Shown here: positions 1 to 64,000 of the stretch, in pieces | Numbering within the stretch: the stretch's first letter is position 1 | How the letters are laid out: each line of letters begins with the position of its first letter | DNA from: Hydrogenophaga sp. BPS33 | Lineage (GTDB): Bacteria > Pseudomonadota > Gammaproteobacteria > Burkholderiales > Burkholderiaceae_C | Length of the DNA: 64,000 bases | Direction of reading: 5' to 3' | Assembly (NCBI RefSeq): GCF_009859475.1 | Contig: NZ_CP044549.1 | Coordinates: 1,364,001-1,428,000 of the forward strand | Program-made: the position numbers and the translations under genes | The notes under the pieces: generated by a model | Told to the model about the DNA's origin: nothing | The model's database searches: none | What the model saw: the letters and a program-made list of their open reading frames with translations, nothing else

Positions 1-805
1 TGGCCCGTTGCGGCTCGTCCTTCATCATCTTCAAGGCCTCGTTCAGGCCGCTCACCAGCTTGGCGCAGACCTCGCCGGACTTGGCGCAGAAGTCCGCGCG
101 CGTGGCGATGATGTTGGACGCGTAGGGGTTGAGTTCGGGCTGGTCGTCGCGCGGGTTGCGGATGACCACGCGCGCGCCGTCCTGCACCGCCATGGAAATG
201 AACGGCTCACCGAAGATGAAGCCATCGATTGCGCCCGACTTGAGCGAGGACACCATGTTGGGCGGCTGCATCGGGGTGAGGGTGAAGTCGCGGTCGGCGT
301 CCATGCCCACCTTCTTCGCGATCGATTTGATGAACGCGTGCGGCATGCCCAGCGGCGTGTCGATGGCCAGCGTCAGCCCCTTGAGCGCGGCCGTGCGCGA
401 AGCCAGGTTGCCGGTGAGGTTGATCTTGCGCTCGGCCACAGCCTTGGGGCTGAGCACGACTTCCATGAGGAATTCTTCGTGCGTGGTGGCGATGACCTGC
501 AAGGCCTGGCCCCGCGCCGAGGCGCGCAGCACCGAGGTGACGGCAGTGCTGGCGAAGTCGGCGCTGCCCGCCACCATGGCGTTGGTCGCGCCCGGGCCGG
601 CGATCAGGGGCAGCTTCACATCCAGACCGCGCTTCTTCCAGAGATCGGCATCGGCGGCGATGTAGATCGGCGCAAAGATGATGGCGGTGGCCGGCAGGGC
701 CAGCGTGGTGGTGATGGTCTGCGCGGCGACGCCCCACGAAGCCGTCGCGGCCGCGAACACGGCCAACACCCGGGCCCAGCCGGGAATGCATTTCAGATGC
801 GTCAT
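1..805 (-). CDS. ABC-type substrate-binding protein, SsuA/NMT1-like (partial, C-terminus beyond left edge)
   Basis: The minus-strand reading frame opens at an ATG at 805, behind a GGAG about 8 bases upstream, and runs off the left edge without a stop (about 268 codons visible). The first ~28 residues form a signal peptide ending near VAAQ. The mature part starts with a strand-rich segment (TLALPATAIIFAPIYIAAD) and a following glycine-rich turn (LIAGPGATNAMVAGSADF), the pattern of NMT1/SsuA/TauA periplasmic receptors. An internal GAIDGFIFGEPF segment also fits this fold. It should be the binding subunit of an ABC importer for a small organic or sulfonate-like solute. No permease or ATPase partner is visible, so the ligand is unknown. 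Family assignment is fairly secure. Confidence 0.8.
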   Translation of the reverse strand, partial: MTHLKCIPGWARVLAVFAAATASWGVAAQTITTTLALPATAIIFAPIYIAADADLWKKRGLDVKLPLIAGPGATNAMVAGSADFASTAVTSVLRASARGQALQVIATTHEEFLMEVVLSPKAVAERKINLTGNLASRTAALKGLTLAIDTPLGMPHAFIKSIAKKVGMDADRDFTLTPMQPPNMVSSLKSGAIDGFIFGEPFISMAVQDGARVVIRNPRDDQPELNPYASNIIATRADFCAKSGEVCAKLVSGLNEALKMMKDEPQRA

Positions 806-985
806 GCCAAAGCTCCTTTTGAACGGAAGTGCGGTTTGAATTGCATGCATAAAATCCAGTATTCGGCATAAAAACCGAATTTGCATTGGTATTTTCGCCT
901 AGATTGCATGCATGTTGGGGCACTCACGAAGGAAACTCGAAGCGCGGCAACCGCCCATGGACCATGAACACGATGAATCGGGGCG
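806..985. promoter_or_regulatory. AT-richer control region with paired TGCATGCA palindromes and an inverted repeat
   Basis: This stretch upstream of the minus-strand binding-protein gene is clearly more AT-rich than its surroundings. It carries two copies of ATTGCATGCAT (840-850 and 903-913), whose TGCATGCA palindromes lie 63 bases apart. Between them is an inverted repeat with arms ATTCGG (861-866) and CCGAAT (875-880). Paired palindromes spaced by whole helical turns upstream of a transport gene suggest a repressor or activator region. The regulator is not visible in the window. Confidence 0.4.
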
Positions 986-1138
986 ATGCTGCACGTGCCC
1001 TACCGCGGTGCGGCCCCCGCGATGAACGGCCTGCTCGGTGGACAGGTGCAGGTGATGTTCGATTCGCCCGGCAGCGTGGCGCCGAACCACGACTCCGGCA
1101 AGGTGCGCGCCTTGGCGGCCATGGGCAACAAGCGTTGA
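977..1138 (+). pseudogene. Remnant of a Bug-family (TctC-like) tripartite tricarboxylate receptor
   Basis: About 53 codons remain of a Bug-type solute receptor. The frame opens after a TGA at 974-976 and ends with a TGA at 1136-1138. The translation contains LHVPYRGAAPAMNGLLGG and then QVQVMFDS and GKVRALA. These match the middle of intact Bug proteins in this window, for example the LHVPYKG and GTLRALAVTT parts of the protein at 24930-25922. There is no signal peptide, no N-terminal VIVP motif and no C-terminal lobe, so this is a decayed fragment and not a functional gene. Confidence 0.6.
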
Positions 1139-1150
1139 CCCACGCTGCGC

Positions 1151-1285
1151 ATGTGGACTGCGGCCTATCCCCTGATCAAGACCGCCCACGGCGGGCTGGC
1201 CTTTGTGATGGCCCTGGCGTGCTTCGCGATGATGGTCTGTATCGCCCGCGCGCACGACCCACTGGGTTTTCTGCGCTTCGCCTGA
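1151..1285 (+). CDS. Small hydrophobic ORF of unknown function
   Basis: This 44-residue ORF begins at an ATG 12 bases after the Bug remnant and ends 21 bases before the convergent tup gene. It contains one long hydrophobic stretch (roughly residues 10-32, rich in Leu, Ala, Met, Val and Phe) that could span a membrane once, followed by Arg-Ala-His-Asp. I do not recognise a family. No clear ribosome binding site is seen, and it may be a chance ORF or the tail of another decayed gene next to the Bug relic. Confidence 0.2.
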   Translation: MWTAAYPLIKTAHGGLAFVMALACFAMMVCIARAHDPLGFLRFA

Positions 1286-1306
1286 CGCGCGCAGGCGCCC
1301 GCGGCG

Positions 1307-2791
1307 TCAGCGCCAGCCCAGCTCGCCTTGCAGAAACTTCGCGGCTTGCGGGGGCAGGTCGTCACCACCGAAGAAGGCTTCCGTCGGCCGCTCCACGACC
1401 AGGTGGCCCGATTGCAGGTAGGCCACGCGCGTGGCCAGCCGCTTGGCCTGGCCGAGGTTGTGGGTGCTCATCACGATCGTGACCCCGCTGGCAGCGACTT
1501 CCTCGATCAGCTGTTCGATCTCGCTCTTGGCATTCGGGTCCAGGTTGGCGGTGGGCTCGTCGAGCAGCAGGATGTCGGGATGCTGCGCCCAGGCGCGAGC
1601 CAGGCCGAGCCGTTGCTGTTCACCACCCGAAAGCATGCGCGCAGGCCGGTGCAGGTGGCCGAGCAGGCCCACACGCGCCAACGCCTGGCGCACACGCCCT
1701 TCGCGTTCCCGCGCGGGCACGCCGGCCAGCCACAGGCCGATCCACAGGTTGTGCCGCACGGAGAGGTGCAGCAGAAAGGTGCGCTGAAACACCATGGCCA
1801 CGCGCGGCAGGCGCGCTTCAGGTTGCAGCGGCAGGCGCTCGCACCGTCCGGTGTTGGCCACCAGGCCGTGCAGCAAACGCAGCAAGGTGGTCTTGCCCGA
1901 ACCGTTGGCACCGACGATGACGAGACGGTCTGCGCGCCGCAGCGTCAACGAGACGTCCTGCAAGGCCGTGACCGAGCCCAGCCGCACGGACGCCCGATGA
2001 AGCACCACCAGGGGTGTGGGCACGGCGGGCGATGGCGCTCGGGGAATGGGTTCGGGGGGCGCGGCGGGGTTCGTCGCGGCAGGCCCGGCGCGGCGCGCGA
2101 AACCGCTCAACAGGTGTACCAGGCCGGTGGCGCCGTTGATGGCACCCACCACCGCCAGCAGCACGAAGCCCAGCGCCAGCGCCAACGCGAGATCGCCCTT
2201 GCTGGTTTCCAGCGCGATGGTGGTGGTCATCACGCGCGTGACGCCAGCGATGTTGCCGCCCACGATCATCACCGCACCCACCTCGGCGATCGCGCGCGCA
2301 AAAGCGGTGAGCAGGACGGTGGCCACGCCCATGCGATCGTGCACCAGCATGAGCAAGGCCACCGCCAAGGGCCGAGCGCCGAGCGAGCGCAGCTGGTCGC
2401 CGCCATCGGCCAGTGCCGCGAGCACCAGCCGCCGGGACAAGGCGGCGATCAGGGGCGTGACCAGCACGCTCTGTGCCACCACCATCGCCGTTGGCGTGAA
2501 CAGGATGCCCAGTTCGCCCAGCGGACCGGCGCGCGAGAGCAGGAGGTACACGAACAGGCCCACCACCACGGCTGGCAGCGCGAGCAGGGTATTGACCAGC
2601 CACACCAGCAGCGCATGGCCGGGGAAGCGCGCGACGGCCAGCCAGGCCCCGAGCAACAGGCCGACCCCTGCGCCGATGGCGCAGGCGGTGGCACTCACTT
2701 GCAAGGACAGCAAGGTGATGCGCACGAGGTCTGGGTCCGCGTCGAGAATGAGGCGCCAGGCCAGGCCCCAGCTGTCGGTCATGGTGTTCAT
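1307..2791 (-). CDS. tupBC: Fused tungstate/molybdate-type ABC transporter, permease plus ATPase in one chain
   Basis: The 494-residue protein joins both membrane-side parts of a Tup-type oxyanion importer. Residues ~1-235 are a permease with several membrane segments and an EAA-type loop (AIAEVGAVMIVGGN, ~167-180). A Pro/Ala-rich linker (~236-260) follows. Residues ~262-490 are an ABC ATPase with Walker A GANGSGKTT (294-302), signature LSGGEQQ (387-393) and Walker B LLLDEP (408-413). These parts are usually separate TupB and TupC genes. It is the last gene of the minus-strand FDH operon, 45 bases after fdhD, so oxyanion uptake is tied to FDH production. The binding protein TupA is encoded at 15221-16042. 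Tungstate is favoured over molybdate because of TupA, but substrate choice is inferred. Confidence 0.88.
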   Translation of the reverse strand: MNTMTDSWGLAWRLILDADPDLVRITLLSLQVSATACAIGAGVGLLLGAWLAVARFPGHALLVWLVNTLLALPAVVVGLFVYLLLSRAGPLGELGILFTPTAMVVAQSVLVTPLIAALSRRLVLAALADGGDQLRSLGARPLAVALLMLVHDRMGVATVLLTAFARAIAEVGAVMIVGGNIAGVTRVMTTTIALETSKGDLALALALGFVLLAVVGAINGATGLVHLLSGFARRAGPAATNPAAPPEPIPRAPSPAVPTPLVVLHRASVRLGSVTALQDVSLTLRRADRLVIVGANGSGKTTLLRLLHGLVANTGRCERLPLQPEARLPRVAMVFQRTFLLHLSVRHNLWIGLWLAGVPAREREGRVRQALARVGLLGHLHRPARMLSGGEQQRLGLARAWAQHPDILLLDEPTANLDPNAKSEIEQLIEEVAASGVTIVMSTHNLGQAKRLATRVAYLQSGHLVVERPTEAFFGGDDLPPQAAKFLQGELGWR

Positions 2792-2836
2792 GCTTGGACT
2801 GCTTTGTACCGCAGTCCGCGAACTTGCCCGATACGC

Positions 2837-3751
2837 TCAGTTCTCCGCCGTGACAACGGCGTCGGTTTTTTTCGGTGTGGGTTCGGCGTCGAAGCGCTCG
2901 AAACCGGTGTAGCAAAGGAAGCTGCGGTGCGCCGCGCGGCCAAAGAGGGTCATGCCCAGGCGCGAGGCCAGGTCGTGGCCCATGGCGGTCACGCCATTGC
3001 GCGAGACCACGATGGGAATGCCCATCTGCGCGGCCTTGATCACCATCTCGCTGGTGAGCCGGCCCGTGGTGAAGAAGACCTTGTCGGCGCCGCGCACGCC
3101 ATGCAGCAGCATCCAGCCGGCGATGGTGTCGATGGCGTTGTGACGGCCCACGTCTTCGACGAAGACCAGCATGCGCGTGCCCTGGAACAGCGCGCAGCCG
3201 TGGACCGAGCCGGCGCGCCGGTGCACCGAATCGCGTTGGCGCAAACTGTCCAGAACCCCGTGGAGCTGCGTCTGCGTGATGCGCGCGGCGCGCGCATCGG
3301 GCAAACGGATGTCGCCCAGGGCGTCCATCGCATGGCCGAACACCGTGCCCTGGCCGCACCCGGTGGTGACGACGCGGTGCGTGGTGCGCTCCTCCAGGTC
3401 GGCCATCCCCGCGCGCGTCGTAACCGCAGCGGCCTCCACCTCCCAGTCCACGCCAATGGCGGTGACGTCCTCCAGCCGCTCGATCAGCCGCTGGTTGAGC
3501 AGGTAACCCAGCACCAGCAACTCGGGGCGCGCGCCCAGGGTCATCAAGGTCACCAGTTCGCGCTTGTCGACGAACACGGTCAGGGGCCGCTCGGCGGGAA
3601 TCTGGATGGCGCGGCGCTCACCGTCGGAGCCGAGGATCTCGATGTTGCGCAGCAAGGGCACGCGGGCGCGCGTCATGCGCGGCGCGCTGGGCAAGGGTGG
3701 CGGACCGTCTGCGCCGGCTTCGAAACCGAGGTCTTCCAGGGGGTCGTGCAC
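2837..3751 (-). CDS. fdhD: Formate dehydrogenase accessory sulfurtransferase FdhD
   Basis: FdhD passes sulfur from a cysteine desulfurase to the bis-MGD cofactor, a step needed for active formate dehydrogenase. The protein has the family core ERPLTVFVDKRELVTLMT near the N-terminus, then VEDVGRHNAIDTIAGW and FFTTGRLTSEMV, all hallmarks of FdhD. The usual CxxC loop reads TTGCGQGTVFG here, so only the first cysteine is kept. I chose the GTG at 3751, 11 bases past the previous stop (304 residues); an ATG at 3676 would give 279 residues, closer to the usual length. Neither start has a strong ribosome site. It lies between fdhC-side genes and the tup fusion in the FDH operon. Confidence 0.92.
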   Translation of the reverse strand: MHDPLEDLGFEAGADGPPPLPSAPRMTRARVPLLRNIEILGSDGERRAIQIPAERPLTVFVDKRELVTLMTLGARPELLVLGYLLNQRLIERLEDVTAIGVDWEVEAAAVTTRAGMADLEERTTHRVVTTGCGQGTVFGHAMDALGDIRLPDARAARITQTQLHGVLDSLRQRDSVHRRAGSVHGCALFQGTRMLVFVEDVGRHNAIDTIAGWMLLHGVRGADKVFFTTGRLTSEMVIKAAQMGIPIVVSRNGVTAMGHDLASRLGMTLFGRAAHRSFLCYTGFERFDAEPTPKKTDAVVTAEN

Positions 3752-3762
3752 GGGCGTGGCGC

Positions 3763-4131
3763 TCAGGGCTTGGCCCCCTCGGCCGCTGGCTTCGTGGTGC
3801 TGGGCGGCGTCGTCGCGGTCTGGGGTGGCGAATGCGCGCCGGCCGCTTCGATCGGCTTGGGCGTGTAGCTGAACGCGCCCGGGTCGGTGCACGCTGGCGT
3901 GGCCACTGGTGCCTGCACTGTTTTGCCGGCGGCGCGGCTGCGCTCGAAGTAGGTCGCGGCCACACGGTCCATCGACTGGCACAGCTTGTAGGCCGCGACC
4001 TTGTCGCTCCAGGCGGTGCGCGCCGCGGTCTCGGCGGCCTTGGCTTTGGCTTCTTCGGACACGGGAGGCAACTTGGCCATCGCGCTACCGGTCGCGAGGG
4101 CCAGGGACAGCAAGGTGATCTGGTGTTTCAT
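3763..4131 (-). CDS. Small exported protein of the formate dehydrogenase operon
   Basis: This 122-residue protein starts at an ATG at 4131 behind a GGAG. The first ~19 residues (MKHQITLLSLALATGSAMA) look like a Sec signal peptide. The mature part is Ala/Lys/Glu-rich with two cysteines (in KLCQSMD and TPACTDP) that could form a disulfide, and it ends in a Thr/Pro-rich low-complexity tail. I do not recognise a characterised family. Its position between fdhC and fdhD suggests a periplasmic accessory role in FDH assembly or stability. Confidence 0.75.
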   Translation of the reverse strand: MKHQITLLSLALATGSAMAKLPPVSEEAKAKAAETAARTAWSDKVAAYKLCQSMDRVAATYFERSRAAGKTVQAPVATPACTDPGAFSYTPKPIEAAGAHSPPQTATTPPSTTKPAAEGAKP

Positions 4132-4162
4132 CGGGTTCTCCGTGTGCTGCCGGCGCGACGGC

Positions 4163-5302
4163 TCAGGCCTCGCGCGGCCGGGGTGCCGGTTCCTTCGGTG
4201 CCGCCGTGCCCGAGCGTTGTGCCGGAATCTTGCCGGCCTGGATGTCCGCGTACCACAGAGCGTGGTGTTCGCGGGCCCAGCCTTCGTCGACATAACCCGT
4301 GCGCATGGCCTTGTAGGCGCCGCGCATGCCGATGGTGCCGAGGTAGATGTGGCCGAAGAAGGCGCACATCATCAGGACAGCGCCGATGGCATGGAACAGG
4401 TGGGCCACCTGCATGGTGCCGCGCGTGTAGTCCAGGTTCGGCAGCAGTTGGTCGAGCACGACGCCCGAGGCGACCACGGTCAGCCCCAGCACGAAGACGC
4501 CGCCCCAGAAAATCGCCTTCTCGCCCGCGTTGAAACGGTGCGAAGGCACTTCCTGGCCCGAGAGCATGCCGCCACCCTTCTTGATCCACGCCCAGTCGCC
4601 CTTGCGCGGCAGGTTGTCCTTGATGAAGGTGACGATGATGACCACCAGAGACACCGCGAACAGCGGGCCGACGAAGTTGTGCAGCGTCTTCAGGCCATAG
4701 GTGAGCATGCCGAACAGCGTGCTGCCCAGCACCGGCAGCAGGAAGAACTTGCCGAATGCCATGACGATCCCGGAGATCGCCAGCAGCACGAAGGCGATGG
4801 CGTTGAGCCAGTGCGCGGCGCGCTCGAATGGCGTGAAGCGTTCGATGCGCCGCCCGCCCTGCGCATGGTCGTGGCCGATCGCACCCTTGGTGAAATAGAA
4901 GATTGCGATGGCGACCAGCACGATCAGCATCAACGAGCCGCCGTAGGGGATGATCACGCGGTTGCGCACCTGGCGCCAGGCTTCGCCGGCCGTGGTGAAC
5001 TCGGAGCCCGGGTAGCGGACGAAGCGCTGGATCAGCACGCCTTTTTCGACGCCGGGCAGGTTCGTCACGCCCGCCGCTTCGCCCGACTCGCGCACGCCGC
5101 GCCAGAACGGCGCGTTGTTGCCGGGCTGCGAGCGCGCGCGCGCCGCATTGTTTTCATCGGGCTGGGGTTCGGGCGGCGCGACAAAGCCCGCGGGTGGACC
5201 TTTGGCCGCATCCGCGGCCGCAGGCGCGGGTGTCTGCACCTGCGCGCTCGCGATGCCCACCCATGCGGCCAGCAACCAGAGAAACAAGCACCTTTTCATC
5301 AT
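4163..5302 (-). CDS. fdhC: Formate dehydrogenase gamma subunit, membrane cytochrome b
   Basis: This is the membrane anchor of the respiratory formate dehydrogenase; it binds b-type heme and passes electrons to quinone. It has 379 residues and starts at the ATG at 5302, five bases after a GGAGG. A GTG at 5314 is possible but lacks that spacing. An N-terminal signal peptide (to ~ASAQ) and a Pro/Ala-rich periplasmic stretch precede the FdoI-like domain: a membrane segment with ALIVLVAI-like residues, the heme-binding ERAAHWLNAIAF helix, and several more helices, one containing HNFVGPLFAVSLVVIIVTF. It follows the FDH lipoprotein gene and is longer than E. coli FdnI because of the N-terminal extension. 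Confidence 0.92.
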   Translation of the reverse strand: MMKRCLFLWLLAAWVGIASAQVQTPAPAAADAAKGPPAGFVAPPEPQPDENNAARARSQPGNNAPFWRGVRESGEAAGVTNLPGVEKGVLIQRFVRYPGSEFTTAGEAWRQVRNRVIIPYGGSLMLIVLVAIAIFYFTKGAIGHDHAQGGRRIERFTPFERAAHWLNAIAFVLLAISGIVMAFGKFFLLPVLGSTLFGMLTYGLKTLHNFVGPLFAVSLVVIIVTFIKDNLPRKGDWAWIKKGGGMLSGQEVPSHRFNAGEKAIFWGGVFVLGLTVVASGVVLDQLLPNLDYTRGTMQVAHLFHAIGAVLMMCAFFGHIYLGTIGMRGAYKAMRTGYVDEGWAREHHALWYADIQAGKIPAQRSGTAAPKEPAPRPREA

Positions 5303-5320
5303 GGATGCCTCCACCGGACG

Positions 5321-5572
5321 TCACGGCGCGATGCGCGTGTATTCGTTCTGCTGACGGTTGCGTTGCCGGATCTGCTCTTCCCAGCTGGCCTTGTCACCGG
5401 GCTTCCACCCGGGGGCGTCGAAAGCGGGTTGAGCACCGTTCCATGCCTGAGATTCGCCGGCATTCCTGCTGGCGGTCTGCGCCTTCTCGCCACAGGCGCC
5501 GAGCAGTGCCACCAGCAGCACCAGCGCCGTCGCGCAGAACAGCGTTTGCAGCGTGTTGCGTGGATGGGCCAT
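5321..5572 (-). CDS. Small lipoprotein of the formate dehydrogenase operon
   Basis: This 83-residue protein has a hydrophobic N-terminus and a lipobox LLGAC, so the mature protein should begin at that Cys and be lipid-anchored. The rest is polar (Gln, Asn, Arg, Trp) and contains PAFDAPGWKPGDKASWEEQ, a segment with no domain I can name. Its ATG at 5572 overlaps the TGA of fdhB (TGATG), so the two are probably translationally coupled. Its location between the beta and gamma subunits suggests a periplasm-facing accessory role. Confidence 0.75.
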   Translation of the reverse strand: MAHPRNTLQTLFCATALVLLVALLGACGEKAQTASRNAGESQAWNGAQPAFDAPGWKPGDKASWEEQIRQRNRQQNEYTRIAP

Positions 5573-6165
5573 CACTTGCTCGGCTTTCCGTAGGCCGTGC
5601 CCCAGCCCCACACTTCGCTGCCCTTGCCCCGTTGCAGCACGCGGGTGCGGAAGATGTCGGCGACGACGTCCCCATCGCCCCCGAGCAAGGCCTTGGTGGA
5701 ACACATCTCGGCGCAAGCGGGCAGCTTGCCTTCGGCCAGGCGGTTGCGTCCGTACTTCTCGTTCTCGGCGGCACTGCCATTCTCTTCGGGGCCGCCCGCG
5801 CAGAAGGTGCATTTGTCCATCTTGCCGCGCAGCCCGAACGTGCCGTTGCTCGGGAACTGCGGCGCGCCGAAGGGGCAGGCATAGCTGCAGTAGCCGCAGC
5901 CTATGCAGGTGTCCTTGTTGTGCAGCACCACGCCTTCGTCGGTGCGGTAGAAGCAGTCGACCGGGCACACCGCCATGCAGGGCGCATCGCTGCAATGCAT
6001 GCAGGCCACCGAGATGCTCTTTTCCCCAGGCTGGCCGTCGCCCAGCGTGACCACGCGGCGGCGGTTCACGCCCCACGGAACATCGTTCTCGGCCTTGCAG
6101 GCAGTGACACAGCCGTTGCACTCGATGCAGCGCTCAGCGTCGCAGATGAACTTCATTCGTGCCAT
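5572..6165 (-). CDS. fdhB: Formate dehydrogenase beta subunit, four-cluster ferredoxin
   Basis: The 197-residue protein carries electrons from the catalytic subunit to cytochrome b through [4Fe-4S] clusters. Cysteine groups appear in the order CIECNGCVTACK, then CMHCSDAPCMAVCPVDCF, then CIGCGYCSYACP, with further cysteines in CTFC and CAEMC. That arrangement provides four clusters in the DMSO reductase-family beta-subunit layout. There is no own export signal, so it is expected to travel to the periplasm with TAT-borne FdhA. It starts 13 bases after fdhA and overlaps the lipoprotein gene by one base. Confidence 0.93.
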   Translation of the reverse strand: MARMKFICDAERCIECNGCVTACKAENDVPWGVNRRRVVTLGDGQPGEKSISVACMHCSDAPCMAVCPVDCFYRTDEGVVLHNKDTCIGCGYCSYACPFGAPQFPSNGTFGLRGKMDKCTFCAGGPEENGSAAENEKYGRNRLAEGKLPACAEMCSTKALLGGDGDVVADIFRTRVLQRGKGSEVWGWGTAYGKPSK

Positions 6166-6178
6166 GGGTCGGTCTCCT

Positions 6179-9157
6179 TCAGGTCGCTTTTTCGATCTGG
6201 CACACGGTGGTCTTGGTTTCCTGCATCATCGTGACGCTGTCGTAGCCATAGGTCGTCGCGGTGTTCACGGCCTCGCCGCGCACCACCGGCATCGCGCCTT
6301 CGGGGTAGTACTTCGCCAGGTCCATGCCACCCCAGCGCCCGGAGAAGTGGAAGGGCAGGAACACGGTGCTGGCGTCCACCCGCTCGGTGACCAGAGCGCA
6401 CACCCGCAGCCCCTTGAAGTCGGGCAGTGCCGCCATGGGGGGCGTCTTGACCCACACCGCATCGCCGTCGCGGATGCCGCGGTCGTTGGCGGCGCGCGGG
6501 TTGATCTCCACGAACATCTCCTGCTGCAGCTCGGCCAGCCAGGGGTTGGACCGGGTTTCCTCGCCGCCGCCTTCGTACTCGACCAGCCGGCCCGAGGTCA
6601 TGATCAGCGGGAAGGTCTTGCCGATGTCGCGGTTCTTGTCCTGCACCGATTTGTAGAGCGTGGGCAGGCGCCAGAAGGCCTTCTTGTCTTCGTGCGTGGG
6701 GTACTTGTCGATCAGGTCGGCGCGTGTGCTGTAGAGCGGTTCGCGGTGTTGCGGGATCGGATCCGGGAAGTTCCAGACCAGTGCGCGCGCCTTGGCGTTG
6801 CCAAAAGGGTGGCAGCCGTGGTTCTTCATGGTCACGCGGATGATTGCCCCCGTCGGGTCGGTCTTCCAGTTCTTGCCCTCGGCCGCTTTCTGCTCGGCTT
6901 CGCTGAGCTCGCTCCACCAGCCCAGCTTCTTGAGCAGCACGTGGTCGAACTCGGGGTAGCCGGTGGTCAGGTCCGCGCCCTTGCTGTGTGAGCCATCGGC
7001 GGCCAGCAGCGAAACCCCTTCGCGCTCCACGCCGAAGTTGGCGCGGAAGTTGCCGCCGCCGTCCATCACGTGCTGGCTGTTGTCGTACAGGTTGGCCGTG
7101 CCGGGGTGCTTCATCTCCGGCGTGCCCCAGCAGGGCCATGGCAAGCCGAAATAATCGCCGTCGAGCGAGTAGCCGCTTTCCTTGTCGATGCCACCCTTGG
7201 CGCGCAGCGTCTTCACGTCGAAGACGTTCATGTTGCGCATGTGCGCCTTCAGCCGCTCCGGGCTCTGCCCGGTGTAGCCGATGGTCCAGACACATTTGTT
7301 GATCTCGCGCAGGATGTCTTCGGGTACCGGTTCGTCCAGGCCCTTGACCTTCTGCATCTTGTAGTTCTTCACCAGCTCCTGGCCAAAGCCCAGCTTCTCG
7401 GCCAGCTGGTACATGATCATGTGGTCGCTGCGGCTCTCCCACAGCGGATCGATCACCTTCTCGCGCCATTGCAGCGAGCGGTTGGACGCGGTGCACGACC
7501 CGCTGGTTTCGAACTGCGTGCAGGCGGGCAGCAGGTACACCGCGCGGTTCGGGTTCAAATCCTCGGCCTTGCCCGGCATGGCGGCCATGGCCGCCGTGGC
7601 ACTCGGGAAGGGATCGACCACCACCAGCAGGTCCAGCTTGTCCAGCGCGGTCTTCATCTCCAGCCCGCGCGACTGCGAGTTGGGCGCGTGGCCCCAGAAG
7701 AACAGGCCGCGCAGGTTGCTGTCCTGGTCGATCAGCTCGTTCTTCTCCAGCACGCCATCGATCCAGCGCGAGACGGTCATGCCGGGCTTGGTCATCATGC
7801 CCGGCGCGTACTGCTGCTTGATCCACTCGAAGTCCACGCCCCAGGTGGCCGCGAAGTGTTTGAACGAGCCCTCGGCCAGGCCATAGTAGCCCGGCAGCGA
7901 GTCCGGGTTCGGGCCCACGTCGGTGGCGCCCTGCACGTTGTCGTGACCCCGGAAGATGTTCGCGCCACCGCCGGACACGCCGATGTTGCCCAGTGCCAGC
8001 TGCAGGATGCACGAGGCGCGCACCATCGCATTGCCGATGCTGTGCTGCGTCTGTCCCATGCACCACACCAGCGTGCTCGGGCGGTTCTCGGCCATCATGC
8101 GGGCCACCTTCAAGGTGGTGGCCTCGTCGACACCGCACACGTCCTGCACCTTGTCCGGCGTCCACTTGGCCAGCACGTCCTCGCGCACCTTGTCCATGCC
8201 GTAGACGCGGTTCTCGATGTACTGCTTGTCTTCCCAGCCGTTCTTGAACACCTGGTAGAGCACGCCGAACAGAAAGGCGATGTCGGTGCCCGAGCGGATG
8301 CGCACGTACTCGTCGGCCTTGGCCGCCGTGCGCGTGAAGCGCGGGTCGACCACGATCATCTTGCAGCCGGTTTCCTTGGCATGCAGCATGTGCAGCATCG
8401 ACACCGGGTGGGCCTCCGCGGCGTTGGAGCCGATGTACAACGCGCACTTGCTGTTCTGCATGTCGTTGTACGAATTGGTCATCGCCCCGTAGCCCCAGGT
8501 GTTGGCCACACCCGCCACCGTGGTGCTGTGGCAGATGCGGGCCTGGTGGTCGGTGTTGTTGCTGCCCCAGAGCGAGAGCCACTTGCGCAGCAGGTAGGAC
8601 TGCTCGTTGTTGTGCTTGGACGAACCGATGACGAAGACCGAGTCGGGTCCGCTGGCCTTCTTCAGTTCGAGCATCTTGGCGGTGATCTCCTGCAGCGCCT
8701 GGTCCCAGCCCATGCGCTCGTACTTGCCGTTGACCAGCTTCATCGGGTACTTCAGGCGGAACTCGCCGTGGCCGTGCTCGCGCAGCGCCGCGCCCTTGGC
8801 GCAATGCGCGCCCAGGTTGATCGGCGAGTCGAACACCGGCTCCTGGCGTACCCACACGCCGTTCTCCACCACCGCATCGACCGCGCAGCCCACCGAACAG
8901 TGGCCGCACACGGTGCGCTTGACCTCGACCTTGCCCGTGCCATTGCCGGCCTGGGCCGGGTCGGCGGCCTCGGCCTTCTTCACCAGGGACAACTGCGAAG
9001 CGGCCAGCCCCACGCCAACGCCCAGGCCCGAGCGGCGCAGGAAGGCGCGGCGGTCGATGGTGGGCACGGCATGTGCGAGGCCGCGCGCGAGATGGGACAC
9101 CAGGCCCGAGGAGGTGGACTCGCCGGAGCGGGCGTGTGATTTGCGGGTCAGCAGCAT
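6179..9157 (-). CDS. fdhA: Formate dehydrogenase catalytic subunit, Mo/W-bis-MGD, cysteine type
   Basis: This 992-residue periplasmic enzyme oxidises formate to CO2. It starts at an ATG at 9157 behind AGGAGG. A twin-arginine signal, DRRAFLRR (35-42), precedes a hydrophobic stretch. The N-terminal cluster ligands are C84, C87, C91 and C119. The active-site motif ARICHSTTVAG places Cys at position 209, codon TGC at 8533-8531, where E. coli FdnG has selenocysteine, and it is followed by the conserved His210. The C-terminal molybdopterin dinucleotide domain is complete. Metal choice is not visible in the protein; the Tup-type transporter genes in the same locus make tungsten plausible. Confidence 0.95.
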   Translation of the reverse strand: MLLTRKSHARSGESTSSGLVSHLARGLAHAVPTIDRRAFLRRSGLGVGVGLAASQLSLVKKAEAADPAQAGNGTGKVEVKRTVCGHCSVGCAVDAVVENGVWVRQEPVFDSPINLGAHCAKGAALREHGHGEFRLKYPMKLVNGKYERMGWDQALQEITAKMLELKKASGPDSVFVIGSSKHNNEQSYLLRKWLSLWGSNNTDHQARICHSTTVAGVANTWGYGAMTNSYNDMQNSKCALYIGSNAAEAHPVSMLHMLHAKETGCKMIVVDPRFTRTAAKADEYVRIRSGTDIAFLFGVLYQVFKNGWEDKQYIENRVYGMDKVREDVLAKWTPDKVQDVCGVDEATTLKVARMMAENRPSTLVWCMGQTQHSIGNAMVRASCILQLALGNIGVSGGGANIFRGHDNVQGATDVGPNPDSLPGYYGLAEGSFKHFAATWGVDFEWIKQQYAPGMMTKPGMTVSRWIDGVLEKNELIDQDSNLRGLFFWGHAPNSQSRGLEMKTALDKLDLLVVVDPFPSATAAMAAMPGKAEDLNPNRAVYLLPACTQFETSGSCTASNRSLQWREKVIDPLWESRSDHMIMYQLAEKLGFGQELVKNYKMQKVKGLDEPVPEDILREINKCVWTIGYTGQSPERLKAHMRNMNVFDVKTLRAKGGIDKESGYSLDGDYFGLPWPCWGTPEMKHPGTANLYDNSQHVMDGGGNFRANFGVEREGVSLLAADGSHSKGADLTTGYPEFDHVLLKKLGWWSELSEAEQKAAEGKNWKTDPTGAIIRVTMKNHGCHPFGNAKARALVWNFPDPIPQHREPLYSTRADLIDKYPTHEDKKAFWRLPTLYKSVQDKNRDIGKTFPLIMTSGRLVEYEGGGEETRSNPWLAELQQEMFVEINPRAANDRGIRDGDAVWVKTPPMAALPDFKGLRVCALVTERVDASTVFLPFHFSGRWGGMDLAKYYPEGAMPVVRGEAVNTATTYGYDSVTMMQETKTTVCQIEKAT

Positions 9158-9174
9158 GGTGGTTCGCCTCCTGC

Positions 9175-9396
9175 TCAGACCTTGGTGGTCTCGTAATAAC
9201 GCCGGATGTGCGCGGTCAGGCGATACCCATCGGCCGCTGGCGCGTCGGTGGCAGCGGGTGATTCAGGCGACTGAATCACACCCGGCAGAACAGCGACAGC
9301 CGCTGCCGCCGCGCCTGCAGCGCCGGCGCCCGCGAAGACGGTGCGGCGTGAGAGCGTGGGCTGGCGCGTGTCGCGCGAGGGGGTTGGCTTTTGCAT
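9175..9396 (-). CDS. Formate dehydrogenase region TAT-target small protein
   Basis: This 73-residue protein begins at an ATG at 9396 behind GAGGTGA. It has a twin-arginine motif (TLSRRTVFAG) followed by a long Ala/Gly stretch and a short polar tail ending IRRYYETTKV. It matches the small 'formate dehydrogenase region TAT target' family that sits directly upstream of periplasmic FDH genes. Its job is not established; co-export with or assembly of FDH is the usual guess. It is the first gene of the minus-strand operon, 17 bases before fdhA. Confidence 0.85.
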   Translation of the reverse strand: MQKPTPSRDTRQPTLSRRTVFAGAGAAGAAAAAVAVLPGVIQSPESPAATDAPAADGYRLTAHIRRYYETTKV

Positions 9397-9450
9397 GTGG
9401 CTCACCTCGTTCCGGCCAGTGCCGGTGCTGCGCGGAAATATGTCCGTGCC

Positions 9451-9479
9451 AGCATAAGCCGTATCGCCCGATGCGTCCA
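9451..9479 (-). promoter_or_regulatory. Putative sigma-70 promoter for the formate dehydrogenase operon
   Basis: On the minus strand, TGGACG (9479-9474) and TATGCT (9456-9451) are separated by exactly 17 bases. Each matches four of six consensus positions. The start would fall about 50 bases upstream of the first operon gene at 9396. The site lies in the 182-base divergent gap between the two FDH-linked operons. A -10-like TATACT at 9522-9527 could serve the plus-strand genes, but I see no matching -35. Confidence 0.35.
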
Positions 9480-9578
9480 CTCAGGGATTGCACCCATGCG
9501 CCCAGGCGTGCAAGCGAGGTCTATACTGGGCCGAACAGCTTCATCGACACGCGCCGTCGAGCGCGCACGGGCCCCACG

Positions 9579-10070
9579 GTGTTCTCCAGCGATTCCCCTC
9601 CCGCGTTGCGCGTTGCGGTGCGCATGGACCGACTGCGGCAACCGACCCGTTGGGAGGACTGGCGCTTCACCGTTGCCGAAGTGGTCTTGGACGACGGTCT
9701 CTTCGGCGATGCGCAGCGTGTGTTGCGCGACGATGGCCATTGCACCCAGTGGCTGTTCCCGGATCTGCCGGTGACGCTGCACCGCGACGAAGCCGAAGGC
9801 TACTACCTCAATCTCTCCTCCGGCTCGCCGGTCTGGTTCGTGATGTGGCGCGCCGACCATGCGGACGCGTCCAGGGCCTGGCCCGAGATCGTCACGCTGT
9901 CGTACAACGAAGCCGGGCGCTGGCTCGACGCGCAGGAGCGCGTGGACAACGTCCCGCTCGATGCGCGGGTGCGCGAGGCGCTGCAGCAGTACGTCGATGT
10001 CCACTACCGGCCCGAGCCGAAGAAGCGCAAGCGGCCAGCCTCTTTCGTGGCGCCTGAGGACAGGCGTTGA
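9579..10070 (+). CDS. DUF3305 protein of the formate dehydrogenase locus
   Basis: The protein has about 163 residues. Its N-terminal part contains RWEDWRFTVAEVVLDD followed by a beta-rich body and a basic C-terminus (EPKKRKRP), as in DUF3305 proteins encoded beside DUF3306 and formate dehydrogenase in proteobacteria. I chose the GTG at 9579; the first in-frame ATG is at 9624 and would remove 15 residues. No biochemical function is known. It overlaps the next gene by four bases, so the pair is coupled, and it heads the plus-strand FDH accessory operon. Confidence 0.75.
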   Translation: MFSSDSPPALRVAVRMDRLRQPTRWEDWRFTVAEVVLDDGLFGDAQRVLRDDGHCTQWLFPDLPVTLHRDEAEGYYLNLSSGSPVWFVMWRADHADASRAWPEIVTLSYNEAGRWLDAQERVDNVPLDARVREALQQYVDVHYRPEPKKRKRPASFVAPEDRR

Positions 10071-10696
10071 CGGCGGTGAACGAGGACAAAGGTTTTCTCT
10101 CGCGCTGGTCCCAGCGCAAGGCGCAGGCGCGCCAGGGCGGGGCGCAGACCGATGTGCAGATCGATGCGCAGACCGAAGCGATGTTGCCCGAGACCCCACG
10201 CGCGGCACCGGGCCCGTTGGCGCGCGATGAAGACACCCCCGCGCGGGTGCCTGGCGAAGAGCAGCCACCGCCGCCGACGCTGGACGACGTGGCCTTGCTC
10301 ACGCGCGAATCCGACTATGCGCGTTTCGTGGCGCGCGACGTGAGCGGCGATGTGCGCAACGCCGCGCTGAAGAAGCTGTTCACCGATCCGCACTTCAACG
10401 TGATGGACGGCCTGGACACCTACATCGACGACTACAACACGCCCGACCCGCTGCCCGCCTCGATGCTGCGCCAGATGGCCCAGGCGGTCGCCCTGGGGCT
10501 GGCGGATCCCGAACCCACGCCGAACCCGGCGTCCACGGCCGGCAACGCACCGGCCGAACCCCAGGCCGCGGACCTCCACGCGGCCGAGACGAAGACCCAC
10601 GATGAAAACCCTGCTCTGCGATTGCAACCGCTCGATGCCCCTGGACCGCCAGGCCTTGCATCAGGCGCTGGCGAAGACACCGGGCGCCAGCGCTGA
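10067..10696 (+). CDS. DUF3306 protein of the formate dehydrogenase locus
   Basis: This 209-residue protein begins with an FLSRWSQRK motif typical of DUF3306. A low-complexity Pro/Ala/Glu stretch (~35-70) follows, then a conserved core containing ALKKLFTDPHFNVMDGLDTYIDDY (~105-130), and a second low-complexity tail. I chose the TTG at 10067 that overlaps the upstream stop (TTGA); a GTG at 10076 is the alternative. The last 95 bases overlap the ferredoxin gene in another frame, a long overlap in which only the variable tail is affected. Its function is unknown; partnership with DUF3305 in FDH maturation is inferred from context. Confidence 0.75.
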   Translation: MTAVNEDKGFLSRWSQRKAQARQGGAQTDVQIDAQTEAMLPETPRAAPGPLARDEDTPARVPGEEQPPPPTLDDVALLTRESDYARFVARDVSGDVRNAALKKLFTDPHFNVMDGLDTYIDDYNTPDPLPASMLRQMAQAVALGLADPEPTPNPASTAGNAPAEPQAADLHAAETKTHDENPALRLQPLDAPGPPGLASGAGEDTGRQR

Positions 10697-12776
10697 AGGC
10701 GTTGGCCAGGCACATTCGCTGCTGTGCCGGCGCGAGGCGCCCGCGTTCCAGCGCGCCGCGAAGACGGGCGAAGAACTGCTGGTGGCCTGCACGCAGGAAA
10801 GCCGCCTGTTCCTGGCGCTGGCCGAACAGACCGAGGGCGCGCCCACACTGGCCGAGCGGCCCATCCGTTTCGTCAACCTGCGCGAGACCGGTGGCTGGTC
10901 GCGCGAGAACGCGGCGGCCACGCCGAAGCTGGCCGCACTCATCGCCGTGGCCCAGTTGCCACCGCCAGAGCCGGTGGCCACGGTGGGCTACCGCTCGGAC
11001 GGCCGCTGCCTGATCGTGGGTCCTGCCGCGCGCGCCGAGGCCGCGGCAGCGCTGCTCGCCGACCAGCTGGAGCTCACCTTGCTCGTCGACGCGGGCGAGT
11101 TGCCGCAGGCGCACGAACGCGTGGTGCAGCGTGGCCGGCTCGCGCAGCTCAAGGGCTGGCTCGGCGCATTCGAAGCCCAGTGGGAGAGCGACAACCCGAT
11201 CGACCTGGACCTGTGCACCCGTTGCAATGCTTGCGTCGAGGCCTGCCCCGAAGGCGCGATCGACTTCGGCTACCAGATCGACCTGGCGCGCTGCAAGGCG
11301 CACCGCGATTGTGTGGCCGCCTGCGACGCGGCCGGCGCCATCGACTTCAACCGCGGTCCCCGAACCGGGCAAGAGCGCTTCGACCTCGTGCTGGACCTGC
11401 GCGCAACGCCCGCCTTCATCCAGCACCAGCCGCCGCAGGGGTACTTCCACGTGCCCACCGAAGCGCAGCTCGCGCCCGCCGTGTTCGCCTTGCGCGAGAT
11501 GGTGGGCGAGTTCGAGAAGCCCAGGTTCTTCCGCTACGAGCAGCGGCTGTGCGCGCACAGCCGCAACGAGCAGATCGGCTGCACCGCCTGCATCGATGTC
11601 TGCTCGGCCGAAGCCATCCGCTCCGATGCATCGCTCAAGGGCAAGACCGCTGGCCGTGCGCGCGGCGCCCACGCGCCGCTCACGGCCGGCATCGTGGTCG
11701 AGCCGCACCTGTGCGTGGGCTGCGGTGCGTGCGGCACCGTGTGCCCCACGGGTGCGTTGAGCTACGGCTACCCGGGGCCGGTCGACCTGGGCCAGCGCGT
11801 GCGCACCCTGCTCAACACCTACCGGGTCGCCGGCGGCCGAGATCCCGTGCTGCTGTTGCACAGCCAGCAGGAAGGCGCATCGCGCATCGAAGCGCTGGGG
11901 CGCGCTGCCAGCACGCGCCGCGCGCAGGGTGTGCCTGCGCGCGTGCTGCCGCTGGCGCTGTGGCACAGCGCCAGCGTCGGGCTGGACGTGTGGCTCGGTG
12001 CCATCGCCCACGGCGCGAACCAGGTCTGGGTGCTGGTGGGCGAGACGGAAGCGCCGCAGTACCGCCAGGCACTGGCCGATCAGATGGCCCAGGCGCAAGC
12101 CATCTTGCGCGGCCTGGGCTATGCGGGCGAACATTTCCGGCTCATGGATGCCCGTGGCGACGTGGCGGCTCTGGACGCCGCCCTGCGTGCCGCACCCGCA
12201 CAGAGCGTGGCTCGGCCGGCCACCTTCGCGCTGCAAGCCGAGAAGCGCGGCACGCTCGAACTGGCGCTGGCCCATCTGATCGAACAGATGCCCGAGGCCG
12301 CCGCGCTGCCCGACGCCATCGCGCTGCCGGCATCGGGCGCGCCTTACGGCAGTGTGTCGGTCGACAGCGCCAAGTGCACGCTGTGCCTGGCCTGCGTGGG
12401 GGCCTGCCCCTCGCGCGCACTGGCCGACAACCCCGACCAGCCGCAACTCAAGTTCATCGAGAAGAACTGCGTGCAATGCGGGCTGTGCGAGGTCACCTGC
12501 CCGGAGGACGCGATCGAGCTCGTGCCACGGCTGCTGCTGGCCGAGGAAGGCCGCGCGCGCACGCGCTCGCGCGTGCTGCACGAAGCCCAACCCTTCCACT
12601 GCGTGCGCTGTGCCAAGCCCTTCGGTACGCTGCGCGCGATCGAGGCCATGATGGCCAAGCTCGGCGGCCACGCCGCCTTCCAGGGGGCCGCGGCCGAGCG
12701 CCTGAAGATGTGCAGCGACTGCCGCGTCATCGACCTGTATTCCAATCCCGACGAACAACGCATCACCGACCTGTGA
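10602..12776 (+). CDS. Large multi-cluster 4Fe-4S ferredoxin-like protein of the FDH locus
   Basis: This 724-residue protein has an N-terminal domain (~1-190) followed by repeated iron-sulfur modules. Canonical CxxCxxCxxxCP sites are [12 protein letters not shown] (~205), [12 protein letters not shown] (~370), [12 protein letters not shown] (~590) and [12 protein letters not shown] (~625). Less regular cysteine sets occur near 230 and 330, and CVRC/CSDC pairs occur at the C-terminus. No membrane segment or export signal is obvious, so it probably works in the cytoplasm. Its position between DUF3306 and the TorD-like chaperone suggests electron supply or redox maturation of the FDH apoenzyme. 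The start at 10602 lies inside the end of the previous gene. Confidence 0.85.
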
Positions 12777-13378
12777 AGAACGATCCTTTCAGCGAAGAAA
12801 TCGCCCGCGCCGAACTCTATGGCCTGCTCGCGCGCCTGTGGCTCGCGCCGCCCGACGAGGCGCTGCTGCAGCAGTTCCGCGTGGCGGTGACCGTGGCGCC
12901 CGAGCAGGGCGGCTTTCTCGAAGCGCCGTGGCAGGCGCTGGTGGAGCAGATGCGCACGGCCACGGTGGCCTCGGCCCAGGCGGAATTCGTTGCGCTGTTC
13001 CAGGGCGTGGGCAAGCCCGAGGTGTTTCCCTATGCCTCCTTCTTCCTGGCCGGCTTCGTCAACGAAAAGCCGTTGGCCCAGCTGCGCACCGATCTGGCCG
13101 CGCTCGGCCTCACGCGCGATGCGGCGCAACTCGAAACCGAGGACCACGTGGCCTATCTGTTCGAAGTGATGCGCTACCTGATTGCGGGCGACGACGCGGG
13201 CGTGAGCAACCTCGAACAACAGCGGCGCTTCTTCCGCAACCACCTGCAGCCCTGGGTGGATGCGCTCTGCCAGGCCGTGCAGGCCCAGCCGGCCGCCAAG
13301 CTGTGGAGCGCCATCGCGGCCATGACCCTGGCCTTCGTGCAAGTCGAAACGCAGGCCTTCGACCTGCTCGAAGCATGA
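12773..13378 (+). CDS. TorD/DmsD-family chaperone for the TAT-exported formate dehydrogenase
   Basis: The 201-residue all-helical protein shows the TorD-type features [14 protein letters not shown] near the N-terminus, then [13 protein letters not shown] and [10 protein letters not shown], and a C-terminal [14 protein letters not shown]. Such chaperones bind the twin-arginine signal and hold the apoenzyme until cofactor is inserted. The likely client is FdhA. The GTG start at 12773 overlaps the ferredoxin stop (GTGA), and its own stop overlaps the mobA start (ATGA), so translation is coupled through the operon. Confidence 0.87.
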
Positions 13379-13974
13379 ACCCCATTTCTCGCGACCAGAT
13401 CACCGGCCTTGTCCTGGCCGGTGGCCGCGGCAGCCGCATGGGCGGCGTCGACAAGGGCCTGCAGAACCACCAGGGCATGCCGCTGACGCTGCACGCGCTG
13501 CTGCGCCTGCAGCCGCAGGTGGGCGCGGCCATGATCAGCGCCAACCGCAACCTCTCGGCCTACGAGGCCATGGGCGTGCCGGTGTGGCCCGATTCCATCG
13601 ATGGCTACGCCGGCCCGCTCGCGGGCCTGCTGACCGGGCTGGAGCATGTGCAGACTGACTGGCTGGTGACCGTGCCTTGCGACACGCCCAACTTCCCGAC
13701 CGATGTGGTCGAACGCCTGGCCACCGCCGCCGCCGCGCAGGACGCCGAGATCGCCATGGCCGCCGCGCCCGAGGAAGGCCGGTTGCGCGCGCAGCCGGTG
13801 TTCTGCCTGCTGCGCACCGATCTCATGGAAAGCCTCGTGTCCTACCTGAACGCGGGCGAGCGCAAGTTCGACCGCTGGACCGCGAAGCACCGCACGGTGG
13901 AAGTGCCGTTCGACGATGCCCAGGCCTTCTTCAATGCCAACACGCTGGCCGAGTTGAGCCAGCTGCAGCGCTGA
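13375..13974 (+). CDS. mobA: Molybdenum cofactor guanylyltransferase MobA
   Basis: MobA attaches GMP to Mo-molybdopterin, forming the MGD cofactor used by FdhA. The 199-residue protein has the nucleotide-binding [17 protein letters not shown] motif at residues 12-28, including Lys27, and the metal/substrate motif VPCDTPNFP near 100. A conserved Pro-x-Phe region (QPVFCLLR) also fits. The ATG at 13375 overlaps the chaperone stop by four bases. It is the last gene of the plus-strand FDH accessory operon and meets the regulator gene tail to tail with 12 bases between their stops. Confidence 0.93.
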
Positions 13975-13986
13975 AGCCAACGCCGA

Positions 13987-15105
13987 TCAGCGCTTGGGCT
14001 TCTGGAAACGCCACCAGGGCAGGGCCTGCGTGAGCGACAGCACCTCGCCCGGCCGGTTCGCGCCATAGCCCGGCAGCCGGCCCAGAGCCTGGGCCCAGGC
14101 GGGGGAGGCCAGGCGTGCGCGCAACTGGCGTAGCGCCGGGGTTTCCAGGTCGTCTTTCAGGCACAGCAGGTAGTAGTTCTCGTCCACCAAGGCAGAGAAG
14201 GCCAGGCCCGCCTCGGCGGCCGCAGCCTCGATGCCGATGCCCACGTCCGCCGCGCCCGATGCGATGGCCGCGGCCACGGCCACGTGGGTGTCTTCGGTGC
14301 AACTGGTGTAGCCCGGCACCTGCTCGGGGCGCAGGCCCGCTTGCGCCAGCAGGTGGTCGGTGAGCAGCCGCGTGCCCGACGCCGGCTGGCGCGAGACGAA
14401 CCGCCAGTGGCCTTTGCGCAGCGCCTGGATGTCCTCGGGCCGCGTGTCGCCGGGCCGCCAGATCCAGCCCTGGCGCCGCCAGTGGCTGCCGATGAGCTTG
14501 TGCCGGCCCGGCTGCAACAGCGGGCGCAGAACCGTGGCCATCACACTGTCTGTTGCGGCGGCGCGCGCCACGTGAAAGCCCGCCACGCGGCAGCGCCCAT
14601 CGTTGAGGGCGCGCAAGGCCTCCTGGCTGCCCGCGAAGCGCAGGCCGATGTGCAGGCCGTCGCGTTCCTCGGCCAGCGTCTGCAGTTGCGGCAGCGCCAG
14701 GTCGTGGCTGGCGAAGATCTCCAGCACCTGCAAGGTGGCGTCGTCGGCCAGCGCGAACACGCGCGCCAGCTCGGCGCGCAGCGCCTCCACATGCGGCGTC
14801 ATGCGCACGCGCGCCTGGCGCTCGGCCCACATGAGGCGCTGGGCAAACGGGGTCAGCCGCGCATGGCGGCCCTGGCCCCAATGCACCAGCGGCTCGCCCA
14901 GCACCTCTTCCCAATGCTTGAGCGAACCCCAGGCGTGGCGGTAAGAGCTGTTCTGCGCCCGCGCGGCCGCGCTGATCGAGCCGTGGGCCTGCAAGGCGAA
15001 GAGCAGGTCGAAGAGCGGGTTCTCGATCTGCGCGCCCTGCTGTTGGGTAGCGTCGGTGGTTTCGAAGGTGTAGCGCAGATGGATGCCGCGCGAGGCACTG
15101 GGCAT
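13987..15105 (-). CDS. ModE-like winged-helix regulator fused to a periplasmic-binding-like sensor domain
   Basis: The 372-residue protein has an N-terminal LysR/ModE-type winged helix (~25-100) with GSISAAARAQNSSYRHAWGSL as the recognition region. A PBP-like domain (~120-360) follows and contains SRQPASGTRLLTDHLL and HVAVAAAIASGAADVGIGIE. This resembles the predicted oxyanion-responsive regulators found beside tup genes. It lacks a signal peptide, so the sensor is cytoplasmic and could read imported tungstate/molybdate or cofactor state. It lies 115 bases downstream of tupA on the same strand. Its probable targets are the tup, moe and fdh genes. Confidence 0.8.
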   Translation of the reverse strand: MPSASRGIHLRYTFETTDATQQQGAQIENPLFDLLFALQAHGSISAAARAQNSSYRHAWGSLKHWEEVLGEPLVHWGQGRHARLTPFAQRLMWAERQARVRMTPHVEALRAELARVFALADDATLQVLEIFASHDLALPQLQTLAEERDGLHIGLRFAGSQEALRALNDGRCRVAGFHVARAAATDSVMATVLRPLLQPGRHKLIGSHWRRQGWIWRPGDTRPEDIQALRKGHWRFVSRQPASGTRLLTDHLLAQAGLRPEQVPGYTSCTEDTHVAVAAAIASGAADVGIGIEAAAAEAGLAFSALVDENYYLLCLKDDLETPALRQLRARLASPAWAQALGRLPGYGANRPGEVLSLTQALPWWRFQKPKR

Positions 15106-15220
15106 AGGTCGGAGCAGAGAGCGAGGCGCCAGGCCCCGGGGTGGGTCGTGCGGATCATATCGACCCGCTCCAGCCCGGCGCGCGGCGCGGTGCGTCCCGC
15201 AAAGGCCCGGCCGCTCACGC

Positions 15221-16042
15221 TCACTGTGTCGCGTTCGGGAAGAACAGCTGCTCGCCGCCGATCTTGTAGGCCGCGATGGCCGACTGCCCGGTGGGCGATA
15301 CCACCCAGTCGGCGAAGGTCTGGGCCAGCGCCTTCTTCACGTGCGGGTGCTTGACCGGGTTCACCACGATCACGCCGTACTGGTTGAACAGCTTCTTGTC
15401 ACCCTCCACGACGATGGCCAGATCGCCACGGTTCTTGAAGTTGAGCCAGGTGCCCCGGTCGGACAGCACATAGGCGTTGGTGGACGAGGCGATGTTGAGC
15501 GCCGGTCCCATGCCGCAGCCACACTCCTTGTAGCCCGCGGGCTTGGCCGTGGCCAGGTCGATCCCCGCGTCCTTCCACTGGCGCAGCTCGGCCGAGTGCG
15601 TGCCGCTCTTGTCGCCGCGCGAGACGAAGGGCGAGCCCTTCTCGCCCAGTCGCTTGAGGGCATTGGCCATGTTGTTGCCGCGCGCGCCGGCCGGGTCGGC
15701 CTTGGGTCCAATGAGCACGAAGTCGTTGTACATCACCGCGCGGCGTTCGAGGCCAAAGCCTTCGGCGACGAACTTCTCTTCGGCGGGCTGGTCGTGCACG
15801 AAGAGCGCATCGGCATCGCCACGGCGTGCCATGTCCAGCGCCTGGCCTGTGCCCACGGCCACCACGCGCACCTCGATGCCCGAGGCCTTGGTGAACTCGG
15901 GCAGCAGGTGCTTGAACAGGCCGGACTGTTCGGTGGAGGTGGTCGAGGCCAGCACGATGAACTTGTCTTGTGCCTGGGCCAGCGGCGCGAGCAGCAGCGC
16001 TGCAACGAAGGCCAGGAGGGTGGAGCGTGTGCGCAGGTTCAT
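15221..16042 (-). CDS. tupA: Tungstate-binding periplasmic protein TupA
   Basis: The 273-residue protein has a 24-residue signal peptide and then the TupA hallmark STTSTEQSGL (33-42), whose Thr/Ser residues bind the oxyanion. FVSRGDKSGTHS in the second lobe also matches TupA. The family delivers tungstate, and in some cases molybdate, to the membrane complex. The permease/ATPase partner here must be the fusion at 1307-2791, more than 12 kb away, because none is adjacent. A perfect inverted repeat lies ~60 bases upstream. Confidence 0.92.
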   Translation of the reverse strand: MNLRTRSTLLAFVAALLLAPLAQAQDKFIVLASTTSTEQSGLFKHLLPEFTKASGIEVRVVAVGTGQALDMARRGDADALFVHDQPAEEKFVAEGFGLERRAVMYNDFVLIGPKADPAGARGNNMANALKRLGEKGSPFVSRGDKSGTHSAELRQWKDAGIDLATAKPAGYKECGCGMGPALNIASSTNAYVLSDRGTWLNFKNRGDLAIVVEGDKKLFNQYGVIVVNPVKHPHVKKALAQTFADWVVSPTGQSAIAAYKIGGEQLFFPNATQ

Positions 16043-16103
16043 GGTGGTGTGGAGATGGGAGGATCGGAGGGGCAGGGCGAAACCATTCTGGCAGTCCCCT
16101 CCC

Positions 16104-16128
16104 GCTCAAGCTATATGAACGCTTGAGC
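16104..16128. promoter_or_regulatory. Perfect 7-bp inverted repeat upstream of tupA, candidate operator
   Basis: The arms GCTCAAG (16104-16110) and CTTGAGC (16122-16128) are perfect complements separated by 11 bases, with the AT-rich CTATATGA inside. The repeat is 62 bases upstream of the tupA ATG. ModE sites also contain a CTATAT half. The ModE-like regulator encoded at 13987-15105 is the obvious candidate to bind it. Confidence 0.4.
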
Positions 16129-16170
16129 ATAGGTTGCGGTGGCGCGTGGCGCGCGTGCCGCCTCTCCCCT

Positions 16171-18114
16171 TCAAACGGGGCCGGTGTCGTGGGCTTCGGT
16201 GTCGACGCGAAAGCCGAGCTCGCGCAAGGCCTTGCGCGCGGCCTCGGATTGCAGCAAGGCGATGAACGCCTGCACCGGCGCGCGTTCGAGACGCGCCTTG
16301 GGCACCACGAAGTCGTAGCGCTCTTCCTGGATCGGCGTGAAGCCCAGGCCGTACGGGTGCGCCACCGTGTCGATCGCCACCCCCCAGTCCGCACGGCCTT
16401 GCGCAATGGCCACCGCCACGGCGTTGTGCGACTTGGTCTGCACGCCATGGCCCGGTGGCCGTGCGTCCCCGAGCAGGCGGTCGATCAGAATGCGTGTGCC
16501 GCTGCCAGCGTTGCGGTTGACCATGGTGCAGGTGGGGTCCGCGAGGGCTGCGGCCATCGCGGATGCCACGTCGCGCCCTTCGAAGCGCGCATCGCCTTGG
16601 CGGTACACCAGGCCCTGCATGCGGCCATAGCCGGGAATGAGCTCGAGTGCGGGTGTGAGCAGCGGCCGGTTGTAGACCCCCGTGGCCGGGTCCATCAAAT
16701 GGATGCCCGCCACGTCGCACTCGCCGCGCTTGGCGGCCATCAAACCGCCGGTGCTGCCCACGCTCATGGACTTGATGCGCACGCCCTGACGCATCAACGC
16801 GCCGGCCAGCCAGTCCAGCCCCACGCAGTGGCTGCCGATCAGAATGAGGTCTGCCGCGTCCAGGCCCTTGCCGAGCAATTGCACCTCGACCGGTGCGCCC
16901 GCTTCGAGCATCTCGGTGTGTTGTCCGATGGTGATGAACCCATCGGCCATGCTGAAGGTGGTCACCGAACCCGAGCCCTTGCCCATGGGGTACGCGGTGA
17001 GGCCTTCGGGGCCGGGGACCAGGCCCACCAGCAGGTACTCGGTGCGGCCGCGTTCGGAGTTGATGCGCATCGGCAGCGTGGCGGCCTGGTGTTCGCGCGG
17101 CGGCTGCAGGGGACGGCCGGCGAACGCGCGGATCACCGGCGCGAGGAACTCGTGAAACGTGAACACCGCCGACGTGGGGAAACCGGGCAGGATCACCACC
17201 GGCTTGCCCTGCGTCACGGCCAGGCACACCGGCTTGCCCGGCTTGAGTGCCACGCCGTGCGCGACCACGCCAGGGTCGGTGAGCGCGCCCACGACACGGT
17301 AGGACAGATCGCCTTCGCCCTTGGACGTGCCACCCGAGAACACCACCGCGTCGTGCGCCAGGCCGCGCTGCAACGCCGACCTCAGCGCGGCCTCGTCGTC
17401 CGGTACCACGCCCAGGTGCACCGGCGTGCCACCGAGCTCCTCGATGGCGGCGCCGATGATGGCGGCGTTGGAGTCGTACACCGCGCCGGTGGGCAAGGGC
17501 TGGCCCGGTGCGACGATTTCATTGCCGGTGGAGAACACGGCCACGCGCGGCTTGCGGTAGACGCTCACCTCGGCCAGGCCCAGGGCCGCCAGCACGCCGA
17601 TCTCGCGCGAGCTCAGCGGCTGGCCGGCGCGCAACACCGTTTCGCCACGCGCGATGTCGCTGCCCGCGTAGCTGACGTTCTCGCCCGCCGTGGCGGCGCG
17701 CCGGATCTGCACGCGGCCATCGCCCGCGAGGTCGGTGTGTTCCACCATCACCACCGCGTCCGCGCCGCGCGGCAGCATGCCGCCGGTGGCGATGGTGCTG
17801 GCCACGCCGCTGAACACGGGCGCGCGCGGCACCACACCGGGCGCCAGCACATCGTCGGTGAGCGAGAGCTCGCGCTCCTGCTCTTCCATCGCGCCCCAGG
17901 TGTCGGCGGCCTGCACCGCGAAGCCGTCGACGTTGGAGCGGTCGAAGCCGGGCACGTCGATGGGTGCGGTCACGTCCACGGCCAGCACCCGGCCCAGGGC
18001 CTGCACCAACGCAAGGTTTTCCTTGCCCAGCGGGGTCAGGCTCAAGTGTTCGCGGAAACGCTGCTCGGCCTCGTCCCGCGTGACGACGTGGAGGAATTGC
18101 GATTGGGCTTTCAC
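16171..18114 (-). CDS. MoeA fused to a C-terminal PBP-like domain
   Basis: The 647-residue chain starts with a full MoeA unit (~1-410), which inserts metal into adenylylated molybdopterin. Its motifs include PGFDRSNVDGFAVQAAD (~56-72), TGGMLPRGADAVVMVEHTD and FSGGTSKGEGD. From ~430 a second domain has VNRNAGSGTRILIDRLL and HNAVAVAIAQGRADWGVAID, the same motifs as the sensor half of the regulator at 13987-15105. The fused domain may bind oxyanion or cofactor next to the insertase. The GTG start at 18114 overlaps the stop of the upstream moeA (GTGA). MoeA-PBP fusions are known in sequence databases but little studied. Confidence 0.88.
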   Translation of the reverse strand: MKAQSQFLHVVTRDEAEQRFREHLSLTPLGKENLALVQALGRVLAVDVTAPIDVPGFDRSNVDGFAVQAADTWGAMEEQERELSLTDDVLAPGVVPRAPVFSGVASTIATGGMLPRGADAVVMVEHTDLAGDGRVQIRRAATAGENVSYAGSDIARGETVLRAGQPLSSREIGVLAALGLAEVSVYRKPRVAVFSTGNEIVAPGQPLPTGAVYDSNAAIIGAAIEELGGTPVHLGVVPDDEAALRSALQRGLAHDAVVFSGGTSKGEGDLSYRVVGALTDPGVVAHGVALKPGKPVCLAVTQGKPVVILPGFPTSAVFTFHEFLAPVIRAFAGRPLQPPREHQAATLPMRINSERGRTEYLLVGLVPGPEGLTAYPMGKGSGSVTTFSMADGFITIGQHTEMLEAGAPVEVQLLGKGLDAADLILIGSHCVGLDWLAGALMRQGVRIKSMSVGSTGGLMAAKRGECDVAGIHLMDPATGVYNRPLLTPALELIPGYGRMQGLVYRQGDARFEGRDVASAMAAALADPTCTMVNRNAGSGTRILIDRLLGDARPPGHGVQTKSHNAVAVAIAQGRADWGVAIDTVAHPYGLGFTPIQEERYDFVVPKARLERAPVQAFIALLQSEAARKALRELGFRVDTEAHDTGPV

Positions 18115-19358
18115 GGGTTCTCGTAGAGATGGACGGTGACGTCGGAGCCGGGGCCATGGCCTTCGCTTTCGGCGGGCACGACCACGAAACCATCGGCACG
18201 GGTGGTGCTGCTCAGCATCGACGCGCCCGAGAGCGCAAGCGGCTCCAGGCCTTCGTCGCCCAGCTTCACGCGCACATAGTCGACGCGCCCGACCTGCGAG
18301 ACGATCTTGCGTGCGACCGTGGCTTGCGTGCGCCGATAGGGCCAGTCGGCGGGCCGGCCACCGAGCAGGCGGATGGCGCGGCCGGCAAAAAAATCGTAGG
18401 CACACAGACACGACACCGGGTTGCCCGGCAACAGGAACACCAGCGTGTCGCCCACGCGCCCCATGCCCGCCGGGCTCGAAGGCCGCATGGCAATGCCATG
18501 GATCGCAAGTTCACCGGCCTCGGCCAGCAAGCGCGGCGCATGGTCTTCCGCGCCCACGCTGGAGCCGCCCGAAATCAGCACCACGTCGGCCCCCACCGAC
18601 GAGAGCGCGGCGGCGATGGCTTGCGGCTCGTCGCCCAGGCGCAGGTGCGATTCGATCGTGCCGCCATCGCGCTCGACCAGCCCGCGCAGCATCATCGAGT
18701 TCGCGTCGTAGATTTCGTGCGGGCGTTTGGGCTCGCCAGCGGCGCGCACTTCGTTGCCCGTGACCAGGAGGCGCACGCGCGGCCGGCGCACGACCTGCAG
18801 ATGCGTGAGGCCGAGCGAGGCGGCCAGGCCCGCGTCCTGCGGGCGCAGCCGCCGCCCGGTGCGCAAGGCCGTGGCGCCCAGGGCGATGTCTTCGCCCACG
18901 TGGCCCACGTGCTGTCCCGGCGCCACCGCCCGGGTGATGGTGAGCACACCGTCCACCTCGCTCGCGTATTCGGCCGGCACCACGGCGTCCACGCCCTGTG
19001 GCACCGGAGCGCCGGTCATGATGCGGACCGCCGAATGCGGTGCGACCGCGCCCTCGAAAGGCCGGCCGGGAAACGCGGCACCCACCACGGGAAATTCGAT
19101 CGGGTTGTACTCGCCCGCGCCGGTGGTTTCGTGCGCGCGCAGTCCGTAGCCGTCCATGGCCGAGCGGTCGAACTCCGGCACGGCCATGGTCGCGGTGACA
19201 TCGGCGGCGAGCACGCGTGCGGTCACGCGCTCCATGGGCACGGACTCCGCAGGCAGCGTGCGCGCGCTGTGGTCGATCCAGGCCAGTGCCGTGGCCACTT
19301 CCACGCGTTGCGCGAAGCCGCGCATGCGCACATCGGACGGGGCAGGGGAGGAGGGCAT
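18111..19358 (-). CDS. moeA: Molybdopterin molybdenumtransferase MoeA
   Basis: This second MoeA homologue has 415 residues from the ATG at 19358 (an upstream GTG at 19391 would add 11). The substrate-binding PEFDRSAMDGYGLRA motif lies at ~61-75, followed by the RIMTGAPVPQGVDAVVPAE region and the nucleotide-binding-like LISGGSSVGAEDH. The typical C-terminal MoeA domain IV (GPGSDVTVHL) is present. It ligates Mo or W into the cofactor. Having two MoeA paralogues in tandem may reflect separate handling of molybdenum and tungsten. It is the first gene of the minus-strand moe-tup set. Confidence 0.9.
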   Translation of the reverse strand: MPSSPAPSDVRMRGFAQRVEVATALAWIDHSARTLPAESVPMERVTARVLAADVTATMAVPEFDRSAMDGYGLRAHETTGAGEYNPIEFPVVGAAFPGRPFEGAVAPHSAVRIMTGAPVPQGVDAVVPAEYASEVDGVLTITRAVAPGQHVGHVGEDIALGATALRTGRRLRPQDAGLAASLGLTHLQVVRRPRVRLLVTGNEVRAAGEPKRPHEIYDANSMMLRGLVERDGGTIESHLRLGDEPQAIAAALSSVGADVVLISGGSSVGAEDHAPRLLAEAGELAIHGIAMRPSSPAGMGRVGDTLVFLLPGNPVSCLCAYDFFAGRAIRLLGGRPADWPYRRTQATVARKIVSQVGRVDYVRVKLGDEGLEPLALSGASMLSSTTRADGFVVVPAESEGHGPGSDVTVHLYENP

Positions 19359-19392
19359 CGGGCCAGTATAGGGGCCATGCCGAACCCGCACC

Positions 19393-20490
19393 TCAGGGTT
19401 TGATGGCCACCTTCAGCACCCCATCGCGCTGGTGGGCGAAGAGGTCGTAGGCGGTCACGATGTCTTCCAGCCTGTGGTGGTGCGTGACCATCAGGCCCAG
19501 GTCCACCCGGCCCGAGGCCAGCACATTCATCAGTCGGCGCATGCGCTCCTTGCCGCCGGGGCAGAGCGCCGTGGCGATGCGGTGGTCGCCCAGGCCGGCC
19601 GCGAAGGCCGACAGCGGGATCGTCAGGTCGCCCGAGTAGACGCCCAGGCTGGACAGCGTGCCGCCCGGTTTGAGAACGCGCAGAGCGGACTCGAACGTGG
19701 CCTGCGTGCCCAGCGCCTCGATCGATGCATCCGCGCCGCGTCCGTTGGTGATCTTCATGACCTCGTCCACGACATCGCAGCGCTGGAAGTTGAGCACGAC
19801 ATCGGCGCCCAGCTGCCGGGCGATCGCCAGTCGGTGGTCGTTCCCGTCCACCCCGATGATGGTGGACGCGCCGAGCAGCCGCGCGCCGGCGGTGGCGCAC
19901 AGACCGATCGGCCCCTGCGCAAACACCACGACGGTATCGCCGATGCGGATGTTGGCGTTTTCCGCGCCCTTGAAGCCGGTGGACATGATGTCGGGGCACA
20001 TCAGCACCTGCTCGTCGCTCAGGCCATCGGGAATGGGGGCGAGGTTGGCTTGCGCATCGGGCACCAGCACGTATTCGGCTTGCGTGCCGTCGATCAGGTT
20101 GCCGAACCGCCAGCCCGCCGTGGCCTTGAAGCCATGGCAGCCGCACAGCCCCTGGGGCACCAGGTAGCTGCCGTCCTGCGACGGTGCGCCATCCTGCGCC
20201 GCATAGGAATTGAAGTTGGGGCAGATGGCGCCGGCGATCACGCGCTGGCCTTCGGCGTAACCTTGAACCGCGCTGCCCAGTTTCTCGATCACGCCCACCG
20301 GCTCGTGTCCGACAGTGAGCCCCTTGGCCACCGGGTACTCGCCCCGCAGGATATGCACATCGGTGCCGCAGATCGTGGTGGTGGTGATGCGGACCAGCGC
20401 ATCGTTCGGCCCCACATCGGGGATGGGTTTGTCGACGACTTCGATGCGGTTCTTGTCGACGAATACCGCGGCTTTCATCAAGGAGACCAT
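19393..20490 (-). CDS. Zinc-dependent alcohol dehydrogenase, secondary-alcohol (isopropanol) type
   Basis: This 365-residue medium-chain dehydrogenase starts at an ATG at 20490, five bases after AGGAG. Catalytic zinc ligands are in TTTICGTDVH, VGHEPVG and the CPDIM region. The structural-zinc four-cysteine loop is absent, as in the clostridial/thermophile secondary alcohol dehydrogenases; ALCPGGKERMRRLMNVL and VMKITNGRGAD also match that group. The Rossmann motif is AQGPIGLCA. It probably interconverts a small alcohol and ketone or aldehyde with NAD(P)H. It is divergent from the beta-CASP RNase gene and shares an FNR-type box with it, pointing to induction at low oxygen. Confidence 0.87.
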   Translation of the reverse strand: MVSLMKAAVFVDKNRIEVVDKPIPDVGPNDALVRITTTTICGTDVHILRGEYPVAKGLTVGHEPVGVIEKLGSAVQGYAEGQRVIAGAICPNFNSYAAQDGAPSQDGSYLVPQGLCGCHGFKATAGWRFGNLIDGTQAEYVLVPDAQANLAPIPDGLSDEQVLMCPDIMSTGFKGAENANIRIGDTVVVFAQGPIGLCATAGARLLGASTIIGVDGNDHRLAIARQLGADVVLNFQRCDVVDEVMKITNGRGADASIEALGTQATFESALRVLKPGGTLSSLGVYSGDLTIPLSAFAAGLGDHRIATALCPGGKERMRRLMNVLASGRVDLGLMVTHHHRLEDIVTAYDLFAHQRDGVLKVAIKP

Positions 20491-20513
20491 GCGAGCTCCT
20501 GCAAGGTGGGCGT

Positions 20514-20597
20514 GGGGTTCAGTATCCCGGCCGTACAGCGGAGGTCCCTTGACGCAGATCAAGACGGGCGCGAGGGCGTGGGCCCATCATGAAACCC
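20514..20597. promoter_or_regulatory. Divergent FNR/Anr-dependent promoter pair with one shared box
   Basis: TTGACGCAGATCAA at 20549-20562 fits the FNR/Anr consensus TTGAT-N4-ATCAA with one difference. Its centre (20555.5) is 41.5 bases from a possible start at 20514 on the minus strand, behind a GATACT -10 (20526-20521). It is also 41.5 bases from a possible start at 20597 on the plus strand, behind a CATCAT -10 (20585-20590). That is class II geometry in both directions, so one activator site could drive both the dehydrogenase and the RNase. The -10 elements are moderate (four of six). Confidence 0.65.
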
Positions 20598-20649
20598 TGC
20601 CCGCGCTGGAAGACGCGGACCGACCACGCATCCTCCTCACCAGAACCGC

Positions 20650-22008
20650 ATGCCAACGTTGATCTCTCTGGGCGGGGCCGGCACCGTCACCGGCTCCAAG
20701 CACCTGCTCACCCATGGCGACACACAGCTGCTCGTCGACTGCGGTCTCTTCCAAGGTTTGAAGAACCTGCGCGAGCTCAACTGGGAGCCCTTGCCGGTGG
20801 ACCCGCGGTCCATCGATGCGGTGGTGCTCACGCACGCGCACCTGGACCATTCGGGCCATCTGCCCAAACTCGTGCGGGACGGGTTCACCGGCCCTATCTT
20901 CTCGACGCCTGCGACCGCCGCCGTGGCCGAGCTGATCCTGGAAGACAGCGCCCATCTGCAGGAGAAAGATGCCGAGTTCGCCAACCGCAAAGGTTTCTCC
21001 CGGCACCATCCTGCCTTGCCCTTGTATGGCGTGCGAGAGGCGCGACGCGCCCTGCGGGCGTTCGAGCCGGTGCCGCTGCACACGCCAGTGGCATTGCTAG
21101 GTGGGGCGACACTGGTGCTGCGCGGAGCCGGCCACATCCTGGGCGCGTCGACTGCGCAGATCGACATCGGCGGGCGGCGCATTGTCTTCTCGGGCGACCT
21201 TGGCCGCTATGGCGATGCCGTGATGAAAGACCCCGAGCCCGTGCCCGAGGCGGACTACGTGGTGATCGAATCCACCTACGGCAACCGGCGGCATGAGGAC
21301 GTGGACCCGGTGGAGGCACTGGGCGCCGTGGTCGAGCGCACGGTCCGAAGGGGCGGCACGGTGGTGATTCCGGCGTTCGCGGTGGGCCGCGCGCAGTCGT
21401 TGATCTACCACCTTTGGCAGCTCCGGCAGGCCGGGCGTTTGCCCCACACAGCGGTTTACCTCGACAGCCCCATGGCGGGCAGCGCCAGCCAACTGCTGCA
21501 CGACCACCCGCGCGACCACAAACTCAAGACCCGGGACTACGAAGCCGCATGCGGCGCAGTGACCTACGTGCGCGATGCGGATGCATCCCATGCCCTGTCG
21601 TCCAACCGCTATCCCAAGGTGATCGTCTCCGCCAGCGGCATGGCCACGGGCGGGCGCGTGCTGCACCACATGGTCGCCTTCGGAACGGACCACCGCAACA
21701 CCATCCTGTTCTCCGGCTACCAGGCGGCGGGCACGCGCGGGCGCGCCCTTCTGGAGGGCGCGCGCGAGGTGAAGATCCACGGCCAATGGATCCCGATCCG
21801 TGCGGAGGTGGCCGAGCTGCCGATGCTGTCTGCCCACGCCGACAGCCACGAACTGCTGCGTTGGCTGGGCGGTTTTCGCCGGGAACCGCAGAAGGTCTTC
21901 ATCGTGCATGGAGAGCCCGATGCGTCGGAAGCGCTGCGCGTGCGCATCGAACGCGAATTGGGATGGGCGGCGGTGGTGCCGCGGCAGGAGCAGGTGTTTC
22001 GTCTGTAG
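20650..22008 (+). CDS. Beta-CASP metallo-beta-lactamase-fold RNA-processing protein
   Basis: The 452-residue protein has the metal motif HAHLDH (62-67) and further ligands in AGHILGAS and FSGDLGRYGD. The beta-CASP insert carries STYGNRRHED, IPAFAVGRAQ and SASGMATGGRVLHH, followed by the C-terminal metal residues in SAHADSHELL and IVHGEPD. Members of this family (Ysh1/CPSF-73-like) act as endonucleases and exonucleases on RNA. Their roles in betaproteobacteria are little known. Placement behind an FNR-type box suggests a role in RNA turnover when oxygen is limiting. Confidence 0.88.
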   Translation: MPTLISLGGAGTVTGSKHLLTHGDTQLLVDCGLFQGLKNLRELNWEPLPVDPRSIDAVVLTHAHLDHSGHLPKLVRDGFTGPIFSTPATAAVAELILEDSAHLQEKDAEFANRKGFSRHHPALPLYGVREARRALRAFEPVPLHTPVALLGGATLVLRGAGHILGASTAQIDIGGRRIVFSGDLGRYGDAVMKDPEPVPEADYVVIESTYGNRRHEDVDPVEALGAVVERTVRRGGTVVIPAFAVGRAQSLIYHLWQLRQAGRLPHTAVYLDSPMAGSASQLLHDHPRDHKLKTRDYEAACGAVTYVRDADASHALSSNRYPKVIVSASGMATGGRVLHHMVAFGTDHRNTILFSGYQAAGTRGRALLEGAREVKIHGQWIPIRAEVAELPMLSAHADSHELLRWLGGFRREPQKVFIVHGEPDASEALRVRIERELGWAAVVPRQEQVFRL

Positions 22009-22154
22009 ACGGAGGCGGCACGGCCGAGCTGCAACCCTGAGTAGAAGCTCCACAAACGTTCTTCAAACCACGGGCCGTTCGCGCCGCCTAAAGTTCTTTC
22101 ACAGCGCGCGAAGAGGTGCCATGCCGGCACCGCGCACGCCGGAGAACGAGACCG

Positions 22155-23183
22155 ATGGCAAGCTGGCGCGTGGTCGTCACCCAACGCAATTTCGATGCGC
22201 AGACGCGCGAGCACCTCGCCGCCCACGGCTGCAACGTGGTCGAAGCCGAACTGCCCGCTGGCCAGGCCGATGCGGATCTGGACGAAGACACCCTGGCGCA
22301 CCTGCTGCAAGGCGCGGCGGGCTGGATCGTCGGCCATGCGCACGTCACCGACCGCCTGCTGGCCCGCTTGCCGGCGCTGCAGGTGATTGCGCGGCGCGGC
22401 GTGGGCTACGAACGGGTCGACACCCAGGCCGTCGCACGCCATGGCAAAGTGGCCACCATCGCCATCGGCGGCAACGACGCCTGCGTGTCCGACCACGCGC
22501 TGGGCTTGATGCTGGCCGTGGCGCACCGCCTGCGCGAAGGCCAGCAGCGGTTGGAAACCGGCTCCTGGGCGATCCCGCTGGGCAGCGACCTCTACCGCAA
22601 GACGGTGGGCGTGGTGGGCCTGGGGCGCATCGGGCGCGGCGTGGTGCAGCGCCTGCGCGGTTTCGAATGCCGCGTCCAGGTCTGCAGCCCGCGCGTGGAT
22701 GCGGCCTGGGCGAAGAGCCAAGGCGTTGACGTGGTCGCGCTGACGCAACTGCTGGAAACCTCGGACATCGTCACGCTGCACGCGCCCCTCACGCCCGACA
22801 CCCGCTTTCTCATCGACGCCGCCGCGCTGGCGCGCATGAAGCCCAACGGCATCCTCGTCAACACCGCGCGCGGTGGCCTGGTGGAAGACCGGCACCTGCT
22901 CGCGGCGCTGGAAGCCGGCCGCTTGCAAGGCGCGGGGCTCGACGTGTTCGTGAGCGAGTCCGACCCGGCCTATGCCGAGGTGACGCGCGCCCTGGTCGCG
23001 CGGCCCGATGTGGTGGCCACACCCCACGCCGGCGCGTCCACGCGCGAGGCGCTGGACCGCACCAACCGCATCGCGGCCGAGTCGGTGCTTGCGGTGCTCG
23101 AAGGCCGCGCGCCGCGGCCGGAATGCGTCGTGGCCGATGGCCGAAACACACATGAAAAAAACCAAGGCCGACTGGCGGCCTGA
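22155..23183 (+). CDS. D-2-hydroxyacid dehydrogenase (phosphoglycerate dehydrogenase-like)
   Basis: The 342-residue enzyme has an NAD-binding Rossmann motif VGLGRIGRG (~155), the catalytic Arg in NTARGGLVED (~235) and the catalytic His in TPHAGASTRE (~285). The usual acidic residue lies in DVFVSESDP. It should reduce a 2-keto acid or oxidise a D-2-hydroxy acid in the cytoplasm. I chose the ATG at 22155, with GGAG ten bases upstream. It is followed 21 bases later by the AtuA-like gene, so the substrate is probably a hydroxy acid of that catabolic operon and not serine biosynthesis. Confidence 0.87.
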   Translation: MASWRVVVTQRNFDAQTREHLAAHGCNVVEAELPAGQADADLDEDTLAHLLQGAAGWIVGHAHVTDRLLARLPALQVIARRGVGYERVDTQAVARHGKVATIAIGGNDACVSDHALGLMLAVAHRLREGQQRLETGSWAIPLGSDLYRKTVGVVGLGRIGRGVVQRLRGFECRVQVCSPRVDAAWAKSQGVDVVALTQLLETSDIVTLHAPLTPDTRFLIDAAALARMKPNGILVNTARGGLVEDRHLLAALEAGRLQGAGLDVFVSESDPAYAEVTRALVARPDVVATPHAGASTREALDRTNRIAAESVLAVLEGRAPRPECVVADGRNTHEKNQGRLAA

Positions 23184-23204
23184 CACCCGAAGGAAGACAA
23201 GCAG

Positions 23205-24587
23205 ATGACCGAGCAAGTGAAGATCCTGGTGCCCTCGGGCGCCCTGGGCGCGGGCAACAACCGCGCGCCCGAGCCGTTCGACCGCGGCGTGCGGGAAAAG
23301 CCCGACGTGATCGCGGTCGACGCCGGCTCGACAGATTCCGGCCCGCACTACCTGGGCTCGGCCAACCCAAAACCCTCGCGCGCTGTGCTGCGCTCGGAGC
23401 TGCGCCAGCTCATGGTCGCGCGTGCCGAACTCGGCGTGCCCCTGATCGTGGGCAGCTGCGGCACCTCGGGCGCCGACAACGGCGTGAACATCATGCGCGA
23501 CATCTGCGCCGACATCGCCCGCGAACTCGGGCAGACGGTGCGCGTGGCCTGCCTCTACAGCGAGCAATCGGCCGACACGGTGAAGCAGGCGCTGCGCGAA
23601 GGCCGCATCCGCGCGCTCCAGCCCGAGCGCCCGATCGACGAAGCGCTGATCGACCGCTGCAGCCACATCGTCGGCCTCATGGGCGTGGAGCCCATCATCC
23701 ACGCGCTGGAGCAGGGCGCAGACATCGTGCTGGCCGGACGCACCACCGACACCGCGCTGATGGCAGCGGTGCCCGTCATGCGCGGCCTGCCCGCAGGTGC
23801 GGCCTGGCATGCCGCCAAAACGCTGGAGTGCGGTGCGCTGTGCACCACGGCGCCCACGGTGGGCGCGGTGTTGGCCACGGTCGATGGCACGGGCTTCACC
23901 ATCGAAGCGCTGTCCGAAGGCGGGCGCGCCACGCCGCGCACGGTGCACGCCCACATGCTCTACGAGAACGCCGACCCCTTCGTGCTCACCGAGCCCGGTG
24001 GCGTGCTCGACGTGACCGATGCCACCTACACTGCGCTGGACGAACGGCGCTGCCGCGTGGAAGGTTCGCACTGGCTGCCGAGCCAGGCCTACACCATGAA
24101 ACTCGAAGGCGCGGCGCCGGCCGGTTACCAGGGCGTGATCCTCAACACCATCCGCTCGCCGCGCTACATCCAGCGCTTCGAGGAATGGATCAGCACGCTG
24201 GAGGCGCGGGTGCGCAAGACCATCGAGGCCCGCCTGGGCCTGAGCAGTGCCGACTACCACCTGCAGTTTCGCGCCATCGGCCGCGACGGCACCCTGGGCG
24301 CACTCGAAACCCAAACCGATACGCAGCCCTTGGAAATCGGCGTGATGGGCATCGTCACCACACCCGACGCGGCACGAACGAAGGAAGTGCTGTCCATGCT
24401 CAATTCGCCCATGCTGCACTTCGCGCTTCCCGACGACGAGGAGATGCCCACGCACGCCTTCCCGTTCTCGCCCGCGTCGATGGACCGTGGCGTCGTCTAC
24501 GAGTTCGTGCTGCACCACGTCATGACCGTGAGCGACCCGATCGCGGCCGTGCGCTTCAACCTTGAAACCCTGGGAGTCCCCGCATGA
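23205..24587 (+). CDS. AtuA-like (DUF1446) protein, larger partner of a DUF4387 pair
   Basis: The 460-residue protein begins with VKILVPSGALGAGN and contains DAGSTDSGPHYLGS and GSCGTSGADNGVNIMRDIC. These are features of the AtuA/DUF1446 family, named after an acyclic terpene utilisation gene of Pseudomonas. The family's reaction is not settled, and homologues occur in many acid-catabolism operons. The stop overlaps the start of the DUF4387 gene by four bases, and the two proteins probably form one complex. With the adjacent hydroxyacid dehydrogenase, Bug receptor and lactonase, it is likely part of a carboxylic acid uptake and breakdown pathway. Confidence 0.85.
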   Translation: MTEQVKILVPSGALGAGNNRAPEPFDRGVREKPDVIAVDAGSTDSGPHYLGSANPKPSRAVLRSELRQLMVARAELGVPLIVGSCGTSGADNGVNIMRDICADIARELGQTVRVACLYSEQSADTVKQALREGRIRALQPERPIDEALIDRCSHIVGLMGVEPIIHALEQGADIVLAGRTTDTALMAAVPVMRGLPAGAAWHAAKTLECGALCTTAPTVGAVLATVDGTGFTIEALSEGGRATPRTVHAHMLYENADPFVLTEPGGVLDVTDATYTALDERRCRVEGSHWLPSQAYTMKLEGAAPAGYQGVILNTIRSPRYIQRFEEWISTLEARVRKTIEARLGLSSADYHLQFRAIGRDGTLGALETQTDTQPLEIGVMGIVTTPDAARTKEVLSMLNSPMLHFALPDDEEMPTHAFPFSPASMDRGVVYEFVLHHVMTVSDPIAAVRFNLETLGVPA

Positions 24588-24889
24588 ACGGCAGCACCAC
24601 CGGTTACCACATCCGCTCCAAGAACGCTGGCCCCTTCTGGCTCACGGTCGACATCTTCTGCGACGATGCGGCCACCTACCAGCGCCTGTGCCGCGACGCG
24701 CGCCTGGCGCACGCCACCATCGGCACGCTGCTGCGCACCGACACCCCGAGCATCAAGACCTTCCACATCGACGCGCTCAACGTCATCAAGATCAGCCTGC
24801 CGCGCCCCGTGGTGCAAGGCGCGCTGGACGACCGCGACATGCACGGCGCCGCCTGGGCCAACCTGGTGCGCGAATCGCTGGCCGCGTAG
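24584..24889 (+). CDS. DUF4387 protein, small partner of the AtuA-like protein
   Basis: This 101-residue protein contains IRSKNAGPFWLTVDIF near the start and FHIDALNVIKISLPRPVVQG in the C-terminal half, the DUF4387 signature. DUF4387 occurs as a separate gene directly after AtuA-like genes, or fused to them. The ATG at 24584 overlaps the upstream stop (ATGA). No catalytic residue can be assigned; it is probably a small subunit. Confidence 0.85.
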   Translation: MNGSTTGYHIRSKNAGPFWLTVDIFCDDAATYQRLCRDARLAHATIGTLLRTDTPSIKTFHIDALNVIKISLPRPVVQGALDDRDMHGAAWANLVRESLAA

Positions 24890-24929
24890 TGCGTACCAAG
24901 ACCCTTCAAAGAAACCCGGAGACAAGCCC

Positions 24930-25922
24930 ATGACTTCCCCTCTCGCATCCCCGCAACGCCGCCGCTTGATGCTCGCCGGCACCGCCGCGCTGCTGGCCGC
25001 GCCTTCGCTGCGCGCGCAAGGCAGCTACCCGAACAAGCCGGTGCGCGTGATCGTGCCGAGCTCGCCCGGCTCCTCGCAAGACCTGGTGGCGCGCCGCATC
25101 GCCATACCGCTGGCGCAGAGCCTGGGCCAGCCCGTGGTTGTGGAGAACGTGGCCGGCTCCGGCGGCATGATCGGCACCGCGCAGATCGTGCGCGCGCCCA
25201 AGGACGGCTACACCATCGGCGTGATCTCCAGCAACTTCAGCATCAGCCCCTACCTGTACCGCCAGCCCTTCGACCCGATCAAGGACGTGACCCCGGTGGC
25301 CATCCTCACCTCGGGCGCCAACGTGCTCATGGCCAGCCCCAAGCTGGAAGCGAAGAACCCGGCCGAACTGTTCGCGCTCGCCAAGACCCGCACCGGCGAC
25401 AAGACCCTGACCTACGCCAGCGCGGGCGTCGGCTCCACCCCGCACCTGGCCGCGGCGATGATGGAAATGATGGCCGGCATCGACCTGCTGCACGTGCCCT
25501 ACAAAGGCCTGGCCTACCAGCCCGACCTGATCGCCAACCAGATCGACATGGGCTTCATGCCGCTGCCCGTGGCCGTGCCCCTGGTGCGCGCCGGTACGCT
25601 GCGCGCGCTGGCCGTGACCACCTCGCAACGCGTGCCCACCTTGCCCGACGTGCCGAGCTTTGCCGAGTCCGGCCTGCCGGGCTACGAGTTCGCGGGTTGG
25701 AACGCCGTCATCGTTGGCGCGGGCACGCCACCCGCGATCGTGCAGCGCCTCAACAAGGAAGTGCTGGCCGCGCTGCGCACGCCCGACGTGATCAAGTACG
25801 CCGAGAACCTGGGCTCGCGCCTGGTGGGCGGCACGCCCGAGGAAGCCGCGCGCTGGGTGGCGCGGGATCTCGATGTGCTGGGCAAGCTCGCGCACCGCAT
25901 CGGGCTCAAGCCCGAGAACTGA
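24930..25922 (+). CDS. Bug-family periplasmic solute-binding protein
   Basis: The 330-residue protein has an N-terminal signal peptide with basic residues (SPQRRRLMLAGTAALLAAP) that could use TAT or Sec. The Bug entry motif YPNKPVRVIVPSSPGSSQDLVARR follows, with the ligand-loop Asp. LLHVPYKG and RVPTLPDVPSFAESG are further family motifs. Bug proteins catch carboxylates for tripartite tricarboxylate (TctAB-type) transporters, but no membrane partner is encoded in this window. It lies inside the AtuA-like operon, so it probably binds that pathway's acid substrate. Confidence 0.9.
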   Translation: MTSPLASPQRRRLMLAGTAALLAAPSLRAQGSYPNKPVRVIVPSSPGSSQDLVARRIAIPLAQSLGQPVVVENVAGSGGMIGTAQIVRAPKDGYTIGVISSNFSISPYLYRQPFDPIKDVTPVAILTSGANVLMASPKLEAKNPAELFALAKTRTGDKTLTYASAGVGSTPHLAAAMMEMMAGIDLLHVPYKGLAYQPDLIANQIDMGFMPLPVAVPLVRAGTLRALAVTTSQRVPTLPDVPSFAESGLPGYEFAGWNAVIVGAGTPPAIVQRLNKEVLAALRTPDVIKYAENLGSRLVGGTPEEAARWVARDLDVLGKLAHRIGLKPEN

Positions 25923-25947
25923 AGCCTCGACACAAGGACGCCATCCA

Positions 25948-27219
25948 ATGACCGACCGCCGTGCCATGCTCGGCGCACTCGTGGGGGCCGCCGGTGCGTC
26001 CCTCGCGGGCTGCGCCAGCCCGTCGCCTGCCGCGCCAGCCGCTGCCGCCACGAAGACCGCGCTGTACCGCAACGTGGGCGATGTGCTCGAACATTTTGAA
26101 GTCGATGCCGACGCCGCCACGCTCACCCGCCGGGGCGTGGTGCGCCTGCCGGCCGGCCTGCAGTACGCCTGGCCCCACCCTTCGCGCCAGGTGCTCTACG
26201 CCACCTCCAGCAACCGCGGTTCCGACCTGCCCGGCGAAGTGCACCACCTGAGCGCCTTGCGCATCGACCCCGTCACCGGCGCGCTGCAAGCCCTGGGCGC
26301 ACCCGTGCCCTTGAAGGCGCGCTCGATCCACATGAGCGTGGACCGCGAAGGCCACTTCGTGCTGGTCGCCTACAGCGAGCCGGCCGGCGTGTCGGTGCAC
26401 TGCATCGAGGCCGATGGCCGCATCGGCGATGAAGTGGCGCAGCCCGCCGCGCTCCAACTGGGCATCTACCCGCACCAGATCCTGGCCGCCCCCGGAAACC
26501 GCAAGGTGCTGCTGGTTTCGCGCGGGCACAACGCCCACGGCGGCAAACCCGAAGACCCGGGCGTGCTGCACCTGCTGCGCTTCGAGAACGGCGTGCTCAC
26601 GCCCCTGCAGTCCGTGGCGCCCAACGGCGGCTACGGCTTCGGTCCGCGCCATCTCGACTTTCATCCCACGCAGCCCTGGGTGTTCGTGTCGCTGGAGCGG
26701 CAGAACCGGCTCGACGTGTTCCAGCTCGACGGCGAACGCCTTTCCAGCGCGCCGCTGTTCAGCCGCAGCACCCTGGGCCAACCCGACCAAGTGCGCCCGC
26801 GCCAGTTGCCCAGCGCGATCCACGTTCACCCCAACGGCTCGGTGGTCTACGTGGCCAACCGGGGGCTGGCGACCGAGCCCTTCAACGGGCGCAACGTGTT
26901 CCAGGGCGGCGAGAACACCATCTCCGTTTTTGCGATCCACCCGCGCACCGGTGAGCCCACGCTCATCCAGTCCATCGACACACGGGCCTACCACGTGCGC
27001 ACCTTTGCGCTGGACGCCAGCTCGCGCCTGCTGGTGGCCGCGTCGATCGCACCCATGAACGTGCGCGAAGGCGACCGCGTCACGGCGGTGCCCGCGAGGC
27101 TCTCAGTGTTCCGTGTGCTCGCCGATGGCCGTCTGGAATTCGTGCGCACCTATGGCGTGGCCACCGAGAAGAACTTCCAGTGGTGGATGGGCATGGTGGG
27201 CTTGCCGGCCGTTACGTGA
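25948..27219 (+). CDS. Exported lactonase-family beta-propeller lipoprotein
   Basis: The 423-residue protein has a signal sequence with RRAMLGALVGAAGASLAGC; the Cys at ~22 is in a lipobox, and the start is also TAT-like. The body is a seven-bladed propeller of the 6-phosphogluconolactonase (YbhE) type, with YAWPHPSRQVLYATSSNRG, GFGPRHLDFHPTQPWVFVSLE and SAIHVHPNGSVVYVANRG blades. Because it appears to be exported, the substrate is probably an external lactone and not 6-phosphogluconolactone. It follows the Bug receptor by 25 bases and is likely the last gene of that operon. Confidence 0.8.
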   Translation: MTDRRAMLGALVGAAGASLAGCASPSPAAPAAAATKTALYRNVGDVLEHFEVDADAATLTRRGVVRLPAGLQYAWPHPSRQVLYATSSNRGSDLPGEVHHLSALRIDPVTGALQALGAPVPLKARSIHMSVDREGHFVLVAYSEPAGVSVHCIEADGRIGDEVAQPAALQLGIYPHQILAAPGNRKVLLVSRGHNAHGGKPEDPGVLHLLRFENGVLTPLQSVAPNGGYGFGPRHLDFHPTQPWVFVSLERQNRLDVFQLDGERLSSAPLFSRSTLGQPDQVRPRQLPSAIHVHPNGSVVYVANRGLATEPFNGRNVFQGGENTISVFAIHPRTGEPTLIQSIDTRAYHVRTFALDASSRLLVAASIAPMNVREGDRVTAVPARLSVFRVLADGRLEFVRTYGVATEKNFQWWMGMVGLPAVT

Positions 27220-27286
27220 GAGGTGCGATTCGGCAAAGACGTGCACGCGCTATGCTCAAACGTCCCAGCAAGGCGCGCCCGCCGGC

Positions 27287-28243
27287 ATGAAGCAACTTGA
27301 ATTCACCACCCTGAAACTGTTCGCGGCCGTGGCTGAGAGCGGCAGCGTGTCGGCCGCTGCCGAGAAGAGCCACCTCACCATTGCGGCGGTGAGCAAGCGC
27401 ATCCGAGACTTGGAGCAATCGGTGGGCAGCCAGCTCTTCCTGCGCCACGCGCGCGGCATGACGCTCACCCTGGCCGGCCAGGCCTTGCTGAAATACGCGC
27501 GCGAAATCGTCTTCACTGTCGACCGCATGGAAGGCGAGCTGCGCCAGATTGCCAAGGGCCTGGTGGGCACGGTGCGCGTGGCGGCGGCCGGATCGGCCAT
27601 TGCGCATTTCCTGCCCGAAGACCTCAAGCAGTTCGCCGACCGGCACCCCAACGTGGCGATCGACCTGTCGGAAGAGTCCACCAGCGACGAGGTGCTGGCC
27701 GCGCTGGTGGAAGGCCGGGTCGACATCGGCATTCTGTTCGGCCCGTTGGACAACCCCGCGCTCACGGCCTACGAATACCACCGCGACAGCCTGTGCCTGG
27801 TGGTGCCGCGCGGCCACGCCTTGGCGCGTTTTCCCAAAGTGCGCTTTGCCGATGCGCTGGTTTACGACTTTATCGCGCCCGCGCGCCGCAGCTCCGTCAT
27901 GCAGATGCTGCTGGCCCACAGCGGTGGCGCGCTCAAGACGCGCATCCACGTGCGCAGCAACGACGCCATCTGCCGCATGGTCGGCGCGGGCATGGGCGTG
28001 GGCATCTGCCCCACCGAATCCGCGCGCGGCTACCGCCGCCCGCACGAGATTCGCTTTCTCGAACTCGACGAACCCTGGGCCCAGCGCCAACTGGTGATCG
28101 CCGTGCGCGCGCCCGAACAAGGCCTGTCGGGCGCGGCCCAGCTCTTCCTGGCGCACTGCCGCGACATGGCGCAGCAAGATCGCGAAGCCTCCGCCCCCGT
28201 GGCGCCTGCACCATCTTCTTCTTCCGCCAAACCTGTTCGCTGA
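27287..28243 (+). CDS. LysR-family transcriptional regulator
   Basis: The 318-residue protein has an N-terminal winged helix (~1-60) with GSVSAAAEKSHLTIAAVSKRI as recognition region, and a LysR effector domain (~90-295). A Ser/Pro-rich tail closes the protein. It lies 67 bases downstream of the lactonase gene and 12 bases before the acyl-CoA synthetase gene, all on the plus strand. It is a good candidate regulator of the AtuA-like operon and the synthetase, but no operator was recognised. Confidence 0.9.
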   Translation: MKQLEFTTLKLFAAVAESGSVSAAAEKSHLTIAAVSKRIRDLEQSVGSQLFLRHARGMTLTLAGQALLKYAREIVFTVDRMEGELRQIAKGLVGTVRVAAAGSAIAHFLPEDLKQFADRHPNVAIDLSEESTSDEVLAALVEGRVDIGILFGPLDNPALTAYEYHRDSLCLVVPRGHALARFPKVRFADALVYDFIAPARRSSVMQMLLAHSGGALKTRIHVRSNDAICRMVGAGMGVGICPTESARGYRRPHEIRFLELDEPWAQRQLVIAVRAPEQGLSGAAQLFLAHCRDMAQQDREASAPVAPAPSSSSAKPVR

Positions 28244-28255
28244 CATCACCGCACC

Positions 28256-29875
28256 ATGACCCGTTCGCCCGACACGACCGCCCCGCGACCCGAAGGCGAT
28301 TTCGGCCTCATCACCGACCTCGTGCGCGCCCACGCGGCGCAACGCCCGCAAGCCCTGGCCCTGCGCGACGACCGGCGCACCATGACCTACGCCGAGCTCG
28401 ACATGCTGATGGACCAGGTGGCCGGCAGCCTGCAACGCAGCGGCGCGGCACCGGGTGACGCCATCGCCATCTGCGCTACCAGCTCGGTGCGCTACGCCGC
28501 CGTGTTCCTGGGCGCCTTGCGCGCGGGCCTGGCCGTCGCACCCCTGGCGCCCAACACCACCCCGGCCAGCCTGGCCCGCATGCTGCAGGACAGCGCCGCG
28601 CGCGTGCTCTTCGTGGACGCGTCCACCGCCGCACAGACCGCAGCAGGGCAGGGCCTGCCCGATGGCTTTGAGCGCATCGCACTCGACCCCGTGGAAGGGG
28701 CCGGCGATGGTCCGCGCGTTTTCGAAGACTGGCTGCAAGCCGATGCGCTCCCTGCGCCCGTCGAACTGCGGCCCGACAGCCCTTTCAACATCCTCTATTC
28801 CTCGGGCACCACGGGCGAGCCCAAAGGCATCGTGCAGCCGCACGGCATGCGCTGGGCGCACGTGCGGCGCGTGGCGCGCTTCGAGTACGGCCCGGACACG
28901 GTGTCGCTGCTGTCCACCCCGTTGTATTCGAACACCACCCTGGTCACCTTCTTCCCCACGCTGGCCTACGGCGGTTGCGCGGTGCTCATGGCCAAATCCG
29001 ACGCCACGCGCTTCCTGCAACTGTCGCAAGACCTGCGCGCCACCCACGCCATGCTGGTGCCCACGCAATACCAGCGCCTGATGGCGCACCCCGAGTTCGA
29101 CAGCTACGACCTGTGCAGCTACCGTTACAAGTTCAGCACCAGCGCGCCGTTCTCGGCGGCGTTGAAAGCGGACGTACTGCGGCGCTGGCCCGGCGGCCTG
29201 GTCGAGCAATACGGCATGACCGAGGGCGGTGTGTCCTGCATGCTCGAAGCGCACCTGCACCCCGACAAGCTGCACACCGTGGGCCGCCCCATTGCCGGTT
29301 GCGACGTGCGCCTGATCGACGAAGACGGTCGCGAGGTAGCGGCAGGCATGGCCGGCGAAATCGTGGGCCGCTCCGCCGGCATGATGAGCGGCTACCTGAA
29401 CCTGCCCGAGAAGACGCGCGAAGCCGAGTGGTTTTCTTCGGCGGGGGAGCGCTTCATCCGCACCGGCGACATCGGCCGTTTCGATGCCGACGGTTTTCTT
29501 TCGCTCATCGACCGCCGCAAGGACATGATCATCAGCGGTGGCTACAACATCTACCCGAGCGACCTCGAAGCCGTGCTCGCGCAGCACCCGGCCGTGGCCG
29601 AGGCAGCGGTGGTGGGCGTGGCGAGCGAGGCGTGGGGCGAAACGCCGGTGGCCTTTGTGGTGCTGCGCGAGGGAGGCTCACACCCCGATGAGGCGGAGCT
29701 GCTGGCCTGGGCCAATGCGCGGCTGGGGAAGACGCAGCGCATTGCGGCGTTGCGGTGCGTGGAGCGATTGCCGCGCAGTGAGATTGGGAAGGTGCTCAAG
29801 CGGGAGTTGCGGGCGGGGTTTGTTGCGCGGGATTCTGCAATCAGCCCCTTGCGCGAGGCTTCAGGCGAAAGCTGA
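28256..29875 (+). CDS. AMP-forming acyl-CoA synthetase (ANL superfamily)
   Basis: The 539-residue enzyme activates a carboxylic acid with ATP and CoA. Motifs are the phosphate loop YSSGTTGEPKG (~179-189), YGMTEGG (~320), RTGDIGRFDADGFLSLIDRRKDMI (~400) and the C-terminal catalytic lysine in SEIGKVLKREL. The acid substrate cannot be told. The gene lies 12 bases after the LysR gene on the same strand, and its last 35 bases overlap the convergent AhpD-like gene. It probably feeds the product of the upstream operon into CoA-linked degradation. Confidence 0.9.
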   Translation: MTRSPDTTAPRPEGDFGLITDLVRAHAAQRPQALALRDDRRTMTYAELDMLMDQVAGSLQRSGAAPGDAIAICATSSVRYAAVFLGALRAGLAVAPLAPNTTPASLARMLQDSAARVLFVDASTAAQTAAGQGLPDGFERIALDPVEGAGDGPRVFEDWLQADALPAPVELRPDSPFNILYSSGTTGEPKGIVQPHGMRWAHVRRVARFEYGPDTVSLLSTPLYSNTTLVTFFPTLAYGGCAVLMAKSDATRFLQLSQDLRATHAMLVPTQYQRLMAHPEFDSYDLCSYRYKFSTSAPFSAALKADVLRRWPGGLVEQYGMTEGGVSCMLEAHLHPDKLHTVGRPIAGCDVRLIDEDGREVAAGMAGEIVGRSAGMMSGYLNLPEKTREAEWFSSAGERFIRTGDIGRFDADGFLSLIDRRKDMIISGGYNIYPSDLEAVLAQHPAVAEAAVVGVASEAWGETPVAFVVLREGGSHPDEAELLAWANARLGKTQRIAALRCVERLPRSEIGKVLKRELRAGFVARDSAISPLREASGES

Positions 29876-30290
29876 TGCCAAGCCGGTTGATCGCGTTCAT
29901 GGCTGCGATGGTCAGGGTGAGGTCCACTAGGTCTTTCTCGCCGAACACAGCGAGCGCGGCGGCGTAGGCTTCGTCGGATGCGTGGGTTTCGCTCACGCGT
30001 GTGACCTCCTCTGACCACGCGAGCGCGGCGCGTTCTTGCTCGGTAAAAAGATACTGGGCTTCGTGCCAGACAGGGATCAGCACCGTCTTGTCGACCGACA
30101 CACCCTCCTTGAGCAGGTCGCGGGTGTGAATGTCGATGCAGTGGGCACACCCGTTGATCTGCGATACGCGCAGGAAGACGAGATGAATGAGGGTGCTGGG
30201 CAGGTTCGTCTCGTTGAGGACATAGTGATGCAGACCGCCAACGGCCTTTGCACCTTCCGGGGAGACGGCGAACCAATTCGCGCGATTCAT
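29841..30290 (-). CDS. Carboxymuconolactone decarboxylase/AhpD-like protein
   Basis: The 149-residue all-helical protein has the CxxC motif in QINGCAHCIDIHTRDLLKEG, typical of the alkylhydroperoxidase branch of the family, with the nearby His. The C-terminal LTLTIAAMNAINRLGISF is also conserved. Such proteins give peroxide reduction through a disulfide relay. The 3' end overlaps the convergent acyl-CoA synthetase gene by 35 bases. No partner reductase is present nearby. Confidence 0.87.
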   Translation of the reverse strand: MNRANWFAVSPEGAKAVGGLHHYVLNETNLPSTLIHLVFLRVSQINGCAHCIDIHTRDLLKEGVSVDKTVLIPVWHEAQYLFTEQERAALAWSEEVTRVSETHASDEAYAAALAVFGEKDLVDLTLTIAAMNAINRLGISFRLKPRARG

Positions 30291-30393
30291 GACGCTTCAT
30301 CCTTTCTAGATGGGGTTTTCGACGGCCGGGGATTTGGCCTGTCCCATTCAAGACGGATGACGCCCGCGTGTTGTGACAGATCGGGAGAGGTCT

Positions 30394-30421
30394 GCTCGCA
30401 ATAGCAACCGCTATCGCGAGC
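30394..30421 (-). terminator. Hairpin just after the autotransporter stop codon
   Basis: The sequence forms a strong stem with outer arms GCTCGC/GCGAGC and inner arms ATAGC/GCTAT around an AACC loop, with one mismatch pair. It begins five bases beyond the stop codon of the gene at 30426-32189. No T-run follows on the minus strand, so it may act as a Rho-assisted terminator or as an RNA-end stabiliser. Confidence 0.5.
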
Positions 30422-30425
30422 AATT

Positions 30426-32189
30426 TCAGAACGTCTTGTTCACCATCACCGCCAAGCTGTCGGCCCGCGTCTTGCTGGTGCCGGTGTAGCTGTACTGGTA
30501 GTACAGGTCGATCACCACGGCGTTGCGGAACTGGTAGCTGCTGCCCAGCGCCAAGCGTGCGGTGTTGCTGTTGTTGCGCGTGCCGTCGATCTGGTAGACC
30601 ACGCCGGGGAGCCGGTTGACAAAGCTCATCTGCGCCACGCCCGTCTTGGCGAAGTCGTGCAGGTATTCGACGCGGACGTAGGGCCGCGCCACGGTGCCGC
30701 CTTGCAGGAATACCGTGGTTTCACCGCGCACGCCCAGGGCCAGGCTGGTGGTGGGAATGTCTTGTGCCGAATAGTGCAGGTCGAACGGGCCGCCGCCGTT
30801 TTCGGTGGTGGCTTTCAATCGGGTCCGCACGAGATCCAGGCGGGCGTATGGCGCAATCAGCATCTGGCGGCCGCCCATTTCGAACTCGTGGTCGTAGCCG
30901 CCGGTGAGCGAAGAGAACCATTGCGAGCCCGAGCGCTTGGAGTAAGCCATCAAGCCGTTGCCGGTGACGAAGCGCCGCGCATCAAAGCTCAGGCTGCCGT
31001 AGCCGAGCAGGCCGTCGATGAAGAAGCCGTCGGCCGGCTGGTAGCTGCCGTAGACGCTCAGCGAGTAGCTGTCGCCCTTGCTGCGTGTGCCGTTGCTGCC
31101 GATCTTCTGGCGTTCGTACGCAATGCCGCTGCCCACGCCCAGCACCAGCTTGTCGCTGAAGCGCCGGTCGGCGCCCACGGTGATGCCGGCGGTGCTGAAG
31201 CGCGAATCGATGTTGCCCTGCTTGCCCAGGTTGACGAGGCCCGCGCTCCACACGTCGACCCCCGTCCCCATCACGTTCTGCTGCGTGCTGTTCAACGGTA
31301 TGCCGGAGAGCAGCTGCGAGCCGGACGTCTGCGCCACACGCGGATCGGTGGTGCCCTGCATGGCCAGGGGAGAGAGGCGCGGGTGGGTCCCCACCGTGCC
31401 GCCCATGCCCATGCCGGTGCCACCGTCGCTCCCGAGGCCCAGCGTGTTGCGCGGTTGGCCGCGCCCTTGCGGTTCACCCGGAGCGAAGGCGCCGGTGTTG
31501 GTCGACACCGGCTTGCGCCGATGCAGGCTCTCCAGGCGGTTCTGGACATTGGCCGTCTGCGCGGCCGCAAACCGTCGCGCGGTATCGGCTTGTGCGGTGA
31601 GCAGGCCGATCACTTCCGCGTCCTTGTCCGGATCCGGGCTGCAGGTGTTGGTGCCGATGGCGATGCAGCCGGGGCCGTTCATCGTCAATGTGAAAGGCTG
31701 TGAGCCCACGTTGGGGATGTTGAAAGCGATCAGCACGCTGTATTGCACGCCGGGCTGCAGGGTCAGGCCGATGCCGCTGAAGGTGGAGGTGAAAGGTGCT
31801 GCGCCTGTGGAAAGTGACGAAACCAGGAAGCGCGAATAGACGGACGGCCCGCACGGCGTGGTGGAAGGGGTGAACGTTCCCTGCAGGAAATAGGTGGTGT
31901 TCGCCGTCGTCGGCGTGACGACGCTCGCCGTGTAGGTGCCTGCGGTGTCCACCGTGAAGGTGTACAGCTTGTAATTCCATGTGCCGGAGTTGCACATGTT
32001 GAAGTTCGTGTTGTCCGTCCCGGCGATATTGGGCGTTTGGGTGATCGCCGCTGCTGCTTCCGCATTGCCGGTAATGGTCACCTTGGCGGCCATTGCCGGC
32101 GCGCTGACGGCCAGCCATCCTGCCCCGGCGAGCAGCAGCCCGCTCAATAGACGCGCCAGGCGCCCTCCACGCTGGTCATTCCTCATCAT
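30426..32189 (-). CDS. Outer-membrane protein with autotransporter beta-barrel domain
   Basis: The 587-residue protein has a signal peptide ending APAMAA (~35). An N-terminal beta-sandwich (~36-185) follows, with TWNYKLYTFTVDTAGTYTASVV, resembling a bacterial pre-peptidase C-terminal-type domain. A Gln/Ala-rich helical linker and a Gly/Met-rich stretch lie at ~200-290. The C-terminal ~270 residues form alternating strands ending in VMVNKTF, whose last Phe is the usual barrel-insertion signal. The passenger is short and has no visible protease triad, so surface display or adhesion is more likely than secretion. The gene appears to be single, with a hairpin after its stop. Confidence 0.82.
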   Translation of the reverse strand: MMRNDQRGGRLARLLSGLLLAGAGWLAVSAPAMAAKVTITGNAEAAAAITQTPNIAGTDNTNFNMCNSGTWNYKLYTFTVDTAGTYTASVVTPTTANTTYFLQGTFTPSTTPCGPSVYSRFLVSSLSTGAAPFTSTFSGIGLTLQPGVQYSVLIAFNIPNVGSQPFTLTMNGPGCIAIGTNTCSPDPDKDAEVIGLLTAQADTARRFAAAQTANVQNRLESLHRRKPVSTNTGAFAPGEPQGRGQPRNTLGLGSDGGTGMGMGGTVGTHPRLSPLAMQGTTDPRVAQTSGSQLLSGIPLNSTQQNVMGTGVDVWSAGLVNLGKQGNIDSRFSTAGITVGADRRFSDKLVLGVGSGIAYERQKIGSNGTRSKGDSYSLSVYGSYQPADGFFIDGLLGYGSLSFDARRFVTGNGLMAYSKRSGSQWFSSLTGGYDHEFEMGGRQMLIAPYARLDLVRTRLKATTENGGGPFDLHYSAQDIPTTSLALGVRGETTVFLQGGTVARPYVRVEYLHDFAKTGVAQMSFVNRLPGVVYQIDGTRNNSNTARLALGSSYQFRNAVVIDLYYQYSYTGTSKTRADSLAVMVNKTF

Positions 32190-32554
32190 CTGGATCTCAT
32201 GGTTGTTGGTACTGGGGCAGGCGCACGGGTGTGGGCCGCGTCGGCGAGTCTAGCGACCGATGCGGTGCATGTTCGCGGCGAAATGCACCCGGAAATGGGG
32301 GCATTTCTGAGACGCCTGCCGGCGGGATCACTCAAAGTGATCGCGACGACCAAAAATGGGTAGTTGGACGGGGCGCAGGGCCAGTTCGATAGTCCATGTG
32401 CAGGAAAGCCGTGCAGGCGGCCCAAGCCTCTGCGCGCCTCCCATAAATCACATATCTGCGGAGTTGCCGCGACACGTGCGTTTGTCTGGTGATCGCGCAT
32501 GGCCTTGCCCTACGATCGTCCGTTGATGAGCCTTCTTGGGAATTTGGAGCTGCG
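32190..32554. promoter_or_regulatory. 365-base divergent intergenic region with inverted repeats
   Basis: No gene is supported here. The region separates the autotransporter and cupin genes and holds their promoters. It contains a perfect inverted repeat GATCACTCAAAGTGATC (32326-32342) and weaker arms GAAATGC (32280-32286) and GCATTTC (32301-32307). ATCACATATCTGCG at 32447-32460 resembles motifs in three other divergent promoter regions of this window. An ATG at 32489 opens an in-frame extension of the cupin gene, but the ribosome site favours the start at 32555. Confidence 0.45.
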
Positions 32555-33310
32555 ATGGAACGCATCGGACATGTGGGTCAGAAGACGAGAACGCGCCGTT
32601 TCGACGAAGGAAACTTTCGCGGCTACACGGACTATCTGATCGAGAGCGAGCCTGGCGCGCGCCCGGCGCCGCAGGCCTTCCTGGTGCACCAGGCACCCGA
32701 GTGGGTGTTGCCGCCGCATTTCCACCTGGAAGAGCAGTTCCAGGTGGTCACGGGCGGGTCGGGCACGCTGGGCAAGCACGCTGTCGCGCCCATCACGGTG
32801 CACTACACCTCGCGCGAGACCGGCTACGGGCCTCTCGTCGCGGGGGGCGAGGGCCTGGACTACCTGTCGCTGCGCGCGGTCACCGACCCGGGCGCCTGGT
32901 ACATGCCCGAATCGCGGGGAAAGATGCGTCCCGGTTTGCGCAAGTGGCAGACCACCATCGGGCCGATCGCGGTCGGGAGTCTCGATGTGTCGCGCGCCGT
33001 GTCCCCGGGCGATGTCGAAGTCCTCAGCGCACCCGATGAACATGGCCTGGCCATCTGGTTGCTCCGGCTGCCGCCCGACGGCGCGACGACGGCGCCACCG
33101 CAAGCCCTGGGCGGTGGCCGTTTCCATGTGGTCGTGGGCGGATCGCTGAACGCCGCGCACGAAAGCCTGGGCTACGGCGCGGTCGTGTGGCGCGACGCCG
33201 CCGACGCGCCCTTGCACCTGCGCGCCGGCGCACAAGGCCTTGCCTTGCTGGTCCTGCAGTTTCCCGCGCAGGCGCTGGAGCCCGAGCCGCGCCGCATGGA
33301 CGACGCCTGA
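32555..33310 (+). CDS. Cupin-domain protein of unknown function
   Basis: The 251-residue protein starts at an ATG at 32555, six bases after GGAG. An N-terminal cupin (~45-110) has VLPPHFHLEEQFQVVTGGSG, with His-x-His and Glu/Gln positions that can bind a metal. A second, degenerate half contains GGGRFHVVVGGS. It could be a small dioxygenase, isomerase or ligand-binding protein. It precedes an enoyl-CoA hydratase gene by 68 bases and may be co-transcribed with it. Confidence 0.75.
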   Translation: MERIGHVGQKTRTRRFDEGNFRGYTDYLIESEPGARPAPQAFLVHQAPEWVLPPHFHLEEQFQVVTGGSGTLGKHAVAPITVHYTSRETGYGPLVAGGEGLDYLSLRAVTDPGAWYMPESRGKMRPGLRKWQTTIGPIAVGSLDVSRAVSPGDVEVLSAPDEHGLAIWLLRLPPDGATTAPPQALGGGRFHVVVGGSLNAAHESLGYGAVVWRDAADAPLHLRAGAQGLALLVLQFPAQALEPEPRRMDDA

Positions 33311-33378
33311 TTCCTCGACGCTTCTCATCCACATCACCGGTGCCCTGGAGGCACCTTCTCTTCACCTCAAGGAAACCC

Positions 33379-34185
33379 ATGGATTACGCCCAATACCAAT
33401 ACCTCAAGATCGATGTCGACGCGGATGGCATCTGCACCGTCACCATGAACCGGCCGGAAGCGATGAATGCCGCGGGCGGCCCCATGCACCCGGAGCTCGA
33501 GCGGATCTGGCTGGACATCAACGAAGACCCGCGCGTGAAGGCCGTGATCCTGACCGGCGCCGGCCGGGCGTTTTCCGCTGGCGGCGATTTGAAAGGCATG
33601 GCGCAACGCCTGGGCACGCCCGAGAACCTCAAGCACGGCATGGAGGCACCGGCGCGCACGCGCCGCCTGTGGCAGAACATGCTGGAACTGCAACCCCCGC
33701 TGATCGCCGCGATCAATGGCGACGCCATGGGCCTGGGCTGCACGCTCGCGCTGTTCTGCGACATCACCGTGATCTCGCAAGAGGCCCGCATCGGAGACAC
33801 CCACGTCAAGGTCGGCCTGGTGGCGGGTGACGGTGGCGCGGTGATCGTGCCGCTGCTGGTCGGTGCGGCCAAGGCCCGCGACCTTCTGATGCGCGGGCGC
33901 GTTCTCACCGGGCAGGAAGCCTGCGACATCGGCCTGGTGTGCCACGCGCGGCCGAAAGACCAGGTGCTGGAGGAAGCGCGCGCGATCGCGCTCGAACTCG
34001 CGGCATTGCCCAAGTACGCGGTGGCGTGGACCAAGCTGTCGGTCAACAAGGCGGTGAAAGAGCGCCTGAACATGGTGATCGACGCGTCGATGGCGCTCGA
34101 GATGCTGACCATGAACAGCGGCGACCACGCCGAGGCGGTGCGGGCTTTCGTCGACAAGCGCAAGCCGGTTTTCAAGGGCGACTGA
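33379..34185 (+). CDS. Enoyl-CoA hydratase/isomerase family protein
   Basis: The 268-residue crotonase-fold protein has VTMNRPEAMNA near the start. The oxyanion-hole segment AFSAGGDLKGM is at ~62-72, and ALINGDAMGLG-like residues (AAINGDAMGLGCTLALFCD) are at ~112-130. The region usually carrying the two catalytic glutamates reads GDTHVKVGLVAGDGG, with Asp in place of the first glutamate. It may therefore act as an isomerase or a specialised hydratase. An AAGGAAA precedes the ATG. Cupin and SnoaL-like genes flank it on the same strand. Confidence 0.87.
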   Translation: MDYAQYQYLKIDVDADGICTVTMNRPEAMNAAGGPMHPELERIWLDINEDPRVKAVILTGAGRAFSAGGDLKGMAQRLGTPENLKHGMEAPARTRRLWQNMLELQPPLIAAINGDAMGLGCTLALFCDITVISQEARIGDTHVKVGLVAGDGGAVIVPLLVGAAKARDLLMRGRVLTGQEACDIGLVCHARPKDQVLEEARAIALELAALPKYAVAWTKLSVNKAVKERLNMVIDASMALEMLTMNSGDHAEAVRAFVDKRKPVFKGD

Positions 34186-34212
34186 GCCGCGTCTCTCTGG
34201 AGCAACCACGGC

Positions 34213-34809
34213 ATGGACCCGAACCCGTACAGCCTTGAGCGCCTCCAGGATCGGGCCATGATCCAGGATGTGATCTACCAACTGTGTCGCGCCGTGGACC
34301 GGTGCGACACGCAGGCCATCCGCGCGGCCTATCACCCGGACGCCACCGACAGCCACGGTGCGTACGTGGGCGGCGTGGAAGGCTATGTGCGCTTTTCAGA
34401 GGAACGGAACAAGACGATTCCATACTCCATGCACCACGTCAGCAACCTGCTGATCGAATTCGCCGGCGACGACCTGGCGCTGGTGGAATCGTATTTGTGG
34501 AGCGTGCAACGCTATTCGCCGGAGAGCGCGGCGAGTTTCGCGCAGTTCGCGGGGCCCGAGGCGGCGCGCGAGGTGGCGAGCAAAGGCATCGACTCCTTCG
34601 GCTGCCACCGCTACGTGGACCGGTTCGAGCGCCGCGACGGGCGCTGGCGCATTGCCTACCGCACCGTGGTGTTCGACTGGCGCACCTTGCTGCCCCTGCC
34701 CGAGCAGGTCCCGGCGTTTCAATCCGACTGGACCGTGGGGCAACGCACCCCACAAGACTGGCTGCTGCGCCAGCGCGAGGCCATGGGGCTGCCGCCGTAC
34801 CGCGGCTGA
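34213..34809 (+). CDS. SnoaL-like/NTF2-fold protein
   Basis: The 198-residue protein matches the SnoaL-like polyketide-cyclase/ring-hydroxylating-beta fold: an N-terminal helix IQDVIYQLCRAVDRCDTQAI, then AYHPDATDSHGAYVGG, MHHVSNLLIEF and a C-terminal GRWRIAYRTVVFDWR. The Asp/His pair in the cone is typical of small isomerases or dehydratases. It starts 27 bases after the enoyl-CoA hydratase and meets the convergent SDR gene with only seven bases between them. Confidence 0.82.
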   Translation: MDPNPYSLERLQDRAMIQDVIYQLCRAVDRCDTQAIRAAYHPDATDSHGAYVGGVEGYVRFSEERNKTIPYSMHHVSNLLIEFAGDDLALVESYLWSVQRYSPESAASFAQFAGPEAAREVASKGIDSFGCHRYVDRFERRDGRWRIAYRTVVFDWRTLLPLPEQVPAFQSDWTVGQRTPQDWLLRQREAMGLPPYRG

Positions 34810-34816
34810 AGAACCG

Positions 34817-35731
34817 TCAGCGGGGCACCTGGATGCTGTGGCGCAAGGGCGCGTAGCGCGCCTCGATGCCGTGCATGCCGGTTGGTGGCAGTGCGTTGGC
34901 GAACTGGCGGTCCAGCGCCTCGGCGATGCGCGCCGCGTCCCACGCGGGGTGCTCCATCACCGGCAGCGTGACGGCCGGATGGCTCATCAGCTGGAGCTGT
35001 TGGCCATGCACGCGGAACACCTGGCCGTTGACGTGGCGAGAAAGCGGCGAGAGCAGGAACGCGACCACCGGCGCGTTGCACATCGGATCCACGTGGGGCC
35101 GACGGTCGATCAACTGGCCCTGTTGGCGCAGGTAGTCGTCGGTGGTGTGCGACATGGCCGTGGTCGCCACCGGCGAGAGCGCGTTGACGCGAATGCCGTG
35201 CGCGGCGCCGTCCATGGCCCAGGCATAGGTGAGCGAAGCCACGCCGCCCTTAGAGGCCGCGTAGGCACCGCCCGCCGCCATGCCGGCCTGCGTGCCCGAG
35301 GACACGTTGACGATGGCACCATGCCCCTGGCGCTGCATGTGCGTCAGTGCGTGAACGCCGCTGTAGTAGGTGCCCAGCAGGTTGACTTCGAGCAGGCGGC
35401 GCGCGCGTTCGCCATCGGTTTCTTCCCACGGGCGCGCGAGGTACATGACGCCGGCGAGGTTGACCAATCCGTCGATCTGCCCATGTTCGGCCACACAGCG
35501 TTCGATGGGTTCGCGGGCGGACGCCCATGAGCCCACGTCGCTCGCGCTGGCCGTGACCCTGTGGCCCTCGGCGCGCAGCGACGCGGCGAGTGGCTCCACG
35601 GCCTGCGCGTCCCGATCGGCGACCACCAGCGTCGCGCCCACGCCCGCCAGGTACCGGGCCACTGCCGTGCCGATGCCGCCGGCCGCGCCGGTGATGACGA
35701 TGGACTGGTTCTTCAGGAGATCGCGGTTCAT
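34817..35731 (-). CDS. Short-chain dehydrogenase/reductase
   Basis: The 304-residue classical SDR has the cofactor motif TGAAGGIG (~14-21), NLAG in place of NNAG, and the catalytic Ser and YxxxK in VSSGTQAG and AYAASKGG (~150). The Asp after the second strand (VVADRD) favours NAD(H). A 50-residue C-terminal extension after the usual end is unusual for the family. Its upstream region is the left copy of the 115-bp direct repeat, so it may share control with the gene at 43286. Confidence 0.88.
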   Translation of the reverse strand: MNRDLLKNQSIVITGAAGGIGTAVARYLAGVGATLVVADRDAQAVEPLAASLRAEGHRVTASASDVGSWASAREPIERCVAEHGQIDGLVNLAGVMYLARPWEETDGERARRLLEVNLLGTYYSGVHALTHMQRQGHGAIVNVSSGTQAGMAAGGAYAASKGGVASLTYAWAMDGAAHGIRVNALSPVATTAMSHTTDDYLRQQGQLIDRRPHVDPMCNAPVVAFLLSPLSRHVNGQVFRVHGQQLQLMSHPAVTLPVMEHPAWDAARIAEALDRQFANALPPTGMHGIEARYAPLRHSIQVPR

Positions 35732-35738
35732 GGGGGCA

Positions 35739-35853
35739 AGCGTAGGGCGCGCAGCGCGAGGTGCGCAAGGCGGCGGCTCAATTCATCACGGACGTGTTGA
35801 TGCCTGGACCTGCGAGGCCCCTGCCATCGGGGTATGAACTCCAACCTTCAGGT
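35739..35853. repeat. Left copy of a 115-bp direct repeat flanking the Rieske oxygenase module
   Basis: Bases 35739-35816 are identical, 78 of 78, to 43191-43268. The match continues without gaps to 35853 with scattered differences and ends with the shared CCAACCTTCAGGT. The offset is 7452 bases. At 35834 this copy holds an ATG followed by codons for MNSNLQV and then a stop two codons later. The right copy starts the intact oxidoreductase with MNANLQV. The left copy is therefore a promoter plus a truncated gene start. Confidence 0.9.
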
Positions 35854-35961
35854 CGCGCGATGATCGGTGCAACGCCTGCGTCGACGTCGAGGCCCTGGAC
35901 GGCCTGGTGCGGTATTCAGCGCGCTCAGGTGCCCTGTCACAGCGGGGGCTGTAGACCGCGG

Positions 35962-36894
35962 TCAGACAACGAAGAGCCCCCGAGTGGCAGAGGCCACCTG
36001 GGCGCTGTCTTGCCGAATGCAGGTCAACCCCAGTTTGGGCGCGTGGCCGGTAAACGGCAGCACGGCAATGCCCAGGTCGCCCATCGACCATTGAACCTCG
36101 CGCAAGGCGCCGTCGTCCAACCGGATCACACCTTTGAGGCGCAGCAAGGAGCCGCCCTGCAATGCATCAACTTGCGTGTGCAGTGCCGCGAGTGTCAGGG
36201 GTGCGTCCAGCGGCACGAAGTGGGCCGAGGTGCCATGGTCCGGTGGCATATGGGCGAGCCAGCGGGGCGTCGGCGTGTGGGGCTGGGCCGTGACCATGGC
36301 CAGGGCGCTGCGCCAGTCCAGCGAGGCGTTCCTGGACAAAGCGATGGCTGCGCGCGGATTGAGTGAATGTAGCGCGCGCTCCACGGCGGCGCCGTCGGCC
36401 CGATCGCATTTGGTGACGATCAGTGCGTCCGCAGCACCGACCTGCGCCACCGCTTCCGGGTGCGCTTCGATCAGGTCCAAACCGGCCACCGCGCTGACCG
36501 CGGTGAAAACACCCGCCAGTTGGTAGCGTTCGCGCAGCAGGGGGACCGTGTCGAAGGCAGCGACCACGGGGCGAGGATCGGCCAGGCCGGTGGATTCGAT
36601 CACGACCGAGCTGTAGGTGGGGCGGCGCCGGTGCAGACGGTCCCACCAGAGATCGGAAAGAGCCTCTTGCAGCCCGGGCAAGCCGGTGCAACAGATGCAC
36701 GCGCTCGAGATCAGCGACGCGCTGTCGACCGCCTGGCCCAGCAAGCTGTCGTCCAGGCCCACCTCGCCGATCTCGTTGACGATCAGCGCAGCGTCTTGCA
36801 GCGCCGCGTCGCGCAACCACGAGCGCAGCAGGGTCGTCTTGCCGCTGCCCAGGTAACCCGTCATCAACCAGACCGGGATGCGTGTGGCCTTCAT
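35962..36894 (-). CDS. CobW/COG0523-family G3E GTPase
   Basis: The 310-residue protein has Walker A GYLGSGKTT (13-21), the metal-binding motif CICCTG with Cys66, Cys68 and Cys69, a Walker B-like ESTGLADP and the guanine motif TKCD (~160). The C-terminal CobW_C domain contains LLRLKGVIRLDDG. These GTPases deliver metals such as zinc, iron or cobalt to target enzymes. As the final minus-strand gene of the repeat-bounded module, it may load iron into the Rieske oxygenase or zinc into the dehydrogenase. That role is inferred from context only. Confidence 0.9.
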   Translation of the reverse strand: MKATRIPVWLMTGYLGSGKTTLLRSWLRDAALQDAALIVNEIGEVGLDDSLLGQAVDSASLISSACICCTGLPGLQEALSDLWWDRLHRRRPTYSSVVIESTGLADPRPVVAAFDTVPLLRERYQLAGVFTAVSAVAGLDLIEAHPEAVAQVGAADALIVTKCDRADGAAVERALHSLNPRAAIALSRNASLDWRSALAMVTAQPHTPTPRWLAHMPPDHGTSAHFVPLDAPLTLAALHTQVDALQGGSLLRLKGVIRLDDGALREVQWSMGDLGIAVLPFTGHAPKLGLTCIRQDSAQVASATRGLFVV

Positions 36895-36901
36895 GGCGTT
36901 T

Positions 36902-37687
36902 TCAATCCGCGTCGTAACCCAGGCGCGACGAAATCAATTGCGCCGTTTGGGTCACCATGGGAATGATGCCGCGCAGCTTCTGTTTGGTCAGGCGCTGTGT
37001 GGGGGCCACGAGGCCCACCGCGGCCAGCACGTTGCCGTTGGCATCGAAGATGGGTGCGGCCACGCCGCGCATGCCGTCTTCGCTTTCCTCGTCGTCGATG
37101 GCATGGCCACTCTCGCGCACCTCGCTCAGCAGCCGTTGCAGCTCGGCCTTGCCAACCACGGTGTGCGCGGTACGCGGTTGCAGGTCGGCGCGCAAGGCGT
37201 TGGCGATCAGCATGGGCGGGCTGAAGGCCAGCAGCGCGCGGCCTTCGCTGGTGCAGAAGGCCGGCTTGCGCACGCCCAGGTACGAGCGGGGGCGGATGGC
37301 GTGCCGGCTCTCGATGTTGCGCAGGTACAGGATCTCGCTGCCGTGCAGCACCGCCAGGTGCACGGTCTCGCCGCTCTGCTCGCACAAGGTGTGCAACAGG
37401 GGCGCCGCTTCTTCGGCCACGTCCATGCGTCGGCGCACGAGCGTGCCCATGGAGAAGAGCAGCAGACCCAGGCGGTAGCGCCCGTCGGCTGGGTTCTGTT
37501 CGAGAAATCCCTCGGAGACCAGGGTCACCACCAGCCGGTGGATGGTGCTCTTGGCTAGGCCGAGGCGCTTGCTCAGCGCGGTGATGCCCAGTTCGGGCTC
37601 TTCGGCCGTGAAGGTTTTCAGCAGCCTCAAGGCCGCTGCCACGGATGAAAGATTGCGGCTCTCGCCGGATTTCTCGGTATTGCTCAC
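36902..37687 (-). CDS. IclR-family transcriptional regulator
   Basis: The 261-residue protein has an N-terminal winged helix (~15-75) with ITALSKRLGLAKSTIHRLVVTL, and an IclR effector domain (~85-255) containing SRHAIRPRSYLG and GVAAPIFDANGNVLAAVGL. Its start overlaps the stop of the dehydrogenase gene (ATGA), so it is the third gene of the oxygenase-dehydrogenase-regulator operon. It likely senses the aromatic or cyclic substrate and binds the 40083-40187 promoter region. Confidence 0.9.
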   Translation of the reverse strand: MSNTEKSGESRNLSSVAAALRLLKTFTAEEPELGITALSKRLGLAKSTIHRLVVTLVSEGFLEQNPADGRYRLGLLLFSMGTLVRRRMDVAEEAAPLLHTLCEQSGETVHLAVLHGSEILYLRNIESRHAIRPRSYLGVRKPAFCTSEGRALLAFSPPMLIANALRADLQPRTAHTVVGKAELQRLLSEVRESGHAIDDEESEDGMRGVAAPIFDANGNVLAAVGLVAPTQRLTKQKLRGIIPMVTQTAQLISSRLGYDAD

Positions 37688-38799
37688 TGATGCGGGTTGA
37701 TGGTCATGTGGATGGCTCCCTCGACGCCGTCACCGACCAACGATCTCAAGGCCAGGTCCGTCTCGTCGAGAGAGAAGGTGTGCGTGCTCATCGCCGTCAC
37801 ATTATGGCGATTGCCCGCGATCAGCTGCAGCGCGAGCTCGACCGAGGCGTAGGAGTGTCCCCGCATGCCTTTGACCGTCAGGAAGTTGGCGATGATCCGG
37901 TCGCTGTCGAACTCGGGAATGGGACGCCGTTTCTGGCCACCCAGGATCACAGTGCCCTTCTTGCGCGCCAGTTGCATCGCGCTTGTGACCGAGCCCGGTC
38001 CACCCGAGGCGCAATCGATCACGAGGTCGGCCATGCGCCCACCGGTGATGTCGGCCACGGTCTCCAGCAGGTCGTCCTGCTCGATGTCGATGGTGTGGTG
38101 CGCGCCCAGTTCGCGCGCCAGCGCGAGGCGGCGGCGATCGGTTTCGTTCGAGAGCCCCGTGAGGATCACGCACTCCGCACCGGCCTCGCGCGCCGCGACC
38201 ACGCACGCCAGTCCTTGCTGCCCGGGCCCTTGAACGACCACCGTCTGCCCCGGCCCGGCACCACCTTGCAGGTAGGCCCATTCGATGCCGTTGGAGATGG
38301 GCAGCGCCAGGGCCGCGTGTTGCGGCGACACGCCCGACGGCACGCGGTGAAACACGGTGTTGGCGTGCAGGTGCTGCACTTGCGCGTAGCCACCCCACAG
38401 GCCGGGCGCCACGTTGAGCGCGGTGGCGCCGTAGCGCATGCCGCCCAGGCGCCAGTCGGTCGCGTTGCACAGGCGAAAGTCGCCCGAGCGGCAGTACTCG
38501 CAGTGGCCGCAGGGCAGGTACTCTTCGAGCGCCACGAGGTCGCCTTCCTTCACGCCCCAGCGCTGCGCGGCCAGCGCGCCCAGCGTCTCGACATGGCCCA
38601 CCGTTTCGTGGCCCAGGATCAAGGGGCCGCGCGAGCGCGGCAGGTTCTGGTAGTAGCCCCAGTCGCTGCCGCACACGCCGGTGATGGCCACGCGCAGCGT
38701 GCCCGAACTGGCATCGGTCGGCGGCACCTCGATGTGCTGGATCTCGGTGCGACCCACGGCCACGGCCACGGCGGCTCTCACGGAACGTGTTTCGCTCAT
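37684..38799 (-). CDS. Zinc-binding medium-chain alcohol dehydrogenase
   Basis: The 371-residue protein has the catalytic zinc motif GVCGSDWGYYQ and GHETVGHVE, plus the complete structural-zinc loop CGHCEYCRSGDFRLC (~97-111). The Rossmann segment GPGQQGLACVVAA lacks the standard GxGxxG but is in place. It resembles threonine/sorbitol dehydrogenases. Four-base overlaps join it to the Rieske gene and to the IclR gene. Its likely job is oxidation of the alcohol or dihydrodiol made by the oxygenase. Confidence 0.9.
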   Translation of the reverse strand: MSETRSVRAAVAVAVGRTEIQHIEVPPTDASSGTLRVAITGVCGSDWGYYQNLPRSRGPLILGHETVGHVETLGALAAQRWGVKEGDLVALEEYLPCGHCEYCRSGDFRLCNATDWRLGGMRYGATALNVAPGLWGGYAQVQHLHANTVFHRVPSGVSPQHAALALPISNGIEWAYLQGGAGPGQTVVVQGPGQQGLACVVAAREAGAECVILTGLSNETDRRRLALARELGAHHTIDIEQDDLLETVADITGGRMADLVIDCASGGPGSVTSAMQLARKKGTVILGGQKRRPIPEFDSDRIIANFLTVKGMRGHSYASVELALQLIAGNRHNVTAMSTHTFSLDETDLALRSLVGDGVEGAIHMTINPHQ

Positions 38800-40082
38800 A
38801 CCGTGGCGTGTGGTTTGCCGGGCTCCGCGCGCAAGGCCTCGCGCGCGGCTTCCTGGAAGGCCTGGCCTTCGGGCAGCACGACGGCCGCCGAACGCACCTT
38901 CTGCATGTGCGGCTCGTTGCCGGGCGGCGCGGTGCCCGACTCGGCCAGCGCGGTGGCCGCCGCGATCAGGCGACGGCGCGCCTGCACGATGCCGCGGTCG
39001 GTACCGGTGAGGTGCTCGCGGGTGCGGTCCTGGACCGGGCCCATGCTTTCCTGCAGCGACGAGTCCTGGATGGCAATGCTTTCGACACCGCTGTAGAGCT
39101 CACCGGTGCGCTGCTTCGCGCGGTCCATCAGGTAGTCGTTGGACTTGTTGGCCAGGGGAATGTAGGTGCCGGGCACGTACTTGCAATGAATGCCGGCGCC
39201 GTTCTTCATGGCCTGCACCTCGCTGTCCTTCAGGGCGCGCGTGGGGTGGTAGTCGAAGCTCCAGGCCCAGCAGTTTTCGTCATCGATGGGCACCCAGAAA
39301 TGCCCGTGCACCGGATGGTCGCCGCGCGGCGGCACCATGGTGAAGCACGGCATGATCCACGGCGTAATGCGCCAGTAGAGCGAGCCGGGCTCGGCCTTGC
39401 GGCGCACGCCGATGAAGAGTCCGCCTTCGGTATCGGTGACCTCGAACTGCGGGCGCAGGTCGTTCATGTTGTATTCGTTGCCCTTGGCGCCTTTGAACAG
39501 AGGGTCGGTGTTGAGGCCGCCGCTGTGCAGGAACGAGACGTGGCTCGAATCGATGCCGCCTTCGAGCGCCTGCAGCCAGTTGCATTCCTGAACGCGCTTG
39601 GATGTGAAGCTCTGTGCGGCCGGGACGGTCGCGAATTCCCACTCGGGTGGTGGTGGCTGCAGCTCGGGTGGCCCCATGTAGATCCAGATGACGCCGCCGC
39701 GCTCGATCAGCGGGTAGGACTTGAGCGCAATGCGCTCGCACAGGCGGCTGCCTTCGGGCTCGGACGGCACGTCCACGCAGCGGCCCGACACGTCGTACTT
39801 CCATCCGTGGTATGGGCAGCGCAGGCCGTTCTCTTCGTTGCGGCCAAACCAGAGCGAAACGCCGCGGTGGGCGCAGAACTCGTCCATCACACCCAGGCGA
39901 CCCTGCGTGTCGCGGATGGCAATCAGACGCTCGCCGAGCAGCTGCACGCGCACCGGTGGGCCGTCGGGTTCGGCCAGCTCTTCCGATAGCAAGGCCGGTA
40001 GCCAGTAGCGGCGAAACATCTCGCCCATGGGGGTGCCCGCGCTGGTGCGCGTGACCAATTCGTTCTGCTCTTTCTTCAACAT
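38796..40082 (-). CDS. Rieske non-heme iron oxygenase, phthalate 4,5-dioxygenase-like terminal component
   Basis: The 428-residue protein has Rieske ligands Cys70, His72, Cys89 and His92 (CAHRG and CPYHGW) and mononuclear-iron ligands in EGGIDSSHVSFLH (His181, His186). It lacks a separate beta subunit, as in the phthalate dioxygenase/VanA class of homomeric oxygenases. Electron supply should come from the reductase at 42205. It starts at an ATG at 40082 behind AGGAG. Likely substrates are aromatic acids, but other class members demethylate or hydroxylate, so the reaction is not fixed. Confidence 0.92.
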   Translation of the reverse strand: MLKKEQNELVTRTSAGTPMGEMFRRYWLPALLSEELAEPDGPPVRVQLLGERLIAIRDTQGRLGVMDEFCAHRGVSLWFGRNEENGLRCPYHGWKYDVSGRCVDVPSEPEGSRLCERIALKSYPLIERGGVIWIYMGPPELQPPPPEWEFATVPAAQSFTSKRVQECNWLQALEGGIDSSHVSFLHSGGLNTDPLFKGAKGNEYNMNDLRPQFEVTDTEGGLFIGVRRKAEPGSLYWRITPWIMPCFTMVPPRGDHPVHGHFWVPIDDENCWAWSFDYHPTRALKDSEVQAMKNGAGIHCKYVPGTYIPLANKSNDYLMDRAKQRTGELYSGVESIAIQDSSLQESMGPVQDRTREHLTGTDRGIVQARRRLIAAATALAESGTAPPGNEPHMQKVRSAAVVLPEGQAFQEAAREALRAEPGKPHATV

Positions 40083-40187
40083 CGGTTTATCTCCTGTTCC
40101 ATATAAAAGAACGATTTGCCTGTATGTGGAACAATGATAAAGTCATTCGAAGGTCGAAGCAAGCCCCACAATTTTTTGGAGACAAGG
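40083..40187. promoter_or_regulatory. Divergent control region with GTTC/GAAC symmetry, candidate IclR operator
   Basis: This AT-rich 105-base gap separates the minus-strand oxygenase operon from the plus-strand Bug/decarboxylase/reductase operon. GTTC (40096-40099) and GAAC (40109-40112) form a short palindrome. TGTTCC (40095-40100) is mirrored by GGAACA (40128-40133). A plausible plus-strand promoter is TTGCCT (40116-40121), 16 bases, then TAAAGT (40138-40143). The GTTC palindrome overlaps the oxygenase leader. Both fit control by the IclR protein encoded in the module. Confidence 0.45.
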
Positions 40188-41171
40188 ATGATTTGCAAAC
40201 TCTCTTCTTCGCTTTTGTTCTGTGCCGTTGCCATGGGCGCCGGTGCTGTTGGCGCGCAATCCAACGACGTGGCCAACTGGCCCAACAAGCCGGTGCGCAT
40301 CGTCGTGCCGTATGCGGCGGGCGGCTCGTCCGACACGCTGGGCCGGGCCATTGGCCTGCACCTGCAGACGGCCTTCAAGCAGCCGTTCGTGATCGACAAC
40401 CGGCCGGGCGGTGGGGGCACGATCGGATCAAGCCAGGTGGCCAAGACGCCACCCGATGGCTACACGCTGGTGGTCTCGGGCATCGGTTCGCACGTCATCG
40501 CACCGGTAGAGGTCAAGACCCTCCAGCCGATGACGGACTTCACGCACGTCGCCATGCTGGGCGGCCCCGCCACCGTGCTGGTGGTGCACCCTTCGATGCA
40601 GGTCAACACCCTCAAGGAGTTCGTGGCACTGGTGCAGCAGCAACCCGATGGGCTCACCTGGGGATCGCCAGGGCAGGGCACGCACGGCGAACTCATTGGC
40701 CAGCTTTTTGCGCAGAGAGCGAAGTACAAGCAGACGCACATCGGCTACAAGGGCGCGGCACCGGCCGTGGCCGATCTGGCGGGCGGCCAGATTCCCGCGG
40801 CATTCATCACCTACACCTCGGCCAGCTCCTTCATCCGCTCGGGCAAGATCAAGGCACTGGCCATCACCTCGCCCAAGCGCTCGGACGATATTCCCCAGGT
40901 GCCCACGTTTGCCGAACTGGGCTACCCCGAACTGACCGCGACGACCTGGTTCTCGCTGTCCGGCCCGCCCAGCATGCCGCCCGCCCTGGTGGAGAAGATC
41001 AACGCGGAAGTTCGCCGTGGCATGAAAAGCGAGCCGGTGCGCAAGCTGATGGCCCAGGAAGGCATCGAGTCGCAGGACTGGGATGCGCCCACGTTCACGC
41101 GTTATGTGCAAAGCGAAATAGACCGCTGGACGCCGCTCGTGAAGTCGCTCGGTTCGACCCGCAAGCCCTGA
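40188..41171 (+). CDS. Bug-family periplasmic solute-binding protein of the oxygenase module
   Basis: The 327-residue protein has a signal peptide ending VGAQ (~24), then WPNKPVRIVVPYAAGGSSDTLGR, the Bug ligand entry loop with its Asp. GGGTIGSSQVAKTPPDGYTL and SDDIPQVPTFAELGYP are family motifs. It starts at an ATG at 40188 behind GGAGA. It should bind the aromatic or cyclic acid degraded by the adjacent oxygenase system and work with TctAB-type membrane proteins encoded elsewhere. Confidence 0.9.
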   Translation: MICKLSSSLLFCAVAMGAGAVGAQSNDVANWPNKPVRIVVPYAAGGSSDTLGRAIGLHLQTAFKQPFVIDNRPGGGGTIGSSQVAKTPPDGYTLVVSGIGSHVIAPVEVKTLQPMTDFTHVAMLGGPATVLVVHPSMQVNTLKEFVALVQQQPDGLTWGSPGQGTHGELIGQLFAQRAKYKQTHIGYKGAAPAVADLAGGQIPAAFITYTSASSFIRSGKIKALAITSPKRSDDIPQVPTFAELGYPELTATTWFSLSGPPSMPPALVEKINAEVRRGMKSEPVRKLMAQEGIESQDWDAPTFTRYVQSEIDRWTPLVKSLGSTRKP

Positions 41172-41200
41172 TCGCGCACACAAACCCCCACCGATTACGC

Positions 41201-42190
41201 ATGAACAAGCTTCGACTTTCCGTCGCCATGGGCGACTACGACCGCACACGCCCGCTCTTTGATGGGCGCGTCCAGATCGATGGGGTGGACCCCGTCTACA
41301 TGCTGCTCAACCCGGAAGAGATGTTCTTCCGGGCCATGCGCAGCCAGGACTTCGACATCACGGAGCTCTCGTTTTCGAGTTACCTCGTGAAGCACTCGCG
41401 CGGTGAGTGCCCCTATATCGCGGTGCCGGTGTTCGTGTCGCGAGCCTTTCGCCACACGTCGATCTATGTGCGCAAGGACCGCATCCAGCGGCCCGAGGAT
41501 CTGAAGGGCAAGCGCATCGGACTGCCCGAGTACCAGTTGACGGCCAACGTGTGGGCGCGCGCGATTCTGGAGGACGACCATGGCGTGCATCCATGCGACG
41601 TGACCTGGGTGCGCGGCGGCATCGACACGCCCTCGCGGCCCGAGAAAATTGCCTTGCAGCTGCCGCCCGACATCCGGGTGGAAAGCGCACCCGAAGGCCA
41701 GACCATCTCGGCCTTGCTCGACCGTGGCGAAATCGATGGCTTCATCGGGCCGCGTCCGCCCAACGCCGTTGCCTTGCGCAACCCGAACATCGGCTGGTTG
41801 TTCGATGATCCCACCGCCACCGCCAAGGCTTATTACCAGCGCACGGGGGTGTTTCCGATCATGCACGTGGTGGGCATTCGAAAGACACTGGCCGAGCAGC
41901 ACCCCTGGTTGCCCATGGCCGTCTTCAAGGCCTTCTCGCAAGCCAAGAGCGCCGCGCTGGAGCTGCTGGGCGACACCTCCGCTACCAAGGTCACGCTGCC
42001 TTTCGTCGAAGAACAGCTCAAGGCCGCCAAGTCGGTGATGGGCGAAGACTACTGGCCTTACGGCGTGGCCGCGTCGCGCAGGACGCTGGAGACCTTCGTG
42101 CGCCACCACCATTCGCAAGGCCTGTCGGCGCGGCAGATGGAAGTGGCCGACCTGTTCCATCCATCGACCTACGAAACCTACAGCATCTGA
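41201..42190 (+). CDS. 4,5-dihydroxyphthalate decarboxylase-like protein
   Basis: The 329-residue protein has a substrate-binding-protein fold but no signal peptide. LRLSVAMGDYDRTRPLFDGRV at the start, EPEEMFF-like NPEEMFFRAMRSQDFDITELS, and RGECPYIAVPVF and GLPEYQLTANVW later match the family annotated as 4,5-dihydroxyphthalate decarboxylase in phthalate pathways. The family also contains members of unproven activity, so decarboxylation of a hydroxylated aromatic acid is likely but not certain. It lies 29 bases after the Bug gene and 14 bases before the reductase gene. Confidence 0.83.
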   Translation: MNKLRLSVAMGDYDRTRPLFDGRVQIDGVDPVYMLLNPEEMFFRAMRSQDFDITELSFSSYLVKHSRGECPYIAVPVFVSRAFRHTSIYVRKDRIQRPEDLKGKRIGLPEYQLTANVWARAILEDDHGVHPCDVTWVRGGIDTPSRPEKIALQLPPDIRVESAPEGQTISALLDRGEIDGFIGPRPPNAVALRNPNIGWLFDDPTATAKAYYQRTGVFPIMHVVGIRKTLAEQHPWLPMAVFKAFSQAKSAALELLGDTSATKVTLPFVEEQLKAAKSVMGEDYWPYGVAASRRTLETFVRHHHSQGLSARQMEVADLFHPSTYETYSI

Positions 42191-42204
42191 GGAGCGGCCA
42201 CCGC

Positions 42205-43161
42205 ATGACGAATGCCAGCCTGAGCGTGCGGGTCGCCCGCAAGTCCATCGAAGCCCTGGACATCTGCGCCCTTGAACTGGTGGATGCACAAGGCGACGCG
42301 CTGCCTGCATTCTCGGCCGGCAGCCATGTCGACGTCCATCTGCCCAACGGGCTCGTGCGGCAGTACTCGCTGTGCAACGACCCGACCGAAAGCCACCGCT
42401 ACCTCATTGCGGTGCTCAAGGACCCGGGCTCTCGCGGAGGCTCGCGCGCGGTGCACGAGCAGATCCGCGTGGGGGAGACGTTGTCGATCAGCCGGCCGCG
42501 CAACCACTTCGAGTTGCAGCCGAACGCCAAGAAGTCGCTGTTGCTGGCCGGCGGCATTGGCATCACGCCCTTGCTCTGCATGGCCGAACGCCTGGCGACG
42601 ATGCAGGCCGACTTCGAACTGCACTACTGCACCCGTTCGCGCGAGCGCACCGCTTTTCGCGAACGCATTCTTCAGGCGGGCTTCGCATCGCAGGTGCAGT
42701 TTCACCACGACGACGAACAGGGTGCAAACCTGGAAGCGCTGCTGGCGCAACCGACGCCCGGTGTGCATCTCTACGTCTGCGGCCCCAAAGGCTTCATGGA
42801 CGCGGTGATCGGCACCGCGAAGCGCCTGGGCTGGGCCGATGACCAGGTGCACCACGAGTACTTTGCGTCCACGGTGGTGGCGTCCGAGGGCGATGGCGCG
42901 TTCGAGATCCAGTTGGCGAGTTCGGGCCGTGTCATCTCCGTTGCGCCGTCCCGTACGGCGGCGCAGGCACTGGCGGATGCCGGGGTGGTAGTGGCCACCT
43001 CCTGCGAGCAAGGCGTGTGCGGTACCTGCCTCACGCGCGTGCTCGACGGCCAACCCGAGCACCGGGACATGTACCTCTCGCCTGGCGAGCAGGCGCAGAA
43101 CAACTGTTTTCTGCCTTGTTGCTCGCGCTCGCTGTCGCCCAGGCTGGTACTGGATCTGTAG
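42205..43161 (+). CDS. Phthalate/vanillate-type oxygenase reductase (PDR/VanB family)
   Basis: The 318-residue protein has an N-terminal flavin domain with the RQYSLCNDP motif (~52-60), an NAD(P)H domain with LLLAGGIGITPLLCM (~112-126), and a C-terminal plant-type [2Fe-2S] domain with CEQGVCGTC (~268-276) and a further Cys in NNCFLP. It passes electrons from NAD(P)H to the Rieske oxygenase at 38796. It is the last plus-strand gene before the right repeat copy, 29 bases away. Confidence 0.92.
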   Translation: MTNASLSVRVARKSIEALDICALELVDAQGDALPAFSAGSHVDVHLPNGLVRQYSLCNDPTESHRYLIAVLKDPGSRGGSRAVHEQIRVGETLSISRPRNHFELQPNAKKSLLLAGGIGITPLLCMAERLATMQADFELHYCTRSRERTAFRERILQAGFASQVQFHHDDEQGANLEALLAQPTPGVHLYVCGPKGFMDAVIGTAKRLGWADDQVHHEYFASTVVASEGDGAFEIQLASSGRVISVAPSRTAAQALADAGVVVATSCEQGVCGTCLTRVLDGQPEHRDMYLSPGEQAQNNCFLPCCSRSLSPRLVLDL

Positions 43162-43190
43162 TACCTGCTCGCGCACCTCGGTTGAGGCTC

Positions 43191-43305
43191 AGCGTAGGGC
43201 GCGCAGCGCGAGGTGCGCAAGGCGGCGGCTCAATTCATCACGGACGTGTTGATGCCTGGACCTGCGAGACGCCTACCATCGGCACATGAACGCCAACCTT
43301 CAGGT
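43191..43305. repeat. Right copy of the 115-bp direct repeat, containing the promoter and start of the oxidoreductase gene
   Basis: Bases 43191-43268 are identical to 35739-35816, and the less perfect match runs to 43305. This copy carries the intact gene start at 43286. TACCAT at 43274-43279 lies exactly six bases before the ATG, as expected of a -10 box for a leaderless message. The left copy has TGCCAT in this position. The repeat thus holds a working promoter and the first codons on the right side only. Confidence 0.9.
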
Positions 43306-44287
43306 GCGCATTCGCCACCTTCCGCGCGACACGGTCGAAGCCGGGCACTTCGAATTGCACGAAGCGCTAGTGCCCCTGCCCGCGGCCGGCCAGGTCCTGG
43401 TGCAGCAGCACTTTCTCTCGCTCGATCCTTACATGCGAAAACGCCTGGCGGACGCCTGCGCGGGCCGTGATCCACTGGCGCCAGGCGACGTCATGATGGG
43501 GCGCACGGTGGGCCGCGTGGTCGAGTCGCGGGACCCTGCATTTCGTGCGGGCGACACCGTGTTGGGGTGGGGCGGTTGGCAGCGCTACGCTGCCGAGCCC
43601 GCACAGAGCTTGCAGAAGGTCGAGCCCGTAGAAGGCGGTTCGCTCTCGGTGCACCTGGGCGCGCTCGGGCGGCCCGGCATCACGGCGTGGCTGGGCGTGG
43701 TCTCGGTGGCGCAGTTGCGCGCGGGCGAATGCCTGGTGGTCTCGTCGGCGGCCGGCGCGGTGGGCAGCCTGGCCGTGCAGATGGCGCGCCACATCGGCGC
43801 GCGCGTCGTGGGCATCGCGGGCGGGCGCGCGAAGTGCGACGCGGTGGTCGGGCAACTCGGTGCGCAGGCGTGTGTGGATTACAAGGCGCCCGATTTCGCG
43901 CAACAGCTGGCGCACGCCACGCCCGATGGCGTGGACGTGGTGTTCGAGAACGTCGGTGCCGGTGTTCTCGATGCCACCTTGAACCGCATGAACGAAAACG
44001 GCCGCGTTGCCGTGTGCGGGCTGATGGGGCATTACCACTCCGGCGACCCCTACGGATTCCAGAATTTCGCGCGCGTCCTGGACCGGGCGCTGAAGGTGAC
44101 CGGCTTTCGCATCGACGCCAACGCGCCCTTGCACGCCCAGGCCCTGGGCGATCTGCGCGCCTGGTTCGGCGCGGGCGTGCTGCGGTCGTGGGAGACGGTT
44201 GCGCAAGGGTTGGAGCAGGCGCCCGATGCCTTCGTTTCCATGCTGCAAGGCCGGGGTCAGGGCAAGACCCTGGTGCAAATCATCTGA
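43286..44287 (+). CDS. NADP-dependent oxidoreductase of the prostaglandin/leukotriene reductase type
   Basis: The 333-residue zinc-free medium-chain reductase has LDPYMRKRL, VVSSAAGAVGSLAVQMA (nucleotide-binding AAGAVG), GGRAKCD and FENVGAGVLDATLNRM. These match the CurA/PTGR group that reduces alpha,beta-unsaturated carbonyls. The start is at the right copy of the direct repeat, with a leaderless-type promoter. Six bases later comes the DUF2889 gene, probably co-transcribed. It is likely the gene whose 5' end was duplicated at 35834. Confidence 0.9.
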   Translation: MNANLQVRIRHLPRDTVEAGHFELHEALVPLPAAGQVLVQQHFLSLDPYMRKRLADACAGRDPLAPGDVMMGRTVGRVVESRDPAFRAGDTVLGWGGWQRYAAEPAQSLQKVEPVEGGSLSVHLGALGRPGITAWLGVVSVAQLRAGECLVVSSAAGAVGSLAVQMARHIGARVVGIAGGRAKCDAVVGQLGAQACVDYKAPDFAQQLAHATPDGVDVVFENVGAGVLDATLNRMNENGRVAVCGLMGHYHSGDPYGFQNFARVLDRALKVTGFRIDANAPLHAQALGDLRAWFGAGVLRSWETVAQGLEQAPDAFVSMLQGRGQGKTLVQII

Positions 44288-44293
44288 CCCACC

Positions 44294-44863
44294 ATGCCCC
44301 TGAGTCCACCCCAAACCCGCTCCCCGATCACTGCGCGCCACATCGTGTGCGAGGGTTTCCGCCGCGACGATGGCCTGTGGGAGGTGGAGGCGCGTCTGGC
44401 CGACACCCGCAGCTACGAGGCACCCACGCTGTGGCGGCCGAACCTGCCGGCCGGCGAACCCTTCCACGAGATGGCGTTGCGCCTCGCGTTCGACGACCTG
44501 CGCGAGATCCACGAAATCGAAGTGGCCATCGACAGCCATCCCTTTCCCGAGTGCCCGTCGGCCATACCCAACTTCCAGCGCCTCATCGGCCTGCGCATGG
44601 GGGCTGGATTCAACAAGGCCGTGCAGGCGCGGGTGGGTGGTGAGGAGGGCTGCACCCATGTGCTGACCCTGATCACCAACATGGCCACCGTGGCGGTGCA
44701 GACGCTGGGCAGCCAGATCCGTTGGAACGACCGGGCCAGCGCCGAGCGCGTGTATGGGCTGGACGCGGACGGCAAGCCTCCAGTGGTCGGGGCTTGCAGA
44801 GGTTATGGCCGCAGCGGCGAGATGGTGCGCCGCATCTACCCCGACTTCTACATACCTAAGTGA
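44294..44863 (+). CDS. DUF2889 protein
   Basis: This 189-residue protein contains ARHIVCEGFRRDDGLWEVEARLADT at the start, then FHEMALRLAFDDLREIHEIEVAID and CTHVLTLITNMATVAVQT, the DUF2889 pattern. The family has no known reaction and is often found among catabolic and CoA-ester genes in Burkholderiales. Its position six bases after the oxidoreductase suggests they work together. No export signal or membrane segment is present. Confidence 0.83.
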   Translation: MPLSPPQTRSPITARHIVCEGFRRDDGLWEVEARLADTRSYEAPTLWRPNLPAGEPFHEMALRLAFDDLREIHEIEVAIDSHPFPECPSAIPNFQRLIGLRMGAGFNKAVQARVGGEEGCTHVLTLITNMATVAVQTLGSQIRWNDRASAERVYGLDADGKPPVVGACRGYGRSGEMVRRIYPDFYIPK

Positions 44864-44878
44864 AGAACACCCCCCTGC

Positions 44879-44958
44879 GCCGCTGACGCGGCTTCCCCCC
44901 TCTCTGGCGCGCCTTCGGCGCTTGGAGGGGGGGCGGCATCTCGGGCCGGCGGAGCCGG
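44879..44958. repeat. Hairpin-rich intergenic repeat, probable bidirectional terminator
   Basis: Three stems occur in a row: GCCGC-TGAC-GCGGC (44879-44892), a C-run/G-run stem (from 44895 to ~44932) enclosing GCGCC-TTC-GGCGC (44909-44921), and CCGGC-GGA-GCCGG (44946-44958). It sits between the ends of two convergent genes. Its style resembles intergenic repeats scattered in Comamonadaceae genomes. A role in transcription termination or mRNA-end protection is likely. Confidence 0.55.
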
Positions 44959-45019
44959 ACCCTTGATGCCTCTGGTCTGAGGCACGCTCGCCGGAGAGAG
45001 GGCTGCTGCTGTTTCCCCT

Positions 45020-46021
45020 TCAGTCCTCCAGTTTGATGTTGGCGGTCTTGATGATGCCCTGCCATTGGCGGATGTAACGGCGCACGATGCCGTCGAGCTC
45101 GGCCTGCGTGCTGGGCGCGGCTTCCATGCCAGAGCCTCGCAGCTTGGCGATCACATCGGGTTGCTTCAGCGCGCGGTTGATGTGTTCGTTGAGCTTGGCC
45201 GCGATGGGCTGGGGAACGCCCGCCGGCGCGAAGAACGAGAACCAGGTGGTCACGTCGAAGTCCTTCATGCCGAGCTCGATCATGGTCGGCACGTCCGGCA
45301 GCGCCGCGGCGCGTTTGGCGCTCGTCACCGCCAGGGCGCGCAGCTTGCCGGCTTTCACGTGGGGCAGCGGGCCGGCAATGCCACTCATCGAGAGCTGGAT
45401 CGTGTTGCCGAGCAGGTCGTTGGTCAGTTGCGCGGTGCCACGGTAGGGAATGTGGACGATGTGCAGGCCTTGCTCGTGCTTGAACATTTCCATCGTCAGG
45501 TGCGTCAGCGAAGCCTGGCCATCCGATCCGTAGCTCAGGCGCGCCGGATGCGTCTTCACGTATTGCAGGAAGCCCTTCATGTCGTTCCCGGGCACCGACG
45601 GGTGGGCCACGAGCAGCAGCGGAATGTCGACCGCCTTGGACAAGGGGATGAGGTCCTTCAGGGGATCGAAGGGCACGTCCTTGCGCACGAACGGCGTCAG
45701 CGTGACCAGTCCGTTGCCGATCAGGCCGATGGTGTAGCCGTCGCCGCGCGATTGCGCCAGCGCGGTCGTGCCGAGCATGCCGGCCGCGCCGCCGCGGTTG
45801 TCCACCACCACGGGTTGCCCCAGGCTCTTCGTCATTTCTTCCGCGATCAGACGTGCCGCAAAGTCGGTGGGACCGCCGGCGGGAAACGGGATGATCATCT
45901 TGATCGGTTGTGTGGGAAAGCTGGCGGCCGATTGCGCCTGCGCCCAGGGTGTCAGTGCCAGGCCCATCGCGGCAAACGCGATCCGGCCGAAGGTGCGGCG
46001 AAGCATGCGGGAAGATTTCAT
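45020..46021 (-). CDS. Bug-family periplasmic solute-binding protein
   Basis: The 333-residue protein has a signal peptide ending AQAQ (~30), then FPTQPIKMIIPFPAGGPTDFAAR, the family entry motif with its Asp, and NRGGAAGMLGTTALAQS. Its C-terminal lobe has AALPDVPTMIELGMKDF. It is divergent from the aldolase/acyl-CoA dehydrogenase operon, with 143 bases between starts, so it probably imports that pathway's substrate. No transporter membrane subunit is nearby. Confidence 0.9.
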   Translation of the reverse strand: MKSSRMLRRTFGRIAFAAMGLALTPWAQAQSAASFPTQPIKMIIPFPAGGPTDFAARLIAEEMTKSLGQPVVVDNRGGAAGMLGTTALAQSRGDGYTIGLIGNGLVTLTPFVRKDVPFDPLKDLIPLSKAVDIPLLLVAHPSVPGNDMKGFLQYVKTHPARLSYGSDGQASLTHLTMEMFKHEQGLHIVHIPYRGTAQLTNDLLGNTIQLSMSGIAGPLPHVKAGKLRALAVTSAKRAAALPDVPTMIELGMKDFDVTTWFSFFAPAGVPQPIAAKLNEHINRALKQPDVIAKLRGSGMEAAPSTQAELDGIVRRYIRQWQGIIKTANIKLED

Positions 46022-46098
46022 GGTGTGTCTCCTGGAAGTCGGAATGCGCCGCCATGCTATGTCCGTATCGCCTGTGAGATGCGCGTGCGATCCAAAGC

Positions 46099-46114
46099 AT
46101 CACACATGTGCGAT
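46099..46114. promoter_or_regulatory. Near-perfect 16-bp palindrome in a divergent promoter region
   Basis: ATCACACATGTGCGAT is symmetric except for one base pair. It lies in the gap between the Bug gene (start 46021) and the aldolase gene (start 46165). Similar CACAT-centred sequences occur at 32447, 50237 and 57880 in other divergent gaps, so it may be a shared operator. The regulator is unknown; the IclR protein at 54404 is one candidate. Confidence 0.35.
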
Positions 46115-46164
46115 TGCGCGCCGCGGCGCATGCGCAGGCGGGATTGGCCGTACGCTTTCGGCCC

Positions 46165-46929
46165 ATGAAACCCATGGACGTCTCCGACGCCGAGTGGCAG
46201 GCCCGGCTCGATCTGGCGGCCTGTTACCGGCTCATCGCGCACTACCGGATGACCGATCTCATCTACACCCACGTGTCCGCGCGGATACCGGGCGAAGGCG
46301 ACGCGATCCTCATCAACCCTTATGGCCTGATGTTCCACGAGATCCGCGCGAGCGATCTCGTGCGCGTGGACCTGCACGGCGAGCCGGTGCGCCAAACGCA
46401 TGCTCCGATCAACCGCGCCGGCTTCTTCATCCACAGCGCCGTGCACGAAGCCCGGCCCGACATCGCCTGCGTGATCCACACGCACACCACGGCGGGCATG
46501 TCCGTGGCGGCGCAAGAGCCTGGCCTCTTGATGCTGAGCCAGCATGCCGCTCGCTTCCATGGCCGGCTGTCGTACCACGACTACCTGGGGGTGGCCGACG
46601 ACGACGCAGAACGCCGCCGCCTTGCGCACGATCTGGGCGGCAACCTGGTGATGCTGCTGCGCAACCACGGCATCCTGGCCTGCGGGCGCAGCACGCCCGA
46701 GGCCTTCATCGAAATGAACTACCTGGAGCGGGCCTGCCAGGCGCAGGTGGCGGCGCAGGCCGGTGGTGTTCCGTTGCGGGTTCTGCCCGACGCGGTGGCG
46801 GCCCAGACGGCCGCTCAGTTCGCGCTGGCCCGCGACCGGCGCAAGACCGCCGACGGCAAGACCTTCACGCTCGAATGGGCGGCGCTGACCCGGATGCTCG
46901 ATCTCACCGACCGCTCCTGGCGCGAATGA
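46165..46929 (+). CDS. Class II aldolase/adducin-family protein
   Basis: The 254-residue protein has zinc-ligand histidines in IHTHTTAGM (~103-111) and in NHGILACG (~175), and the conserved THVSARIPGEGDAILINPYG motif. The family includes fuculose-phosphate aldolase and various lyases, so the substrate is not clear. TACGCT at 46151-46156 could be a -10 box giving a very short leader. Its stop overlaps the start of the next acyl-CoA dehydrogenase gene (ATGA), so the aldol cleavage probably belongs to an acyl-CoA pathway. Confidence 0.87.
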   Translation: MKPMDVSDAEWQARLDLAACYRLIAHYRMTDLIYTHVSARIPGEGDAILINPYGLMFHEIRASDLVRVDLHGEPVRQTHAPINRAGFFIHSAVHEARPDIACVIHTHTTAGMSVAAQEPGLLMLSQHAARFHGRLSYHDYLGVADDDAERRRLAHDLGGNLVMLLRNHGILACGRSTPEAFIEMNYLERACQAQVAAQAGGVPLRVLPDAVAAQTAAQFALARDRRKTADGKTFTLEWAALTRMLDLTDRSWRE

Positions 46930-48107
46930 ATTTTTCCAACATGTCTTCCCCTACTTCACTTCATCTGGAATTGCCCGCGCTGCCGGGCGAACTGCAAGGC
47001 CTGCGGCAGGAAGTGCGGCGCTTCGTCGCGGCCGAACGCGCCAGCGGCCTGCTGCCGTACCCCGACAAGATCGGCCTGGGCTTTGCGCCCGACGTCAGCC
47101 GGCGCATCGCCGCACAAGGCTGGATCGGCATGACGTGGCCGAAGCGGTACGGTGGCCACGAACGCAGCGCGCTCGAGCGCTACGTGGTCACGGAAGAACT
47201 TCTGGCCGCCGGTGTGCCTGTGGGCGCGCACTGGATCTCCGACCGCCAGAGCGGACCGGTGCTGTTGAAGTTCGGCACCGAGGCGCAGAAGCAGGAATGG
47301 TTGCCGAAGATCGTGCGGGCGGAGGTGGCGTTCTGCATCGGCATGAGCGAACCCGATTCGGGCTCCGACCTGGCGTCCCTGCGCACCAGCGGCACGCGCG
47401 AAGAGGGCGGCTGGCGCGTCAACGGCACCAAGCTGTGGACCACCAACGCCCACCGCGTGCATTGCATGATCGCGCTCATCCGCACCGCGAAGGCCGATGA
47501 GAAGAACCGCCAGGCCGGTCTTACGCAGGTGCTCATTCCGCTGGACAGTCCGGGCGTGACCGTGCGCCCGATCAAGAGCATGGTCGGCGTGGAGGACTTC
47601 AACGAAGTCAACTTCGACCACGTGTTCGTGCCCGACAGCCATGTGGTGGGCGAACCCGGCAACGGCTGGAACCAGGTCAGCGCCGAACTGGCCTACGAGC
47701 GCAGCGGTCCCGAGCGCTGGCTCAGCACCTTCCGCCTGTTGGCCGAGCTGGTGCAGGCCCTGGGCCCGAAGCCGTCCGACGCCGCGCGGGTCGAGGTCGG
47801 CCGCCTGTTGGGGCAGCTGATGGCCGTGCGCCAGATTTCGCTGTCGATCGCCAGCATGCTGGAACGTGGCAAGACGCCGACGCTGGAGGCGTCGATCGCC
47901 AAGGACCTGGGCACACGGCTCGAACAGGAGATGGTGCGCGCGGTGCGCAACCTGGTGCAGCAGGAGGACCTGTGGTTGCGTGGTGAGCATGCCCACTTGC
48001 GCTCGCTGCTGGCCAGCGCGCAGCGCTATGCCCCCGCGTTCACCATCCGGGGAGGCACCGGGGAAATTCTGCGCGGCGTGATCGCGCGTGGCTTGGGTCT
48101 GAGGTAA
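46926..48107 (+). CDS. Acyl-CoA dehydrogenase, catalytic-type subunit of a tandem pair
   Basis: The 393-residue flavoprotein has GMTWPKRYGGHERSALE (~63-79) and the FAD/substrate motif CIGMSEPDSGSDLASL (~135-150). WRVNGTKLWTTNAH and a C-terminal FTIRGGTGEILRGVIARGL complete the fold. It introduces a double bond into an acyl-CoA. The ATG at 46926 overlaps the aldolase stop; an ATG at 46941 is the alternative. The second dehydrogenase follows 4 bases later, suggesting an alpha/beta heterotetramer as in bacterial steroid side-chain enzymes. Confidence 0.9.
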   Translation: MNFSNMSSPTSLHLELPALPGELQGLRQEVRRFVAAERASGLLPYPDKIGLGFAPDVSRRIAAQGWIGMTWPKRYGGHERSALERYVVTEELLAAGVPVGAHWISDRQSGPVLLKFGTEAQKQEWLPKIVRAEVAFCIGMSEPDSGSDLASLRTSGTREEGGWRVNGTKLWTTNAHRVHCMIALIRTAKADEKNRQAGLTQVLIPLDSPGVTVRPIKSMVGVEDFNEVNFDHVFVPDSHVVGEPGNGWNQVSAELAYERSGPERWLSTFRLLAELVQALGPKPSDAARVEVGRLLGQLMAVRQISLSIASMLERGKTPTLEASIAKDLGTRLEQEMVRAVRNLVQQEDLWLRGEHAHLRSLLASAQRYAPAFTIRGGTGEILRGVIARGLGLR

Positions 48108-48111
48108 CGCC

Positions 48112-49098
48112 ATGGAGATGAGCAAGGAGATTCACGAGACCGCCAGCCGCCTGTTTGGCGACGTCGTCACACCCCACACACAGGAACGCTCGGAAGCGGG
48201 TGTGCTCGATGCGGCCACCTGGGAGGGCATGAACGGCATGGGCTTGGGCCTGGTCATGGTCCCGGAGGCGCATGGCGGCATCGGCGGTGGCTTGCCAGAA
48301 GCCGCCGCCATTCTGCGCGCGGCCGGCGAGCACGCCGTGCCGGGCCCGGTGCTCGAATGGGTGCTGGGCAATGCGCTGCTGTCGCAAGTGGGCGAAGCGC
48401 CGAGCGAAGCACCTTTGGCATTGGCCTTCACCGCACCGGCGCAGGCCATGCTGCGCGACGTGCCCTGGCTGCGCCAGACGCCACGCTGCGTGGTGGTGGG
48501 GGACGCGGGGCTGGCCTGGTGCGATGTGCGCGGACTGGTGATCGAAGACGAAGGCCCGGACGCGTCCGGTGAGCCGCTGGCCCGTGCGACTTTGCCCGCC
48601 GACCTCGAATGGCATGCGCCGGGCGGCTGGAGCCGCGACGCCTGCCTGCGCCGCGCGGCCTTGCTGCGCGGTGCGCAGATGCTGGGCGCGATGCAATGGT
48701 GCCTGGCGCGCACTGTGGCCTACACGCAGGAGCGCAAGCAGTTCGGCCGGGAGATCGGCAAGTTCCAGGTGGTGCAGCAGACCATGGCCGAGATGGCCTC
48801 TGCGGTGGTCGCCGCCCAGATCATGCTCGATGCGGCCATCGCCGATCCGGACAACGTGGCCATGGTGGCCGCCGCGCGCTCGCGCCTGGGCGATGCGGCC
48901 GACACCGTGTTCGCGCATGCGCACCAGGTGCATGGCGCCATCGGTTTCAGTTACGAGTACGTGCTGCATTTCCGCACGCGCCGCCTGATGGCCTGGCGCG
49001 ACCAGTTCGGCACGGTGGCGCAGTGGCGTCGGCACCTGTCGGGCTGCTTCGAAGGCGTTGCCGCCGATGGCGTGTGGCCGGTGATCGCCGGGGTTTGA
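48112..49098 (+). CDS. Acyl-CoA dehydrogenase-like subunit, second member of the pair
   Basis: The 328-residue protein is shorter than usual. It has an N-terminal helical domain with LGLVMVPEAHGGIGGG and a C-terminal domain with TQERKQFGREIGKFQVVQQTMAEM and QVHGAIGFSYEY. The EPxxGSD motif of the middle domain is missing, so it may be a partner subunit without a full active site. The ATG at 48112 follows the first dehydrogenase immediately. Confidence 0.88.
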   Translation: MEMSKEIHETASRLFGDVVTPHTQERSEAGVLDAATWEGMNGMGLGLVMVPEAHGGIGGGLPEAAAILRAAGEHAVPGPVLEWVLGNALLSQVGEAPSEAPLALAFTAPAQAMLRDVPWLRQTPRCVVVGDAGLAWCDVRGLVIEDEGPDASGEPLARATLPADLEWHAPGGWSRDACLRRAALLRGAQMLGAMQWCLARTVAYTQERKQFGREIGKFQVVQQTMAEMASAVVAAQIMLDAAIADPDNVAMVAAARSRLGDAADTVFAHAHQVHGAIGFSYEYVLHFRTRRLMAWRDQFGTVAQWRRHLSGCFEGVAADGVWPVIAGV

Positions 49099-49109
49099 GG
49101 TCCCCGTTC

Positions 49110-50189
49110 TCAACCGCCCACCGCTCGGGCGTACGGCTTGGGCCAGGGCGCAGGCGCGCCCAGCGCCTGGGCCGCGTGCAAGGGCCAGTTCGGATTTCTG
49201 AGCATGGCGCGGGCCAGGAACACCAGGTCGGCACCGGCGCTCGCGATGAGTGCTTCGGCCTGTGACGGCTCGGTGATCGCGCCGACCGCGCCGCTGCGCA
49301 CGTTCGCCTCGGCACGCATGCGTGCCGCGTAAGGGGGTTGGGCACCCGGGCCTCCCGGCGGCGCCGATCCCGGCGCGATGGCGCCGCTGGAGCACACGAC
49401 GAGGTCGACGCCGTCTTCCTTCAACAGGCGGCCCAGGCGCAAGGCCTGCGTGGGCTCCCAGCCGCCCTCCAGCCAATCGCTCACCGACAGGCGCGCCGCG
49501 AGCGCCAGGGTGTCGGGCAGAACCGCGCGCACCGCGCGCGCCACTTCGCGTGCAAACCGCACGCGGTGTTCGAAGCAGCCGCCCCAGGCGTCGTCGCGCT
49601 GGTTGGTCAACGGTGACAGGAACTGGTGGGCCAGGTAACCATGCCCCAGGTGCAGCTCGACGTAGCGAAAGCCGGCGGCCACCGCGTGCCGCGCCGCGTG
49701 CGCGAATTGCGCGATCGCGCGGGCGATGTCGGCCTCCTGCATCTGCCGGGGCGGTGCGCTGTGCGGCCCGAAGGCCAGCGGCGAAGGCGCTTGCACTGTC
49801 CAACCGCCCTCGCCGGGCGGCACCCAGCGCCGGCCCACCCACGGCACCTGGGTGCTGCCCTTGCGCCCCGCGTGTGCCAGTTGCACACCCGCGACCGCAC
49901 CCTGGGCTTCGATGAAGGCAGCCACCGGCTCCAGCGCGCGTGCGTGGGCGTGCGACCACAGGCCCAGATCGGCCGCTGAAATGCGGGCCTCGGGCGCGAC
50001 CGCGGTGGCCTCGGCGACCACCAGCGCGGCGCCGCCGGCCGCGCGCGCGCCCAGGTGCACGAGATGCCAGGGGGTCGCCAGCCCGTCGGGTTCGCAGGCG
50101 TACATGCACATCGGCGAGACGCCAATGCGGTTGCGCAGCCGCACGCTGCGCAGTTCCAACGGTGAGAAAAGGGCTGGGTTTTCAGGCAT
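49110..50189 (-). CDS. NADH:flavin oxidoreductase, Old Yellow Enzyme family (YqjM-like)
   Basis: The 359-residue TIM-barrel flavoenzyme starts MPENPALFSPLELRSVRLRNRI. It has VSPMCMYACEPDG with the FMN-near Cys, VQLAHAGRKG and LHLGHGYLAHQFLSPLTNQR. The substrate-binding His pair of the usual HxxH loop is partly altered (LHLGHGY). It reduces activated C=C bonds. I chose the ATG at 50189; a GTG two codons upstream is possible. It is convergent with the acyl-CoA dehydrogenase pair and divergent from the next Bug gene. Confidence 0.9.
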   Translation of the reverse strand: MPENPALFSPLELRSVRLRNRIGVSPMCMYACEPDGLATPWHLVHLGARAAGGAALVVAEATAVAPEARISAADLGLWSHAHARALEPVAAFIEAQGAVAGVQLAHAGRKGSTQVPWVGRRWVPPGEGGWTVQAPSPLAFGPHSAPPRQMQEADIARAIAQFAHAARHAVAAGFRYVELHLGHGYLAHQFLSPLTNQRDDAWGGCFEHRVRFAREVARAVRAVLPDTLALAARLSVSDWLEGGWEPTQALRLGRLLKEDGVDLVVCSSGAIAPGSAPPGGPGAQPPYAARMRAEANVRSGAVGAITEPSQAEALIASAGADLVFLARAMLRNPNWPLHAAQALGAPAPWPKPYARAVGG

Positions 50190-50368
50190 GGCCACACCCT
50201 ATCGCCGCCCCTGGAGCGCCACAAGCGCCACGCGAAATCAACACATGCTTGCGATTGCGTTTCCGGGTGCCCTCAAACGCGGGGTGCGCGCCTACACTGC
50301 GCCGAAATCGCACCATGGGCCCGCATGCCAGCCCATGCCCTCTTGACGACAGAACGACCGGAGACCTC

Positions 50369-51379
50369 ATGCAAGCATCGACCCCCTGGCGCATCCGCCA
50401 CCTTGGCCTGGCACTCGCGTTGGCGCTCTCGCTGGCGCCCGCCCTGGCGCAGCAGACCAGCAGCCCGTTCAACGCGCCGGTGCGCTTCATCGTGCCGTAT
50501 CCGCCGGGCGGCCCCACCGATCTCACCGCGAGAACCTTCGCGGACAAGATCGCCCGCACCATCGGCCAGCCGGTGGTGATCGAGAACAAGCCCGGCGCGC
50601 AAGGTGTCCCGGCCGTGCGGCAGCTGCTGCAGATGCCGGCCGATTGCCACGCGATGTACTTCGGCACCCTGTCGACGCAGGTGGTGTCCCACGTGATCAA
50701 TGAATTCCGCAAACAGCCCGCACCGTACGACGCGCGCAAGGACCTGGTGCCCGTGAGCGTGCTGGGCGGCTCGCCCTTGGCGATCGTGGCCAGCAAGAAG
50801 TCGGGCATCACCACGTACAAGCAACTGGTCGATGCGCTCAAGGCACAGCCCGGCAAGCTGAACTACGGCTCCGACGGCGTCGCCAGCCTGACCCACCTCG
50901 GCGGTGAAATGCTCAACCAGGCCGCGGGCACGCAGAGCCTGCACATTCCGTACAAGGGAACGGCCGAGTTCAGCCAGGCCCTGCTCGCGGGCGACATCCA
51001 GTTCGCGGTCAGCGGCATCGTGGCCGCGGTCAACCTGTCCAAGCAGGACCGCATCAACGTGCTGGCCATTGCCGGACCCAAGCGCAGCGACCAGCTGCCC
51101 AACGTGCCGACCACCGCCGAGCTGGGCGTGCCCGGGGTCGACCTCACCTCCTGGTTCGCGGTGTTCATGCGCGAGGGCACGCCCAAGGCCTGCGTGGACG
51201 CGATGTCGCAAGCCATCGTCAAGGCCTCGCAAGATCCCGACGTGGTGCAGCGCATGACCGCCGTGGGCATCGAGCTCGGCATGTCCAACACGCCCGAGCA
51301 GTTCGCCCGGCAGATGGAGGGCGATTTCCGCAAGTGGCACAAGGTGGTGGAGCAGGCCGGCATCCAATTTGAAAAGTGA
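50369..51379 (+). CDS. Bug-family periplasmic solute-binding protein
   Basis: The 336-residue protein has a signal peptide ending PALAQ (~28) and the motif VRFIVPYPPGGPTDLTART. KPGAQGVPAVRQLLQMPAD follows, and the C-terminal lobe has SDQLPNVPTTAELGVPG. It heads a plus-strand operon with the bicupin gene (starting four bases after the stop) and a TauD-like dioxygenase. A second Bug gene closes the operon. Its ligand is probably the substrate of those two oxygenases. Confidence 0.9.
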   Translation: MQASTPWRIRHLGLALALALSLAPALAQQTSSPFNAPVRFIVPYPPGGPTDLTARTFADKIARTIGQPVVIENKPGAQGVPAVRQLLQMPADCHAMYFGTLSTQVVSHVINEFRKQPAPYDARKDLVPVSVLGGSPLAIVASKKSGITTYKQLVDALKAQPGKLNYGSDGVASLTHLGGEMLNQAAGTQSLHIPYKGTAEFSQALLAGDIQFAVSGIVAAVNLSKQDRINVLAIAGPKRSDQLPNVPTTAELGVPGVDLTSWFAVFMREGTPKACVDAMSQAIVKASQDPDVVQRMTAVGIELGMSNTPEQFARQMEGDFRKWHKVVEQAGIQFEK

Positions 51380-51383
51380 AACC

Positions 51384-52286
51384 ATGACCACGACCACCAT
51401 GTCCCCTGCGGACAGCGACGACGCCATCTACTACGTACCCGACGGCGCGTTCGACCGCGGCTTGGCCGATGTGCCGCCCCATCTCTTCGTCGAGGAGCAG
51501 CGCCGCGCCGTCGACCCGGCGTGCCCGAGCGGCCTGATCGACCTGGACCTCAGCGCCCCACTGGGCCTGGACTTCCCCGCCACCACACCCGCCATGCTCG
51601 CGCGTTATGTGGTGGTGCGCGCGGGCGAAAGCGTGAGCCATGTCTTCCAGGCCACGGGTGAAGTGTTCTACGTGGCGCGCGGTCGCGGCGTCACGAGCGC
51701 GGGCGACACGCGCTTTGCCTGGCAGGCCGGTGACATGTTCGTGCTGCCCGGCGCGAGCCAGACGCGGCACGAGGCCGCGGAACACGCGCTGCTGGTGTGC
51801 TTCACCAACGAACCCGAGCTGTCCTATGCGGGCGCGCGCGCGCCCGAGCCGCAGCACAACCGTGTGGTCGCGCCGGCCTTCTTCAGCGGCGCCATCGTCG
51901 ACGAGAAGCTGGGGCTGGTGCACCAGCGCACGGGACCTCAGGCGACGGCGGGCAAGTCGGTGATCTTCTCCACCACGCCGTTGGCGCGCATGCGCACCAT
52001 CCTGCCGTCGCTCACGGCGGCCGTGAACACGCTGGAGATCGGTGGAGACCAACGGCCGCACCGCCACAACGCGGCCGCGTTGACCCTGGCCATCGAGAGC
52101 GAAGGCATCCATTCGCTGATCGATGGGCAGCGGCTCGACTGGATTCCGTTCGGGCTCATGGTCACGCCGCCCCAGGCGGTCCATTCGCACCACAACCGAG
52201 GGCCCCGGATGATGAAGTCCTTCGTGGTGCAGGACGGCGCGCTCTACTACCAATTGCGAAACCCCGGGTTCAGCTGGACGGCCTGA
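51384..52286 (+). CDS. Bicupin protein, possible gentisate-type dioxygenase
   Basis: The 300-residue protein has two cupin domains. The first (~65-130) contains VSHVFQATGEVFYVARGRG and lacks the full metal triad. The second (~200-290) has QRPHRHNAAALTLAIE with the His-x-His metal pair. The layout recalls gentisate 1,2-dioxygenase and related ring-cleaving bicupins. The ATG at 51384 is preferred over a TTG at 51369. It lies four bases after the Bug gene and 40 bases before the TauD-like gene. Confidence 0.8.
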   Translation: MTTTTMSPADSDDAIYYVPDGAFDRGLADVPPHLFVEEQRRAVDPACPSGLIDLDLSAPLGLDFPATTPAMLARYVVVRAGESVSHVFQATGEVFYVARGRGVTSAGDTRFAWQAGDMFVLPGASQTRHEAAEHALLVCFTNEPELSYAGARAPEPQHNRVVAPAFFSGAIVDEKLGLVHQRTGPQATAGKSVIFSTTPLARMRTILPSLTAAVNTLEIGGDQRPHRHNAAALTLAIESEGIHSLIDGQRLDWIPFGLMVTPPQAVHSHHNRGPRMMKSFVVQDGALYYQLRNPGFSWTA

Positions 52287-52326
52287 CGCTGCGACCTTTC
52301 CATTCAGAACACCAGGAGACATCCCC

Positions 52327-53211
52327 ATGCCGTTCCAACTCAAGCAGTTGCACAAGACATTCTTTGGCGAAATCACCGGGCTCGACCTGGGCCAGCCGCT
52401 GGACGAGGCCACCGTGGCCGCCGTCACCGCGGCGATCGACCGGCATGGTGTGCTGGTGTTTCGCGACCAGAACATCGGCGACGGCGACCAGCTGCGCTTC
52501 TCCAACTACTTCGGACAGACGCAACGCTCCATCACCGTGCACCGCGAAGAGCAGGCGCGCCGACTCGGACAGGAAGAGCTGAGCGACATCTCCAACCTGG
52601 ACGAGCACGGCTTTCGCATGGACCGCACCAACCCGCGCCGGCTCTATCAGCTGACCACCATGCTGTGGCACACCGACAGCTCGTTCCGCAACCCGGTGGG
52701 CAAGTACACCTTCCTGTGCGCCAAGCGCTTGCCAGCCGAAGGCGGCAACACCGAGTTCGCCGACATGTGCGCCGCGTGGGACGCGCTGCCCGCGGAGCGC
52801 CAACGCACCTTGCGGGACTTGCAGGTCCGCCATTCCCTGGCGTATTCGCGCGGCCTGGTCGAGGGTTCGCCACCGCTGGACGAAACCGAGCGGCGCAACC
52901 TGCCGCCCAGCGTGCATCCCCTGGTGCGGGTGCATCCAGGATCGAAGCGGCCTGCCCTGTACCTCGCCTCGCACGCCGAGTCGGTGGAAGGTTTGTCCTA
53001 CGAAGAAGGCCGCAAACTGATCGACGAGTTGATGGCGCACGCGACACGCCCCGAGTTCGTGCACGCACATGTCTGGCGTGCGGGCGATCTGGTGATGTGG
53101 GACAACCGCAGCACCATGCACCGCGCCATGCCGTTCGATGAAGACCGCTACGTGCGCGAACTGCGCCGCACCACCGTGGCCGAATCGGCCGATGTCTTGC
53201 AAGCCGCTTAA
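52327..53211 (+). CDS. TauD/TfdA-family Fe(II)/2-oxoglutarate dioxygenase
   Basis: The 294-residue enzyme has the facial-triad His-x-Asp in WHTDSSF (~115) and the distal His in NRSTMHRAMPF (~260), followed by the 2-oxoglutarate-binding arginine in RELRRTTV. MPFQLKQLHKTFFGEITGLDL at the start matches TfdA/TauD. It would hydroxylate a carboxylate, sulfonate or ether substrate, often cleaving a side chain. It belongs to the Bug/bicupin operon, with a Bug gene nine bases later. Confidence 0.9.
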   Translation: MPFQLKQLHKTFFGEITGLDLGQPLDEATVAAVTAAIDRHGVLVFRDQNIGDGDQLRFSNYFGQTQRSITVHREEQARRLGQEELSDISNLDEHGFRMDRTNPRRLYQLTTMLWHTDSSFRNPVGKYTFLCAKRLPAEGGNTEFADMCAAWDALPAERQRTLRDLQVRHSLAYSRGLVEGSPPLDETERRNLPPSVHPLVRVHPGSKRPALYLASHAESVEGLSYEEGRKLIDELMAHATRPEFVHAHVWRAGDLVMWDNRSTMHRAMPFDEDRYVRELRRTTVAESADVLQAA

Positions 53212-53220
53212 GGAGACACC

Positions 53221-54219
53221 ATGCAAAGACGCATCGCACATTTCCTGGCCGCGCTGGCGCTGCTGGCCCTGCCGCTGTGGGCCGGCGCCCAGGCGACGCC
53301 CGCGGCCTGGCCCAGCAAGCCGATCCACCTGCTCGTGCCCTTCCCCCCGGGCGGGCCGACCGACATCACCGCGCGCCTGTACGCCGAAAAGCTCACCGAG
53401 CGCCTGGGACAACCGGTGATCGTGGAGAACAAACCCGGACCGAATGGCATCGTGGTCTACAACGCCATGCAGGGCGCGCAAGCCGACGGCCACACCCTGG
53501 CCTTCGTGACCATCGGCGGCCAGGTGCTGCAACCGGCGATCCAGCGCTACATGAAAAAGCCGGTCGAGCCCGACGTCAATCGGCTGCTGAAACCCGTGGG
53601 CCTGTTGGCCGAGACACCGCTGGTGCTGGTGGTCAATCCCAAGGTGCCGGTGGACAACGTGAAGGACCTGTTGGCCTGGCTGCGTGCCAACAGCGCAACG
53701 CTCAACTACGCCTCCGACGGTGTGGGTTCCACCACCCACCTGGCGATGGAGATGTTCAACGACGCGCTGGGCATCAAGGCGGTGCACGTGCCGTTCAAGG
53801 GCACCGTGGCGTCCATGAACGCGGTCATGCGCGGCGACGCCCAATACGCCTTCGCCGGCATCCTCACGCCGCTGCAGTTGCACAAGGCCGGCCGGCTCAA
53901 GATATTGGCCGTGAGCGGCGGCCAGCCCGTGGCCTCGGTGCCGGAGGCGCCGGTGCTCGCCAGCGCGGCGGGCATTGCGGGCTTCGACGTGTCCTCGTGG
54001 TTCGCCATGTTCGCGCCGGCCGACGTGCCCGCCGACCGCGTGGCGAAGTTGAACGCCGAACTGCAAGCCATCGCCCGGCAGCCCGACGTGGCGGCCCGCT
54101 TCGAAAGCCTGGGCCTGCAGACCAACCCCATGACGGCCTCGGCGCTGGCCGAGCGTGTGAAGAAGGAGCAGCGCACGTGGGAAGCCGTCATGGAACGCGC
54201 TCGGCCCGCGGTGGAGTAA
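53221..54219 (+). CDS. Bug-family periplasmic solute-binding protein
   Basis: The 332-residue protein has a signal peptide ending WAGAQ (~23), then WPSKPIHLLVPFPPGGPTDITAR and KPGPNGIVVYNAMQGAQADGH. The C-terminal lobe has VASVPEAPVLASAAGIAGF. It starts at an ATG behind AAGGAGA, nine bases after the TauD-like gene. It is the second Bug protein of this operon, so the two receptors may catch two related ligands. Confidence 0.9.
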   Translation: MQRRIAHFLAALALLALPLWAGAQATPAAWPSKPIHLLVPFPPGGPTDITARLYAEKLTERLGQPVIVENKPGPNGIVVYNAMQGAQADGHTLAFVTIGGQVLQPAIQRYMKKPVEPDVNRLLKPVGLLAETPLVLVVNPKVPVDNVKDLLAWLRANSATLNYASDGVGSTTHLAMEMFNDALGIKAVHVPFKGTVASMNAVMRGDAQYAFAGILTPLQLHKAGRLKILAVSGGQPVASVPEAPVLASAAGIAGFDVSSWFAMFAPADVPADRVAKLNAELQAIARQPDVAARFESLGLQTNPMTASALAERVKKEQRTWEAVMERARPAVE

Positions 54220-54403
54220 AGGAAGAGCACAGAGCACGTGCGCCGGTCTCACTCCAAACCCTCGGCCAGTGGCGAGTGGGCGTGCCCGCAGAGGGACTCT
54301 GCGAATTTGCCCCTTCCCCCGCTGGAGAACTGGGATGGGGGCACGCGCGCCGACAGCACCACTTCAAAACGTGTCCCACCCTACCCTCCTAGAGGGAAGG
54401 TGC

Positions 54404-55213
54404 TCAGAGCGCCGGAAAGTGCGCCGACAGCACGTCCCTCATCGTGGCGATGAGCTCCGTGCGCCGCGCTTTCTGCACTTCGCTGATACCGGCCAGGCCC
54501 ACCACGAGGGCTTGCCCACCATCGGTCACCGGCAGCGGCATCGCCAGCACCGCGCCACCCGGCGTGACCAGGTCGGTGGTGAAGGCATAGCCCGAACGCC
54601 GCACATCTTCCAGGGTCGGCAGCAAGGTGTCGGTGGCGACCGGCGCGCCGCGCCCTGCGGCACGCGCCTCCGCGTTGATGCGGTGGCAGATCTTGCGCAC
54701 CTCGGCATCGGGCAAGGTGCTCAGCAGGGCGTAGCCGGTGCCGGAGGCTGCCAAGGGCCGCAGCGCGCCGCGCGTGACCTGCAGGCGCGCCATGCTGGTG
54801 GCCTGCAGCACGTGGATGTACTGCGCCCACACGCCGTTGCGGATCGCGAGCACCACGGCGTCGCCCGTTCTTTGCTGCAGCTCGTCCATGCATTGCAGCG
54901 CAACGCCGCCCATGAACAGTGGATGGTTGACCCAGTTGCCCAGCAGCGCGACACGGCAGCTCGGCATGTAGGTGCGCGCCAGCCGATCGAAGTACAGGTA
55001 GCCCATGGCCACCAGGCTGCGCAGCAGCGCCGAGGTGCTGGACTGCGGCAGCTTGAGGATCTCGGAGATCTCGACCACGTTTGCGGGGCGCTGGATCTCG
55101 TCGAAGTATTCGAGGATCTGCAGCACCCGGCCGGCGGACTTCACGACACCGTCGGGAAGGTCGGGACGCGAGCCCACGATGTGCTTGTTTTCAGGGGCCC
55201 ATTTTTTTCGCAT
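54404..55213 (-). CDS. IclR-family transcriptional regulator
   Basis: The 269-residue protein has a winged-helix domain (~20-85) with VVEISEILKLPQSSTSALLRSL, and an effector domain with TRGALRPLAASGTGYALLS and GGAVLAMPLPVTDGGQALVVGLAG. The start is MRKKWAPEN at 55213. It is divergent from the MaoC-like gene and convergent with the Bug/bicupin/TauD operon. It is a candidate regulator of either side; the CACAT-type sites at 46099, 50237 and 57880 are possible targets. Confidence 0.9.
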   Translation of the reverse strand: MRKKWAPENKHIVGSRPDLPDGVVKSAGRVLQILEYFDEIQRPANVVEISEILKLPQSSTSALLRSLVAMGYLYFDRLARTYMPSCRVALLGNWVNHPLFMGGVALQCMDELQQRTGDAVVLAIRNGVWAQYIHVLQATSMARLQVTRGALRPLAASGTGYALLSTLPDAEVRKICHRINAEARAAGRGAPVATDTLLPTLEDVRRSGYAFTTDLVTPGGAVLAMPLPVTDGGQALVVGLAGISEVQKARRTELIATMRDVLSAHFPAL

Positions 55214-55267
55214 GGGCCATGTTACTGCCGAACAAAGTGCATGGATGTGATGTTTAAGCAGCGCCTC

Positions 55268-55296
55268 TTGCCGCCGCTGCAGGCGGTTCCTACCAT
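55268..55296 (+). promoter_or_regulatory. Putative leaderless sigma-70 promoter for the MaoC-like gene
   Basis: TTGCCG (55268-55273) and TACCAT (55291-55296) are 17 bases apart, and the ATG follows six bases after the -10. Transcription would begin at or next to the start codon. The same TACCAT-N6-ATG arrangement occurs at the oxidoreductase gene at 43286. Confidence 0.5.
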
Positions 55297-55302
55297 CGCC
55301 GC

Positions 55303-56151
55303 ATGCCCTTGAATGTCTCTGCCATCCACGCCCATCCCTTCGCCGATGTCGAGCAGTCCCTGTCAGACCGGGATTGCATGCTGTTCGCCTTGTCCGTTGG
55401 ATTGGGACGCGATCCGATGGACGAGAGCGAACTGCCCTACGTGTTCGAAGACGGCTTGAAGTGCTTTCCCACATTGCCCATCGTCATGGGCCATCCGGGT
55501 CCGTGGATGGCCCAGCCGGCACTGGGCATCAACCGCCAGATGCTGGTGCACGGCACGCAGCGCCTGGAGTTGCAGGGCACCTTGTCGCCGGGCCGCTCCT
55601 ACATCGCTTCGAACCGCGTGCTCGAACTGGTGGACAAGGGTGAGGAGAGTGGCGCGATCATCGTGCTGGAGCGCACGCTGAAGGACGCGCAGACCGGGCA
55701 AGCGGTGGCGCGCATCGAGTCGGGCACCTTCTGCCGGGCCGACGGTGGTTTCGGTGGCCAGCGCCAGCTCTCGCGCGACTTTCGCGCGGTGCCCGAGCGC
55801 GCGCCCGACGCGTTGCAGGACATGCCGACGGAGCACAACCAGGCCTTGTGGTACCGGCTCAACGGGGACCGCAACCCTTTGCACGCCAGCCCTGCTTTCG
55901 CGGCCCGGGCCGGCTTTGAACGGCCCATCCTGCACGGCCTGTGCACCTACTCGGTGGCGGCGCATGGCCTGATGAAACTCCATCCGGGGCGGGCGCTGCG
56001 CATGCTCGAAACGCGCTTCTCCAAACCCGTCTATCCCGGCGAGACCGTGCGCGTCGAAGCGTGGCACGAGAACGGGGGCACGGCCTTTCGCGCGCGCGTG
56101 GTGGAACGCGGCGCGACCGTGCTGGACCGAGGGTTCGCGGAATTCGCTTGA
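55303..56151 (+). CDS. MaoC-like (R)-specific enoyl-CoA hydratase
   Basis: The 282-residue protein has two hot-dog domains, as in the peroxisomal multifunctional enzyme type 2 hydratase. The N-terminal domain has DCMLFALSVGLGRDP and FPTLPIVMGHPG. The C-terminal domain has the hydratase-2 motif LNGDRNPLHASPAFAARAGFERPILHG, with catalytic Asp and His. It hydrates trans-2-enoyl-CoA to (R)-3-hydroxyacyl-CoA. The SDR gene at 56167 lies convergently downstream and the promoter is leaderless-type. Confidence 0.9.
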   Translation: MPLNVSAIHAHPFADVEQSLSDRDCMLFALSVGLGRDPMDESELPYVFEDGLKCFPTLPIVMGHPGPWMAQPALGINRQMLVHGTQRLELQGTLSPGRSYIASNRVLELVDKGEESGAIIVLERTLKDAQTGQAVARIESGTFCRADGGFGGQRQLSRDFRAVPERAPDALQDMPTEHNQALWYRLNGDRNPLHASPAFAARAGFERPILHGLCTYSVAAHGLMKLHPGRALRMLETRFSKPVYPGETVRVEAWHENGGTAFRARVVERGATVLDRGFAEFA

Positions 56152-56166
56152 GGTTTCGTTCAGCGC

Positions 56167-56994
56167 TCAGCGCTTGGGACGCAGCGCGTCCCATTGCGCG
56201 GGTGTCCACTGGAACAGGTCGTCCACGCCGTTCGTGCGCAGGCCCTTGCCGCCGTCGAGGGTGATGATCTCGCCGGTCATGAAGGCCGCCATGTCGGACA
56301 TCAGGTAGGCATAGAGGTTGGCGAGCTCGATGTGTTTGCCAACCCTGCCCAGCGGGATGTCGTCTGCAGGGTTTGTGGCGCGGCCGGTCTGCAGCTTCGC
56401 ATCGGCACCGGGCGTGGGGAAGTTGCCCGGGGCGATACCCACCGTGCGGATGCCATGGCGGCCCCATTCCACCGCCAGGCTCTTCAGCAACGTAGCCAGG
56501 GCGCCTTTGGCCACCGTCAGCGGCACCATGAAGGGCCGACCGTCTTCGAAACCCGATGCCAATGTGTACAGCAACGTGCCCGGTTTGTCGGCCGCGATCC
56601 AGCGCCGGCCGGCTTCCAGCGTCACATAGATCGCGCCGTGCAAAGAGGTCTGCAGCACGGCATCCACCGCGCGAGACGACAAGGCTTCGGTGGGTGACAG
56701 CAGGGTGCCGGCGGCGTTGTTGACGACCACGTCGGGCACGCCCCCGGCCCACACCGCCTCCACCATGGCGGCGACGGCGGCCGCGTCGCGGATGTCGCAG
56801 GGCGCGGTGCGCACGGGTTGGCGTTGCAGCGCGTTCAGTTCATCGGCCGTGCTCCGAAGCACCTCGGCGCGCCGGCCGCACAAGATCACCTCGGCGCCCA
56901 GTTCCACCGCTCGGTGTGCAATGGACTTGCCCAGGCCGGTGCCGCCACCGGTGATCAGCACGCGTTTTCCGGCCAGCAGATCGGGTTGGAACAT
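56167..56994 (-). CDS. SDR oxidoreductase, 2,4-dienoyl-CoA reductase-like
   Basis: The 275-residue protein has TGGGTGLGKSIA (~16-27), CGRRAEVL (favouring NADP) and NNAAGTLLSP. The usual YxxxK reads LTVAK, with Leu at the Tyr position, while SLAVEWGRHGIRTVGIAPGNF follows. That pattern fits the 2,4-dienoyl-CoA reductase branch, which uses a different Tyr. It would reduce dienoyl-CoA in an unsaturated acyl-CoA pathway. It ends nine bases after the next minus-strand hydratase start region and is convergent with the MaoC-like gene. Confidence 0.85.
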   Translation of the reverse strand: MFQPDLLAGKRVLITGGGTGLGKSIAHRAVELGAEVILCGRRAEVLRSTADELNALQRQPVRTAPCDIRDAAAVAAMVEAVWAGGVPDVVVNNAAGTLLSPTEALSSRAVDAVLQTSLHGAIYVTLEAGRRWIAADKPGTLLYTLASGFEDGRPFMVPLTVAKGALATLLKSLAVEWGRHGIRTVGIAPGNFPTPGADAKLQTGRATNPADDIPLGRVGKHIELANLYAYLMSDMAAFMTGEIITLDGGKGLRTNGVDDLFQWTPAQWDALRPKR

Positions 56995-57003
56995 GCAGGT
57001 CTC

Positions 57004-57789
57004 CTAGTGGCCCCGGTAGCTCGGCTTGCGGCGTTCGGCAAAGGCCGCCCGGGCTTCGCCGTAGTCGTGGCTCAGTGCCAGCAAGGGCTGCAGGCGTTGC
57101 TCGGCCGCGAAAGCCTCTTCCAGTGTGTTGCAGCCACCGGTGCCGAGCGACTTGATGGCCGAGAAAGCGAGTGGGGCGATGTGGGCCAATCTCCGTGCTT
57201 CCGTGGTCGCGGTGGCGAGCAGCGCGGCGCGCGGCGCGACCACATCGACCAACCCCATGGAAAGCGCTTCGGGCGTGTCGACCGCTCGCGCGCTCAGCAT
57301 CAGGTGCTGCGCGCGCGCGCCACCGATGCGGCGCGGCAAGGTGTAGAGCAGGCCGGCGTCGGGAATGAACCCGACCTTGCCGAAGGCGGCGCAGAACTGC
57401 GCGCCTTCGGCGGCCACCACGGCGTCGCAGGCCAGCACCAGCGACAGGCCCGCGCCATAGGCTTTGCCGTCGACGGCCGCCACCACCGGTTTCGGTGAAT
57501 GGCAGACCAGCCGCACCAGTTCCTGCAAGCGGCCTATCTTCAGGCGGACCGTGCGGGCAACGGCCTGCGCCTCGGGGCGCGGCGCACGGATGTCGCCCCC
57601 GCTGCTGAACACGCCGCCGGCGCCGGTGATCACCACGGCTTCGCAGGCGTCGTCCATGAAGCTGGTCTGCAGCGCTTCGATCAACGCATCGCGCATCTCC
57701 AGCGACAGCGCGTTGAGTTTCTCGGGTGCGTTCAGCGCCAGCGTGGTGATGTGTTCGTCGGTCGACTTGGTGATCTGAGGTGCGGTCAT
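57004..57789 (-). CDS. Enoyl-CoA hydratase/isomerase family protein
   Basis: The 261-residue crotonase-fold protein has LNAPEKLNALSLEMRDAL, the oxyanion segment VFSSGGDIRAP (~60-70) and DGKAYGAGLSLVLACD. One region reads AFGKVGFIPDAGLLYTLPRRIG, where catalytic glutamates are replaced, so isomerase or hydrolase activity is possible. The C-terminal RRKPSYRGH is family-like. It is on the minus strand and probably co-transcribed with the downstream SDR gene nine bases away. Confidence 0.87.
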   Translation of the reverse strand: MTAPQITKSTDEHITTLALNAPEKLNALSLEMRDALIEALQTSFMDDACEAVVITGAGGVFSSGGDIRAPRPEAQAVARTVRLKIGRLQELVRLVCHSPKPVVAAVDGKAYGAGLSLVLACDAVVAAEGAQFCAAFGKVGFIPDAGLLYTLPRRIGGARAQHLMLSARAVDTPEALSMGLVDVVAPRAALLATATTEARRLAHIAPLAFSAIKSLGTGGCNTLEEAFAAEQRLQPLLALSHDYGEARAAFAERRKPSYRGH

Positions 57790-57991
57790 GTTAGGTGGAG
57801 CTCCTGCTCGCTCAAAACCCGGTTCAATGGGTGATTCATTGTGGCAGTGACCATGGCGCGAACCCCAGGCGCGGCACCAATCAGCACATATGTATTGAAT
57901 AGCCGATGGCCGCGCGCGGAGCGCCTTGGGCCGCTTTCCCGGTGCTGTAATCGCCCCCGTGCCCACACAGTCCGGGCCACGAGGTCTTCGC
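57790..57991. promoter_or_regulatory. Divergent promoter region with a CACATATGT motif
   Basis: This 202-base gap separates an enoyl-CoA hydratase (minus) from an acyl-CoA dehydrogenase operon (plus). CAATCAGCACATATGTATTG at 57878-57897 contains a perfect ACATATGT palindrome and resembles the CACAT-type sites of three other divergent gaps. TGTAAT near 57946 could be a -10 box for the plus operon, whose long leader would then carry the ATG at 57992. Confidence 0.35.
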
Positions 57992-59176
57992 ATGAATTTG
58001 AATTTCAGTCCTGAGCACCAGGCCTTTCGCGCCGAGGTGCGGGACTTCCTGAACACACAGCTTCCGCTGGACATCCGCGAGCGCACCTTGCGCGGGGAGA
58101 AGCTGTCCAAGGACGATCACATCCGCTGGCAACGTGTGCTGGCCGCCCGAGGCTGGCTGGCGCATGGCTGGAGCAAGGCGTATGGCGGTACCGGCTGGGG
58201 GCCGATCGAACGCTTCATCTGGGATGAAGAGGTGCATCTGGCCGGCGCGCCCCGGCGCAACATACCCGCCATCGACCTGCTGGGCCCGCTGATCATCGAA
58301 TACGGAACGGAAGAACAGAAGCAACGTTTCCTGCCACCCATCCTCGCGAGTGAGCACTGGTGGTGCCAGGGCTTCTCGGAGCCGCAAGCCGGCAGCGACC
58401 TGGCGGCGTTGAAGATGCGCGCGGTGCGCGAGGGCGATCACTACTGGGTCAACGGCACCAAGCTGTGGACCAGCTACGCGCAGGAGTCGAACTGGATCTT
58501 CTGCTTGGTGCGCACCTCGCAGGAAGAGAAGAAGCAGGCCGGCATTTCGTACCTGCTCATACCGATGGACCAGCCCGGTGTGACGGTGTCGCCCATCATC
58601 ACGGTGGGCGGCGTGCACGCGGTCAACCAGGTGACGATCGAGAACGTGCGCGTGCCGCTGGAGAACCGCCTCGGTCCGGAGGGCGCGGCCTGGTCGATGA
58701 CGCAGTTCCTGCTGTCGCACGAGCGCATCGTCGGCGCCGGCATCGGCGCCTCCACCCGCTATATCGAAGAGGCGCGTGCCTTCGGCCGGCGTACCCGCAG
58801 AAACGGTGTTCTCTTGAGCGAACAGCCGCGCTTTCGCGAACGCCTGGCTTCCCTGGAAGCGGAGTTGATGGCACTCAAGTACACCGCCTACCGCGTGCTC
58901 GCCGACGAGGTGGCCGGCAAGGCGGAGGCCGCCGTGGTGTCGGTGGTCAAGCTGCGCGGCGGCCAACTGCAGCAGGCCATCACCGAGCTGATGATGGAAG
59001 AGGGCGGCCAGCTCTCGTGGCCCGACGTGCTCACGCTGCCCGAAGGCGATCCGGTGGTGCCGCCCGAGGACGCGTACCACGCGCAGCAGGCGTTCGACCG
59101 CCGCAAGCTCACCATCTACGGCGGCAGCGCCGAGATCCAGAGAAACATCATCGCCAAGCGCATCCTGCGCGTCTGA
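57992..59176 (+). CDS. Acyl-CoA dehydrogenase, catalytic-type subunit of a second tandem pair
   Basis: The 394-residue flavoprotein starts MNLNFSPEHQAFRAEVRDFL. It has HGWSKAYGGTGWGPIERF and the FAD/substrate motif GFSEPQAGSDLAALKM (~127-142), YWVNGTKLWTSYAQ and a C-terminal IYGGSAEIQRNIIAKRIL with the Gly-Gly loop near the active site. It is followed 11 bases later by a partner-like dehydrogenase. The operon continues with an acyl-CoA ligase, enoyl-CoA hydratase and SDR, so it forms a full beta-oxidation-like set. Confidence 0.92.
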   Translation: MNLNFSPEHQAFRAEVRDFLNTQLPLDIRERTLRGEKLSKDDHIRWQRVLAARGWLAHGWSKAYGGTGWGPIERFIWDEEVHLAGAPRRNIPAIDLLGPLIIEYGTEEQKQRFLPPILASEHWWCQGFSEPQAGSDLAALKMRAVREGDHYWVNGTKLWTSYAQESNWIFCLVRTSQEEKKQAGISYLLIPMDQPGVTVSPIITVGGVHAVNQVTIENVRVPLENRLGPEGAAWSMTQFLLSHERIVGAGIGASTRYIEEARAFGRRTRRNGVLLSEQPRFRERLASLEAELMALKYTAYRVLADEVAGKAEAAVVSVVKLRGGQLQQAITELMMEEGGQLSWPDVLTLPEGDPVVPPEDAYHAQQAFDRRKLTIYGGSAEIQRNIIAKRILRV

Positions 59177-59187
59177 GGTTCGACACC

Positions 59188-60300
59188 GTGGATTTCTCCT
59201 ATTCCTCCGATCAACAGATGCTGCGCGATTCCGCGCACCGCTATCTGCTGGAACAGTACAGCTACATCCAGCGCGAGAAGATCTTGCGCGCCGGTGGCTA
59301 CAGCCCCGAGGTGTGGCAGGCCTTCGCCCATTTCGGCTGGCTCGGCGCGGCCTTGCCCGAAGAAGCGGGCGGCTATGGTGGCGGCCCTGAAGAGGCCGCG
59401 ATCCTGGCCGAGGCGGTGGGGCGGCATCTGGTGCTGGAGCCGTATATCTGGACCGTGGTGGTGGGCGGCGCGCTGCTGCTGGGCAGCGCCAGCGCCGCGC
59501 ACCGCGACGCCTTGTTGCCCGCCATGGTCGAAGGGCGCCTGCACCTGGCACTGGCCGCGCTGGAGGACGACGTGGGGCAAGGCTTCGCATACGTCGACAC
59601 CGAGGCCCGGCGCGTGGAGGGCGGCTGGACGCTGCACGGCCGAAAGCCGGTGGTGCCCAATGGCGGCATCGCCGACCTGTTCTTCGTCAGCGCGCGCACT
59701 CCCGACGGTGTCGAGCTGTTCCTGGTGCCGCGCACTGCGCCTGGCCTGCGGGTACGCACCTACCGCAGCAACGACGGGCAGACCGCGGCCGAGCTGGTGC
59801 TGGAGGGCGTGCGACTGTCCGACGGCGACCGCGTGCAGGACGCCAGCGGCGCGCTGGCCTTGCTGGCGCTCGCGGCCGACCACGGCGCGGCCGCGGTGTG
59901 TGCGGAAGTGGTCGGCTCCTGCGCGTGGCTGGTGGAGACCACCTGCGAATACCTCAAGACGCGCGAACAGTATGGCGCGCCGCTGGCCAAGTTCCAGGTG
60001 CTGCAGCACAAGCTGGCCGACATGGTCGTGGCGGTCGAGCTGGCCCGTTCCATGGCGCATGTGGCCGCTGCCGCCCTGGGCAAGCCGGCGAACGAGCGCA
60101 TGCGCGAGGTGTCCGCCGCGCGCCTGCAGGCCATCCGCTGCGCGCGCCTGGTGGGCCGCGATGCCGTGCAGATGCATGGCGGCATGGGCATGAGCCAGGA
60201 GCTGGACGTGAGTGCGCATTTCCTGCGCCTCACCATGTCCACGCTGCAGTTCGGCGATGAGGCCTTTCATCTGGAGCGCATGGCGCGCCTGTCTGCTTGA
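59188..60300 (+). CDS. Acyl-CoA dehydrogenase-like subunit, second member of the pair
   Basis: The 370-residue protein begins at a GTG at 59188 behind GAGGT. The N-terminal domain has FGWLGAALPEEAGGYGGG and the C-terminal domain has TREQYGAPLAKFQVLQHKLADM and MHGGMGMSQELDVS. The middle domain lacks EPxxGSD, reading LALAALEDDVGQGF in that region. As in the 46926/48112 pair, it is probably the non-catalytic partner. Its stop lies eight bases before the ATG of the acyl-CoA ligase. Confidence 0.9.
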   Translation: MDFSYSSDQQMLRDSAHRYLLEQYSYIQREKILRAGGYSPEVWQAFAHFGWLGAALPEEAGGYGGGPEEAAILAEAVGRHLVLEPYIWTVVVGGALLLGSASAAHRDALLPAMVEGRLHLALAALEDDVGQGFAYVDTEARRVEGGWTLHGRKPVVPNGGIADLFFVSARTPDGVELFLVPRTAPGLRVRTYRSNDGQTAAELVLEGVRLSDGDRVQDASGALALLALAADHGAAAVCAEVVGSCAWLVETTCEYLKTREQYGAPLAKFQVLQHKLADMVVAVELARSMAHVAAAALGKPANERMREVSAARLQAIRCARLVGRDAVQMHGGMGMSQELDVSAHFLRLTMSTLQFGDEAFHLERMARLSA

Positions 60301-60308
60301 TCACTCCC

Positions 60309-62447
60309 ATGGATATGAGAACCCCTGAACCCTCCACGCGCCTGGATGCGCTGTTCGCGCCGCGCTCGATCGCCGTTGTCGGCGCCTCCAACGACTGGCG
60401 CCGTTTCGGCGGCCGGGTGCTGCACTACCTGCGGCGCGCCGAATTCTCCGGCGAGATCTATCCCATCAACCCGGGGCGCGACGAAGTGCAGGGCTTGAAG
60501 GCCTATGCCGACGTGAAGGCCGTGGGCCGCCCGTTCGATTGCGCGGTGCTGGCCGTCACGGCCGAGGACACGGTGCAGACCATCCGCGACTGTGCCGAGG
60601 CCGGGGTGCGGTCGGCCATCGTCTACGGCGCCGGCTTTGCCGAGGTGGGTGCCGAAGGGTTGCGGCGCCAGGAAGAGGTGGTGTCGATCGCGCGCGCGCA
60701 CGGCATGCGGATTCTCGGACCCAACTGCATGGGGCTGGTGAACGCGCGCGCGGGCGTGTACGCCACCTTTGCCTCGGCGTTCGAAGAGCGCTTTCCCGCG
60801 CCGGGGCGCATCGGCATTGCGACGCAGAGCGGGGGTTATGGCGGTTACCTGCTGCAGCACACCGCCATGCGCCAACTGGGGCTGTCCCACTTCGTGGCGA
60901 CCGGCAACGAAGCCGACGTGGACGTGGGCGAGGCCATGGCCTGGATGGTGCAGCAGGACGAGGTCGAAATCGTCCTGGCCTATCTGGAAGGCGTTCGCCA
61001 CGCGGACAACCTGCTGCACGCGCTCGACCTCGCGCGCCAGGCGAAGAAGCCGGTGGTGATGATGAAGGTGGGTCGCACACCCGAAGGCCGCGTGGCCGCC
61101 GCCTCGCACACCGCCTCGCTCACGGGTGAAGACGCGGTCTACGACGCGATCTTCCGCGAATACGGCGTGCACCGCGCGCGCACCACCGAGGAACTGCTGG
61201 ACGTGGCCTACGCCTTGAACGCGGGAAAGCGCCCGCTGGGGCCACGCACCGCGGTCATCAGCATCTCGGGTGGCGTGGGCGTGCAGATGGCCGACTTCCT
61301 GTCGGACGCCCAGTTGGAACTGGGCCAGGTGCCCGAAGCCACGCAACAGCAACTGCGCGAGATCGTGCCGTACTGCTCGCCCACCAACCCGATCGACATG
61401 ACGGGCCTGGTGACCGCCAACCACGGCATGCTGGGCCGCAGCCTCGAGCGCGTGCTGGAGAGCGATGCGTTCGACGCCATCATCCTGTTCCTGGGCATCG
61501 TGGGCATGGCGCCGAGCATGGCGGGCCCGATCTGCCAGGCCTTGAGCGAGGTGTCGGCCAAGCACCCGGAGCGCCTGCTGATGGTCTCGGTCACCACGCC
61601 GCCCGAGCTGCACGAGGTCTATGCGCAGGCGGGCTTCCTGGTGTACGAGGACCCGTCGCGTGCGGTGAACGCGCTGGCCGCGCTGCACCGCTTCGAACAG
61701 TTCTTCCGCCAGCCCGCCGCTCGCGCCGAGGCCGCACCGGACTTCGCGCGCGACCTCGTGCCCAGGGACGCCACGTCCTTCAACGAGGTGCAATCGAAAC
61801 GCATCCTGGCCGCCTGCGGCATCCGCTCGCCCCGCGAGTCCCTGGTGCGCACACCCGAAGAAGCGGCAGAGGCGGCGCAAGGCATCGGCTTTCCGGTGGC
61901 GGTCAAGGTGGTCTCGGCCGACATTCCCCACAAGACGGAAGTCGGTGGCGTGGCGCTCGGGCTGGGCGACGCGGCGGCCGTGCAGGCCGCCGTGGCGCGC
62001 ATGGCCCGCGATATTCCCAAAGCCTTGCCCGAGGCGCACATCGAGGGCTTCCTCGTGTCCGAGATGGTGGTCGGTGGCACCGAGTGCATCCTCGGTGTGC
62101 GCAACGACCCGGCCTTCGGCCCCATGGTGACGTTTGGCCTGGGCGGCGTGCTGGTCGAGCTGCTGCGCGACGTGGTCACGCGGCCCGCGCCGGTGAGCCC
62201 CGCGCAGGCGCTGGCGATGATGCGCGAGCTGCGCACCTGGCCGGTGCTGGCGGGCTGGCGCGGCGCAGTGCCCGGCGATACCGAGGCCATGGCCCAGGCC
62301 ATTGCATCGCTGTCGCAACTGGCGATGGCGCAGCGCGATCGCATCGCGGAGATCGAAGTCAATCCCGTGGTGGTGTGCGCCCAGGGCAAGGGCGTGGTCG
62401 CACTCGACGCGGTCATCCAGCCGATGCGAAAGGAGGCGCAGCGATGA
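60309..62447 (+). CDS. ADP-forming acyl-CoA synthetase (acetate-CoA ligase family)
   Basis: The 712-residue protein fuses an N-terminal CoA-binding domain (IAVVGASNDWRRFGGR, ~21-36), a succinyl-CoA ligase-like middle with SHTASLTGED, whose His can carry phosphate, and a C-terminal ATP-grasp domain (~490-700) with VKVVSADIPHKTEVGGVALGL. It makes or uses acyl-CoA with ADP plus phosphate and so could recover energy. I chose the ATG at 60309 over a TTG at 60297. The next hydratase gene overlaps its stop. Confidence 0.9.
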   Translation: MDMRTPEPSTRLDALFAPRSIAVVGASNDWRRFGGRVLHYLRRAEFSGEIYPINPGRDEVQGLKAYADVKAVGRPFDCAVLAVTAEDTVQTIRDCAEAGVRSAIVYGAGFAEVGAEGLRRQEEVVSIARAHGMRILGPNCMGLVNARAGVYATFASAFEERFPAPGRIGIATQSGGYGGYLLQHTAMRQLGLSHFVATGNEADVDVGEAMAWMVQQDEVEIVLAYLEGVRHADNLLHALDLARQAKKPVVMMKVGRTPEGRVAAASHTASLTGEDAVYDAIFREYGVHRARTTEELLDVAYALNAGKRPLGPRTAVISISGGVGVQMADFLSDAQLELGQVPEATQQQLREIVPYCSPTNPIDMTGLVTANHGMLGRSLERVLESDAFDAIILFLGIVGMAPSMAGPICQALSEVSAKHPERLLMVSVTTPPELHEVYAQAGFLVYEDPSRAVNALAALHRFEQFFRQPAARAEAAPDFARDLVPRDATSFNEVQSKRILAACGIRSPRESLVRTPEEAAEAAQGIGFPVAVKVVSADIPHKTEVGGVALGLGDAAAVQAAVARMARDIPKALPEAHIEGFLVSEMVVGGTECILGVRNDPAFGPMVTFGLGGVLVELLRDVVTRPAPVSPAQALAMMRELRTWPVLAGWRGAVPGDTEAMAQAIASLSQLAMAQRDRIAEIEVNPVVVCAQGKGVVALDAVIQPMRKEAQR

Positions 62448-63259
62448 ACGCGCACACCGAGGAAGACCCCGTGTTGCTGTGGGAGCGCGAGGGACCGATC
62501 GTGGTGCTCACGCTCAACCGCCCCAAGACCCGCAACATGATCAGCGGCGAGTTGACGGATGCGCTGGTGCAGGCCTGCGGCCGCATCGCGGCGGACGTCT
62601 CCATCAAGTGCGCGATTCTCACAGCGGCCGGGCACGTATTCTGCGCGGGCGGCAACCTCAAGGCCATGCACGCCCGCGAACACCACTTTGCCGGCAGCCC
62701 GGCGGAGAACCGCGTGTATTACGACAGTGGCGTGCAGCGGCTGGCGCGTGCCTTCAGTGCACTGGACGTACCGGTGGTGGCGGCTGTCAATGGCGCGGCG
62801 GTGGGCGCGGGCCTGGACCTGGTGCTGCTGTGCGATGTGCGCATTGCCGTGGACACCACCGTGTTTGCCGAGAGCTTCATCCGCCTGGGCCTGGTGTCCG
62901 CCGCCGGTGGCAGCTGGCTGCTGCAACGCCACGTGGGGCCGGCCGCAGCGGCCGAGCTCACGCTCACGGGCGACGATTTCGATGCCCGGCGCGCGCTGCA
63001 ACTGGGCGTGGTGTCGCAGGTGGTGTCCGTCGAGCAGCTGCTGCCACGCGCCCGCGAGATCGCGCAGCGCATCGCACGCCACCCGGCGCACGCCATCCGC
63101 CTGAACAAGCGCTTGCTGCGCGAGTCCCAGACGCAGTCGCTCGAAGGCACGCTGACCCTGGCCGCGAGCATGCAAGGCCTGGCGCAGCACACCGCCGACC
63201 ACCGCGAGGCCGTGGCCGCCGCGCTGGAGCAGCGCGCACCGAACTACGTCGACAAGTAA
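62444..63259 (+). CDS. Enoyl-CoA hydratase/isomerase family protein
   Basis: The 271-residue crotonase-fold protein has LNRPKTRNMISGELTDAL, the oxyanion segment VFCAGGNLKAM (~65-75) and VNGAAVGAGLDLVLLCD. The active-site loop AESFIRLGLVSAAGGSWLL carries Glu at the start, one of the two catalytic positions; the second is Ser/Ala. The ATG overlaps the ligase stop (ATGA) behind AGGAGG. The SDR gene follows 12 bases later, giving a hydratase-dehydrogenase pair. Confidence 0.9.
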   Translation: MNAHTEEDPVLLWEREGPIVVLTLNRPKTRNMISGELTDALVQACGRIAADVSIKCAILTAAGHVFCAGGNLKAMHAREHHFAGSPAENRVYYDSGVQRLARAFSALDVPVVAAVNGAAVGAGLDLVLLCDVRIAVDTTVFAESFIRLGLVSAAGGSWLLQRHVGPAAAAELTLTGDDFDARRALQLGVVSQVVSVEQLLPRAREIAQRIARHPAHAIRLNKRLLRESQTQSLEGTLTLAASMQGLAQHTADHREAVAAALEQRAPNYVDK

Positions 63260-63271
63260 GAAGGAAACACC

Positions 63272-64000
63272 ATGATCAATCTGATGGACATGACCGGCCG
63301 CAACGTGATGGTCACGGGCGCGGCCCAGGGCATCGGCCTGGAGGCCGCGCGCCTGCTGCACCAGCTGGGCGCGCGCCTCACGCTGGTCGACGCCAACGAA
63401 GGCAAGCTGCGCGAAGCGGTGGACGGGCTGGAAAAGGACCGCGTGCTCGCCCTGGGCGGCAGCGTGACGGACCGCGACTTCCTGGGCCGCGTGGTCGACC
63501 AGGCGGCGCAGCGCTTTGGTGGCATCCACGGCTTGGTTAACAACGCCGGCATCACGCGCACCGCCATGATCGACAACATGACGGTCGAGCAGTGGCAGCA
63601 GGTGATCGACGTCAACCTGACCGGCGTCTTCAATTGCCTGCAGATCGCGGGCACGGAGATGAAGAAGCGCGCCGAGGCCGGCGAGCGCGATCCGGGCGTG
63701 ATCGTCAACGTCTCGTCCGACGCAGGCCGCAAAGGCACCATCGGGCAGATCAACTACGGCGCGGCCAAGTCGGGCGTGCTGGGTCTGACCATGAGCGCGG
63801 CGCGCGAATGGGGTCGCTGGGGCATTCGCGTGAACAGCGTGGCCTACGGCGTGGTGGCCACGGAGATGACCGAGGTGGTGCGCAGCGACAAGTTCAAGGA
63901 CCGCTACCTGGCGAACATTCCGCTCGCCCGCTTCCTCGACCCCGACGAGGCCGTGAAATCCATCGCCTTCCTGGTCTCCTCGGCCAGCAGCTTCATCACG
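63272..64000 (+). CDS. Short-chain dehydrogenase, FabG-like (partial, right edge)
   Basis: At least 243 residues are visible and the gene runs off the window. The protein has VTGAAQGIGLEAARLL (~14-29), VDANEG with Asp favouring NAD, NNAGITRTAM and the catalytic VSSDAG and YGAAKSG. It would oxidise a 3-hydroxyacyl-CoA to the 3-keto form, following the upstream hydratase. It lacks only the last residues. Confidence 0.9.
   Translation, partial: MINLMDMTGRNVMVTGAAQGIGLEAARLLHQLGARLTLVDANEGKLREAVDGLEKDRVLALGGSVTDRDFLGRVVDQAAQRFGGIHGLVNNAGITRTAMIDNMTVEQWQQVIDVNLTGVFNCLQIAGTEMKKRAEAGERDPGVIVNVSSDAGRKGTIGQINYGAAKSGVLGLTMSAAREWGRWGIRVNSVAYGVVATEMTEVVRSDKFKDRYLANIPLARFLDPDEAVKSIAFLVSSASSFIT

Follow-up and report, generated by a model that had tools for sequence, protein, structure and literature searches.

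The seven-gene block and its neighbours

The window analysed, a whole stretch of 64,000 nucleotides from Hydrogenophaga sp. BPS33, includes a block of seven genes located between an SDR family gene and an NADP-dependent MDR oxidoreductase gene (Table 1). Genes for a CobW-type GTPase, an IclR-family regulator, a zinc MDR dehydrogenase and a Rieske oxygenase are on one strand, and those for a TctC receptor, a 4,5-dihydroxyphthalate-decarboxylase-like protein and a phthalate dioxygenase reductase-like protein are on the other, with gaps of no more than 108 bp. This set had been named in a preliminary description of the sequence, and Pfam agreed with it for all seven genes. No transposase, as stated there, and no integrase was found among the seven by Pfam. 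The block probably serves to break down a phthalate-like pollutant.

Table 1. Genes, repeats and junction features at the locus (positions in the window).
Feature	Positions	Strand	Basis or comment
SDR family gene, left neighbour	34817..35731	-	Pfam adh_short 9e-42; repeat copy 1 is its upstream region
Repeat copy 1 (putative target duplicate)	35739..35853	+	Ends in dead remnant of oxidoreductase start
Palindrome-like motif ATCAC-N3-CGTGTTGAT	35785..35801		Core of copy 1; weak candidate operator
Decayed 3' end of RNase_T exonuclease gene	35865..35954	+	Ends at stop codon
CobW-type GTPase gene	35962..36894	-	Pfam cobW 1e-31
IclR-family regulator gene	36902..37687	-	Pfam IclR_C 4e-46
Zinc MDR dehydrogenase gene	37684..38799	-	Pfam ADH_N, ADH_zinc_N
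Rieske oxygenase gene, LigXa_C type	38796..40082	-	Pfam; PDB 9ina 2e-146, 7fhr 5e-100
TctC receptor gene	40191..41171	+	Pfam TctC 2e-57
4,5-Dihydroxyphthalate-decarboxylase-like gene, PBP-fold	41201..42190	+	PDB 9jp7, E=1.5e-197 (residues 2-330 of the translated stretch 41198-42190)
Phthalate dioxygenase reductase-like gene (Fer2)	42205..43161	+	Pfam; PDB 6kbh 9e-70, 2pia 2e-65
Right filler, 29 bp	43162..43190		Between reductase stop and repeat copy 2
Repeat copy 2	43191..43305	+	Runs into intact oxidoreductase start
NADP-dependent MDR oxidoreductase gene, right neighbour	43286..44287	+	Pfam; 72% amino acid identity to the gene of L012

Direct repeats and junctions

The 78 bp at 35739-35816 are identical to those at 43191-43268, and the two 115-bp copies align at 94% with an offset of 7452; the identity and its weaker extension to 115 bp, both reported previously, were reproduced on re-measurement. 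All seven mismatches fall within positions 79-102 of the 115. Thus, the core is identical and the outer 37 bp differ, a clustering with P=0.0002 under random placement. By chance, the longest exact match expected in this window is ~17 bp, and the number of 78-bp matches expected is ~2e-34.

The repeat has two copies in the whole 6.77-Mb genome, the next matches being short (E=0.19). With two copies only, a genome-wide element is ruled out, and the scattering of further copies over the genome that the preliminary description had set against its own reading was not found. In the 1.264 Mb covered of the same 6.33-Mb contig, exact direct repeats that are 70 bp or longer and spaced by 1-40 kb lie on six diagonals (28069, 34246, 17136, 7452, 7934 and 15533). 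Four of the five diagonals other than 7452 include several runs each, i.e. longer similar stretches; only 15533 and 34246 were looked at more closely. Long direct repeats of this kind are uncommon in the genome, not unique.

A DNA search of the same genome with the left spacer (35854-35980) gave nothing beyond the spacer itself better than E=0.03. Comparison with a congener, G025 (inferred Hydrogenophaga), then identified the spacer as the end of an exonuclease gene. It is identical at 67 of 90 positions to L106:6676-6765 and reads ...VEALDGLVRYSARSGALSQRGL up to its stop codon, the counterpart reading ...IEALDSLVRYSARPGLVSQQGL, likewise up to a stop; the exonuclease identity of the G025 counterpart was given by Pfam. 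The intact exonuclease gene of the BPS33 genome is nearly as similar to the scrap (65/90). In G025 the exonuclease gene adjoins the block, and in the window the scrap sits between the left repeat and the cargo, directly 3' of the oxidoreductase-start remnant in copy 1 with at most 11 bp between them. We read it as a probable scar of the donor arrangement. For the 29-bp right filler, no convincing match was found in the window or at 16 loci.

The palindrome-like motif in the core is exact in both repeat copies and in L012, a relative described below. Allowing up to three mismatches, its pattern has 17 matches in the window, compared with 3.1 expected from shuffles. At one mismatch or fewer there are 11, 8 and 9 matches in G000, G025 and G781, respectively, and the reversed pattern has none in each. 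As each of the three genomes scanned has the motif at other places too, it is retained as a weak candidate operator. A scan of 35650-36000 revealed no sigma-70-like promoter; hence, the label of promoter region rests on position.

The block in a congener and the locus in a relative

G025 carries two copies of the same seven-gene block, both at different sites from that in the window and with 91-92% DNA identity (97-98% amino acid identity for the Rieske oxygenase). Homology extends over 35865-43161 and 36013-43160, ending just inside the repeats of the window, and that of the cargo stops at the stop codon of the reductase gene. The repeats flank the block, as the preliminary description had it, but the cargo spans ~35865-43161 and does not run from repeat to repeat. 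Apart from one 21-bp match, neither of the two 19.9-kb stretches fetched from G025 includes a repeat copy, and the near flanks of either block copy include no long direct repeats (best direct match 13 bp). Since the homology stops inside the repeats and no repeat copy is present there, the repeats should be target and not cargo. Their identification as duplicated target sequence is thus supported, and module ends are ruled out, as the repeats are beside neither G025 copy.

In other genomes the block was found only in part. All seven genes occur together in none of six regions of other family genomes, and plasmid searches gave parts of the block, no record covering 80%.

In L012, a Ramlibacter MAG, the flanking genes are found but the block is not, and one homolog of the repeat region alone lies upstream of the oxidoreductase gene (E=1e-9, next 0.013); this is a comparison with one relative of another genus, on a MAG contig with ~72% identity. 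Its SDR gene product is 59% identical to that of the window across residues 39-304, and the best oxygenase relative in its genome is 47% identical. The locus has also changed in other ways between the two, because L012 has a TctC gene (- strand) between the SDR gene and the repeat region, and lacks the enoyl-CoA hydratase and SnoaL-like genes that in the window stand between the cupin and SDR genes. Of the relative that the preliminary description had proposed to look for, with directly divergent SDR and oxidoreductase genes and one repeat copy, L012 therefore offers the single homolog but not the direct divergence. The proposed insertion of a catabolic cassette itself is supported by the two G025 copies, which lie elsewhere and are not accompanied by the repeats, by the L012 locus, where the flanking genes come with a single repeat-region homolog and no block, and by the repeat not being scattered over the genome.

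An exact empty site was not found; L012 differs at the site, and there is no strain-level case. Besides the genome itself and G781, no further orthologous or empty site was detected among 67 congeners, 399 family and 330 order genomes, nor was a further empty site detected among 60 genomes of the L012 genus, these sets overlapping and few candidates being scored per genome. Relatives of the SDR and oxidoreductase genes (51% and 57%) lie on the Variovorax PBL-E5 plasmid, separated by an NTF2-like gene.

Origin of the arrangement

The ~7.3-kb phthalate-type block was probably inserted by non-homologous recombination that duplicated a target of ~115-120 bp between two divergent genes. Insertion with target duplication is well supported by the sequence comparisons; from these we infer a repair mechanism, promoter function and excision as follows. 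In the donor, the block would have stood beside the exonuclease gene, as in G025. The target would have been opened in a staggered manner across the region upstream of both the SDR and the oxidoreductase gene, allowing joining of a fragment whose visible ends lie inside the exonuclease gene and just past the reductase stop. Fill-in would then leave the target segment on both sides, which is the outcome seen. With copy 1 remaining upstream of the SDR gene and copy 2 upstream of the oxidoreductase gene, neither would need to lose its promoter. The oxidoreductase start in copy 1 would subsequently have decayed, the core being kept identical perhaps by selection or by gene conversion. Recombination between the cores could finally remove the block cleanly; when the locus is collapsed across the 78-bp core, the two neighbouring genes remain whole, with 304 and 333 aa, and stand 102 bp apart. 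Counting against this reading are the comparison with a single, otherwise altered relative, the failure to find a strain-level empty site, the near-equal similarity of the scrap to the exonuclease gene of the BPS33 genome, the unmatched right filler and the negative promoter scan.

An identical layout would result from a tandem duplication that preceded entry of the block, or from single-crossover integration of a block-bearing circle that also carried a copy of the region. For the circle there is a precedent in moved Arabidopsis genes, for which excerpts of PMC2869330 describe flanking repeats matching the target site and re-integration of a circle as the proposed model. However, no donor bearing the repeat is known, as neither G025 copy has it alongside. 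Either route requires one more event, and the order within copy 1, where the oxidoreductase start is followed so closely by donor scrap, also speaks against both; we regard them as unlikely.

Less likely again is an ancient block that was lost in the relative, the second repeat being a later copy of the control region kept for co-regulation of the SDR and oxidoreductase genes. The contrast between the identical core and the differing outer 37 bp would suit such a history, as would conservation of the core motif in L012, but the motif is also found elsewhere in the three genomes. Moreover, an oxidoreductase-start remnant in copy 1 is unexpected from a copied operator alone, and the exonuclease scrap and the two other locations in the congener point to recent arrival.

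It is very improbable that a site-specific integrative element, its integrase lost or acting in trans, left the repeats as its attL and attR. A ~270-bp direct repeat elsewhere in the genome, one copy of which lies within an isocitrate lyase gene, does flank a 15.5-kb stretch encoding proteins with resolvase and phage-integrase domains, and long gene-start repeats do arise so here, but between the present repeats there is neither an integrase gene nor space for one, and neither G025 copy of the block has such repeats around it.

Movement of catabolic operons without a transposase or integrase is often left as 'illegitimate recombination'. Under insertion with target duplication, the donor arrangement, the donor scar and the duplicated target are all legible in the sequence, and would together make up one event with nearly defined ends. 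A rule is suggested in which duplication of a shared upstream region by insertion spares both neighbours. More tentatively, metabolic operons might enter chromosomes without mobile-element enzymes by duplicating a whole divergent control region, almost free of cost with promoters kept, and in excisable form; this is a possible, if doubtful, general and overlooked route for catabolic blocks in Comamonadaceae.

Comparison with known systems

The block resembles the pht/oph phthalate 4,5-dioxygenase clusters in combining a Rieske oxygenase, a PDR-type reductase, a 4,5-dihydroxyphthalate-decarboxylase-like protein and a TctC receptor. It differs from them in that a zinc MDR dehydrogenase replaces the Gfo/Idh dehydrogenase (Pht4) of plasmid relatives, and in the addition of cobW and IclR genes.

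Rieske oxygenase blocks are also moved by IS-bounded catabolic composite transposons of the IS1071 type, one of which appears in triplicate in this genome. In contrast to these, the block has no IS at its borders, and its flanking repeats are target DNA found at this locus only. A composite transposon does not fit these repeats, which border the SDR and oxidoreductase genes. An integrase-type genomic island is very unlikely, since all seven genes are identified and none is an integrase; as for att sites, direct repeats exist here but not around the G025 copies.

Searches of one open-access library, which are no proof of absence, found no paper on catabolic genes with long target duplication, on staggered breaks with target duplication, or on IS1071 with tandem catabolic copies. 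The closest known mode is the 'insertion with long target duplication' reported by Nobusato et al. 2000 (Gene 259:99-108). It is tied to restriction-modification genes, mostly in comparisons of Helicobacter pylori strains, in excerpts of four papers (PMC1643837, PMC3031569, PMC3154945, PMC4978471). As far as these excerpts describe such cases, the present one is alike in that the block is absent from a relative, is flanked by long direct repeats of a single-copy target and has no transposase of its own. The comparison here is between genera and not between strains. The cargo is a catabolic block in place of restriction-modification genes, and would extend the mode to pollutant degradation; unlike in those cases, the duplicated piece is the upstream region common to two divergent genes.

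The repeat pair

The preliminary description reported two direct repeats with 78 bp of exact identity, weaker identity to 115 bp and an offset of 7452. This observation was borne out: 78 bp are identical, the 115 bp are 94% alike and the offset is constant. The longest exact match expected by chance for the size and composition of the window is ~17 bp. Further copies scattered genome-wide, named there as evidence against an inserted module, are absent from the rest of the 6.77-Mb genome, the next matches being short (E=0.19). A count over 1.264 Mb of this contig places exact direct repeats of at least 70 bp at 1–40 kb spacing on six diagonals, including 7452; four of the five others carry several runs per diagonal, like longer similar stretches. 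Direct repeats of this kind are uncommon in the genome, not unique. A 293-bp exact direct repeat recurs elsewhere on the contig at 28-kb spacing. Another pair (~270 bp, near-identical, spacing 15533) encloses genes for proteins with resolvase/recombinase, phage-integrase and VapE-like domains. An isocitrate lyase gene contains one of the two copies at its 3' coordinate end, and the enclosed stretch looks like an integrative element that apparently uses this gene.

All seven mismatches between the copies fall in the final 37 of the 115 bp (P=0.0002 if placed randomly), and the identical core could be maintained by selection or gene conversion. Relative to L012, a Ramlibacter MAG contig lacking the block, an alignment read by eye puts about four of the changes in copy 1 and two in copy 2, with one ambiguous. 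Within copy 1, the oxidoreductase start persists only as a dead remnant. The palindrome-like motif of the core is exact in L012 too. It is a weak marker because, at up to one mismatch, it matches 11 times in the own genome, 8 times in G025 (a congener with two block copies) and 9 times in G781 (the genome of L012); the reversed pattern has 0 matches in each.

Coordinates of the repeats, the block and related features (block genes and domains from Pfam)
Feature	Sequence	Coordinates	Strand
Repeat copy 1	window	35739-35853	
Repeat copy 2	window	43191-43305	
Exonuclease scrap	window	35865-35954	
Homology to one G025 locus, 92.2% DNA	window	35865-43161	
Homology to other G025 locus, 91.4% DNA	window	36013-43160	
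cobW GTPase	window	35962-36894	minus
IclR regulator	window		minus
Zinc MDR dehydrogenase	window		minus
Rieske oxygenase, LigXa_C domain	window		minus
TctC receptor	window		plus
PBP-fold protein	window		plus
Fer2 reductase	window		plus
Repeat homolog	L012	6720-6807	
Rieske block after exonuclease	L106 (G025)	6762-13950	
Other genes after exonuclease	L128 (own genome)	7347-15212	
Match to exonuclease relative	G000:C1	2249291-2250304	
Regulator region to exonuclease	G000:C1	2199565-2249291	
293-bp repeat	G000:C1	1500307; 1528376	
~270-bp repeat (L170, L171)	G000:C1	3575441-3575710; 3590974-3591243	
Rieske array (L082, L083)	G000:C2	161429-197063	

Target site and block in other genomes

The 13.7-kb L012 contig carries the flanking genes in the order of the window with the block absent. 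Amino acid identities are 68% for cupin, 59% for SDR, 72% for oxidoreductase, 86% for DUF2889, 84% for TctC and 82% for aldolase. A single homolog of the repeat (E=1e-9, next best 0.013) lies upstream of the oxidoreductase gene. The predicted empty site, with SDR and oxidoreductase genes directly divergent around one repeat, is therefore matched approximately: the block-free flanks and single homolog are present, but a minus-strand TctC gene (33–34% identity to the window TctC proteins compared) separates SDR from the homologous region. The enoyl-CoA hydratase and SnoaL-like genes of the window's cupin-SDR interval have no counterpart in that interval of L012. The locus has been altered more than once. 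A Variovorax PBL-E5 plasmid has relatives of SDR (51%) and oxidoreductase (57%) with an NTF2-like gene in between.

In overlapping genome sets, with few candidates per genome scored in most, repeat plus oxidoreductase DNA gave an ortholog-level site in 1 of 67 genomes and SDR plus repeat DNA matched 1 of 399, in both cases the own genome. The sets of 330 and 60 genomes likewise gave one site each, in the own genome and in G781 respectively, and no additional ortholog-level site came to light. The oxidoreductase protein matched 54 of 399 genomes at E<=1e-80, exceeding 49% identity only in the own genome among the matches listed; closer relatives occur in protein databases, with identities reaching 83% at 91% length coverage and 79% over full length.

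The oxygenase was found at E<=1e-150 in four of 67 congeneric genomes, own included. Identity exceeds 90% only in the own genome and G025, whose two copies are 98% and 97% identical; the remaining two congeners show 53–54%. Both G025 loci retain all seven genes in order, and both homology spans terminate inward of the window's repeats. The repeat was not found in either 19.9-kb G025 stretch, the sole match at E<=0.01 being 21 bp within a flanking gene, and no long direct repeats occur within 1.5 kb of either copy (best direct match 13 bp). Two ORFs with transposase-type rve domains adjoin the reductase end at L107 in G025, and at L106, the other locus, a scan of five flanking genes revealed no transposase. 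Six regions of other family genomes combine the oxygenase with differing subsets of block genes, never the complete seven. Relatives of six block genes, all but TctC, lie within 21 kb on a Caballeronia plasmid. In plasmid relatives of the block, a Gfo/Idh dehydrogenase occupies the position of the MDR dehydrogenase.

Cargo and probable donor scar

Over residues 2–330, the PBP-fold protein aligns with PDB 9jp7 (E=1.5e-197), which is deposited as a 4,5-dihydroxyphthalate decarboxylase. The reductase matches P450-fused reductase 6kbh (9e-70) and phthalate dioxygenase reductase 2pia (2e-65), and the oxygenase matches 9ina (2e-146) and putative phthalate 4,5-dioxygenase 7fhr (5e-100). For the nine window proteins, no NCBIfam model among the matches listed reached its curated cut-off. 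Our best guess for the putative substrate is a phthalate-like acid. DNA identity to the G025 copies is 82–84% for cobW and 90.7–95.3% for the remaining six genes, as if cobW had evolved faster or been exchanged.

On the second contig of the own genome, a Tn3-family element, presumably IS1071-like, is present in four 3204-bp copies with inverted repeats of 106–107 bp. They bracket three tandem 7.6-kb units, ~99.9% identical across the array. Every unit encodes a Rieske oxygenase that shares 45% identity with that of the window, and the first additionally contains two TctC genes, a Fer2 reductase and a MarR gene. In the plasmid collection, megablast gave no match to the unit.

Copy 1 and cobW are 108 bp apart, and the scrap between them is identical at 67 of 90 positions to the last codons of a G025 RNase_T-domain gene that is convergent with cobW and runs into it. 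An intact exonuclease relative in the own genome is nearly as close (65/90). A G025-like origin of the scar is favoured, not proven, because the stop position and SQxGL ending are common to the scrap and the G025 gene, the own-genome gene ending differently, and because the interval that the block occupies in G025, from the exonuclease gene to the next conserved gene, is filled by other genes in the own genome. With different cargo in the two congeners, the interval between the exonuclease and DUF1854/ABC transporter genes looks like a variable spot. A two-component regulator region adjoins the exonuclease gene in G025 and lies ~50 kb from it in the own genome.

Probable insertion and its likely consequences

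The earlier reading of an inserted catabolic cassette was right in outline; the repeats are part of the target, and the cargo, with its donor scar, spans ~35865–43161. We prefer insertion as a one-step event. Staggered opening of the target, then filling-in, would leave what is seen here: a target segment at either side of a block with two joined ends, next to donor scrap at the left and a 29-bp filler at the right. Tandem duplication of the target beforehand, or a circle that carried the repeat, is less preferred.

What was duplicated is the upstream region shared by the two divergent genes, so SDR and oxidoreductase have each retained it. No sigma-70-like promoter was found in 35650–36000, so a promoter function is assigned by position. 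Collapse of the core in silico leaves SDR (304 aa) and oxidoreductase (333 aa) intact with starts 102 bp apart, and excision of the block via recombination is plausible.

Nobusato et al. 2000 gave this pattern the name 'insertion with long target duplication'. Passages of PMC1643837, PMC3031569, PMC3154945 and PMC4978471 describe or cite it and tie it to restriction-modification genes. The present locus is a well-resolved example of this known kind of insertion, with cargo of a different sort, a catabolic block.
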